28,513 nucleotides of DNA from a virus. The notes below the pieces were generated by a model. The model was not told where the DNA came from and made no database searches. It saw only the letters and a program-made list of their open reading frames with translations. The stretch spans positions 1 through 28,513 of the IMG/VR virus record IMGVR_UViG_3300032278_001453; one strand, written 5' to 3'. The translations under genes were made by a program, and so were the position numbers. Shown in pieces: positions 1-28,513 of this stretch. Within the stretch, counting starts at the first letter, position 1. Every line of letters starts with the position of its first letter.

Positions 1-422
1 AAGTAATAGAGTTTGTGGTCTTCACCAGCGATAGCTGATTCACCAGCATCCAATGTGAGGAATATCTTCTCTCCGTGTCCCAAAGCACCCAATGTTTCTA
101 CAGGGTATTTCTCGCTGATTGGGTCAAGGAAATTTGCCAAGTCACGCATCTGAATGGGAGTCCAATCTCCACCAACCACACTCAGTATACGATGATGAGG
201 GTCATCAGTAGTTGGTTCTCTCATAATAGCGTTATGGTCTGTTTGTACCTGAGTACCATCAGGGAGGCTAATGTAAGTAGGCGTAGTATAGATTTCAAAG
301 TCTACATCAACGTACTTCATAGCTTCACTTACCGTCGCATCGGTATCCATTACTGTACCAATACGATGCCATGCTGGTTTTCTACGTCCGTAGAATCGTT
401 CACCAAATATGCTTGCTGGCAT
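1..422 (-). CDS. DUF932 (TIGR03299-like) phage protein, 3' end outside window
   Basis: The gene starts at ATG 422-420 behind a good Shine-Dalgarno (AAAGGAG) and runs off the left edge, so about 140 N-terminal residues are visible. It begins MPASIFGERFYGRRKPAWHR and contains LSVVGGDWTPIQMRDLANFL followed by LGALGHGEKIFLTLDAGES. The order (Trp-His near the N-terminus, a VIR-like 'AIMREPT', 'VVG..WTPIQ', then a 'GALGHGEKIF' strand) matches the phage/plasmid-like TIGR03299/DUF932 family. That family is common in phages and plasmids, and its role is poorly understood, with replication or recombination accessory functions suggested. It has its own promoter at 527-556 with a leader of about 100 nt, so it is a separate transcription unit from the small ORFs to its right. 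Family assignment is from recognised motif order, not a search. Confidence 0.82.
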   Translation of the reverse strand, partial: MPASIFGERFYGRRKPAWHRIGTVMDTDATVSEAMKYVDVDFEIYTTPTYISLPDGTQVQTDHNAIMREPTTDDPHHRILSVVGGDWTPIQMRDLANFLDPISEKYPVETLGALGHGEKIFLTLDAGESAIAGEDHKLYY

Positions 423-526
423 AACTGCCACTCCTTTCTTTTGCTTTGCTATCGAACTCTCTATGTGTCTTGAACCCCCTGGCCTTGATTGCCCTGGTTG
501 GGCTGGCTGGAACTCGACGCTGAGAC

Positions 527-556
527 ATCATATCATCGGCCTCAACCGCCTGTCAA
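527..556 (-). promoter_or_regulatory. Sigma-70-like promoter for the DUF932 gene
   Basis: On the minus strand TTGACA (551-556) is followed after 18 nt by TATGAT (527-532). It lies in the roughly 150-nt gap between the 74-residue ORF and the DUF932 start. The gap (423-575) is clearly GC-richer than its surroundings and contains CCTGG/CTGG-rich sequence, but no ORF or tRNA fold that I can support. Confidence 0.7.
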
Positions 557-575
557 CCCCACGCCTGGGCCGTGC

Positions 576-800
576 CTAGCTGGGCTTATTAGGCAACTCA
601 AAGCTAGTGTTAGCTACGACTTCATGCAGACTCCCTACCATGTCTTTCGTTAGGGAATGTATCTCTGATGTAGCACTATCAAGACTGATAGTTAGTTTAT
701 GAATGTCTTGAGTGATTTGCAGGATACGGAAGTTGAGGTAGCCCAACCAAACTGAAACGGCAACGAGGCCACCGAACAGGGCTGGTTCAGCCAGTCCCAT
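576..800 (-). CDS. Small membrane-anchored protein, 74 aa
   Basis: Not recognised. Residues about 8-26 (PALFGGLVAVSVWLGYLNFR) form one hydrophobic segment, followed by a short heptad-like helix (ILQITQDIHKLTISLDSATS). The layout is an N-terminal anchor with a cytoplasmic or periplasmic coiled coil. The start overlaps the upstream 116-residue gene by 14 bp, with AGGT upstream of ATG. A holin or spanin-like role is possible for a phage protein of this shape, but nothing specific supports it. It is the last gene of the leftward small-ORF operon. Confidence 0.6.
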   Translation of the reverse strand: MGLAEPALFGGLVAVSVWLGYLNFRILQITQDIHKLTISLDSATSEIHSLTKDMVGSLHEVVANTSFELPNKPS

Positions 801-1137
801 TCAATGTACCTGTTTCGCGTGGAGTAGGGTTAAGTTCCTTTAAGTAGTTAACCAAATCCATAAATGGGTTGGCAACTAGGGGGGGATAGTTATCGTAGTT
901 CTCGATATCTAATTGGAGAATTTCATGCCTAGCTTTATAGACTTCTACCAATGCTTGTACAGCATCGTTAATAAAGTCTTGCATTGGAATCTTACCAATA
1001 GCATTAAGGGCTATGTCTTGTAAGATTTCATCATTCGGGAATGGTACTTCCTTAGGTTCGTCATAGTCACTAACGTCAAACAGTCCTACTTGACCTTGTG
1101 CTTCTTCTATCTCTGGTTCCTGTACTGGTTCTTGCAT
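787..1137 (-). CDS. Acidic hypothetical protein, 116 aa
   Basis: Not recognised. The N-terminal third is rich in Glu, Gln and Asp (MQEPVQEPEIEEAQGQVGLF), followed by predicted helices around IALNAIGKIPMQDFINDAVQ and a Pro/Gly/Thr-rich end. No Cys cluster, signal peptide or membrane span is visible. It is 8 bp downstream of the 161-residue gene, with AGGAGG before the ATG, and overlaps the next gene by 14 bp, so it is translated as part of the same operon. Confidence 0.6.
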   Translation of the reverse strand: MQEPVQEPEIEEAQGQVGLFDVSDYDEPKEVPFPNDEILQDIALNAIGKIPMQDFINDAVQALVEVYKARHEILQLDIENYDNYPPLVANPFMDLVNYLKELNPTPRETGTLNGTG

Positions 1138-1145
1138 AATGCCTC

Positions 1146-1631
1146 CTAACCTTTATCTGATTGTTTTACTTCTTCTTCTACAGTAGATAATAGTTTATCT
1201 ATCTGCTTGTCCCTATTATAATTCTCAGCATATAGAGCTAAGTATAATTTACGTTTAAGGTTAAATCCTACTTGTTCTCGTCCAACTTTAGAATAGCTAT
1301 GGCATATCTCTCTAAGCATATAAATATCTGTTACATTCAAATGTACCACTGTACCCTCACTGGATTCCTCAGGGTCAGTTATTCTTAATACTGCCATCCC
1401 TAGTTTATCTATTAAGGTAACTGGGGCTGGTAAATAAGCAGAGGGCATCATTACTCTCATAGTAGTAACCGATTCTTGCATACTTTCTTTCTCAATCATC
1501 ATAGTTAAACTATCATCTAAGAACAGAATTTCATTACGAGTCATATATATAGGATGTAAATCTTCTTCTAAATCTTCTTCTTCCTCTCCCCAAACGTCTC
1601 CCCACTCATCATTGTATTCCATTTCTTCCAT
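1146..1631 (-). CDS. Acidic hypothetical protein, 161 aa
   Basis: Not recognised. The first 25 residues are extremely acidic (YNDEWGDVWGEEEEDLEEDL). The body then looks like a small alpha/beta fold: 'HPIYMTRNEILFLDDSLTMM', strands around MRVMMPSAYLPAPVTLIDKL and VVHLNVTDIYMLREICHSYS, and a C-terminal helix. The acidic start could mimic DNA or bind a basic partner, but this is inference. It begins just downstream of the 57-residue basic protein in the same operon. Confidence 0.6.
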   Translation of the reverse strand: MEEMEYNDEWGDVWGEEEEDLEEDLHPIYMTRNEILFLDDSLTMMIEKESMQESVTTMRVMMPSAYLPAPVTLIDKLGMAVLRITDPEESSEGTVVHLNVTDIYMLREICHSYSKVGREQVGFNLKRKLYLALYAENYNRDKQIDKLLSTVEEEVKQSDKG

Positions 1632-1642
1632 AGAAAACCCCC

Positions 1643-1816
1643 TTATGTCTCAAGGAATCGGTCATACTCGTCTGCTTTCTCCTGTCGTTGTTCTCTAATA
1701 ACGGTTTTATTTCTACGTTTCTTTTCACTAGAAACGCTGGACTCATAAAATTTACGTTGTTGCTTTAAGGTACGTCTGTTCTGTATTTTACTATCTCTGT
1801 TCTTCCAGTTACCCAT
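1643..1816 (-). CDS. Very basic 57-aa protein
   Basis: A short reading frame from ATG 1816 to TAA 1643. The protein is strongly basic and hydrophilic: MGNWKNRDSKIQNRRTLKQQ, then a middle containing SSEKKRRNK, ending EYDRFLET. Its ATG shares a base with the TAA of the gene upstream (TAATG), which supports real translational coupling. The composition suggests nucleic-acid binding. No known family is recognised. Confidence 0.55.
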   Translation of the reverse strand: MGNWKNRDSKIQNRRTLKQQRKFYESSVSSEKKRRNKTVIREQRQEKADEYDRFLET

Positions 1817-1995
1817 TAGCCAAGAATCCTTTTATCAAGTCTAACTTTCAATGCTTGTACCTTACACACATTACAGTCACAATCATCCATATGTTCTAAT
1901 GCTTGTTCTCTAGGTGTAGGTTTCTTATCTATTTTATTAAAGAATACTATGTCATCGCCCAAAAGTTCCCTAAGTTTTTTGTCGTTGTTCTGCAA
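1816..1995 (-). CDS. Small CxCxxC protein, 59 aa, TTG start
   Basis: The best ribosome site (AAAGGAGG) sits 6 nt before a TTG at 1995-1993, which makes TTG the likely start. In-frame ATG codons further upstream lie inside the preceding gene and have no such site. The protein begins (M)QNNDKKLRELLGDDIVFF and carries DDCDCNVCK near its middle, a CxCxxC cluster that could bind one metal ion. No family is recognised. It overlaps the upstream coiled-coil ORF by 26 bp and ends in TAATG with the next gene. Confidence 0.6.
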   Translation of the reverse strand: MQNNDKKLRELLGDDIVFFNKIDKKPTPREQALEHMDDCDCNVCKVQALKVRLDKRILG

Positions 1996-2179
1996 ACCAG
2001 GCCTCCTTTCGTTTATCATCAGCTTGAGTTTCCGCAAGAGTGTCGATTTGTTGTTTCAACTCTACTATATTATACTCTAAAACTTGAATTAGTTCAATAA
2101 TTTCTGCGATTTGATTATTGAAATTAGTTATGTGTTTTAGATATTCTTCATTTCGTGATACTAGATATTGCATTACCAT
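1970..2179 (-). CDS. Coiled-coil protein, 69 aa
   Basis: Almost entirely a predicted coiled coil, with regular Ile/Leu spacing (EIIELIQVLEYNIVELKQQI) and a charged end. The ATG overlaps the TAA of the upstream 49-residue gene by one base, so it is probably read by re-initiation. No specific homology is recognised. Confidence 0.6.
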   Translation of the reverse strand: MVMQYLVSRNEEYLKHITNFNNQIAEIIELIQVLEYNIVELKQQIDTLAETQADDKRKEAWFAEQRQKT

Positions 2180-2328
2180 TATTTATACCCCACCCAATGT
2201 TCTCCACACCATTCTTTATGTGTACAGTTGTCCAGATTAAGTGGCCCATCTATCCAACCAAAGGCTTGAACCACGATAGATATGAAAAACATAGCCACTA
2301 AAAACGCCACAGGATTTGTAATTGACAT
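2179..2328 (-). CDS. Single-span membrane mini-protein, 49 aa
   Basis: First gene of the leftward unit. GAGGTGG lies just before ATG 2328. The protein starts MSITNPVAFLVAMFFISIVV, a hydrophobic span, and continues with a short exposed tail holding two Cys (DNCTHKEWCGEHW), possibly a disulfide outside the membrane. No family is recognised. The promoter at 2357-2386 is immediately upstream. Confidence 0.6.
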   Translation of the reverse strand: MSITNPVAFLVAMFFISIVVQAFGWIDGPLNLDNCTHKEWCGEHWVGYK

Positions 2329-2356
2329 TCGCCACCTCAAAATTTAAGTTGTTGAA

Positions 2357-2386
2357 AGCATATCACATGGGAAATAAATCGGTCAA
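2357..2386 (-). promoter_or_regulatory. Sigma-70-like promoter for the leftward small-ORF operon
   Basis: On the minus strand TTGACC (2381-2386) is separated by 18 nt from TATGCT (2357-2362). Transcription would begin about 20 nt before the 49-residue gene. The element lies in the 102-bp gap between the leftward operon and the rightward HNH gene, so this gap is a divergent regulatory region. Confidence 0.65.
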
Positions 2387-2392
2387 CCCTAG

Positions 2393-2398
2393 TATAAT
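2393..2398 (+). promoter_or_regulatory. Possible -10 element for the HNH gene
   Basis: A perfect TATAAT lies 33 bp before the HNH start codon, inside AGTATAATACT, an 11-bp near-palindrome. No convincing -35 box is present at 16-18 bp. The minus-strand promoter is only 7 bp away, so the two may compete or be co-regulated. Confidence 0.4.
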
Positions 2399-2430
2399 AC
2401 TATATACAGGTATTTATTTTGAGGTGGTAT

Positions 2431-2805
2431 ATGGTTATTCGTAAAGTTGGGCGTATGCCCCCCATTTCTAAACAAGAAGTTGTTGATTACTTGGATAAGA
2501 CAAGAGATATAGAAGAGTATACCAGTAATAAAGTCCCGATGCAATCCGATAAATTAAAGATTAGATTAATAAATGAAGGTTATTTAGAACCCAGTTGCGC
2601 CATCTGTGGTATATCTAGATGGCTAGATGGGGAAGTCCCTCTCCAACTAGACCACCAAGATGGGAATAAAGATAACAACAATCTTAAAAATCTCCGTTTA
2701 CTCTGCCCTAACTGTCATGCTTTAACTCCTGAGTATAGATTAAAGAATGAATTTAAAGGAGAAACTTATTCTAATCGAGACAACCCAGACGGAAACAGAG
2801 CATAA
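2431..2805 (+). CDS. HNH endonuclease, free-standing
   Basis: The start is ATG 2431, preceded by GAGGTGG 3 nt away. An in-frame TTG at 2419 lies before that site and is not favoured. The 124-residue product has a zinc knuckle C56-x2-C59 (CAICG), the core LQLDHQDGNKDNNNLKNLRL (His75 as candidate general base, with downstream Asn) and C92-x2-C95-H96 (LCPNCHA), the order of a Cys4-zinc HNH nuclease. Residues 1-50 may recognise DNA. Such small HNH genes often behave as homing endonucleases in phages. It and its partner are the only rightward genes in the window and sit between leftward units, which fits insertion as a mobile unit. Confidence 0.88.
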   Translation: MVIRKVGRMPPISKQEVVDYLDKTRDIEEYTSNKVPMQSDKLKIRLINEGYLEPSCAICGISRWLDGEVPLQLDHQDGNKDNNNLKNLRLLCPNCHALTPEYRLKNEFKGETYSNRDNPDGNRA

Positions 2806-2950
2806 CCATATAGTTTTACGGTTACGTTGTGAATCCTGTCAACACCAATTCTCTATAGACGTTGGCATTTCCTTAGGCCATACCAAATATTTGTGGGCAA
2901 AACTCATGAGAGAAATCATGAGTCATGCCTACACACATACTTTGGACTAA
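2747..2950 (+). CDS. C2H2-like zinc mini-protein overlapping the HNH gene
   Basis: 67 residues from ATG 2747, overlapping the HNH 3' end by 59 bp in another frame. It contains CESC-x-H (C28, C31, H33) and, near the C-terminus, HAYTH (H60, H64), a layout that could hold one zinc. An AAAGGAG lies inside the ORF (about 2755-2761), 6 nt before an in-frame ATT codon at 2768, so a shorter non-ATG form is possible. The stop TAA overlaps the stop of the opposing papain-like gene by 4 bp. Not recognised; possibly a DNA-binding partner of the nuclease. Confidence 0.5.
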   Translation: MNLKEKLILIETTQTETEHNHIVLRLRCESCQHQFSIDVGISLGHTKYLWAKLMREIMSHAYTHTLD

Positions 2951-3423
2951 AGAACTATATACCCGTCTTTCATTTTATATACTTCCGTCTTAGACATACC
3001 ATCCCCTAGAGGAACAAACCTATCTGCTTGAGGTTCATATAGTTCCGCTGGAGAATCGGTAAAGATGACTAAATTATAGGCATGTCCACCTGAGTAGTCT
3101 ATCACTAATGCTACAGTATTAATCCCTATTTTCCTATCACAACGGGCTTTGAAACTAAAGGCAAAGTTATCACAATCATATTCTTCTGAGATATACTTCT
3201 TCCCATTTGTCCAATCCCATCGAATCCAATCCTGAAACTCTTTCTTACTACATGACCAATACTTAGAATCTAGATGCAGACGTTTCATTCCTGAGGTTAA
3301 AAAGCCTGCATCCTTTAATTGATTGTAGACATAATTCTTTTCCACCTGTTCTCGTGTTTCCATCATTGGTGGGTCTACATAATCTCTTCCGAATCGTTCT
3401 ACTGCTTCTAATAATCTACCCAT
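2947..3423 (-). CDS. Papain/transglutaminase-like protein, 158 aa
   Basis: AAGGAG precedes ATG 3423. The body shows a plausible Cys-His-Glu/Gln triad: C84 in EEYDCDNFAFSFKA, H114 in SGGHAYNLVIF and E130/Q132 in LYEPQADRF. This YDCDxFA / GHAxN / EPQxD order occurs in a group of small papain-like proteins of phages and cyanobacteria related to the agglutinin C-terminal peptidase fold. There is no signal peptide, so it acts in the cytoplasm or inside a particle. A role in host-protein or peptidoglycan cleavage cannot be told from sequence. The family is inferred from motif order. It is the last gene of the long leftward block and converges on the HNH pair. Confidence 0.6.
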   Translation of the reverse strand: MGRLLEAVERFGRDYVDPPMMETREQVEKNYVYNQLKDAGFLTSGMKRLHLDSKYWSCSKKEFQDWIRWDWTNGKKYISEEYDCDNFAFSFKARCDRKIGINTVALVIDYSGGHAYNLVIFTDSPAELYEPQADRFVPLGDGMSKTEVYKMKDGYIVL

Positions 3424-3434
3424 ATAAATACTCC

Positions 3435-3683
3435 TTACGATTTAAATGTTTCAGATACTTTAGCAAGGTAATCTAGTTCATCGGCTAAACCACCTATCTC
3501 CTTTCCTACAGATACTTCCCAATTCCTAGTATAAATACGCCCATTCATTCGGAGCCAACTCGCAATACGTCTCAGAGTTATAGCTTGTTGTTTCCTGCAT
3601 ATATCCTCTAGGTTATGTACATCTACTATAGATGCTTCCAAGCCATCTACTGTATCCAACATTGTTTCCAGTTCACGTTCCAT
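3435..3683 (-). CDS. Helical hypothetical protein, 82 aa
   Basis: Preceded by GAGGTGC 6 nt before the ATG. It is helical and charged (MERELETMLDTVDGLEASIV ... LRRIASWLRMNGRIYTRNWE). No Cys cluster or membrane segment. Not recognised. It lies 11 bp upstream of the papain-like gene in the same operon. Confidence 0.6.
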   Translation of the reverse strand: MERELETMLDTVDGLEASIVDVHNLEDICRKQQAITLRRIASWLRMNGRIYTRNWEVSVGKEIGGLADELDYLAKVSETFKS

Positions 3684-3707
3684 TATAGCACCTCATTTTT
3701 ATCAAGT

Positions 3708-4145
3708 CTAATTTTGGAGTCTCGCAGGTAACCACTTATTCTTTAATACTACTCCCCCATACAATAATGGGAACCCCTGTCTAGGTGGAAACCCGTATGT
3801 CCACTTTCCTCCTTGGGTTAACGGATTCCCATGTTCCTCAGCAATCTGCTCGTACTCTGAATCTGTTAGTATATGTGCCGTAAGTATTTCCTTAGGGGGC
3901 CATTGGCTCCTTGCTTTAGCTAATTCTGTTGCTCTCACCCATCCATGCCCCGTGCCTGGTGCAGTTCCTGGCACTGGTATCCATTCACTATAGATATTAG
4001 ATAAGGGTATTGGAGTGGGGGTAGGATATACAGTCTCCCACTCCACACATTCCTTCTTTGGCCCAGCTGCTACTGCCCCCACCACAACCATTACAAGAAG
4101 CATTAATGCAGCTGTTAGTAAGCCTCCTGCAACACTTTTATTCAC
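3708..4145 (-). CDS. Exported or membrane-anchored protein, 145 aa, GTG start
   Basis: The start is GTG at 4145-4143, overlapping the TGA of the upstream gene (GTGA), with AAAGGAG about 10 nt before. Residues 8-28 are strongly hydrophobic (LLTAALMLLVMVVVGAVAAG), either a signal peptide or an anchor. A Pro/Thr linker (VYPTPTPIPLS) follows, then a compact domain rich in Gly, Trp and Pro. The mature part would face the periplasm or the outside. No known enzyme motif is seen. The anchor-linker-domain shape resembles phage envelope proteins such as superinfection-exclusion factors, but that is only a guess. Confidence 0.62.
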   Translation of the reverse strand: MNKSVAGGLLTAALMLLVMVVVGAVAAGPKKECVEWETVYPTPTPIPLSNIYSEWIPVPGTAPGTGHGWVRATELAKARSQWPPKEILTAHILTDSEYEQIAEEHGNPLTQGGKWTYGFPPRQGFPLLYGGVVLKNKWLPARLQN

Positions 4146-4300
4146 TGGTCTAGTTTCTCCTTTATTAACATTGGCAGCGATAACAAAATACCAACCCCAA
4201 GCAAAATTGTAAGCGGTATTATAATTGTTGTAAAAAACATTAAGCTATGTTTCCACCCAGTTTTTTTCGGATACCCTAGTTGTCTATATACTTCTTCCAT
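4142..4300 (-). CDS. Single-span membrane mini-protein, 52 aa
   Basis: Runs from ATG 4300 (sharing a base with the TAA of the 490-residue gene, TAATG) to TGA 4142 (overlapping the next GTG). The N-terminus is basic and cytoplasmic in character (MEEVYRQLGYPKKTGWKHSL), followed by one hydrophobic helix (IIIPLTILLGVGILLSLPML) and a charged tail. Both ends are coupled to neighbours, which supports translation. No family is recognised. Confidence 0.55.
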   Translation of the reverse strand: MEEVYRQLGYPKKTGWKHSLMFFTTIIIPLTILLGVGILLSLPMLIKEKLDQ

Positions 4301-5772
4301 TAGTTCTCTCCCTTTACTTCAACTTGATTCACATCACCATCCCAAGTACCATCCCAAGGCCACTCACCGTTATCGTTATAAGCATTTGCTAACCATTCAT
4401 TTCCTGGCTCTGATGGTTGTAGTACCCATGATGTATGATTATATTTATAGATGTGGCAAACGTCCCACGGTGGAATACCACACATCCAGTTCGTCCATAC
4501 CGCTTCACCATTCCAATACCCGTCTAACCAATAATCTCCTGTATACGAATGGTTAGTGCTATTATCTTTATGGTCTACGTATATCCAATAGGGTTCATTC
4601 CATGAACCCTCCCAGACTCTACCCTCGGTTGGAAAATTACCCGTAGTATCATTACTGGTAGTGTTGTTATTTTGGCTACTTTCGTAGTCATCTGCAAGTT
4701 CTTGTAATTTCCATACTTGCTCTTGAATAAACATTACTTCCATCTGCAAATCTTCTACCATCCATTTGTCTGCATACCTATCATCGTCGCTACCAGTATC
4801 AGTAGCAGCCCATTCCAACTCATCTACACGCCACTCAAGTTCTTCTTTAACATTATATATTAACTCCTCTAGCCACCCAGTATCCGTAGAGCCAGATACT
4901 GTAGGTATTTCTATACTGTCCAATTCCCACTGAATATCGTCAATCCTGTCCCAGAGGGCAGCATCATCATAAGACTGCCCTGGTGTGGCTTGTAGAACCG
5001 CTACGGCGGTTTGTAGTGAGGATATGTCAGCACGAAGGGAAGCATCATCAAAGGGATTCTCCACTCGTTGTATCGTATTTCCACCACTACTTGTAGTAGG
5101 GATGGCATTTACCTGACGTTCTACTGCGGAGACACGGCTACGTAAATCTGAATCATCATACCTATTCTCGATAGTTTTTGTAGAACCATCACTCTTAGGT
5201 TGCCTTTCCAATGTAGTTATATCAGTCTTCATAGTTCTTATATCACTCTTGATACTATCCACAGAAGATTTAAGACTAGTCATAGAACCCTCAACAGTTG
5301 CTATTCTTACTATCAATGGCCCCAAGTCTACAGTCCCATCATCTGAAGTCATGTCCATACTAGACAAAGCACTTAGTTGTCCTGTTAATTCCGCTACTTG
5401 GGCCTGAAGGTCTGATGTATCTCCTACTTCAATACCACTAACTTCTACTTGTAAAGATGTTAAGTCCAAAGCTAATTCCTGTAACCTAGCATTTATGTCG
5501 GAATCATCGTACCCATCAGGAATATAGATATCGTCTATACGTTCAATGAGGGTATCAGTCTGTAACCATAGAAGAGAATCGTCATAAGGAGCAACGTCTA
5601 ATTCACTGAAACGTTCCTCCATAGTAAGATTCGCTTCTTCCTGATACGCTACATCTTCTTTAAGATTTTCTACATCCGTTTTAAAATTAATTCCAAAGGT
5701 GATACCACCTATGAGGATACCTACGATAGGAATCCCAGCTGTCACAAACCCCATAGTTTTTGATACGTTCAT
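4300..5772 (-). CDS. Membrane-anchored coiled-coil protein with YDDS repeats, 490 aa
   Basis: Residues 7-28 form a hydrophobic anchor (GFVTAGIPIVGILIGGITFG). Residues 30-360 are a long coiled coil of Asp/Ser/Leu-rich segments, punctuated by a motif seen at about residues 63 (YDDSLL), 88 (YDDSDI), 205 (YDDSDL), 241 (FDDASL) and 268 (YDDAAL), each opening a new helical register. An Asn/Thr linker (370-380) leads to a C-terminal domain of about 100 residues packed with Trp and Tyr (WEGSWNEPYWIYVDHKD, GDYWLDGYWNGEAVW) and two Cys (MCGIPPWDVCH). It looks like an anchored stalk carrying a binding head. It could be a virion or host-surface fibre, or an exclusion factor. No family is recognised. Confidence 0.7.
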   Translation of the reverse strand: MNVSKTMGFVTAGIPIVGILIGGITFGINFKTDVENLKEDVAYQEEANLTMEERFSELDVAPYDDSLLWLQTDTLIERIDDIYIPDGYDDSDINARLQELALDLTSLQVEVSGIEVGDTSDLQAQVAELTGQLSALSSMDMTSDDGTVDLGPLIVRIATVEGSMTSLKSSVDSIKSDIRTMKTDITTLERQPKSDGSTKTIENRYDDSDLRSRVSAVERQVNAIPTTSSGGNTIQRVENPFDDASLRADISSLQTAVAVLQATPGQSYDDAALWDRIDDIQWELDSIEIPTVSGSTDTGWLEELIYNVKEELEWRVDELEWAATDTGSDDDRYADKWMVEDLQMEVMFIQEQVWKLQELADDYESSQNNNTTSNDTTGNFPTEGRVWEGSWNEPYWIYVDHKDNSTNHSYTGDYWLDGYWNGEAVWTNWMCGIPPWDVCHIYKYNHTSWVLQPSEPGNEWLANAYNDNGEWPWDGTWDGDVNQVEVKGEN

Positions 5773-5867
5773 GTTATTAGTAGTAGTACTACTCCTATAG
5801 CTACTACCACATCGGCAGTAGCGGCAATATACATCCCAATTACCATAATCTTTTCGGCTCTAGTCAT
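5769..5867 (-). CDS. Membrane micro-protein, 32 aa
   Basis: From ATG 5867 to TGA 5769, overlapping the start of the 490-residue gene as ATGA. The sequence is MTRAEKIMVIGMYIAATADV followed by VVAIGVVLLLIT, essentially one membrane helix with a basic N-terminus. GAGG is just before the ATG. The coupling to the coiled-coil membrane protein suggests they are made together. Confidence 0.45.
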   Translation of the reverse strand: MTRAEKIMVIGMYIAATADVVVAIGVVLLLIT

Positions 5868-5880
5868 TTCCTCATACCTC

Positions 5881-6009
5881 TTAATGTAATGGACAAACCT
5901 TGATAAACGTGCCCACTGAACTGTCCTCTACGACAGGAAGGATTGCTCCCCCAATGACTATTGCTACTGCTACTAAACCTAAACTAGCTAATGTAAATAT
6001 TTTTAACAA
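5881..6009 (-). CDS. Possible membrane micro-protein, 42 aa, TTG start
   Basis: An open frame from TTG 6009 to TAA 5881, in the same frame as the upstream 119-residue gene and just after its stop. It has one hydrophobic stretch (TLASLGLVAVAIVIGGAILP) and a short tail with one Cys. No clear Shine-Dalgarno is present, so translation would rely on re-initiation. It fits the local pattern of single-span mini-proteins, but it is uncertain. Confidence 0.35.
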   Translation of the reverse strand: MLKIFTLASLGLVAVAIVIGGAILPVVEDSSVGTFIKVCPLH

Positions 6010-6015
6010 AACTTG

Positions 6016-6375
6016 TTAACCGTAAAATTGAGCTTCCTCTATAATAATTTCTGTCTGACTCTGTGTGGCCTTCTCCTCATATAAGGTAGTACTCTTCTCT
6101 ATTAAAAACCCCTGCTTCGTAAGCCATTTGTTTACTGCTTCTGTAATAGAATCTCCATCTGTAGTGTGATAGGTATTATCTACAGGATTAACTGCCTGTA
6201 CGTCCCATCGTGTATAAGGGGGTATACCCTCTACGTAGGTGCCATCCTTTTGTGTATACGACTCCCCAGGTTTATCTCTTGTTGCCCTAAAGGTCACATT
6301 CCAAGCATAGTTCAGGAGTTCAATCATCGCCATTCTATCTCTATTCGTTACCATATAAGATTTATTATTATTCAT
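6016..6375 (-). CDS. Hypothetical protein, 119 aa
   Basis: AGG lies 6 nt before ATG 6375. The product is an alpha/beta protein with a Trp/Tyr-containing central sheet (SYTQKDGTYVEGIPPYTRWD) and a helix LTKQGFLIEKST. It has no Cys and no membrane segment. Not recognised. It follows the 247-residue DUF6065-like gene after only 3 bp. Confidence 0.6.
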   Translation of the reverse strand: MNNNKSYMVTNRDRMAMIELLNYAWNVTFRATRDKPGESYTQKDGTYVEGIPPYTRWDVQAVNPVDNTYHTTDGDSITEAVNKWLTKQGFLIEKSTTLYEEKATQSQTEIIIEEAQFYG

Positions 6376-6378
6376 ATC

Positions 6379-7122
6379 TTACCTACTAACTGCTGACTTG
6401 TGAAAGAATTTTCTATACCCACCACGAAAAACTGAGCCTACTTTACGAGCGCAAGCATTTTCTCTAGAGAGAAGCCTACCCCCACCATCCGTTGTGAAGC
6501 CAAGTTCCTGCTGAAAAGTTTCTCGCTTAAATGGAATCATCTGTACTAACGGAGTTCCTGCCTTAATGACACCTTCATAATCTGAAGGAGCTTTCCATAT
6601 AAAAGGAATGTTAATATATGTAGTAAACTCATCTGAACAGATTATACCAGCCACAGCCTCAAATCTACTATCCCTATTATTCATAGGAGGTATACATAAC
6701 ATTGAGTAATCTTTAGGAGTTTTAAGTATCCAGGGCGAATTGAACTTCAAAGTCACAGGACAAGAAGACATTTCCTTAAAGGGTTCAAACGCTTTGGATG
6801 CATCAGGATTTTGGCTTTGTATAACCTTATAGTCAAGAGTCTCCCCCCAACTAAACTTAGGTACAGTCCCACCTTCTACCTCAAACCCCATTGGTTCCAC
6901 GTAAATATCTGTCCATAGTGGAAGTATGTATCCTTGCAACATACTATCTAGTACAGCTGGACAACCCTTAAAACTTAATTGTGTAGAATAATATTCTTTT
7001 GCGCCTGGAAGGTCAATGCTTGCATCTTTGTACCATTGTGGTAAAGCTTGTGAAGCTGGTACAATGGGTTCTATAAATTCCCATTTAGAGTCACGTTGGA
7101 ATTCAATCTTAACAGGTTTCAT
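6379..7122 (-). CDS. DUF6065-like protein, copy A
   Basis: 247 residues. The order PIVPASQALPQWYKDAS, FKGCPAVLDSMLQGYILPLW, LKFNSPWILKTPKDYSMLC, a 'GIICSDEFTTYINIPFIWK' strand pair and IKAGTPLVQMIPFKRETFQQ resembles the uncharacterised DUF6065 family, whose members share a 'W-L-x-T-P-x-G-Y / G-x-P-x-x-Q-x-x-P-x-x-R' pattern. It is a paralogue of the gene at 10917-11690. AAAGGAT precedes the ATG. The fold is probably all-beta, and no catalytic residues can be named. The family name is a motif-based inference; the paralogy is directly visible. Confidence 0.6.
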   Translation of the reverse strand: MKPVKIEFQRDSKWEFIEPIVPASQALPQWYKDASIDLPGAKEYYSTQLSFKGCPAVLDSMLQGYILPLWTDIYVEPMGFEVEGGTVPKFSWGETLDYKVIQSQNPDASKAFEPFKEMSSCPVTLKFNSPWILKTPKDYSMLCIPPMNNRDSRFEAVAGIICSDEFTTYINIPFIWKAPSDYEGVIKAGTPLVQMIPFKRETFQQELGFTTDGGGRLLSRENACARKVGSVFRGGYRKFFHKSAVSR

Positions 7123-7551
7123 TTATCCTTTCCTCAGTTGTAGACCATACTTTGTAATCAATGCAATTGCGACATCAATCTCGTCTTCTAATTCATCAAT
7201 ATAATTTTGAAGCCCCTCAGTTTCTTCCTTCTCCCGTAACTCAATAGCTAACTGTAAGGAATCAATGGTTCTATTGGATTCTTCCAACACCCCTTCTAAT
7301 ACTGTAGTATGCCCCAAAGCGGCACTAAGTTTTTCCTGTAATTGAGCAGACTTTTTCATCCATAAATCTGCTTGATGTGCAGCATCTTTATATTCCCTAA
7401 GGGAGGCTGTTGATGTAGACAGAGATACTTTAAGAGAGGCTATCTCTTTCCGCAGCTGTATTTTTTCTTCATCTACAACTATAATTTCATGCTTATGTTC
7501 TTGTTTTTGTTTAAATAACAAGGCTATTAATTTTTGTAATACTGTCAACAT
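7123..7551 (-). CDS. Coiled-coil protein, 142 aa
   Basis: The N-terminus has a short amphipathic or hydrophobic helix (MLTVLQKLIALLFKQKQEHK), possibly a peripheral membrane anchor. The rest is a continuous coiled coil (EKIQLRKEIASLKVSLSTST ... GLQNYIDELEDEIDVAIALI). AGGAG is 9 nt before ATG 7551. Its TAA abuts the next ATG directly. Not recognised. Confidence 0.6.
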   Translation of the reverse strand: MLTVLQKLIALLFKQKQEHKHEIIVVDEEKIQLRKEIASLKVSLSTSTASLREYKDAAHQADLWMKKSAQLQEKLSAALGHTTVLEGVLEESNRTIDSLQLAIELREKEETEGLQNYIDELEDEIDVAIALITKYGLQLRKG

Positions 7552-7554
7552 AAC

Positions 7555-7686
7555 TTAATCTCCTCTCTCTAATTCCTCTTGAAGCTGTTTTAAATGTTCT
7601 GCACACATTTGTAATCTAGTTCCTGGCCCCAGTTGAATTGAGCCAACGATAGCTTTCTTACAGCCAACCATTTCACAGCGTTTCAT
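7555..7686 (-). CDS. Cys/His mini-protein, 43 aa
   Basis: ATG 7686 overlaps the TGA of the upstream gene (ATGA); TAA is at 7555. The sequence starts MKRCEMVGCKKAIVGSIQLG and later has LQMCAEHLKQL. The three Cys plus one His (C4, C9, C28, H31) fit a small zinc-binding knuckle. The C-terminus is a charged helix. Clear coupling supports expression. No family is recognised. Confidence 0.5.
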   Translation of the reverse strand: MKRCEMVGCKKAIVGSIQLGPGTRLQMCAEHLKQLQEELERGD

Positions 7687-7952
7687 ATGTATTGTTCTAA
7701 CAAATCCTTACGAGGATGTTTCTCTTCATTCGGGTCACGATATTTTACTTGTCCATTATACATCAAGCCTATATAATGCTGGGCTGAATGTACAGACTCA
7801 AAGATTTCATGCGAAGCATGTATATAATTATTCTTTTGAATAGATACTAATGTGTGGGACGGTGGATATTTATGTATATATATTGTTTCATCTGCCAATA
7901 CACATTCCCAACACGCTGCATAATGATTCCATCTAAAGGTTATTCTATCCAT
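7683..7952 (-). CDS. Hypothetical protein, 89 aa
   Basis: AAGGAG lies 5 nt before ATG 7952. The product is rich in His, Tyr and Trp (MDRITFRWNHYAACWECVLA, NYIHASHEIFESVHSAQHYI) and looks like a small beta-sheet protein ending in a charged helix. Not recognised. It begins downstream of a strong hairpin (7976-8002), which may modulate its translation or separate it from the 76-residue gene. Confidence 0.58.
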   Translation of the reverse strand: MDRITFRWNHYAACWECVLADETIYIHKYPPSHTLVSIQKNNYIHASHEIFESVHSAQHYIGLMYNGQVKYRDPNEEKHPRKDLLEQYI

Positions 7953-7975
7953 ATTCTCCTTCTATGACTGAAATA

Positions 7976-8002
7976 CCCCCCAATAGTTATTCGGTTGGGG
8001 GG
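7976..8002 (-). terminator. Perfect GC hairpin between two small genes
   Basis: CCCCCCAA (7976-7983) pairs perfectly with TTGGGGGG (7995-8002) across an 11-nt loop. On the minus strand the stem is followed by TATTTCAG, with only a weak U run, so it may be a leaky terminator, an mRNA-stability element or a pause site rather than a full stop. It lies between the stop at 8028 and the start at 7952. A GGAGGTGG without a matching ORF sits just upstream of the hairpin. Confidence 0.5.
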
Positions 8003-8027
8003 CATCCAGAGATGAAGACCACCTCCT

Positions 8028-8258
8028 TTAATCGGGAATTACAAGGTCATCCAAAAACTTTATTACAGCTTTATCAAATTCCTTGACTTCCTTTAAAAGA
8101 GCATCCTTAGTCTTCTTATCTACTTCTTTATTTTTAGCTATTTTTGTTATTGCTACACCAATATCTATAGCTTCATCCACTACAGATTTAGCATTGGCTT
8201 TAGCACTCTTATTCAAAGTGAAAAACGCAACAGCTAGATTAATCGCTTTAGCTAACAT
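8028..8258 (-). CDS. Lys/Ala-rich helical protein, 76 aa
   Basis: AGGAGG is 8 nt before ATG 8258. An amphipathic N-terminal helix (MLAKAINLAVAFFTLNKSAK) leads to Lys/Asp-rich helices (KNKEVDKKTKDALLKEVKEF). It could associate with membranes or nucleic acid. Not recognised. The start overlaps the upstream zinc-ribbon gene by 11 bp. Confidence 0.6.
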   Translation of the reverse strand: MLAKAINLAVAFFTLNKSAKANAKSVVDEAIDIGVAITKIAKNKEVDKKTKDALLKEVKEFDKAVIKFLDDLVIPD

Positions 8259-8430
8259 TCCGTTTGCCTCCTGATATTAATGTCGTTTTGGTTTCGCCTG
8301 TAACCAAACCCAATTCCAAGGCTGTTTTCATATGGCTTTTAACTACATCTGTTCCACACTTCGGACAATTAACCATGTGACTTTTCCATTGCCAACCACA
8401 AGCACCACACTCAAACTCTATAACACCCAT
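8248..8430 (-). CDS. Zinc-ribbon protein, 60 aa
   Basis: Two CxxC knuckles, C8-x2-C11 (FECGACGWQW) and C22-x2-C25 (NCPKCGT), 10 residues apart, form a typical zinc ribbon. A short Thr/Lys-rich tail follows. AGGAG precedes ATG 8430. Such mini-ribbons in phages often bind nucleic acid or host RNA polymerase, but no specific partner is shown here. Confidence 0.65.
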   Translation of the reverse strand: MGVIEFECGACGWQWKSHMVNCPKCGTDVVKSHMKTALELGLVTGETKTTLISGGKRNVS

Positions 8431-8433
8431 AAT

Positions 8434-8736
8434 TTACTCTCCTGTCCAATCTAAATTCGGTTCATCGTTTGGGCCGTTATCCCAAAGGTTATCTATCTCC
8501 TTCACAGAATTCGCTACATAATACCCTAGCATATACGCCGCTTGTGCTAGAGTCTTTGCATCAGAACGAGGGTCTTGCGTTACAGCTTGGTATAGTAAAT
8601 ACAACGCCCCGTCAATGCCAGGAGCTTTCAACAAAGCCTGATAACGTTCCTCTATCATAGAATCGTCCCTGTCTCCTAAAGCTGTTTTAAGTAAACTAGC
8701 CCCTAGATACAATTCCGTATTCGATTCGGTATTCAT
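8434..8736 (-). CDS. Helical hypothetical protein, 100 aa
   Basis: ATG 8736 overlaps the TGA of the upstream gene (ATGA) and has no Shine-Dalgarno, so it is probably translationally coupled. The helical repeats (LYLGASLLKTALGDRDDSMI, TLAQAAYMLGYYVANSVKEI) resemble an all-alpha TPR-like bundle, ending in an acidic tail. Not recognised. Confidence 0.55.
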   Translation of the reverse strand: MNTESNTELYLGASLLKTALGDRDDSMIEERYQALLKAPGIDGALYLLYQAVTQDPRSDAKTLAQAAYMLGYYVANSVKEIDNLWDNGPNDEPNLDWTGE

Positions 8737-8948
8737 ATAATATGTTTTTTTATAAAATTTAGTCTAAACATTCCTGCTACACACAAACTAAAAATTATAC
8801 CCCCTAGTATTATAATTCCAATATTTACATCAGTATAACGTCCTGCGAATACTAATGCCATATCTTCAAAAAAGTGAAGAGTTCCAATTAGTACTGAAGC
8901 TAAAGTAAATTTTATGGCCCCACCACTATGTGAATGAAATAACCCCAT
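8733..8948 (-). CDS. Two-span membrane protein, 71 aa
   Basis: Two hydrophobic segments: about 14-34 (FTLASVLIGTLHFFEDMALV) and 42-62 (NIGIIILGGIIFSLCVAGMF). The C-terminus is basic (LNFIKKHII). Both termini would lie on the same side. It starts as TAATG with the thyX stop. A holin is possible by size and span count, but lysis genes are not obvious nearby. Confidence 0.55.
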   Translation of the reverse strand: MGLFHSHSGGAIKFTLASVLIGTLHFFEDMALVFAGRYTDVNIGIIILGGIIFSLCVAGMFRLNFIKKHII

Positions 8949-9595
8949 TACTCTTCCTCCCTATATTGTACTAGATATTTCCAACTTATTGGAAATAGTG
9001 TAGCACATTCCTTATCTATTTGTCTAGCTATTTCCTGTGTTTCTTCCTGAGCATCGGGTTCCATTCGTAACTTGCATACTCTAGCGAAGGCAGCTAAGGA
9101 ACCTGTCCAATACCATTCCGTGTACATAGACAACGGTAGAATCATCCTGGCTTGTTCAGCAGCTACGCCTTGTTCTAGTAACTCTTGATACAAATGTTTA
9201 CAATGAAGCGTTGTCATTGCTATATCCTTTTCTAACTCCAACAGAATTTGAACATGTCCTGAAGAACCTTGCTTCTTATCTTCGGGTTTCCCTCTCCATC
9301 CTTCTGGGCCTACCCCATAAAATACTGGAGCATCATCTACATAACGTCTACTCACCTCATTCCAAACTAGCCCAACTTGATGTTTAACTAGTTGTCTAGC
9401 CACAAAAACGGGAGCCGATATCCTAAACTGTATTTGAGGATGCCCAAACGGAGTCCAGTGCCCATGTTGTGCTAGATATCTAATCAGACGTTCATCTGAA
9501 TCTTGCCATTCATCCCTATGTTTTCTAAATGAAACTCTTGCAGCATTTACTACGGTTAAATCTGTGCCTAAACTATCCACTAACTCTACTCGCAT
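8948..9595 (-). CDS. thyX: Flavin-dependent thymidylate synthase ThyX
   Basis: 215 residues, about the usual ThyX length. It converts dUMP to dTMP using methylenetetrahydrofolate and FAD/NADPH. The signature region at residues 67-85 reads RQLVKHQVGLVWNEVSRRY: the classic RHRx7S motif is present as K71-H72-Q73 with N79, E80, S82 and R84-Y85, so the first Arg is replaced by Lys and the third residue by Gln. R150 in EQARMILPLSMYTEW matches the conserved dUMP/flavin-binding arginine, and FARVCKLRM supplies the last conserved block. The active enzyme is a homotetramer in the cytoplasm. Phages use it to keep the dTTP supply up. It follows the oxygenase cluster after 8 bp. Confidence 0.93.
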   Translation of the reverse strand: MRVELVDSLGTDLTVVNAARVSFRKHRDEWQDSDERLIRYLAQHGHWTPFGHPQIQFRISAPVFVARQLVKHQVGLVWNEVSRRYVDDAPVFYGVGPEGWRGKPEDKKQGSSGHVQILLELEKDIAMTTLHCKHLYQELLEQGVAAEQARMILPLSMYTEWYWTGSLAAFARVCKLRMEPDAQEETQEIARQIDKECATLFPISWKYLVQYREEE

Positions 9596-9603
9596 TTTTC
9601 CTC

Positions 9604-10170
9604 CTACTTTTTTATATCTACTAAATGAGCAGCTGCCATATAGTTAAACGAAACAGCTAATCGTTCCCCATTACTTTTAATGGTTTCTACTCCATGTTTA
9701 GTACTACCACTGAATATTACTAATTGCCCCGTTAATGGTTCAATGTTATGTTCCAATTCAGGAAAGAACAAAGTACCAGCATAATCTTTTGGTATGTCTA
9801 AATAAAAGACTCCACTCCATATAGAGGGCCAATGATTATGTACTTTAATGTAGTCATCCTTTTTATATAGAATCCCCCACATATTTGTAATACCTACTTC
9901 AAACGGCGTAGTCATACAATTTGGTATGAGGTTAGGTAAGTATTCTACCACACTATTGATTTCCTTTTCTAACTCTGTAAACCCAGGAGTGTTTTGCATG
10001 AATAAATCAGTCATGCAGGCGTTAGCCCCTACTGGATTATTGGCTTTGTCTCCACTATCCCTTATAGTTTGTATAATAGTATCTTTTGTAGCAGTACTAA
10101 TTTGTAAGGCTGTTGTAAATATACTATCAGACCCTTGTAAGGGAAAGTGTTGAGAAGCTATTTCTGACAT
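9604..10170 (-). CDS. 2OG-Fe(II) oxygenase, TIGR02466-like, copy 1
   Basis: The start is ATG 10170, coupled as TAATG to the Cys-rich peptide gene. A longer frame to 10209 exists but has no ribosome site. The 188-residue protein has KVHNHWPSIWSGVFYLDIP (His111 and His113), a KDYAGTLFFPELEHNIEPLT strand pair, STKHGVET (His159) and ERLAVSFN (Arg170, 2-oxoglutarate-binding). This is the HxH...H...R layout of the 2OG-FeII_Oxy_5 / TIGR02466 family, cytosolic non-haem iron dioxygenases found in many phages of unknown substrate. It is a close paralogue of 10336-10905 and lies directly upstream of thyX. Confidence 0.85.
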   Translation of the reverse strand: MSEIASQHFPLQGSDSIFTTALQISTATKDTIIQTIRDSGDKANNPVGANACMTDLFMQNTPGFTELEKEINSVVEYLPNLIPNCMTTPFEVGITNMWGILYKKDDYIKVHNHWPSIWSGVFYLDIPKDYAGTLFFPELEHNIEPLTGQLVIFSGSTKHGVETIKSNGERLAVSFNYMAAAHLVDIKK

Positions 10171-10325
10171 TACGGTTGTGTATCCCACTCCTCTTCTTCT
10201 TCGTGGCATTTTTCACAATCACATTTCATGCAATCACATTCTCTTTTTTCTCCGAAAGTAGCTTGGTCACAAGTACACTCTTCGCATGAACAGTCTGGGT
10301 CTTTAGGCCATAATTTAATATTCAT
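10170..10325 (-). CDS. Metallothionein-like Cys-rich peptide, 51 aa
   Basis: The start is ATG 10325 with TTAGGAG 7 nt upstream. An in-frame start at 10364 would lie inside the preceding gene. The 51-residue peptide begins MNIKLWPKDPDCSCEECTCD and has nine Cys in two clusters: CxCxxCxC, then, after about 12 residues, CxCxxCxCxxC (ECDCMKCDCEKCHEEEEEWD). The rest is acidic. Such dense CxC/CxxC spacing is the hallmark of metallothioneins and similar soft-metal-binding peptides. Its TAA overlaps the ATG of oxygenase copy 1, and it follows oxygenase copy 2 by 10 bp, so it may store or deliver Fe or Zn to, or protect, these enzymes (inference). Confidence 0.7.
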   Translation of the reverse strand: MNIKLWPKDPDCSCEECTCDQATFGEKRECDCMKCDCEKCHEEEEEWDTQP

Positions 10326-10335
10326 ATACTTTCTC

Positions 10336-10905
10336 CTAAGTTTTATAATTAACCATGCCATCAAAGTTAAAGGATATAGCTATCCTTTCTTGTGTGCTTT
10401 TTAACGTGTGTACACCATGCATAGTTCTTGATTCAAAGATAACTAATTGGTTTTTTACAGGTTCAATATGGTGTTCTAAATTCGGGAATAAGAGTGCCCC
10501 AGAATAGTCCGTTGGTATTTCTAAATAGAAAACTCCACTCCAGGCAGCAGGCCAATGGTTATGCATAACCGCAGATTCTCCTGTACAGTAGAGCAATCCC
10601 CACATGTCTCGTAGAACAATTTGATGATTCCCCCTCTTCTTTTTTGATATTTCTGTTACTCTTGTAGTAATTTCATGTCCTAGCATATCAAATCCAGGCT
10701 TATCTTGCATACGCCACTCCGTCATAAAAGCTTTAACATTGGATGATGCATATGGAATACCTTCATCTGCTTCTTTTAAATTACGAATGGTTTTAATCAA
10801 GCCGTTATGTACACCAGTAGGTAAAACTATCTCAGTAGTATACACACTCTCCTGTTCTGAGGACGTAAACTCTTCACATTGTATTGGCTTTTCTCTATCA
10901 CTCAC
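10336..10905 (-). CDS. 2OG-Fe(II) oxygenase, TIGR02466-like, copy 2
   Basis: GTG start at 10905 with AAAGGAT upstream. The 189-residue protein has AVMHNHWPAAWSGVFYLEIP (His115, His117), TDYSGALLFPNLEHHIEPV, SRTMHGVHTL (His163) and ERIAISFN (Arg174). The organisation and spacing match copy 1 (HNHWP...WSGVFYL, LEHxIEP, HGV.T.KS, ER.A.SFN), so the pair arose by duplication. The N-terminal half differs more than the catalytic half. It is cytosolic and its substrate is unknown. It lies between a DUF6065-like gene and the Cys-rich peptide. Confidence 0.84.
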   Translation of the reverse strand: MSDREKPIQCEEFTSSEQESVYTTEIVLPTGVHNGLIKTIRNLKEADEGIPYASSNVKAFMTEWRMQDKPGFDMLGHEITTRVTEISKKKRGNHQIVLRDMWGLLYCTGESAVMHNHWPAAWSGVFYLEIPTDYSGALLFPNLEHHIEPVKNQLVIFESRTMHGVHTLKSTQERIAISFNFDGMVNYKT

Positions 10906-10916
10906 AATAACATCCT

Positions 10917-11690
10917 TTAAATAAAATTAACGGGACACCCATGACGTTTACGATAACTGTCTTCAAAAGTAGTTGATAACGCATTCCGTTCTTGCTGCAT
11001 TTCCAACCATGTTTCATCCCCATCTTGACATTTCATATAAGAAATTTCATGTTTCCATTCTTCTCGTTTAATGGGAATAAGTTGTACTAAAGGAGTACCT
11101 TGTTTAATCACTTCCTCAAATGGATATTTAATATGGAAGAAAAAAGTTATTTGGTTTCTATAAGTATCCGTATTAACTAAACCAGTAAGTGTTTTAATAG
11201 CTGGATGCGGTTTAGATTCATCATTAAATGGAGACGTAATTAATGTTGAATACCCTGGAGGAGTTTTAATTAGCCAGGGATTACAAAACGCCATTGAACT
11301 GCCTTTAATAGAATCTTTTAATTCTGGAATATTGCCCCAAGAATCCCAATTTCTATGTTCTATCATTTCAGTACTAGGATAATTATAGGGAGGCATCTTT
11401 GGTGGAGCTACAGAAGGGACAAACTTTGGACAGCCCTCTTCACCACAGGTACATGAAGTATAAGAAAATGCTAAATCAGACCACAAAGGAATTATATAAC
11501 CAGTTCTCATAATATCCACAAAAGGCACACATCGTTTATATGTACTTCCTTGAGGAGAACCAGGGACTCTCCCATTATTTACCCGTGTGGGGTCATCTTT
11601 AAACCATTGTGGTAAAGCTAAATGGGCAGGAACGGGTTCTGGAAAGGCTCCTTTAAATGTCTCATCTATTACAAACTCCATTGTTTCCAT
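10917..11690 (-). CDS. DUF6065-like protein, copy B
   Basis: 257 residues, paralogous to 6379-7122: PVPAHLALPQWFKDD, YKRCVPFVDIMRTGYIIPLW, MAFCNPWLIKTPPGYSTLI, TGLVNTDTYRNQITFFFHIK and IKQGTPLVQLIPIKREEWKH line up block for block. It adds a Cys-rich insert (SCTCGEEGCPKFVPS: CxC-x4-C) absent from copy A, perhaps a metal site. AGGAG precedes ATG 11690. It sits between oxygenase copy 2 and the 131-residue gene, so both DUF6065-like copies travel with this block. Function unknown. Confidence 0.62.
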   Translation of the reverse strand: METMEFVIDETFKGAFPEPVPAHLALPQWFKDDPTRVNNGRVPGSPQGSTYKRCVPFVDIMRTGYIIPLWSDLAFSYTSCTCGEEGCPKFVPSVAPPKMPPYNYPSTEMIEHRNWDSWGNIPELKDSIKGSSMAFCNPWLIKTPPGYSTLITSPFNDESKPHPAIKTLTGLVNTDTYRNQITFFFHIKYPFEEVIKQGTPLVQLIPIKREEWKHEISYMKCQDGDETWLEMQQERNALSTTFEDSYRKRHGCPVNFI

Positions 11691-11701
11691 ATACTTTTCT
11701 C

Positions 11702-12097
11702 CTAACTAACATCAAAATACCAACCGTATTCAGGCATCTCCTCCATTGAACCATTCAGAACGTTCTTATTAAAATCGAAAGTCATTTGAAAATCAGACCC
11801 AGATTGAACGAAATACCACTTTACAGACGGGTCTTTAAAAGCTGCCCTATACCGTTTCCCTTCATAGAAAGCTTCATCATTAGTATCATAGAAGAATTCC
11901 TGATTATCCAAAAAATATGCTTGTAAACTTTCTAACGTCATACAAGATAAATCAAACGTAGCTAACTCAGTTATACGTTCCTCATATATTTTTTGTTGTT
12001 CTTCAAAGTCCTCTGCATCTTTACCAGTTAAGGGCGTGTTCAACTGTGCCCATTGCTGGTCTGAATAAGGTTGTGCTTGAGGGGGATATTGTTGCAT
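11702..12097 (-). CDS. Hypothetical protein, 131 aa
   Basis: GGAGGTG precedes ATG 12097. A Gln/Pro-rich start (MQQYPPQAQPYSDQQWAQLN) leads to a helical, acidic middle and an aromatic beta-rich C-terminus (DPSVKWYFVQSGSDFQMTFD, EYGWYFDVS). No metal motif or span. Not recognised. It lies between two oxygenase-cluster genes in one operon. Confidence 0.6.
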   Translation of the reverse strand: MQQYPPQAQPYSDQQWAQLNTPLTGKDAEDFEEQQKIYEERITELATFDLSCMTLESLQAYFLDNQEFFYDTNDEAFYEGKRYRAAFKDPSVKWYFVQSGSDFQMTFDFNKNVLNGSMEEMPEYGWYFDVS

Positions 12098-12115
12098 TAT
12101 TACACCTCCAAAATA

Positions 12116-12820
12116 TTATCTATATTTATGATGTGGAAAATCTCTTGTCGTAGCAAAACCCATCCATAAATTAATAGAGAACCTATTGTCTTTAAATTCT
12201 CCTTCATGTTGAGTCTCATTTACCGCATGTATACATTTATTAGATTCAAAAAATATAGCAGTATTATGTACAGGTGTATATGCTAATTGGTCTTCAAGAG
12301 TTTTGCCAGTTAATATAAGTTCCCCACCTGTATACTGTTGTGGTTCCGTATTCCAGTGAACTACACAAGTAATAACCCTTTCATGAGGGAATTCATTTGA
12401 AGTATCTTTATGCCACCCATAAAAATCACACATACCATAAGAACTTAATATGGTTTCCATGTGTGTGGTTTGAGCAATTATGGGGAACAACCCTGGTAAC
12501 TTTTTAAACGTGCCAAGAAAAGATTGGTTTGTTAGAGCTACTTCTAATTGCGATAGAATAATGCTCTTCTCTCTTCGCTTATTATAATAACCATCTAAAT
12601 ATACAACATCATTATGCCGTGTACCTAATTCTACTGTATTAGAAATGATTTCACATGTTTCGCATCCATCTAATTCTGGTAAATCGCCTATTTTGGCTGG
12701 TTCATACATAGGTTCTAACCATTGAGCCTCTTCCAAACATTTCCTAGCTGCTGGAATAGACATAAAGTTCTCTACTACTACATGAGGACTAGGACTTTCT
12801 TTATACTTTATCTTCTGCAT
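12116..12820 (-). CDS. 2OG-Fe(II) oxygenase, prolyl-4-hydroxylase-like
   Basis: 234 residues with the complete double-stranded beta-helix signature: H137-x-D139 (FYGWHKDTSNEF), GGELIL (165-170), the distal His198 (NKCIHAVNETQ) and Arg213 (NRFSINLWMGF), which should bind the 2-oxoglutarate C5 carboxylate. It belongs to the P4H/2OG-FeII_Oxy superfamily rather than to the TIGR02466 pair downstream. AGGTGG precedes ATG 12820. Such phage enzymes hydroxylate proteins or small molecules in the cytoplasm, and the target is unknown. First enzyme gene of the operon driven by the 13180-13208 promoter. Confidence 0.86.
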   Translation of the reverse strand: MQKIKYKESPSPHVVVENFMSIPAARKCLEEAQWLEPMYEPAKIGDLPELDGCETCEIISNTVELGTRHNDVVYLDGYYNKRREKSIILSQLEVALTNQSFLGTFKKLPGLFPIIAQTTHMETILSSYGMCDFYGWHKDTSNEFPHERVITCVVHWNTEPQQYTGGELILTGKTLEDQLAYTPVHNTAIFFESNKCIHAVNETQHEGEFKDNRFSINLWMGFATTRDFPHHKYR

Positions 12821-12828
12821 AGTTCCAC

Positions 12829-12975
12829 CTATTCTTTTTCTAAAATCTTCATGCTCAAAGCACCAATTAATGTTATACCACCTGTAGCAATCTCTGTCAA
12901 TCCCCAGTACATAGCAAAAAATGTGATACTCCCTAACAAACCAATGCTAAGGAGTATTTGAGGTCTAATCATCAT
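12829..12975 (-). CDS. Membrane mini-protein, 48 aa
   Basis: From tandem ATG codons at 12975/12972 to TAG 12829. Two hydrophobic stretches (ILLSIGLLGSITFFAMYWGL; ATGGITLIGAL) could be two short spans or a hairpin. It begins 2 bp after the 55-residue gene with no clear ribosome site, so it is likely read by coupling. Its end abuts the oxygenase gene. Not recognised. Confidence 0.5.
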   Translation of the reverse strand: MMIRPQILLSIGLLGSITFFAMYWGLTEIATGGITLIGALSMKILEKE

Positions 12976-12977
12976 GG

Positions 12978-13145
12978 TTATAAGTACTTGTAATATTCGG
13001 TTTGAATATTATCTACGTGTTTCTTACCACCATTATTTCTTAAATATTTATGATATTCTTCTGAATATCTTTTCTCAGTACAACAAACTTTAGTTATACC
13101 ACCTAGAATTAAAAACCCACATACACAAATAACAACTTCAACCAT
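12978..13145 (-). CDS. Small protein with hydrophobic Cys-containing N-terminus, 55 aa
   Basis: First gene after the 13180-13208 promoter. GGGAGG is 4 nt before ATG 13145. The N-terminus is hydrophobic with Cys residues (MVEVVICVCGFLILGGITKV, then CC), followed by a charged, Tyr-rich cytoplasmic-type tail. Probably a one-span membrane protein. No family is recognised. Confidence 0.55.
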   Translation of the reverse strand: MVEVVICVCGFLILGGITKVCCTEKRYSEEYHKYLRNNGGKKHVDNIQTEYYKYL

Positions 13146-13179
13146 AGAACCTCCCTATATATATTTATATTTCTACTAT

Positions 13180-13208
13180 ATTATACTCCTATTATATTGA
13201 GAAGTCAA
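13180..13208 (-). promoter_or_regulatory. Canonical sigma-70 promoter for the oxygenase operon
   Basis: On the minus strand TTGACT (13203-13208), 17 nt, then a perfect TATAAT (13180-13185). It is in a very AT-rich 100-bp gap upstream of the 55-residue gene and would drive the run of leftward genes from 13145 onward. The best promoter match in the window. Confidence 0.85.
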
Positions 13209-13248
13209 ATACTTTTAGGGGGAATATATAGTATTTAATAATATAGGG

Positions 13249-16185
13249 TTATTTCTTTGTGCTAGAATATATAGGCTTTCCCATATTTCCCATAGTTCCT
13301 GTCTGTTGCTGGAAGTTGCGTTGTGATTCAACTCCAGAATCTCCAAATCCTTGTGATGTAGTATCCCCCTTTGGCAAACTACCATTCTGAGAGAATTGCG
13401 GATTCTGTTGCTTCATTTCAGCGTCCCACTCAGCACGTTGTTTCTGGTCTGCTATATAATCTTGTTTACCAGTACCGAAACGTCTGTTAATCTTTCCAGC
13501 TAAATCTCCTGCAAACATCTGAGCAGACCAGTTAGCGGTTTGACCCGCTTGGTCAGTATCAGGCCTTCTAGATTCTAGTTCTGCGGAAGTAGGCATGGGT
13601 GCTGTATTAGTATTAGCTCCCACACCCTTAGGTGCCTGAGGTGCAGCCTTGGGCCAAGCATTTTCAATATCCCGCATAGCATTCTGTCTTGACATGCCTA
13701 CCTTAGCTGGTGTAACATCACCTTGTTTCATCAGTTTTAGAAGAGCCTTTTCAACAGAGTTTACATGAAAGCCTTCATCAGGATGTTTATAATCCTCGTA
13801 AGTACTATCAGTGTCACGCACAGCTGCTTCCCTAGCCTTTCGTTGAGCATCATAGAGAGCCTTAATATATTCCCAATCTGGTTTTCCTGAGCCAGGATGT
13901 TGGTAATGTGGCAATGTTTCTCTATGAGGAACATCTCCTTCAAAGGCATCCCGTTCAGTTAATCTACGCATGGCTTCTTGACCAGTAAGAGGTTTCCCAT
14001 AATTTACAACGTCATGGTCACCTTCATACTTCTCCCTCTCATCATCAAAATCATCAGGTAATGAAGATACTTTAAGTATGGCCTCCTCCATAGGAATTTT
14101 ATCACCCCAAGCACGTTTTTGGGCAGCATCGTCCTTACTCTGGCTTGGATGTTCATCAGGAGCCATTCTCCGATTGATTTGACGTTGCTGATAAATACGT
14201 TTCATCTCTTCAGCCCTCTTACTTCCCTGAGGTTCTGGCCCCTCGCCTGCTTGCCAGGGCCAATGGGGATTATCCTCAGCCTTCTTAAACATCTTGTCAT
14301 TCGTACCAACTTCAGACTTAGGACGTTTGGAATCGCCATTAGCTACCAATGCTTGGGATTCTTTATTCTCTTTAGGGAGGCTTCCCTTATCCATTGCATT
14401 TAGTGGTTGCTCATCTCCACCTTTCATAAGTTTAAGGAGGGCTTTTTCAACAGACATTTCAAAAGGACTCTTTCCAGCGGGTCTATCACGGGCTATCTTT
14501 TCACTAGCCTGTCGGCCCCGCCAATCTTGTCGAGCATGAGCATCCATTAGTTCTGGCCTATCTGGTGCTTCATAAGCAGATTCAGGTTGGAAAAAATCAC
14601 GGGTAGCTCTACCAGCCCTACCAGGCATGGTAGTTGCTCTACCAGCACCATAGCCCATACGTTCTCCTACCTGTTCTAGACCTGTTTGTGGGCCTACATC
14701 CCCAATGTTTTCTCCAACTGGTGGCTCTATGAGATGTTCAGGTGTATCCCTCATAGACCAACCCCCTCTTAAACCCGCACGAACTTCTTCAGCAGGGCGT
14801 GTAACGCCAGCCCTTAAAGCATCTTCTGCTACCTCTGGATTTAATTCACTAGCAGAACGGTCTGCCACACGCATGGGAACATTACGGATAGCTCTACCAG
14901 CCCTTTCTGCCCTAGATTGTGGTTTAGCATCTCTATGTTCGCTGAAATACTTATCCCTATTCTCGTCAGGCATTAGTCCACGCCCGAAATTACCAACTGC
15001 ATCTGGTATCCGAATTTTCTCAAGGTCTTCGTCTTTCATCAATTTGAGGAGAGATTTTGTAACGTTATTGTGAATATTTTCCTGGCCTGGTGCCCTTTGG
15101 TCAAGTTTAGCTTCGCCACGTTGAACTACAGGTACGTCTTTCCCACTCTCACTTCCAAGAGAATCAGGGTTTTCCCCTGGTTGTGGCTGTCCAAAGGTAA
15201 TCTCGGAAGGTAATCTCCATTCTTGTGTATCCATACCCCTTTGAGATACATCACCTCTAGGAGAGGGAATGTCTCGTTCAGTATCCTCCATAGGGCCACC
15301 AGGGAAACCAACTTTTATAGTACGAGGGTCTTTTAAATCCTCTGCCCTTCTACGAAGCCACTCCTGAGAATCTTCCAAATGCTCATCTGCCTTCATAAGT
15401 TTAAGCAAAGCATTTTCTATAGCTTTCGATGTATTAGGGAGTTTCCTCCCATGTATTGTTTGAGTATGATATAGAGAAGGGTCAGCTTCCATCTCAGCCC
15501 GTGCCTTCGCCCCTCTTTCTAAAGCACTTCTTGAGCCATATCTCATATGTCTAGCTCGTTCTCTTAGTGCCTCTGGAGAAGCTTCTTGTGCTAATCGGTC
15601 AGCAGAGGTTTTTCGGGCAGCATCTACCATTTCAGGAGGCATATCAGTAGGCCGTCTACCCAAGATAGTCTCAGCCCGTTCCCCAGCCGTAGGAGTACTT
15701 CCTATATCTCCCTCTTCAGGAGTTCGGGGTAAATTCCCAGGTGTGCCCCCAGACAAACCTGGCAGGGGTTCATATGTTACAGGTTCTTCAGAAGAAAAGG
15801 GTTCCAGTTGTCTTTGAGTAGCACGGAACCTGGGCTTCTCTTCAGCCTTCATTAATTTTAGCAAAGCTTTTTCAACAGAAGATTTATATGGATAATTACC
15901 CGCACCAGCAGTATCCTCGTCTTGGGGATAACTATCACGGCCTACTCTACGGTCATCCCTTCTTAGTTGTGCCCTCTCTTTAGAAGTGAAACCATTCTTT
16001 AATGGAACACCTGGGCCTTCGGGATGGTCTGCGCTAGTCACAGGAGCTTTAGGCAAAGGTGTAGATTCATCCCAATCAGGATTTTCTTCCGACACCCCTC
16101 TATCACCGCCAACATTGTTTTTGAAAAAGTCTAGAGTTGATTTCCAATGTAGATTATTCTCGATTGGTTTTCCATAGTCTGGCAT
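13249..16185 (-). CDS. Giant low-complexity head-module protein with five LLKLMK motifs, 978 aa
   Basis: AGGAG precedes ATG 16185. The protein is mostly Pro/Glu/Arg/Asp-rich and predicted disordered, with no enzyme domain. Its striking feature is a motif S/N-V/I-E/T-K/N-A/S-LLKLMK at residues 103-113, 255-265, 374-384, 578-588 and 810-820, each followed by an acidic patch (AEEK, ADEH, DEDL, GGDE, QGDV). A degenerate copy (MEEAILKVSSL) is at about 699. Between motifs are RxxR/Gly segments. It sits directly downstream of the protease gene. It could be an internal head protein, scaffold or substrate polyprotein whose helices target it to the capsid (inference). The ends resemble no known family. 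Confidence 0.8.
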   Translation of the reverse strand: MPDYGKPIENNLHWKSTLDFFKNNVGGDRGVSEENPDWDESTPLPKAPVTSADHPEGPGVPLKNGFTSKERAQLRRDDRRVGRDSYPQDEDTAGAGNYPYKSSVEKALLKLMKAEEKPRFRATQRQLEPFSSEEPVTYEPLPGLSGGTPGNLPRTPEEGDIGSTPTAGERAETILGRRPTDMPPEMVDAARKTSADRLAQEASPEALRERARHMRYGSRSALERGAKARAEMEADPSLYHTQTIHGRKLPNTSKAIENALLKLMKADEHLEDSQEWLRRRAEDLKDPRTIKVGFPGGPMEDTERDIPSPRGDVSQRGMDTQEWRLPSEITFGQPQPGENPDSLGSESGKDVPVVQRGEAKLDQRAPGQENIHNNVTKSLLKLMKDEDLEKIRIPDAVGNFGRGLMPDENRDKYFSEHRDAKPQSRAERAGRAIRNVPMRVADRSASELNPEVAEDALRAGVTRPAEEVRAGLRGGWSMRDTPEHLIEPPVGENIGDVGPQTGLEQVGERMGYGAGRATTMPGRAGRATRDFFQPESAYEAPDRPELMDAHARQDWRGRQASEKIARDRPAGKSPFEMSVEKALLKLMKGGDEQPLNAMDKGSLPKENKESQALVANGDSKRPKSEVGTNDKMFKKAEDNPHWPWQAGEGPEPQGSKRAEEMKRIYQQRQINRRMAPDEHPSQSKDDAAQKRAWGDKIPMEEAILKVSSLPDDFDDEREKYEGDHDVVNYGKPLTGQEAMRRLTERDAFEGDVPHRETLPHYQHPGSGKPDWEYIKALYDAQRKAREAAVRDTDSTYEDYKHPDEGFHVNSVEKALLKLMKQGDVTPAKVGMSRQNAMRDIENAWPKAAPQAPKGVGANTNTAPMPTSAELESRRPDTDQAGQTANWSAQMFAGDLAGKINRRFGTGKQDYIADQKQRAEWDAEMKQQNPQFSQNGSLPKGDTTSQGFGDSGVESQRNFQQQTGTMGNMGKPIYSSTKK
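13726..15879 (-). repeat. Five-copy protein-level LLKLMK repeat
   Basis: Coding copies at 15847-15879, 15391-15423, 15034-15066, 14422-14454 and 13726-13758. The five 33-nt segments encode nearly the same 11 residues but use different Leu, Ala/Ser and Lys codons (for example the fourth to seventh codons differ in most pairs), and spacing is irregular (152, 119, 204 and 232 residues). Recent DNA duplication would leave similar codons, so the identity is probably kept by selection on the peptide. Confidence 0.8.
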
Positions 16186-16188
16186 ATG

Positions 16189-19100
16189 TTATCTCCTAGT
16201 TCCAGCTAACCCAAAGGCTTTAGCAAATATCTTATGTACAGGGACAGAATTTTCTACAGAGTATTTAATGGGTTCTCTATCTTGTGCCCATGCAGGCCTT
16301 CTAGCATCTCCCCTAGGTGTTGGCCTGCTAGTCCTTCGCCCATAATCTTGCGGCCCCCTCACTCCTGTGTGAGCGGCGGTTCGTTCTTCTTCAGTAGATT
16401 CTTGAGTAGGTTCTTGTCTTGCCAATCCATCCATTGAAGGACGGTCACCACGTAGCCGTTTGAGTTCAATGCTTCTCCCAAATTCATTGGAATCTCCAAG
16501 CCTATTTAGAATAGCATCGTAAGCTTCTGCTCCAGCACCACCATGTCTTCCATGATGTACTTGCATATTGCGGCCTAAATGTTGCCTCATATCCGCAAAA
16601 TTGATGGGTTTATTCCAATCATCATTACTCATGTTTATACTATGATGATTTGCAAACCTATCTCCATCTTCTGTTTGACCTAAGTGATGGATAACTGACA
16701 TCCAATCTTTGGGGGATAGCCTGCCACCTTCATTTATATGGTCTAAACGTTCTTGTACATGATTATGTCTCTGGTCAGCATCCATTCCTTGATGGGCTGT
16801 GGGAGAGTAGCGAACATCTTTCCCTACACCCTCATTAACACCCATGCGTCTCTGTTGTTGGGCAAGTCTACCGTATCGAGGAATCCTATCTACACCCTCA
16901 CCAACTAGTTCTTGACCTCGGCCTACGTTTTCATCCAACCAACCACGTAGTTTGGCTCCAGCCCCCCTGCCACGCATTCCAGCTTCATCAGCCTGTCTAC
17001 GGGTAGCCCCTAATTCATCAGGCATATATCTCCTGGGCTGTCCAACACGCCTGGCATCTTCTGGGTCTTCCATAAAGCCCCGTCCAAAGCCTCTTGCTGC
17101 CCTAGCCCCACGTCCTAGCCATTGTCGAGCCATACGGCCTACCTGTCCACCACGTTCACGAGAACCAGCACCTAGACGATTATCTGTTTCACCCAAGACA
17201 GATGCAGGATGGTCAGATACAGGCAAGTCAGGTCTTACATCCTCACGAGGTTTCATAAACCCACGGAATGCACCACCAGCAAATTCTGCTCCTCTCCTAG
17301 CCCCACGTCCTATCTTACGAGCTTCTTGGTTGGCCCAAGCAGCCCCCTTACCCTCGTTCATTGATTCGTCTCTGAAACCTCTGCCTATGTTTTCAGCAAC
17401 TCCACCCACTTCTCCACGTAAATCTCGGAGATTTTGGTCAGCCTCACGGTATTTCTGCCTACCACCTCGGAACAAGCGTTTCATTCCTTGATGAGCTTTT
17501 TCTCTAGGAGATAGGTTTGCCATCCTATCCCTTCGGCCTTCATACCCTCTTCGGCCTCTAACGCCAGCTACAATTTCATCAGCATCGTATTCTTTGCGTC
17601 CACCTCTTCTTTCCCGCCCTTCTCTTGCGGCATCTGCCCTGTTTCTTGCAGCTGTCTGCCCTGGCTCATCTTCCCCACGGCGATATCGAATGCCTGGGCC
17701 TTGTAAAGGTTGTCTGCCCCCTCTTGGTTGGTCTTCTACAGGAGTTCTAACTGCTCGGCCCTGTGCAGGACTAATTCGTGTGTCATCACGTCTACGTCCA
17801 GCCTGAGTATCAGCATCATCATCTGGAACTCCACGAATTTTTTCTCGTAATGCTTGACTACCTACAGCATCATCCTGTTGGGGTCTACGGAATAAGTTTT
17901 TAAATCTTCCCCACACACCAGGCTTCTTACCCCGTTCTCCCTCCCCCTCTTCTGCTGTAGGTTCAGCAGAAGGTGCAGCAGCCCGTGCCCTCACCCCAGC
18001 AGGCGAAGCACCAGGGAAAGGAGCTTGGTCAACATTAGCTTCTCGTAAAGCAGCAGCCCTATCTTTCGGAGCATACATCTCTGGGTTATACGGAGAGGTT
18101 GGCCCAGACGTTGGCAGAGGAGTAGGACGTTGATAATCACGCATTAAATCTGCTTCCCCCGCACCAATCGGGCTTTCGTTACGTCTACCTTGTTCAGTTT
18201 GTACTGGTTGGGTTCCAGCAGGATTTTTTACATTATAGGGGTTTGGCGCACCATAATTTACTTGTGGTTGCCAAGCACTTACACCCATTGTCTCCCCTGT
18301 TTTGTCAGGATTTTCACCTTCAGGAAAGGCTTGTCCAGGGTTTGCTTTACCCATACGTTTTGCAGCTTTCTGCATAATATCTTCAAAAAGATTGATAGAC
18401 TTTTTCAAGTCATCGTCATTATCCAGTCTTTCGCCCAGATTTTCTCCCGCTTCATTTACAACCCACGGAGGTCTAACATTAATAGGACAACCATCATCAT
18501 CAGTTTCGGTTTCAGATACAGGGATATAACGCATCGTTCTCATATCAACTTCGGAAGGGAAGCCATAACGTTGAAGAAGGCGATGGTGTTCGGCTTCCCT
18601 CCCCGCAAAATTATTAAGAGTAGTGAACGACTTACCACTCTTTAATGGGTCTTCTTCTTTTGACATCCAATCTAAAAAGGAATCCTTAAAGTTTATTTTA
18701 CCAGTATCATCAGACCTCATAATCACAATCTTCCTTTTAATGGATACATGTGGCTGGCTTCCTTCTTCACAAGCCTCAAAGAGTCTGCAATAATCCCCAG
18801 GTTGAATATCGCCAACTACAACCTCACATGTTTTCCGTTCTGCATTAAAGTATTTGCAATGACCACAATTGATTCCCATTTGCATTTCGGGTGCCGTTGC
18901 ATCACGATACCCACATTGGTCTTTATCTACTTTTCCTGTTTGAGGCAACTCTGCTTTAAGCAGTTCAAAGTTTGCCCCCTGATTTACACCTTTCTCACAA
19001 ATAGTAACTTCAGCTAATTCCATTTCATCCACTTGCATGTAAGGAGTTTGGCCCTTCATCATATTTTGAACTTTGGTTGCACTTCCAGCTATTGAATAAC

Positions 19101-19644
19101 TCTTTAACATTCCAGTATTAATCTGGTCTGCTACTTTTTTAGCAATTGCTGTATCATCACGCAGTTCACAGATAAAGAATAACCCCTGGTCACCTACACC
19201 AGATTTAAATATCTGCCCACCTTTAGATATATAAGCGGGTAAAGCCCAACCTACCTGAACGTCTGAATGTAGTACCATAACGTTACGAGTACGTTGGTTA
19301 TCCATAAACTTTTGGAAGGCTTTACCCAATGCTTGAGTAGTAATTAAATGACCTTCTCTATCAATCATTTCAACAGATGCGGGGCCACCAATAACTAAAG
19401 GTTCCACCATATCCATTTTTTGAATTCCTACCGCTGCTTGTTGATAAGTAGGACTATCTGGAAAAGCCCTATGGAGGGTCATAATTTCGGCTTTAGAAGC
19501 ATTTCCTGCATCAAAATTATTTCGGTATTCACCTAAAGCATCCTGAATGTCTTCCATTGTAGTTTTACCAGTTTGTCCCTTCTCTAACCAAAAGATAGAT
19601 TCGGGTCTTTGAGCTACTTCTGATGTAGTAAAATATCTAGACAT
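16189..19644 (-). CDS. Head maturation protease (XkdF-like) with HiPIP-like Cys motif and long Arg/Gly tail, 1151 aa
   Basis: Residues about 76-230 match a phage prohead serine protease of the XkdF/S78-like type: VEPLVIGGPASVEMIDREG, H126 in NVMVLHSDVQVGWALP and S184 in KSYSIAGSATKV, ending in VTICEKGVNQGANFELLKA. Next, C244 and then C260-x2-C263-x9-C273-x12-C286 (NCGHCKYF...TCEVVVGD...DYCRLFEA) resemble the four-Cys [4Fe-4S] motif of high-potential iron proteins. Residues about 420-1100 are a low-complexity Arg/Gly/Ala/Pro region with imperfect repeats such as GRGARRGAEFAGGAFRGFM and GRGARAARGFGRGFM. The C-terminus reads KYSVENSVPVHKIFAKAF, partly like the SVEKA motif of the next gene. Ordinary proheads proteases are 200-400 residues, so the tail is unusual. 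Confidence 0.8.
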   Translation of the reverse strand: MSRYFTTSEVAQRPESIFWLEKGQTGKTTMEDIQDALGEYRNNFDAGNASKAEIMTLHRAFPDSPTYQQAAVGIQKMDMVEPLVIGGPASVEMIDREGHLITTQALGKAFQKFMDNQRTRNVMVLHSDVQVGWALPAYISKGGQIFKSGVGDQGLFFICELRDDTAIAKKVADQINTGMLKSYSIAGSATKVQNMMKGQTPYMQVDEMELAEVTICEKGVNQGANFELLKAELPQTGKVDKDQCGYRDATAPEMQMGINCGHCKYFNAERKTCEVVVGDIQPGDYCRLFEACEEGSQPHVSIKRKIVIMRSDDTGKINFKDSFLDWMSKEEDPLKSGKSFTTLNNFAGREAEHHRLLQRYGFPSEVDMRTMRYIPVSETETDDDGCPINVRPPWVVNEAGENLGERLDNDDDLKKSINLFEDIMQKAAKRMGKANPGQAFPEGENPDKTGETMGVSAWQPQVNYGAPNPYNVKNPAGTQPVQTEQGRRNESPIGAGEADLMRDYQRPTPLPTSGPTSPYNPEMYAPKDRAAALREANVDQAPFPGASPAGVRARAAAPSAEPTAEEGEGERGKKPGVWGRFKNLFRRPQQDDAVGSQALREKIRGVPDDDADTQAGRRRDDTRISPAQGRAVRTPVEDQPRGGRQPLQGPGIRYRRGEDEPGQTAARNRADAAREGRERRGGRKEYDADEIVAGVRGRRGYEGRRDRMANLSPREKAHQGMKRLFRGGRQKYREADQNLRDLRGEVGGVAENIGRGFRDESMNEGKGAAWANQEARKIGRGARRGAEFAGGAFRGFMKPREDVRPDLPVSDHPASVLGETDNRLGAGSRERGGQVGRMARQWLGRGARAARGFGRGFMEDPEDARRVGQPRRYMPDELGATRRQADEAGMRGRGAGAKLRGWLDENVGRGQELVGEGVDRIPRYGRLAQQQRRMGVNEGVGKDVRYSPTAHQGMDADQRHNHVQERLDHINEGGRLSPKDWMSVIHHLGQTEDGDRFANHHSINMSNDDWNKPINFADMRQHLGRNMQVHHGRHGGAGAEAYDAILNRLGDSNEFGRSIELKRLRGDRPSMDGLARQEPTQESTEEERTAAHTGVRGPQDYGRRTSRPTPRGDARRPAWAQDREPIKYSVENSVPVHKIFAKAFGLAGTRR

Positions 19645-20573
19645 TACCCTTCATGCACTCCCCAGATTACTCCGTACACCTGGGTACTAGCCCCAGAAGC
19701 AATAGCGGATATCTTAACTCGTGCATCTATAGGCCAATTAGTTTCTATAGTTTCTCCTGCCTTTAAAAGGATACCTGTAGAAGAAGCCCCCGCAGCTGTG
19801 GCATCAGTATCTATAGATATATTGGCAGTTTGACTACCATGCCCATTCTTGAGTTTGAATCCTCTAACCGCAGAAATTCCTGGCCTACGTTTAGATTCTG
19901 ACAAGTTAGCTGTGCCCATCCATTCGTAATTAACGCCTTGGGCACCGTCTACATAATCGCTTAGATTACCGTCTCGACGTTGCTCTACCATAATTTTATC
20001 TACATACATGTCAATATTATGTTGTGTTACAGAAACAACAGCCACTCTATATTCAGCGGCTACTCTCTCTGCAATATCATATTTCACATTTAAGCGAACA
20101 AAGCTAGTACTGAGACTATGAGTAGCACTGGCAGCTAATTCAACTCCCGCACTATTTTGAATTACTATTTTAACGTCACCAGACGCAGAAGCCCCCCTAA
20201 CTTCACATTGTGCTACAATGGCTGTACCTTCCGTATGGCCTGCAAATGTATGTGTCCAATAAAATCCTTCTCCCGCAGCAGCGTTTGCTGGATTAACAAG
20301 AAGAGAGTTGCTACCTGTGGCAGCTTGGGCACTACTTTGAGATATTGCGGAACCAGAGGCGGTAAATTCAGTAATCGTAGCGTGTTCAATAGAGGGGTTT
20401 TTCACAAGGTTGACAGCTGGCTCTCCCCGTGATACAGTTAATAAATCAACTGCACTGGTACCAACTTGAGCGTCAATCGGAACATATTTATTCCATACAT
20501 GTACACTCGTTCTGGTACTAGGGTCTATTTCCCATTGAGGCCAGTTCTCTGGAAAATGTTCTGAAGTTGGCAT
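19644..20573 (-). CDS. Virion structural protein with carbohydrate-binding-like beta-sandwich, 309 aa
   Basis: AGGAG precedes ATG 20573. After a short N-terminal part, residues about 50-210 begin VNLVKNPSIEHATITEFTAS and look like a CBM_4_9-type jelly roll (GSNSLLVNPANAAAGEGFYW, MYVDKIMVEQRRDGNLSDYV). The C-terminal part (GFKLKNGHGSQTANISIDTD, VYGVIWGVHEG) is beta-rich. Such modules are common in phage head fibres or tail appendages. Its place in the head module, between a small membrane protein and the protease, favours a head-decorating or fibre role. Family inferred from pattern. Confidence 0.6.
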   Translation of the reverse strand: MPTSEHFPENWPQWEIDPSTRTSVHVWNKYVPIDAQVGTSAVDLLTVSRGEPAVNLVKNPSIEHATITEFTASGSAISQSSAQAATGSNSLLVNPANAAAGEGFYWTHTFAGHTEGTAIVAQCEVRGASASGDVKIVIQNSAGVELAASATHSLSTSFVRLNVKYDIAERVAAEYRVAVVSVTQHNIDMYVDKIMVEQRRDGNLSDYVDGAQGVNYEWMGTANLSESKRRPGISAVRGFKLKNGHGSQTANISIDTDATAAGASSTGILLKAGETIETNWPIDARVKISAIASGASTQVYGVIWGVHEG

Positions 20574-20581
20574 ATAATCTC

Positions 20582-20851
20582 CTAATCAGTTGAGAACCAG
20601 TTCATTATACCAATAAGGCTTCCCAGCACAATCGCAGAATGGACGAAGATTACGCCCATCACGAATAAGGCTGATTTAGCCCCATACATACGAGTTCTCC
20701 AATGTTTTATTTCATCGAGGTCATCATTAAGTTTCTCTAAACTATGGCTAATTGTTGTGTTTAATTGAGTTTGCCCATCTATATACCTATCTAATCGCTC
20801 TGTATAGACTGCTAGGTTTACCTCTATAGAGGCATCATTTAGAGCAGGCAT
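20582..20851 (-). CDS. XhlA/holin-like membrane protein, 89 aa
   Basis: A coiled coil (LDRYIDGQTQLNTTISHSLE, LNDDLDEIKHWRTRMYGAKS) followed by one hydrophobic span (SALFVMGVIFVHSAIVLGSL) near the C-terminus. The order (heptad helix, HWRTR basic patch, transmembrane segment) matches haemolysin XhlA-like phage proteins that work with holins in cell lysis. The gene lies among head genes rather than a lysis cassette, so the function is open. The ribosome site is weak. Confidence 0.55.
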   Translation of the reverse strand: MPALNDASIEVNLAVYTERLDRYIDGQTQLNTTISHSLEKLNDDLDEIKHWRTRMYGAKSALFVMGVIFVHSAIVLGSLIGIMNWFSTD

Positions 20852-20859
20852 AAGGCATA

Positions 20860-21183
20860 TTATCTACCGAATACTAGTACACGAACTGCTACCGCTGAAA
20901 CGTCTGTAGTGTTGGCTACCTCATCTAGAATTGCTCCATCTGCGCCAGCTTCATACAAAGCTATTTTTGAATTAGTGTAATCATATTGAGGAACATATCC
21001 ACTGTTTTCCATAGACAAGGCAACAAAATGAATTGATTCCAAGCCTAAGGTAGTAGCGGTTAGAGCCTCACCACCTGTAGCATAGCTGCTATCAAAGGTG
21101 CAAGTTTTAATAACGTATTTATTGTTGCCAGGAACACCTGTCATATCTGAAGCATTGCCTGGAACTGTAATAGTAAGAGCCAT
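20860..21183 (-). CDS. Head decoration-like protein, 107 aa
   Basis: AAGGAGG precedes ATG 21183. A short all-beta protein with KYVIKTCTFDSSYATGGEAL and TATTLGLESIHFVALS, the 'TFDSSYxTGGEALTAxxLGL' pattern repeatedly seen just after major capsid genes in tailed phages. It is probably a capsid decoration or minor head protein. It is separated from the capsid gene only by the 21212-21247 hairpin, which would lower its level relative to the capsid protein. Confidence 0.65.
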   Translation of the reverse strand: MALTITVPGNASDMTGVPGNNKYVIKTCTFDSSYATGGEALTATTLGLESIHFVALSMENSGYVPQYDYTNSKIALYEAGADGAILDEVANTTDVSAVAVRVLVFGR

Positions 21184-21211
21184 AGTTCATCCTCCTTAAA
21201 TAGAACAAGAA

Positions 21212-21247
21212 GAGAGGGCGGGGATATCTTTCAACCCCCGCCCCCTC
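21212..21247 (-). terminator. GC-rich hairpin after the major capsid gene
   Basis: GAGGGCGGGG (21214-21223) pairs with CCCCGCCC-C-CTC (about 21236-21247, one bulged C). The loop is about 11 nt. Read on the minus strand, the stem is followed by TTCTTGTTCTATTT, a moderately U-rich run, so it probably acts as a partial intrinsic terminator that reduces read-through into the decoration-like gene. Confidence 0.72.
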
Positions 21248-21253
21248 AGCGAA

Positions 21254-22618
21254 TTAAGCGTTTAGGTCAGCTATCTTAGCCTGGACAAAGAAGTTCTTGC
21301 AGCGCAACTCACCAAGAGTGTACAACAAGCCCCTGACAACCAAGCTGTTAGCAGCGAAGTAGTCACGGTTCTCAATGTATTGGGTAGGCTGGGCAATTGA
21401 CATCTCTAGGAAGTCAGTGTCCAACACGTAAACGTTACTACCCATTACTGCGCCAGCAGACGAAACTGACTTAGGCACATCGGCATCAGGTAGGATGGGG
21501 ATACCCATATAGGTAGCCAAAACCAATCCAGTGCGGGTACCAGGGAAGGTACGCTCAGAGCCTACCCCAACCTGATATTCTTCCTGACCCATATAGCGTT
21601 GCTGCGAGTTAAGCAGCCGTTCCAGTTTGAAGTACTGGTCATGACCCATGAGGATGAGCTTTGGCTCTCCACCATTTTCCCGTACCTTTTGGATACAAGT
21701 ATCAATCAGGTTAAGGGAGAGGTCACGGCCTACACCAGCGTTATGGCTGATGTTAGCAGCAGCATTCCAACCACCAGCAGTCCGTCCAGCCAACGACAGG
21801 TCAAAAGCCCTAGCGTTAGCTTCCAAACCACCAGAAGCCATACCGTCTTCAGCTACTATATCGTCCAAGCTAGTGAAACCAGCACGGGAATATACATAAG
21901 CCAAGTCACCAGAAGCCCATGCAGGGCTAGAGGTATCGACGGTTACGGTACCACCACTGTGGGCGGTAGCCGAAGCACCACCAACGGTGACACCAGAGGT
22001 TAGGTCATGAGCAGATGCGGAACCATCGTAACGGGCAATTTCGTCACCCAGATGGAAGTTGTTAGCAATGGCGAGACTGCCGAAAACAGCAGTTGTACCA
22101 CTACCACCAGTAGCCCTAGCAGCAGCCAAGGACAACAGTTCAAAGTTGACCTCTTTCATGTGGTCTAGCTGGGCGTTTTCATTCTCCAACGCCAGCACGT
22201 CACCAACACCGCCTTCTAACTGAGCGGTGAAGACTGACTTGACCGATGCACCGAAGGTTGTAGCAACGATTCGGGGCAAGCTGGAAACCGTCTGGATAGC
22301 AGAGATGTCTACTGTCGGGAGGTTACCAGTTTCTAGAATAGGCATACTGCGGTTAGAGCCACGGTCAGACCGAATCCTCCAACCAGCTGTGTTACCCCAA
22401 ACGGTTCGGGGAACAGCATTGAAAAAGCGTGTTTGGTTGTTCAAAGCCTGCCAGACTTTCCGTCCATACGTGGTATTAAAAATACCAGTAGCGGTATCAA
22501 CCGTGAACGGAGTACCAACACCAGCTCCAGCCTTTTTCATAAAGCCAGGGCCGAATACACTCTGATACAACCCTCGTTGTGACTGAGCAATATACTCAGC
22601 AAGGGATGGATTAGCCAT
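21254..22618 (-). CDS. Major capsid protein, HK97 fold, 454 aa
   Basis: AAGGAG precedes ATG 22618. The N-terminal arm (MANPSLAEYIAQSQRGLYQS) leads to GIFNTTYGRKVWQALNNQTR, an E-loop-like region with Arg/Ser (WRIRSDRGSNRSMPILETGN) and TFGASVKSVFTAQLEGG. Helical domains follow (NLIDTCIQKVRENGGEPKLI, MGHDQYFKLERLLNSQQRYM), then P-domain strands with GIPILPDADVP and the C-terminal ENRDYFAANSLVVRGLLYTL. The order and length fit HK97-fold capsid subunits, and the place after a scaffold-like gene agrees. Codons here are clearly richer in G and C than in the small neighbouring genes, as often seen in highly expressed phage genes. It forms the icosahedral shell. Confidence 0.88.
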   Translation of the reverse strand: MANPSLAEYIAQSQRGLYQSVFGPGFMKKAGAGVGTPFTVDTATGIFNTTYGRKVWQALNNQTRFFNAVPRTVWGNTAGWRIRSDRGSNRSMPILETGNLPTVDISAIQTVSSLPRIVATTFGASVKSVFTAQLEGGVGDVLALENENAQLDHMKEVNFELLSLAAARATGGSGTTAVFGSLAIANNFHLGDEIARYDGSASAHDLTSGVTVGGASATAHSGGTVTVDTSSPAWASGDLAYVYSRAGFTSLDDIVAEDGMASGGLEANARAFDLSLAGRTAGGWNAAANISHNAGVGRDLSLNLIDTCIQKVRENGGEPKLILMGHDQYFKLERLLNSQQRYMGQEEYQVGVGSERTFPGTRTGLVLATYMGIPILPDADVPKSVSSAGAVMGSNVYVLDTDFLEMSIAQPTQYIENRDYFAANSLVVRGLLYTLGELRCKNFFVQAKIADLNA

Positions 22619-22647
22619 ATTATATCTCCTTAAACTTGTTCGTTAAA

Positions 22648-23493
22648 TTATCCTAATAGTTCCCGTGGAACGCCATCAGTCTCGCCATTCTCGATGGTTT
22701 CCTGCAACCGACGCAAATCCTGATAGGACAATTGCATCATCTGGTCAACAGTATCCTGTCCACTCGATTCTTTCTGAATCAGAGCAGTCCCATCGGTACC
22801 CATGCTATCTTCATAGCGGATAATGGTAGGACGAGTGAGCGAAGTCTCTTCACGGAAGCCCATCTTTCGTAGACGGCCCTCAGTTTCCTGTTGAACGGCT
22901 TTCTGCATATCGAAAGAGCCAGTCAACGCAGCCTTCAACTCGTTAATCTGCTTCTGCATATTTTCTATTGCTGGATACTCTTCAGCGTTCTCGACGGCAT
23001 AATGCGTCAGGCCCATCCGTTCTGAATCCTCATCGCCATTCTCTTCTTCGTCATCTTCTGGTTTCTTTTCCTCTTCATCCATGTCCTCATTGCCATTAAA
23101 CTCATCTTTTAACAAGTCAAGCTGTTTTTGCATAGCTTGAATAGTTGCCTGCTGGTCAGTCAGTTTGTTAACAACAGTGACTGCTTTCTCGGAGTCATCG
23201 TGGCCTTTCGCCACAGACGAAGCTTTACGTTCTTTCGCAGAGCCTTCCTTATCAAGGTCAGGCATACCAGCGTCAGCTTTAATCAAACCGTAAACTTCAC
23301 CAGCAACGGCTTTAATGATTTCTTGCTTCTCAAAGGCATCCTGTTCGTCTTCAGCCAACTCCATGTCATACTCTTCCTGCTTACTTATACGGGAGTCCAT
23401 CTTGTGTAAGACCTCCGCAACAGCAGCAAGAGCAAGATTAGAGCCTTCTATCTGTTTCTCCAACCTGTCCACAATGTCATAGTCTTGTGCCAT
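22648..23493 (-). CDS. Scaffold-like acidic coiled-coil protein, 281 aa
   Basis: The start is ATG 23493, 6 nt after AAGGAGG. An in-frame ATG at 23499 touches the ribosome site and is less likely. The protein has a helical start (AQDYDIVDRLEKQIEGSNLA), a long coiled coil, and a very acidic centre (MDEEEKKPEDDEEENGDEDS), and ends with a Gln/Glu-rich helix (QDTVDQMMQLSYQDLRRLQE). The position just before the capsid gene, together with acidity, coiled coil and size, is typical of head scaffolding proteins removed by the protease. No sequence family was named with certainty. The promoter region at 23586-23615 is upstream. Confidence 0.65.
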   Translation of the reverse strand: MAQDYDIVDRLEKQIEGSNLALAAVAEVLHKMDSRISKQEEYDMELAEDEQDAFEKQEIIKAVAGEVYGLIKADAGMPDLDKEGSAKERKASSVAKGHDDSEKAVTVVNKLTDQQATIQAMQKQLDLLKDEFNGNEDMDEEEKKPEDDEEENGDEDSERMGLTHYAVENAEEYPAIENMQKQINELKAALTGSFDMQKAVQQETEGRLRKMGFREETSLTRPTIIRYEDSMGTDGTALIQKESSGQDTVDQMMQLSYQDLRRLQETIENGETDGVPRELLG

Positions 23494-23563
23494 GTGCATC
23501 CTCCTTCCTAGTTCAGAAAGTTGGTCTAAGCCACCTCCGACTTCCCGATAAATAAATAGATAC

Positions 23564-23630
23564 AGTACGAATTTCGTACTAATATATTATACTATGAATT
23601 CCGAATTATTTTCGATTTTTATAGTATAAT
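23564..23630. repeat. Two nested inverted repeats in the capsid-operon leader
   Basis: AGTACGAA (23564-23571) and TTCGTACT (23573-23580) form an 8-bp perfect palindrome with one central base. Next to it ATTATACTAT (23586-23595) and ATAGTATAAT (23621-23630) are perfect 10-bp inverted arms, 25 bp apart, and each contains a TATAAT on opposite strands. A smaller AATTC-C-GAATT repeat lies between. The set could be operator sites or divergent promoters. Confidence 0.7.
23586..23615 (-). promoter_or_regulatory. Promoter candidate for scaffold and capsid genes
   Basis: On the minus strand TCGAAA (23610-23615), 18 nt, then a perfect TATAAT (23586-23591), about 90 bp before the scaffold start. The 8-bp palindrome at 23564-23580 lies just downstream of the expected start point, a common operator location. 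The intergenic stretch 23494-23634 has no ORF. Confidence 0.6.
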
Positions 23631-23634
23631 TTAG

Positions 23635-23853
23635 TCAGATTTCGTCTTCGGGGGGAACTTCGCCTGTAACCGTAAGCTTTAGAATTTCGTTTCTAAAGTC
23701 ATAAAGAGGAATTTGCACTAATTTTTTGAACTTTTCACACTGTGTGCCCTCAGGCATAGAGGCCTCAATTAAATCTAAGACTTTCCCCACCATGCGTGAG
23801 TGCCGTGCTATTACGTACTCCTGTAACGGAGTTACTTTACTTACATCTACCAT
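23635..23853 (-). CDS. Small helical protein, 72 aa
   Basis: AGGAG precedes ATG 23853. It is helical with an acidic end (MVDVSKVTPLQEYVIARHSR ... GEVPPEDEI). One Cys. Not recognised. The last gene of the upstream unit before the capsid promoter, and its stop is beside the palindromic leader. Confidence 0.6.
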   Translation of the reverse strand: MVDVSKVTPLQEYVIARHSRMVGKVLDLIEASMPEGTQCEKFKKLVQIPLYDFRNEILKLTVTGEVPPEDEI

Positions 23854-23863
23854 AATCTAGCTC

Positions 23864-24238
23864 CTATTGTAAATATCTTTGTAAACTATTAGGCTTCTTT
23901 ACAGTTTCCATCCATTTTTGTAGAATATCGTCTATTGAAAACCCTACTGTAGGAGAGCTTTCCTGCTGCTCTTCCAGTTGAGCGAGTTCTAATGCAGAGG
24001 GCATTGTATTTTGCCGTACATGCGGTTGTACCCATGTATATCCACCTCCCTTTTTATGCCTATAATGGCCTGAAACCCCCTGACCGCCACTATAAGCCTC
24101 TTCTACTTTCTGTTCTACTACATCAATACTATCAACCACTAAGTTATCCCCATCCCAGCGAAACTTTCGCCCAGGCTGTTCTTTGTGGCAAAAATCTAGT
24201 AAAGAACTCCGAAGTGCTGTTTGTACTTGCGTAACCAT
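23864..24238 (-). CDS. Hypothetical protein, 124 aa
   Basis: A weak ribosome site precedes ATG 24238. It has a His/Gly-rich central patch (SGGQGVSGHYRHKKGGGYTW) and a C-terminal helix (FSIDDILQKWMETVKKPNSL). The patch resembles the Gly-Tyr loops with HKKGGGYTWV seen in small phage structural proteins, but no family can be named. It lies between two small ORFs of the same operon. Confidence 0.58.
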   Translation of the reverse strand: MVTQVQTALRSSLLDFCHKEQPGRKFRWDGDNLVVDSIDVVEQKVEEAYSGGQGVSGHYRHKKGGGYTWVQPHVRQNTMPSALELAQLEEQQESSPTVGFSIDDILQKWMETVKKPNSLQRYLQ

Positions 24239-24250
24239 ATTAAATTATAC

Positions 24251-24493
24251 TCACGATGTGCCTTCTAATGACACTTTTTGAATTTTTTTCTTAGTTATTC
24301 TTTCTTTTTCCTCAAACCCCCAACGTTCCCTTAACCCTGGCCTACGCAACAGTTCATGCTTTATAGCAAATAACTCATCGTCATCAAGCTCCCCACCAAA
24401 ACCAGGGGTGAGGAGCCTAATATCATATCCTGTACGGTCTGTAAAAGTCTTTTTTGTCGATTTAAACTTTGGCATAGGTTGTAGCCCATACAT
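24251..24493 (-). CDS. Basic hypothetical protein, 80 aa
   Basis: Overlaps the 3' end of the metallophosphoesterase gene by 32 bp. ATG 24493 (MYGLQPMPKFKSTKKTFTDR) or the internal ATG at 24475 could be used; neither has a strong Shine-Dalgarno. The body is charged and helical (GGELDDDELFAIKHELLRRP; EEKERITKKKIQKVS). Not recognised. Confidence 0.55.
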   Translation of the reverse strand: MYGLQPMPKFKSTKKTFTDRTGYDIRLLTPGFGGELDDDELFAIKHELLRRPGLRERWGFEEKERITKKKIQKVSLEGTS

Positions 24494-25778
24494 CTTTCAT
24501 AGTACTATTAAACATGCTAGGTGTATCATCAAACCTATCTAAATAAATCACTTCATGGCCCACATTCCCATAGTGTGGATGCCAATACGTTACAACTTGT
24601 TTGGGAGGTGTGATGGCTTGCACTCGTTGGAGAGCAAATTCATCCCCACCCTTCATTGTTCCACATATATATGCTGACCCAGTACCTATATCCATGACAT
24701 CTACACGATGAAAATGGCCCATCATGACATCCGTGAAGTTACCTGGCATAACTCCATCATGTTCAACAATGGTGCTTTCAAGAGCCTGTTTAAACTGTAT
24801 AACTCCACGCATGTTACCAATCATTCGACTAATAGACGCAGAGCTACCACCACCTGATATAGCATCACCATGAAACATGAGAACGTTTTTCCCTGCTATA
24901 TCTACTATATGAGCAAAGGATTTAGGTATATCAAATTGGATGTTTGTCTGATTTGCACAGAACGCCGCCATCCATTGATACGCCAAGTAGTCCCAGTCCA
25001 TGTATTTATCCTTCATTGGAGGTTTTCTTGTCATTCTTCCATGATTTCCTACCACACAAGGTACTTTAATCGTTTGGAAGTGTGGGGCTAGGAACATAAG
25101 AGCTTGAGAGATAGAACTAGCCGTATGCATCATTTGCATCATACAGTTATCTAGATTAGTCCTAGACAGTTCTTCATGAATGTCTCCACTAATCATATCT
25201 CCTAGCATAGGAACCACTAGTTCATTAATTGGGCAAATATTACGTCTATATGTTGCTAAATTTAAAACTTGCATGGCCCAACCCGACAATCGCCTATTAA
25301 AAATATCATAGTCATAAGAATTCATAGACATTAATTGCGGAGCAAATACCTGTTCCCCCACATGCGTATCGGTCAGAACCGCTACCATTACCTGAGGTTC
25401 TGCGGATTTTCCTTTAGAAGGTGGAGGTGTAACAGGCACAGCATCAAAAGTAGGAGCATATGTTTGAATCGCTTCTACAATCAAATCTTTTTTAGCATCC
25501 CCTGAAATTACTTTCTGATATAATTTCTTATAATATGCTAATTCAGACTTATACGTAGCTAATTTCTTGTCTGTTTTAGTCCTATCCTCTATCGACTCCA
25601 AGAGTTCTTCTTGGTCTACCTCTTCTTCGCTGAAAGCCTCTCTGTCGTACCAACGTTGGACGGTGGTTCGATGAATCGAAATCCCGTACTCTTCCTCTAT
25701 CCATCTCGATATCCCCGTCCACGTCTCCCCCTCTTCCTTTTTTCTTATTATCTCTAATCTTGCCTGTTCTGGAATCAT
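24462..25778 (-). CDS. HTH-metallophosphoesterase fusion, 438 aa
   Basis: GAGGAGG precedes ATG 25778. Residues 1-47 form a helix-turn-helix like those of terminase small subunits or resolvases (TGISRWIEEEYGISIHRTTV, then QRWYDRE). A Lys-rich helical linker follows (65-100). Residues about 128-420 are a calcineurin-like phosphoesterase with all five blocks: LTDTHVGE (D137, H139), MLGDMISGDIH (G192-D194), VGNHGR (N245, H246), MFHGDAIS (H303) and MGHFHR (H355, H357). It should bind two metals and cleave phosphodiesters or phosphomonoesters, probably on DNA guided by the HTH. Similar fusions occur in other phages near packaging genes. Cytoplasmic. Confidence 0.85.
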   Translation of the reverse strand: MIPEQARLEIIRKKEEGETWTGISRWIEEEYGISIHRTTVQRWYDREAFSEEEVDQEELLESIEDRTKTDKKLATYKSELAYYKKLYQKVISGDAKKDLIVEAIQTYAPTFDAVPVTPPPSKGKSAEPQVMVAVLTDTHVGEQVFAPQLMSMNSYDYDIFNRRLSGWAMQVLNLATYRRNICPINELVVPMLGDMISGDIHEELSRTNLDNCMMQMMHTASSISQALMFLAPHFQTIKVPCVVGNHGRMTRKPPMKDKYMDWDYLAYQWMAAFCANQTNIQFDIPKSFAHIVDIAGKNVLMFHGDAISGGGSSASISRMIGNMRGVIQFKQALESTIVEHDGVMPGNFTDVMMGHFHRVDVMDIGTGSAYICGTMKGGDEFALQRVQAITPPKQVVTYWHPHYGNVGHEVIYLDRFDDTPSMFNSTMKDVWATTYAKV

Positions 25779-25899
25779 AAGCCCTCCTCACTGTAAGTAC
25801 TATAATGGTGCCACACATACGGCAATTTAAGTCTTTGTCCTCATTGACATACATGCTGCCTGAACATTTAGGACATATACTATCAGAAATATTAGGCAT
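25582..25899 (-). CDS. Zinc-ribbon ORF overlapping the HTH-phosphoesterase gene
   Basis: The start is probably ATG 25899 (MPNISDSICPKCSGSMYVNE), 8 bp before the end of the giant protein gene, with AAAGG upstream. C9-x2-C12 and C26-x2-C29 (NCRMCGT) make a convincing zinc ribbon. The frame then stays open about 197 bp into the HTH-phosphoesterase gene, giving an Arg/Asp/Gly-rich tail (DGDIEMDRGRVRDFDS, RRRGRPRRT). The tail may be genuine overprinting or simply a stop lost to chance or sequencing error. The ribbon is the more trustworthy part. Confidence 0.5.
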   Translation of the reverse strand: MPNISDSICPKCSGSMYVNEDKDLNCRMCGTIIVLTVRRAYDSRTGKIRDNKKKGRGGDVDGDIEMDRGRVRDFDSSNHRPTLVRQRGFQRRRGRPRRTLGVDRG

Positions 25900-28513
25900 A
25901 GTCAACCTTTAGAAGTGCATTAAGTATTGGGTTCTCATCCCCCGCTGCCTCTAATGCTTTCCGCATTGATTCTAGTTTCTTTTCTGCTTCAGGTAAGTCA
26001 ACCCAATCTAAATCACTATCCTCTTCTGTAATTTCAGGGTCTTCTATATCTTTATCTCCTCCCCTTTCTAACGCATCAGGATTTATACCACCAGCAGCCA
26101 TGGACATCTGCATAGTTGACCCAGAGGGATAATGCCCCATTCCAACAGCAGCCATCACTCCTGCTGGCTGTTCATGTCCTGTATCTTCTTCTTTATCATC
26201 GTAAGATTTAATCTTTTTCTCCATATCATTCTCCTTTACTACGGCATCTTTCTGAGGAGGTTCATTGGGATTATCTTTCGTCCGTTCAACAAACCCTTTT
26301 TGAGGATGTTTCCCAATCGCAGGGTCATTCTCTGTAGGAGATAGATAAGTCATAGACCCCTCAGAACTCAGTTTTTGCATATTCTGTATATGCGGAGGCA
26401 ATGTTGCCTTATAGTCATCTAATTCATCTGGATGAACTCTACGAACTTCATCACTTTGAATATGCGGAGGAAAATGCTCTCCCTCAGGGCTTTCTTCCCC
26501 TCGTTCTGGGTCATAAAAATACGGCCTAATAGGAGTTCTTTCTTCCTCTTTTTGCATATAAGACTTATGTTGACCCCATTCTTGGGCACGGGGATTTTGT
26601 GCATTTCCAACAGAATTAATATTGTAATGCCGTGGATAAGTGGATGTTGTACCCGTTTCCATCCCCCCTGCCTGGCCCATATTAGCATTCGGTTGATTAT
26701 CTTCAGCCTTTTTCTGCCAATCTAATATCTTTCGGCCCGTAGCTTTATTGTTCCAAGCATGTGCTGTGCCTGCATCGCCCGTCATCATTTTATCAGGCTT
26801 CCTAGCTTTAGACATATTAGGAGAACCATCATACAGAAATTGAACTAATCGGTCTACCCCACTCTTTTTCTCTTTTCCTAATAATTTTTTACGTTTTTTC
26901 TCCTGCTTCTTATGGCGTTTTTCATGCTTCCGTTGTGTTTTATGCCCCCCATATGTAGGTGAGAAAATTCCAGCATTAGTAGACGTAAAGACTGTATCAG
27001 ATAGCCCATTAAAGGCTCCACCGTCTCCCCCTCCATCGCCTTCTTTCCTAAGGGAGTTTTCCATACCCATTCTAGCCCTCTCACGTTCTGAAGAAGGAAT
27101 AACTTCTCTCCAAACAGGAAGAGTGTCAAGATTATATTGACTACGTGTTCCATATGTAGAAGAGTCGTTTACTGGGCCTGAAAGACCACCTTCTCGTTGA
27201 GTTGGAAATTGGCGTGGTAAACCCCCATACCCTCTCGCAGATAAATGTTTACTAGCAGATGAACCTTCTCGCCAATGCTCTTGAACATTGCGAGGGTTTT
27301 CGGGGGTTCCTTTTTCTTTCTTATGGTCAACTGGCCCATACCGTCTAAAGTCCCTATTCCCACGTAAATATTCCCTACGATTTTCAGCAGCAGCTTCATC
27401 TAATGCATCTTCGGGGTCTACTTCCTCGTCATCAGGATTTGATAAGTAATCAGCTAATTGTAACGAGTTGGGGTCTGCCTGAGAATCCCATGTATTTGTG
27501 ACGTGTGTAAGTAAATCCATCCAAGCTGCCCATCGTGCTTCCTGTAACTTATCCCAATCAGGATTATGTACTCCTGTAGTCGAACTATGCAAGGATTTAC
27601 CTGTATCATTAATGGTTAAAGGAGTGTGGCCTTCTAATGGGGCTGTTCCAGTAGGCTGTGACATATGTAAAAATTCAGGGAGTGTTAGCAGCCTCATCGA
27701 ACCGCCAGCCTGTGTACCCCAATACGCTTCCATCCCCCGACGATATGGAGGATATGCTGCCTTTACACCACTTGGCGGTTGAGTAGCCCCATTATAATGC
27801 CAATCTATAAAATCGGCATGGCTTTTAGCTTCTTTTTCTTTTTCATAAGCTGCCACACCAGAATCTTCCATAAATCCTTGCGGGATTGACTCAGCGGGTA
27901 TATGATTCACTACTGCTTTTTGGTTTTCTCTATCTGTATTAATTCTAGGAAATCTTAATCTATTTGTAATGATGTGCGGATAAGCCTCCGACTCTGGGTT
28001 TGCAAACAAGACAGTATCGTTTCCTTCATATGCGGTTTCCCCCTGGTATGGAGTATCACCACCAGTTTGACCTTTATCATGATATTTCTTTTCGGCTAAG
28101 TATTTATTAATACCTTCTGCCGTATGATTATGATAATCTACGCCGTGTTGCAACCCTTCCCAATGCTCATGCCAAGAGAGAGGCACCCCCTTAGCCAGCT
28201 TCTGTGTATAAGTATCAAAAGCTCGTTTATTATGGGCACCTTCATAATTATCATAATGAAGGGGGGAGAAAGCTAATGTTTTCCCTCCAGGCAAAGGTGG
28301 CCCCATATGATGATGTTCTGGATTCGCAGGCCGTCTTAATATGTTCGGGTTAAACTCTTGGTCTACGGGTATCATCTTACCGCCCTCTTGAACATGTTCC
28401 CATGCTTCGGGGTCTACTGGGGGCGTACCATATGGTCTAAATGTAGATGGTTCTGAGGCTCGTCTTTGACCTCTTCGTGCAAATTCTGCCATTGGGTCTG
28501 ACGAAATCTTAGG
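25892..28513 (-). CDS. Giant low-complexity head-module protein, 5' end outside window
   Basis: The frame is open to the right edge (28513). An ATG at 28492 has no Shine-Dalgarno and the seven codons before it continue in frame, so it is probably internal; at least 873 residues are visible. It is rich in His, Pro, Gly, Glu and Lys, with no enzyme motif. A strongly basic block at about residues 516-542 of the ATG 28492 numbering (KHEKRHKKQEKKRKKLLGKE) could bind nucleic acid. The middle has GMENSLRKEGDG and the end has NPILNALLKVDYA, both echoing the SVEKALLKLMK motif. This might be the C-terminal extension of a portal or another head protein; the upstream part would decide. Confidence 0.65.
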   Translation of the reverse strand, partial: PKISSDPMAEFARRGQRRASEPSTFRPYGTPPVDPEAWEHVQEGGKMIPVDQEFNPNILRRPANPEHHHMGPPLPGGKTLAFSPLHYDNYEGAHNKRAFDTYTQKLAKGVPLSWHEHWEGLQHGVDYHNHTAEGINKYLAEKKYHDKGQTGGDTPYQGETAYEGNDTVLFANPESEAYPHIITNRLRFPRINTDRENQKAVVNHIPAESIPQGFMEDSGVAAYEKEKEAKSHADFIDWHYNGATQPPSGVKAAYPPYRRGMEAYWGTQAGGSMRLLTLPEFLHMSQPTGTAPLEGHTPLTINDTGKSLHSSTTGVHNPDWDKLQEARWAAWMDLLTHVTNTWDSQADPNSLQLADYLSNPDDEEVDPEDALDEAAAENRREYLRGNRDFRRYGPVDHKKEKGTPENPRNVQEHWREGSSASKHLSARGYGGLPRQFPTQREGGLSGPVNDSSTYGTRSQYNLDTLPVWREVIPSSERERARMGMENSLRKEGDGGGDGGAFNGLSDTVFTSTNAGIFSPTYGGHKTQRKHEKRHKKQEKKRKKLLGKEKKSGVDRLVQFLYDGSPNMSKARKPDKMMTGDAGTAHAWNNKATGRKILDWQKKAEDNQPNANMGQAGGMETGTTSTYPRHYNINSVGNAQNPRAQEWGQHKSYMQKEEERTPIRPYFYDPERGEESPEGEHFPPHIQSDEVRRVHPDELDDYKATLPPHIQNMQKLSSEGSMTYLSPTENDPAIGKHPQKGFVERTKDNPNEPPQKDAVVKENDMEKKIKSYDDKEEDTGHEQPAGVMAAVGMGHYPSGSTMQMSMAAGGINPDALERGGDKDIEDPEITEEDSDLDWVDLPEAEKKLESMRKALEAAGDENPILNALLKVDYA

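Follow-up and report, generated by a model that had tools for sequence, protein, structure and literature searches.

Marine viruses carry many 2OG genes, and what the encoded enzymes act on is a standing question. The roles suggested for these genes in two published accounts include 2OG/NtcA signalling and DNA repair (PMC3037559) and the decoration of metabolites or of the capsule (PMC7824862); the latter, a jumbo-phage survey, proposes metabolite or glycan tailoring for a cyanophage cluster of an amino-acid halogenase with 2OGFeDO genes. Among the known arrangements closest to the locus described here is a halogenase-DUF6065-2OG cluster in the cyanophages syn9, Syn10, S-CREM1, S-RIM44, P-TIM40 and Sf-FP1 (Kyanoviridae or unclassified), in which, as in our virus, 2OG genes come after a phrog_7084 gene at a distance of about 0.7 kb or less. 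The halogenase upstream of DUF6065 in Syn10 is VirX1 itself (PDB 6qgm), the two genes overlapping by 17 bp, and in S-CREM1 an unbroken row runs from a halogenase through DUF6065 and eight 2OG genes to a JmjC gene. Our locus differs in having no halogenase, VirX1 included, but a Cys-rich peptide and thyX alongside. The name DUF6065 was not found in the literature searched, and no description of a DUF6065-2OG pairing was found under DUF6065, cyanophage halogenases with 2OG genes or TIGR02466, nor in work on 2OG enzymes with virions or tail fibres or on collagen-like phage proteins with hydroxylases.

The DNA analysed (the window) comprises positions 1-28,513 of IMG/VR record IMGVR_UViG_3300032278_001453, and the block under study, 9604-12820, is a tight minus-strand group of three 2OG-Fe(II) oxygenase-family genes (OG1 to OG3), a Cys-rich peptide and a DUF6065 protein (DUFa), with thyX next in the same tight row; a second DUF6065-like gene (DUFb) is located downstream of the oxygenases (Table 1). 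Every gene named in a preliminary description of this sequence was recovered where it had been placed; a 131-aa gene also sits within the block, and 10170 is the better start for OG3. Intergenic gaps of -4 to +18 bp from 13145 down to 8434, with a GGAGG-like site at most starts, fit the operon that had been proposed. At 13180, where a single strong promoter had been placed, lies the region's best promoter-like match, but 36 such sites were observed where shuffled sequence leads one to expect 29.9, so that the match does not establish a promoter.

Table 1. Features of the oxygenase block and its surroundings in the window.
Feature	Position	Strand	Basis and remarks
Candidate promoter-like site	13180..13208	-	11/12 consensus positions
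48-aa conserved gene, 5' boundary of insert	12829..12975	-	Comparison with relatives
OG1, PF13640 prolyl-4-hydroxylase-like 2OG-Fe(II) oxygenase	12116..12820	-	Profile match; HKD 137-139 and RFS 213-215 kept
131-aa protein within cassette	11702..12097	-	No family above threshold (profile searches)
DUFa, DUF6065 / phrog_7084, predicted dUTPase-like fold	10917..11690	-	Profiles and model; Asn at catalytic-Asp position
OG2, PF13759 (TIGR02466-like) oxygenase-family protein	10336..10905	-	Profile; HxH replaces HxD/E
Cys-rich 51-aa peptide, metallothionein-like composition	10170..10325	-	Backbone of this virus group
OG3, second PF13759 (TIGR02466-like) protein	9604..10170	-	Profile; start overlaps Cys-rich peptide stop
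thyX, FAD-dependent thymidylate synthase	8948..9595	-	Profile; backbone gene, outside insert
71-aa conserved gene, 3' side of thyX	8733..8948	-	Same place in relatives
DUFb, second phrog_7084 / DUF6065-like protein	6379..7122	-	Profile; Cys at catalytic-Asp position

The claim of three 2OG-Fe(II) family genes from two subfamilies was confirmed, PF13640 being matched once (OG1, 55 bits, E 1.7e-14) and PF13759 twice (OG2, 49.3 bits; OG3, 55.1 bits), all above a cut-off of 27. As judged from its sequence, OG1 holds the canonical 2OG-Fe(II) oxygenase pattern (HxD/E...H with RxS; the distal His was assigned by eye) and in its HxD and RxS matches the viral prolyl-4-hydroxylase-like 2OG oxygenases (PF13640, phrog_61). 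It shares 64.6% identity with its counterpart in the sister record G005 and 58% with that in L017, and among phage records has one weak relative, in S-RIM4 (22%). OG2 and OG3 resemble the putative 2OG-Fe(II) oxygenases of TIGR02466/PF13759, with the same HxH...H...R pattern as the solved members 3bvc and 2rg4, but score just below the TIGR02466 cut-off of 62.5 (57.7 and 52.4 bits, respectively). In the family alignment HxH occupies 44 of 44 rows and the canonical HxD/E iron ligands are absent from OG2 and OG3, and their activity is uncertain because the acidic ligand is missing.

DUF6065, a family lacking an assigned function, gains a predicted fold from our models. DUFa matches PF19541 (DUF6065) with 29 bits over a cut-off of 26.6 and phrog_7084 with E 1.9e-41; DUFb matches phrog_7084 (E 5.7e-45) and at 14.6 bits lies below the PF19541 cut-off. 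The duplication pointed out in the preliminary description proved a frequent pairing, two copies being present in five of the seven records found with the window's pair, two of those five near-identical. DUFa was modelled from 12 sequences (pLDDT 68) and from 72 sequences (pLDDT 83.5, pTM 0.81). Foldseek searches of the PDB returned dUTPases as all 50 listed of 351 matches for the 12-sequence model (best E 1.1e-3) and as 47 of the 50 listed of 405 for the 72-sequence model (best E 1.2e-3), the remaining three being chains of 6h4c, whose entry title does not name the chain; every E-value exceeded 0.001 with both models. With VIA-align all 50 listed entries were dUTPases for either model, at a best Z of 9.0 (129 residues, 4.6 A) from 12 sequences and 9.5 (129 residues, 5.2 A) from 72. 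A PDB sequence search at E <= 10 gave only two matches, both dUTPases (E 0.68 and 1.9), and hhalign of DUF6065 against five dUTPases placed the motif regions co-linearly (E 2.2e-4 and E 0.0027), compared with E 0.39 for a control against a 2OG alignment. A dUTPase-like beta fold is thus predicted for DUF6065, which shares with dUTPases (PF00692) the co-linear GxVDxD and G-x-P-x-x-Q segments but differs at motif 2, where PRS is replaced by P-x-N, and at motif 4, where GTPxxQ (GTPlvQ) replaces GxRxAQ (GdRiAQ), and adds an N-terminal stretch, an invariant Cys54 and a C-terminal helix; the DUF6065 alignment is uncertain around position 113. The PF00692 profile itself matched nothing in the window (E <= 0.001). 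The motif 3 Asp (D in GxID), which we take to be the catalytic residue of dUTPases, is kept by 84 of the 95 DUF6065 sequences of a non-redundant set and is replaced in both window copies, so that in this lineage only binding is probably left. A search of 23 records for a true dUTPase gave one match (HF2), in a frame that reads by eye as a dCTP deaminase.

Comparison with relatives divides the locus into backbone and insert. In a related contig (L089) the Cys-rich peptide and thyX occupy this site while oxygenases and DUF6065 are missing from it, so that both the occupied and the empty form of the site are observed, and these two genes belong to the backbone. Between them and their neighbours the additional genes fall in two parts, the first (OG1, the 131-aa gene, DUFa and OG2) bounded by the 48-aa gene on one side and the Cys-rich peptide on the other, the second (OG3) by the peptide and thyX; 9604-12820 is best read as accessory genes inserted into a backbone locus in a tailed virus. 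A role for ThyX (TIGR02170, 144.6 bits over 87.9) in the system was rejected, given the cassette-free site in L089 and the lack of ThyX within 5 kb of any of the 49 viral DUF6065 clusters (7 loci plus the best 80 of 131). The coupling of the Cys-rich peptide to an oxygenase holds at the level of gene overlap, where the peptide (ATG at 10325) ends in a taATG shared with the OG3 start. As an oxygenase partner the peptide was rejected, since a peptide of this kind occupies the site in 11 of 12 distinct related loci and since loci anchored on the MCP gene (best 80 of 371, 44 of the 80 searched whole together with the window) gave no 2OG match in 759 kb. It had no Pfam match at E <= 1, and so matches no metallothionein family profile.

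The recurrence of the DUF6065-2OG pairing was followed in viral loci (7 plus the best 80 of 131, of which L299 and L012 are one contig) and in bacterial loci (best 80 of 137), with an HMM threshold of 1e-5 and single-linkage clustering at 70% identity. A 2OG gene was present within 3 kb in 22 of the 49 viral DUF6065 clusters and within 300 bp in 16. DUF6065 and 2OG genes were directly adjacent at 17 of 42 viral loci against a mean of 8.1 in shuffled gene orders (p 0.0002, 5000 shuffles), and the density of 2OG genes, 0.203 per kb in the nearest 1 kb around DUF6065, dropped to 0.000 at a distance of 6.5-8 kb. The linkage in viruses therefore exceeds chance. It is also one-sided, because none of the 40 records found through a TIGR02466 pair holds phrog_7084. 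That narrower look at 40 records gave no co-occurrence, a result that the broader DUF6065 set reversed in one direction only. No 2OG linkage was found at the alphaproteobacterial DUF6065 loci (best 80 of 137), no PF13759 gene in the two haloviruses searched, and no 2OG gene within 4.5 kb at 21 of the 42 viral loci. The recurrent pairing suggests that the proteins may share in the chemical modification of a viral or host molecule.

The neighbourhood of the paired genes points to tail fibres. With the classes with and without 2OG genes defined by two HMMs, collagen-like G-X-Y runs occurred at 9 of 21 DUF6065 loci with 2OG genes and at 0 of 21 without, and a Gly-rich gene lay upstream at 9 of 18 versus 2 of 19 (the 37 of 42 loci having 1.5 kb upstream). 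The corresponding count for control genes on the same contigs was 4 of 52, and neither the MCP loci (best 80 of 371) nor the 40 TIGR02466 loci contained a G-X-Y run. Five of seven cyanophages have the Gly-rich gene upstream (Syn10, S-CREM1, Sf-FP1, S-RIM44 and P-TIM40; not S-RIM4 or Sf-CH5), and in G005 a Gly/His-rich gene immediately precedes DUF6065, OG1 and an OG3-type gene. At six of the nine G-X-Y loci each such frame has at most one Pro in its triplets, which excludes classical collagen prolyl hydroxylation as the general reaction. G-X-Y runs are absent from the window, and neither of its DUF6065 copies has a Gly-rich gene in the 4.5 kb upstream, so that for our virus the substrate is inferred from relatives. 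The nearness of accessory genes to fibre genes could also be positional alone.

We consider the insert to be one module of a system by which viruses tailor molecules, the targets being probably the proteins of tail fibres, and give this explanation of the whole a probability of roughly 0.4. It would be one instance of a cassette found more widely in viruses, with a DUF6065 gene beside genes for 2OG-Fe(II) oxygenases, in cyanophages also beside one for a VirX1-type halogenase, and often behind tail-fibre or adhesin genes. The most likely reaction of the oxygenases would be hydroxylation of residues exposed on fibre proteins that are Gly-rich or collagen-like, with DUF6065 as a binding or assembly partner, possibly in a physical complex; the window's cassette may have the same role, its DUF6065 proteins probably binding only. 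A more specific version, in which DUF6065 is a dUTPase-fold protein recruited by viruses to work with 2OG oxygenases and VirX1-type halogenases in a hitherto unrecognised virion-modification system for tail-fibre adhesins, and a pseudo-enzyme in the window's lineage, is rather doubtful; under it the adhesins would be hydroxylated and in cyanophages also halogenated, perhaps altering receptor binding, and VirX1 would acquire a native substrate. Because the partner recurs, has a recognisable predicted fold and stands in a defined gene order, and because tail fibres are a candidate class of substrate, the 2OG substrate question becomes testable, and VirX1 gains a genomic context.

That the oxygenases, with halogenases where present, instead produce a secondary metabolite or modify a glycan of the host is unlikely, though it would suit the tryptophan-halogenase gene found directly upstream of DUF6065 in 14 of 17 cyanophage records, the gene row of S-CREM1 and the many aromatic small molecules that VirX1 accepts (PMC8407142). 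A halogenase is however within 5 kb of only 3 of the 49 IMG/VR clusters (7 loci plus the best 80 of 131), the open reading frames and profile matches of the window block included no carrier protein, synthetase or transporter, and small-molecule tailoring leaves the association with fibre genes unexplained. Less likely again is modification of nucleotides or DNA bases, with pyrimidine nucleotides or the DNA of the phage as the target of ThyX, the oxygenases and the dUTPase-fold protein. The predicted fold and the Asp retained by most DUF6065 sequences are consistent with it, as are a thymidylate synthase adjoining DUF6065 in HSTV-2, HRTV-7 and HRTV-11 and a ribonucleotide reductase that is adjacent in HF2, HRTV-5 and HJTV-1 and close by in S-RIM4, but the replaced Asp in both window copies, the distribution of thyX described above and the missing PF13759 gene in the two haloviruses, which have this nucleotide-gene neighbourhood, argue against it. 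Least probable is a mere insertion hot spot, where DUF6065 and 2OG genes settle beside tail genes with no functional tie; many loci do lie beside tail-like genes with or without 2OG genes, and half of the 42 lack them, but direct adjacency is about twice its shuffled mean and the window and G005 hold the same gene set in different order.

At the DNA level the only match of the window to close phage relatives was one of 59 bases in thyX. A search with its MCP found nine records, eight from haloarchaeal viruses and one from a Methanofastidiosa virus, so that an archaeal host is possible.

Gene order, predicted fold and the genes nearby support the existence of a module that recurs in viruses and in which 2OG oxygenases are accompanied by a partner (DUF6065) with a predicted dUTPase-like fold. 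Its oxygenase genes and one DUF6065 gene lie in a block of the window (13145 to 8434) with intergenic distances of -4 to +18 bp and a GGAGG-like site before most genes. The families named in the preliminary description were borne out by profile matches, except that OG2 and OG3 passed PF13759 with a TIGR02466 score slightly below the cut-off, and DUFb passed phrog_7084 but failed PF19541. The G+C content is 0.361 in the cassette, 0.412 in thyX and 0.458 in the structural block (13249-23499).

Genes of the oxygenase block and the downstream DUF6065-like gene
Feature	Position	Strand	Basis
First gene of block in transcription order	12978-13145	-	
48-aa gene	12829-12975	-	
OG1 (PF13640, prolyl-4-hydroxylase-like)	12116-12820	-	family profile
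Gene between OG1 and DUFa	11702-12097	-	
DUFa (DUF6065)	10917-11690	-	family profile
OG2 (PF13759)	10336-10905	-	family profile
Cys-rich peptide	10170-10325	-	
OG3 (PF13759)	9604-10170	-	family profile
thyX	8948-9595	-	family profile
Gene next after thyX	8733-8948	-	
Last gene of block	8434-8736	-	
DUFb (second DUF6065-like gene)	6379-7122	-	phrog_7084

Relatives were gathered with the MCP as anchor (best 80 of 371 contigs). Both phrog_7084 and phrog_81 occurred in the same two of 45 records searched, namely the window (counted among the 45) and G005, a 66,941-base record whose MCP is 95% identical. G005 carries a Gly/His-rich gene followed by DUF6065, an OG1 homologue (64.6% identity) and an OG3-type gene (52.5%), all overlapping or at most 60 bp apart; in the contig L017 the order is OG1, OG2, Cys-rich peptide. 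L089 (MCP 76%) has at the corresponding site the 48-aa gene, then a Cys-rich peptide, thyX (74%) and a homologue of the gene at 8733, with no oxygenase or DUF6065 among the genes there; of 12 distinct related loci, 11 have such a peptide directly behind the 48-aa gene. The peptide and thyX, previously counted with the oxygenase set, therefore belong to the backbone, and the insert consists of the oxygenase and DUF6065 genes. The peptide family is variable in sequence and conserved in place (e.g., L089:12352-12528, L105:5331-5483, L114:5542-5694, L127:9960-10109).

A broader scan with four DUF6065 query sequences covered the best 80 of 131 viral loci and the best 80 of 137 bacterial loci (whose record titles are almost all alphaproteobacterial), with 2OG, DUF6065, halogenase and ThyX genes detected by local HMMs (threshold 1e-5). 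Together with seven loci found beforehand, the viral set numbers 87 loci with 97 DUF6065 copies, which fall into 49 clusters when grouped at 70% identity. A 2OG gene lies within 3 kb of DUF6065 in 22 clusters and within 300 bp in 16; six clusters have both kinds, a tryptophan halogenase occurs within 5 kb in three, and ThyX within 5 kb in none. With rising distance from DUF6065, to 8 kb, 2OG genes per kb numbered 0.203, 0.129, 0.104, 0.084, 0.029, 0.021 and 0.000, and there were no 2OG matches in 759 kb of MCP loci (best 80 of 371) or 1,269 kb of bacterial DUF6065 loci (best 80 of 137). Direct adjacency was observed in 17 of 42 loci against a mean of 8.06 when gene order was shuffled within each locus (5000 shuffles, p 0.0002); counting against linkage, 21 of 42 viral loci are without a 2OG gene within 4.5 kb. 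The suggested co-occurrence of DUF6065 with TIGR02466 genes held as 2OG linkage in the viral DUF6065 set but not in the reverse direction, with phrog_7084 in 0/40 records found through the OG2/OG3 pair. PF13759 was sought in two haloviruses and three rhizobial plasmids and found in none. Rhizobial DUF6065 genes have a different context, with genes for an RNA polymerase sigma factor and an S8 peptidase nearby (L147, L148, L149, L150), joined by an anti-sigma factor gene in two of the loci (L147, L150). One 14-kb stretch of L318 holds eight 2OG matches, one DUF6065 gene and three halogenase matches.

DUF6065 was modelled from 12 sequences (pLDDT 68) and from 72 (pLDDT 83.5, pTM 0.81). Among the Foldseek PDB matches listed, dUTPases were 50/50 for the first model and 47/50 for the second, the other three being chains of 6h4c, an entry with a title that leaves the chain unnamed (both models, E at least 0.001, probabilities 0.98-1.00). 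VIA-align gave dUTPases as 50/50 of the entries listed for each model (Z 9.0, 129 residues, 4.6 A; Z 9.5, 129 residues, 5.2 A). A PDB sequence search (E <= 10) returned two matches only, both dUTPases (E 0.68 and 1.9), falling on the dUTPase GxIDxDY and G-x-R-x-A-Q regions, and alignment to five dUTPases by hhalign had E 2.2e-4 (probability 45%) from 24 sequences and E 0.0027 (11%) from 72, compared with E 0.39 for the control against a 2OG alignment. In a set of 191 sequences reduced to 95 at 80% identity, Cys54, Gly64 and Pro200 never vary. The position that we take to correspond to the dUTPase catalytic Asp holds Asp in 84 of the 95, but DUFa has Asn there and DUFb has Cys. We predict a dUTPase-like fold, with which the deposited name of the S-CREM1 homologue ('triphosphate nucleotidohydrolase') agrees, and claim no membership among dUTPase enzymes, because the PRS and GxRxAQ motifs are replaced by other residues and the catalytic Asp is absent from the window copies. 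DUF6065 genes also occur adjacent or nearly so in pairs (L010, L012, L013, L016, L252, L300, L305), which suggests a possible hetero-oligomer, and a 222-aa protein beside or between them (L010:7295-7963, L013:5256-5924) looks, by eye, like a far-diverged relative.

A DUF6065-like gene is present in 17 cyanophage records, and in 14 of them (exceptions S-RIM4, Sf-CH5, Sf-CH8) a tryptophan-halogenase match reaches it or stops just short of it. In Syn10 the halogenase and DUF6065 genes share 17 bp, and the adjoining syn9 halogenase matches the cyanophage halogenase VirX1 (PDB 6qgm) across all 530 residues. The table of a halogenase review gives VirX1 no gene cluster (PMC8407142). DUF6065 is followed by 2OG genes no more than a few hundred bases away in S-RIM44, syn9, P-TIM40, S-CREM1 and Sf-FP1. 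In S-RIM4 (MK493321.1:19323-20542) a PF13759 gene has an OG1-like gene immediately behind it, and L017 and G005 also have these two types side by side.

Collagen-like runs (at least six G-X-Y triplets) were found in 9/21 DUF6065 loci with 2OG genes versus 0/21 without (Fisher p 0.0013), in 0/80 MCP loci (best 80 of 371), 0/40 TIGR02466 loci and 3/80 bacterial DUF6065 loci (best 80 of 137), and in seven of the nine the collagen-like frame stops 20-551 bp before DUF6065. In the 3 kb upstream of DUF6065, 9/18 loci with 2OG have a Gly-rich gene versus 2/19 without, the controls being 4/52 genes on the same contigs and 8/167 genes of MCP loci. When the distance is extended to 4.5 kb upstream, such a gene is also present in G005 and five of seven cyanophage loci tested, and absent at both window copies and in two haloviruses tested. 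Their context, and the names that some bear in deposited cyanophage records (tail fiber protein in Sf-FP1, collagen-like protein in S-CREM1), lead us to read these as putative fibre genes. The neighbourhood would be best explained if the module acts on tail fibres, as it may also do in the window, judging by the window's relatedness to G005 and other viruses. Readings in which it would serve nucleotides or a metabolite, or in which its genes share an insertion hot spot, stand as rivals. If fibres are the substrate, the modified residue need not be proline, since the triplets of 6/9 loci have at most one Pro per frame.

OG1 keeps the usual HxD and RxS. The PF13759/TIGR02466 proteins (window 9604-10905 (-), L017-L056) have HxH in place of HxD/E in 44/44 aligned rows (four of the rows are seeds, and two of these seeds also count as matches), so that a three-histidine iron site comes into question. 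The distal His and Arg are present in 43/43 rows with letters at those positions, and a similar H-x-H aligns in 3bvc and 2rg4, relatives of solved structure.

The window, an IMG/VR virus contig of 28,513 bases, is possibly an archaeal tailed virus, because its MCP matched only nine named records, eight haloarchaeal and one Methanofastidiosa virus. Its 978-aa protein (13249-16185 (-)) contains five copies of the short sequence (V/I)xxxLLKLMK, which may be a peptide for virion targeting or scaffold binding, and the related ILNALLKVDY ends the product of 25892-28492.

Follow-up and report, generated by a model that had tools for sequence, protein, structure and literature searches.

Among uncultured marine phages of one group, a short amphipathic helix recurs at the boundaries between exchangeable modules of two large proteins, M and U, which are encoded beside head genes. 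We analyzed a 28.5-kb virus record from this group (the window, meaning the whole stretch of 28,513 nucleotides), whose genes lie on the minus strand (Table 1). As read from the sequences, the motif copies in M sit at junctions between exchangeable modules. We propose that the helix serves as a tag, for docking or for head targeting, and that modules are swapped behind it in both M and U; we put the probability of this reading at about 0.5. Its basis is a sharply conserved helix predicted within disorder, variation in helix number and spacing, exchange at the helix, the sharing of the helix by M and U, and the neighborhood of head genes. M and the portal-adjacent U would then be modular head-region proteins in which most modules open with the same amphipathic helix, with the core [KN][AS][LV]xK[LI]MK. 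The helix would dock on one shared partner within the prohead as it forms, be it the inner face of the capsid, the scaffold, or the core, and any module fused behind it would thereby be recruited into the head. With the tag unchanged, modules would be free to diversify and to pass from virus to virus, just as T4 internal proteins do with a capsid-targeting sequence in front, and M would carry several tags on a single chain. We infer the virion location of M and U, the existence of a helix partner, release by the neighboring protease, and module activity after ejection; the M modules would be putative cargo.

Table 1. Features of the window that bear on M, U, and the junction helix
Feature	Position	Strand	Evidence
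Major capsid protein (MCP)	21254..22618	-	SU10_MCP 1.2e-9 (Pfam); phrog_24667 4.2e-20
Probable scaffold, acidic, contains YAVENAEEYPAIENM	22648..23499	-	Suggested by position just before capsid gene and by composition; motif counts
S78 prohead protease with ~720-aa Arg/Gly-rich tail	16189..19644	-	PF04586 5.5e-6; PHROG head maturation protease 2.6e-13
Gene M, modular 978-aa protein, largely disordered, with five junction helices	13249..16185	-	ORF ATG to TAA
N-terminal segment of M, MPDYGKPIENNLHWKSTLDFFK	16120..16185	-	Conserved in M of L002, L006, L013
Helix copy 1, residues 103-113, SVEKALLKLMK	15847..15879	-	AF2 helix 103-113
Helix copy 2, residues 255-265, AIENALLKLMK	15391..15423	-	AF2 helix 252-285
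Helix copy 3, residues 374-384, NVTKSLLKLMK	15034..15066	-	AF2 helix 372-383
Helix copy 4, residues 578-588, SVEKALLKLMK	14422..14454	-	AF2 helix 574-588
Exchangeable module behind copy 4 (..QALVANGDSKRPKSEVGTNDKMFKK)	14278..14421	-	89% DNA identity with L002 over 177 nt from motif; unrelated upstream
Claimed degenerate sixth copy, ~residues 698-709	14059..14094	-	Not significant
Helix copy 5, residues 810-820, SVEKALLKLMK	13726..13758	-	AF2 helix 809-820
Protein U, modular, truncated by window end; adjoins portal in relatives	25892..28513	-	Portal in G001, phrog_18178 1.1e-40
U junction GMENSLRK, residues 483-490, ahead of conserved KEGDGGG..FNGL core	27044..27067	-	Precedes other module in L016
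U C terminus NPILNALLKVDY, borderline likeness to helix	25898..25933	-	12.3 bits

M had been described as the neighbor of a head protease, and the adjacent gene does match the S78 domain above its curated cut-off (PF04586, 27.0 bits versus 21). M lies downstream of it after a gap of 3 nt. The protease tail contains 103 Arg in 721 residues; it is Arg/Gly/Ala-rich (window 16189-18350; L034:4278-5741) and has recurring motifs of its own, [MV]GR[LMY]F and RGFxRGFM. Gene M is confined to viruses with a long protease tail. It was found directly behind the protease in all 10 contigs with a complete long-tailed protease (860 to 1168 aa) and downstream sequence and behind it in none of >50 contigs with a short protease (about 390 to 560 aa). 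In other lineages (L146:1493-3064 and L156:9442-11136), the protease is followed by an ORF for another low-complexity protein, whose N terminus carries an LLKA-type helix (MNLFKSLLKAQ, MNKLKLLKAY). The probable scaffold (window 22648-23499) contains Y[AS]VENA, which is kept across much of the lineage. Strings of the form [SAGT][VIM]E[NKQ][SA] are overrepresented in scaffold-like proteins (17 versus 2.3 in shuffled sequences, maximum 9) and are possible protease sites. Elsewhere in the window, three 2OG-Fe(II) oxygenases and two DUF6065-like proteins adjoin ThyX (9604-12820 and 6379-7122); these are repeated small-metabolism genes. A small protein (window 2947-3423) weakly matches the C-terminal domain of the ricin-type lectin/agglutinin family (6.8e-5, under the curated cut-off).

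The MCP and protease are distant kin of those of haloarchaeal tailed viruses (26 to 30% identity). An archaeal host, which this kinship suggests, is less likely given that a close relative (G001) encodes a sigma factor and a DnaB-like helicase, primase (DnaG), and PolA-type polymerase; because of these genes, the host is likely a bacterium. A search of bacterial and archaeal genomes with an MCP alignment gave no relatives, and a portal search hit a single phage contig, binned with Ca. Daviesbacteria.

The five copies predicted in M at residues 103, 255, 374, 578, and 810 were all confirmed in the ORF translation, and 13726-15879 is the exact span from the first through the last. Three are exact SVEKALLKLMK and two are variants, giving the type [VI]E[KN][AS]LLKLMK. 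Every copy runs into acidic residues within a few positions, as had been claimed. Similarity among the copies far exceeds expectation: 70 10-mer pairs in M scored at least 30 (BLOSUM62), versus 2.5 on average and 14 at most in shuffles, and the best pair scored 45 versus a shuffle maximum of 40. The degenerate sixth copy proposed near residue 698 was not upheld, since its 2.5 bits fall inside the shuffle range (95% point, 7.8). Conservation of the peptide and not the DNA was borne out by the differing codons used: the five copies gave 47 identical, 37 synonymous, and 16 nonsynonymous codon pairs. Where two copies have the same residue, the codon was identical in 37 of 74 pairs, a mild excess over the 27.5 expected from the ORF's own usage. 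The counts of identical and synonymous codons indicate that the copies are old, although they still align as DNA at 60 to 76% identity. An AlphaFold2 model of M (seven homologues) agreed with the predicted disorder, with 704 of 978 residues (72%) at pLDDT <50, and placed a short helix at each of the five copies. M had no relatives in Pfam, PHROGs, or the 50,697 phage records of INPHARED.

Besides the window, eight distinct loci carry M-type genes: L002, L003/L016, L006, L013, L021, L031, L036/L037, and L093. L003 and L016 nearly duplicate each other, as do L036 and L037; L031 and L093 were assigned by position and motif only, and the L013 gene is cut inside its first motif (..SSIEKSLL). In L016, M appears frame-broken right at a motif (12157-13419; ..GSVENF, restart MKDGD), either a sequencing error or a genuine break; the near-identical L003 is intact. 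Further M searches returned already-known loci only. The motif DNA pattern, run across all viral contigs, gave 20 stretches, many of them in a small, unrelated protein (DFGENALLKLMK.. and the like), and these were rejected as chance matches.

M-type genes have one to seven motif copies, with spacing that differs between viruses. The sequence between copies is mostly unrelated across relatives, and most of the surrounding sequence is less conserved than the motif itself. Among 30 copies chosen by PSSM, information is limited to ten positions and the flanks are near-random; L7 and K9 are each present in 29/30, M11 and K12 in 28/30, and A/S6 in 30/30, with E in 23 copies and S/A two residues ahead of it in 18. 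Two observations had been named as refuting the original interpretation, namely identical spacing and codons in all homologues, and homologues lacking the motif while the rest is conserved. Both are contradicted among the relatives, where spacing, number, and codons all vary and the motif stays while the remainder changes.

The stretches that separate the motifs of a single M are mutually unrelated and have the motif alone in common. Once motifs were masked in the alignments, 10 of 13 internal homology starts came no more than 5 aa after a motif (null mean, 0.78; never above 6 in 20,000 draws). When all homology ends were counted, 14 of 32 lay within 10 aa of a motif versus 10.5 expected, a weak excess (P = 0.12); significance was limited to starts, and to ends that lay near a motif on both sides. 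Because starts, and not all ends, cluster at motifs, the alignments indicate that conserved blocks of M start at a motif and fade before the next one. One cassette, FYHPDN..FKREFPEL, occurs in L006 and L021 with 77% identity over 191 aa and is flanked on both sides by motifs. The IYVQRQINxRNAPGEH piece precedes this cassette in L006 and follows it in L021, a permuted order.

Recent switches are visible at the DNA level. Over 821 nt that end with ..SKLMKFVQK, L005 and L006 have 99.6% identity, and beyond this point their modules are different and unrelated; L159/L163, L160/L162, L016/L017, and the M genes of L006/L021 likewise switch at a junction. Between the window and L002, M is unrelated ahead of copy 4 and matches from that copy on (Table 1), which is the left edge of a module common at the DNA level to L002 and L003. 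We counted the internal ends of DNA blocks of at least 80% identity. A junction lay within 14 aa of the end in at least one partner in 25 of 35 cases (null, 7.0; maximum, 18) and in both partners in 15 of 35 (null, 0.4; maximum, 5). The contigs are metagenomic and the statistics ignore kinship among the viruses. The counts are strong but not independent, because the viruses are related and the U junctions were partly picked by eye.

In relatives, the portal gene comes before U. U consists of modules Q, H, R, and X and a conserved KEGxGGG core, in an order that differs between viruses. Its junctions, which are partly degenerate and were partly recognized by eye or defined after viewing, carry a KLMKF-type pentad ([KN][LI][MQ][KNHS][FL], e.g., KAVSKLMKFVQ) at 15 of 21 distinct sites; the form ahead of modules is KA[VI]xKLMKF. 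Most lack the E of the M motif. The original prediction had also noted echoes of the motif in neighboring proteins. GMENSLRKEG in U proved real by synteny, and the L016/L017 DNA breakpoint falls on this junction. NALLKVDYA at the U C terminus is borderline (12.3 bits versus a shuffle maximum of 13.2), and KYSVENSVPVHKIF in the protease was unsupported (0.1 bit). Module Q is modeled by AF2 as a helical domain (pTM, 0.64) for which a structural search against the PDB gave no match. Pfam and PHROGs searches with M, U, and their modules gave nothing useful, and the M modules have no recognizable domain in these collections.

The contig from the Ca. Daviesbacteria bin is a distant relative, with 60% identity in the portal and 61% in the MCP; the binning is possibly wrong, and its phage genes alone were used. 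Behind its portal are a 679-aa protein with DUF192 and ADP-ribosyltransferase domains, a NUDIX protein, an SNF2/DEAD helicase, and a topoisomerase IB protein with a weak Mu-F match (L176:2512-4692). A helix (..DWLEKQ..) recurs in four of its proteins, at the N terminus of three and inside the fourth, and stands ahead of the ADP-ribosyltransferase and topoisomerase domains. Its forms are FKEWVEKQ, LDEWLEKQ, LADWLEKQ, LLKDFLEKQ, and LLNDFLEKA, two of them inside the 679-aa protein, and LVPK follows within about ten residues in 4 of 5 cases. At the sequence level, a different helix is thus used in the same arrangement as in M and U, tag then module. About 46 kb separates the portal and capsid genes of this virus. 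Its portal-adjacent enzyme genes (L174:12874-21137, L176:1998-4692), several of which have the DWLEKQ..LVPKK helix, possibly encode effectors packaged in the head.

Three roles had been proposed for M: a polyprotein of packaged peptides, a multivalent scaffold, or membrane-active helices. The tag-plus-module reading, which is near the first, has gained strong support because module exchange is bounded by the motif and the junction is common to M and the portal-adjacent U. Its fullest version, in which M would be a cargo polyprotein of up to seven tagged modules that is drawn into the prohead, cut by the protease into tagged effectors, and ejected with the DNA, with the helix as swap site, seems to us rather unlikely. 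No cleavage site was identified in M, and if uncut, its tags and modules would remain one chain. M may instead be a multivalent core or scaffold, in which five helices along a flexible chain hold several copies of one head protein together, in the manner of EPYC1 or CsoS2 with Rubisco, and the rest is spacer. Several near-identical stickers in a disordered chain, free variation in helix number and spacing, and the presence of M only beside the unusual giant protease tail would suit such a role. Spacer should drift, however, yet the FYHPDN cassette is well conserved and modules travel as units, and U has a conserved, probably folded helical domain among its modules. We regard the scaffold as possible, if on the unlikely side.

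The motif could also mark polyprotein junctions, mainly as a prohead protease site (S-V-E-K, cut after E) in which the helix is incidental. The giant phage SPN3US, whose head matures in a T4-like way, cleaves after AXE (PMC7411985). The S/A-V-E-N/K-A/S strings of the scaffold-like proteins (17 versus 2.3) would speak for such a site, as would similar strings near the protease C terminus. In M, however, E is missing from 7 of 30 copies and S/A stands two ahead in just 18, the near-invariant L7, K9, M11, and K12 sit after the supposed cut, most U junctions have no E, and S and E would equally fit a helix N-cap; a cleavage site is therefore doubtful as the main function. Membrane-active helices delivered upon infection are very unlikely. 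The helix is amphipathic (hydrophobic moment, 0.61) and has several lysines, but helices of that kind tolerate hydrophobic swaps, whereas M11, K9, K12, and A/S6 are nearly fixed here, and two proteins have this helix at their module boundaries. The clustering of DNA breakpoints at junctions and the mild excess of identical codons in M could reflect a scar of recombination or a duplicated linker that has no function at the protein level, at which crossovers merely happen. A scar would not hold ten residues, and the peptide is kept despite 37 synonymous codon pairs and across viruses with only about 60 to 80% DNA likeness there, which makes this explanation very unlikely.

The tag reading has its closest parallel in T4, where Ip1-3 have nothing but an N-terminal packaging leader in common (PMC12373910) and this leader is thought to be a means of packaging various proteins (PMC9026906). 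As in the T4 internal proteins (IPI-III, Alt), a short peptide is common to otherwise unrelated proteins, here the modules of M, and M and U. The T4 leader, however, is single, N-terminal, and removed by gp21, whereas the M/U helix is internal and present in up to seven copies per chain. A position at the extreme N terminus was not found, the first copy in M lying at residue 103 and those in U being mostly internal; the E of a T4-type X-X-E occurs in the 23 of 30 copies noted above. The helix probably works like a T4 capsid-targeting sequence; we say works like, and not is, because its position is internal and packaging and cleavage are presumed, and we claim neither family membership nor sequence kinship. 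In phage P1, the first 30 residues of DarB, a 251-kDa head protein, package a reporter (PMC9024508). The likeness lies in a giant head protein recruited via a short segment, but DarB has one N-terminal signal, with no consensus among Dar proteins and no internal repetition reported, whereas the M/U helix is repeated.

Genes for MuF polymorphic toxins lie right after the portal and encode a conserved part with exchangeable modules, and head delivery has been proposed (PMC5576092). U resembles them in lying directly downstream of the portal in relatives; M does not. In the window lineage, Pfam matched no Mu-F or toxin domain in either U or M, and the repeated junction helix sets M and U apart. 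EPYC1 and CsoS2 are disordered linkers with repeated short binding segments that act on Rubisco. Linkers of this type (PMC8573418) recall the repeated short helices in the disordered chain of M, but they have spacer between segments where M has conserved modules that pass from one virus to another.

Only a few model phages (T4, P1) have known short packaging peptides, and we found no mention of the motif peptide in the literature searched. If our reading is correct, a packaging helix repeated within one protein and readable from sequence would find packaged proteins in uncultured viruses, and giant disordered phage proteins would evolve by module swaps behind a fixed connector at which recent breakpoints are visible. 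Modular packaged proteins and packaging leaders are already known; what is to our knowledge undescribed is a leader that is repeated within one chain, is common to portal-adjacent and protease-adjacent proteins, and is itself the place of visible exchange.
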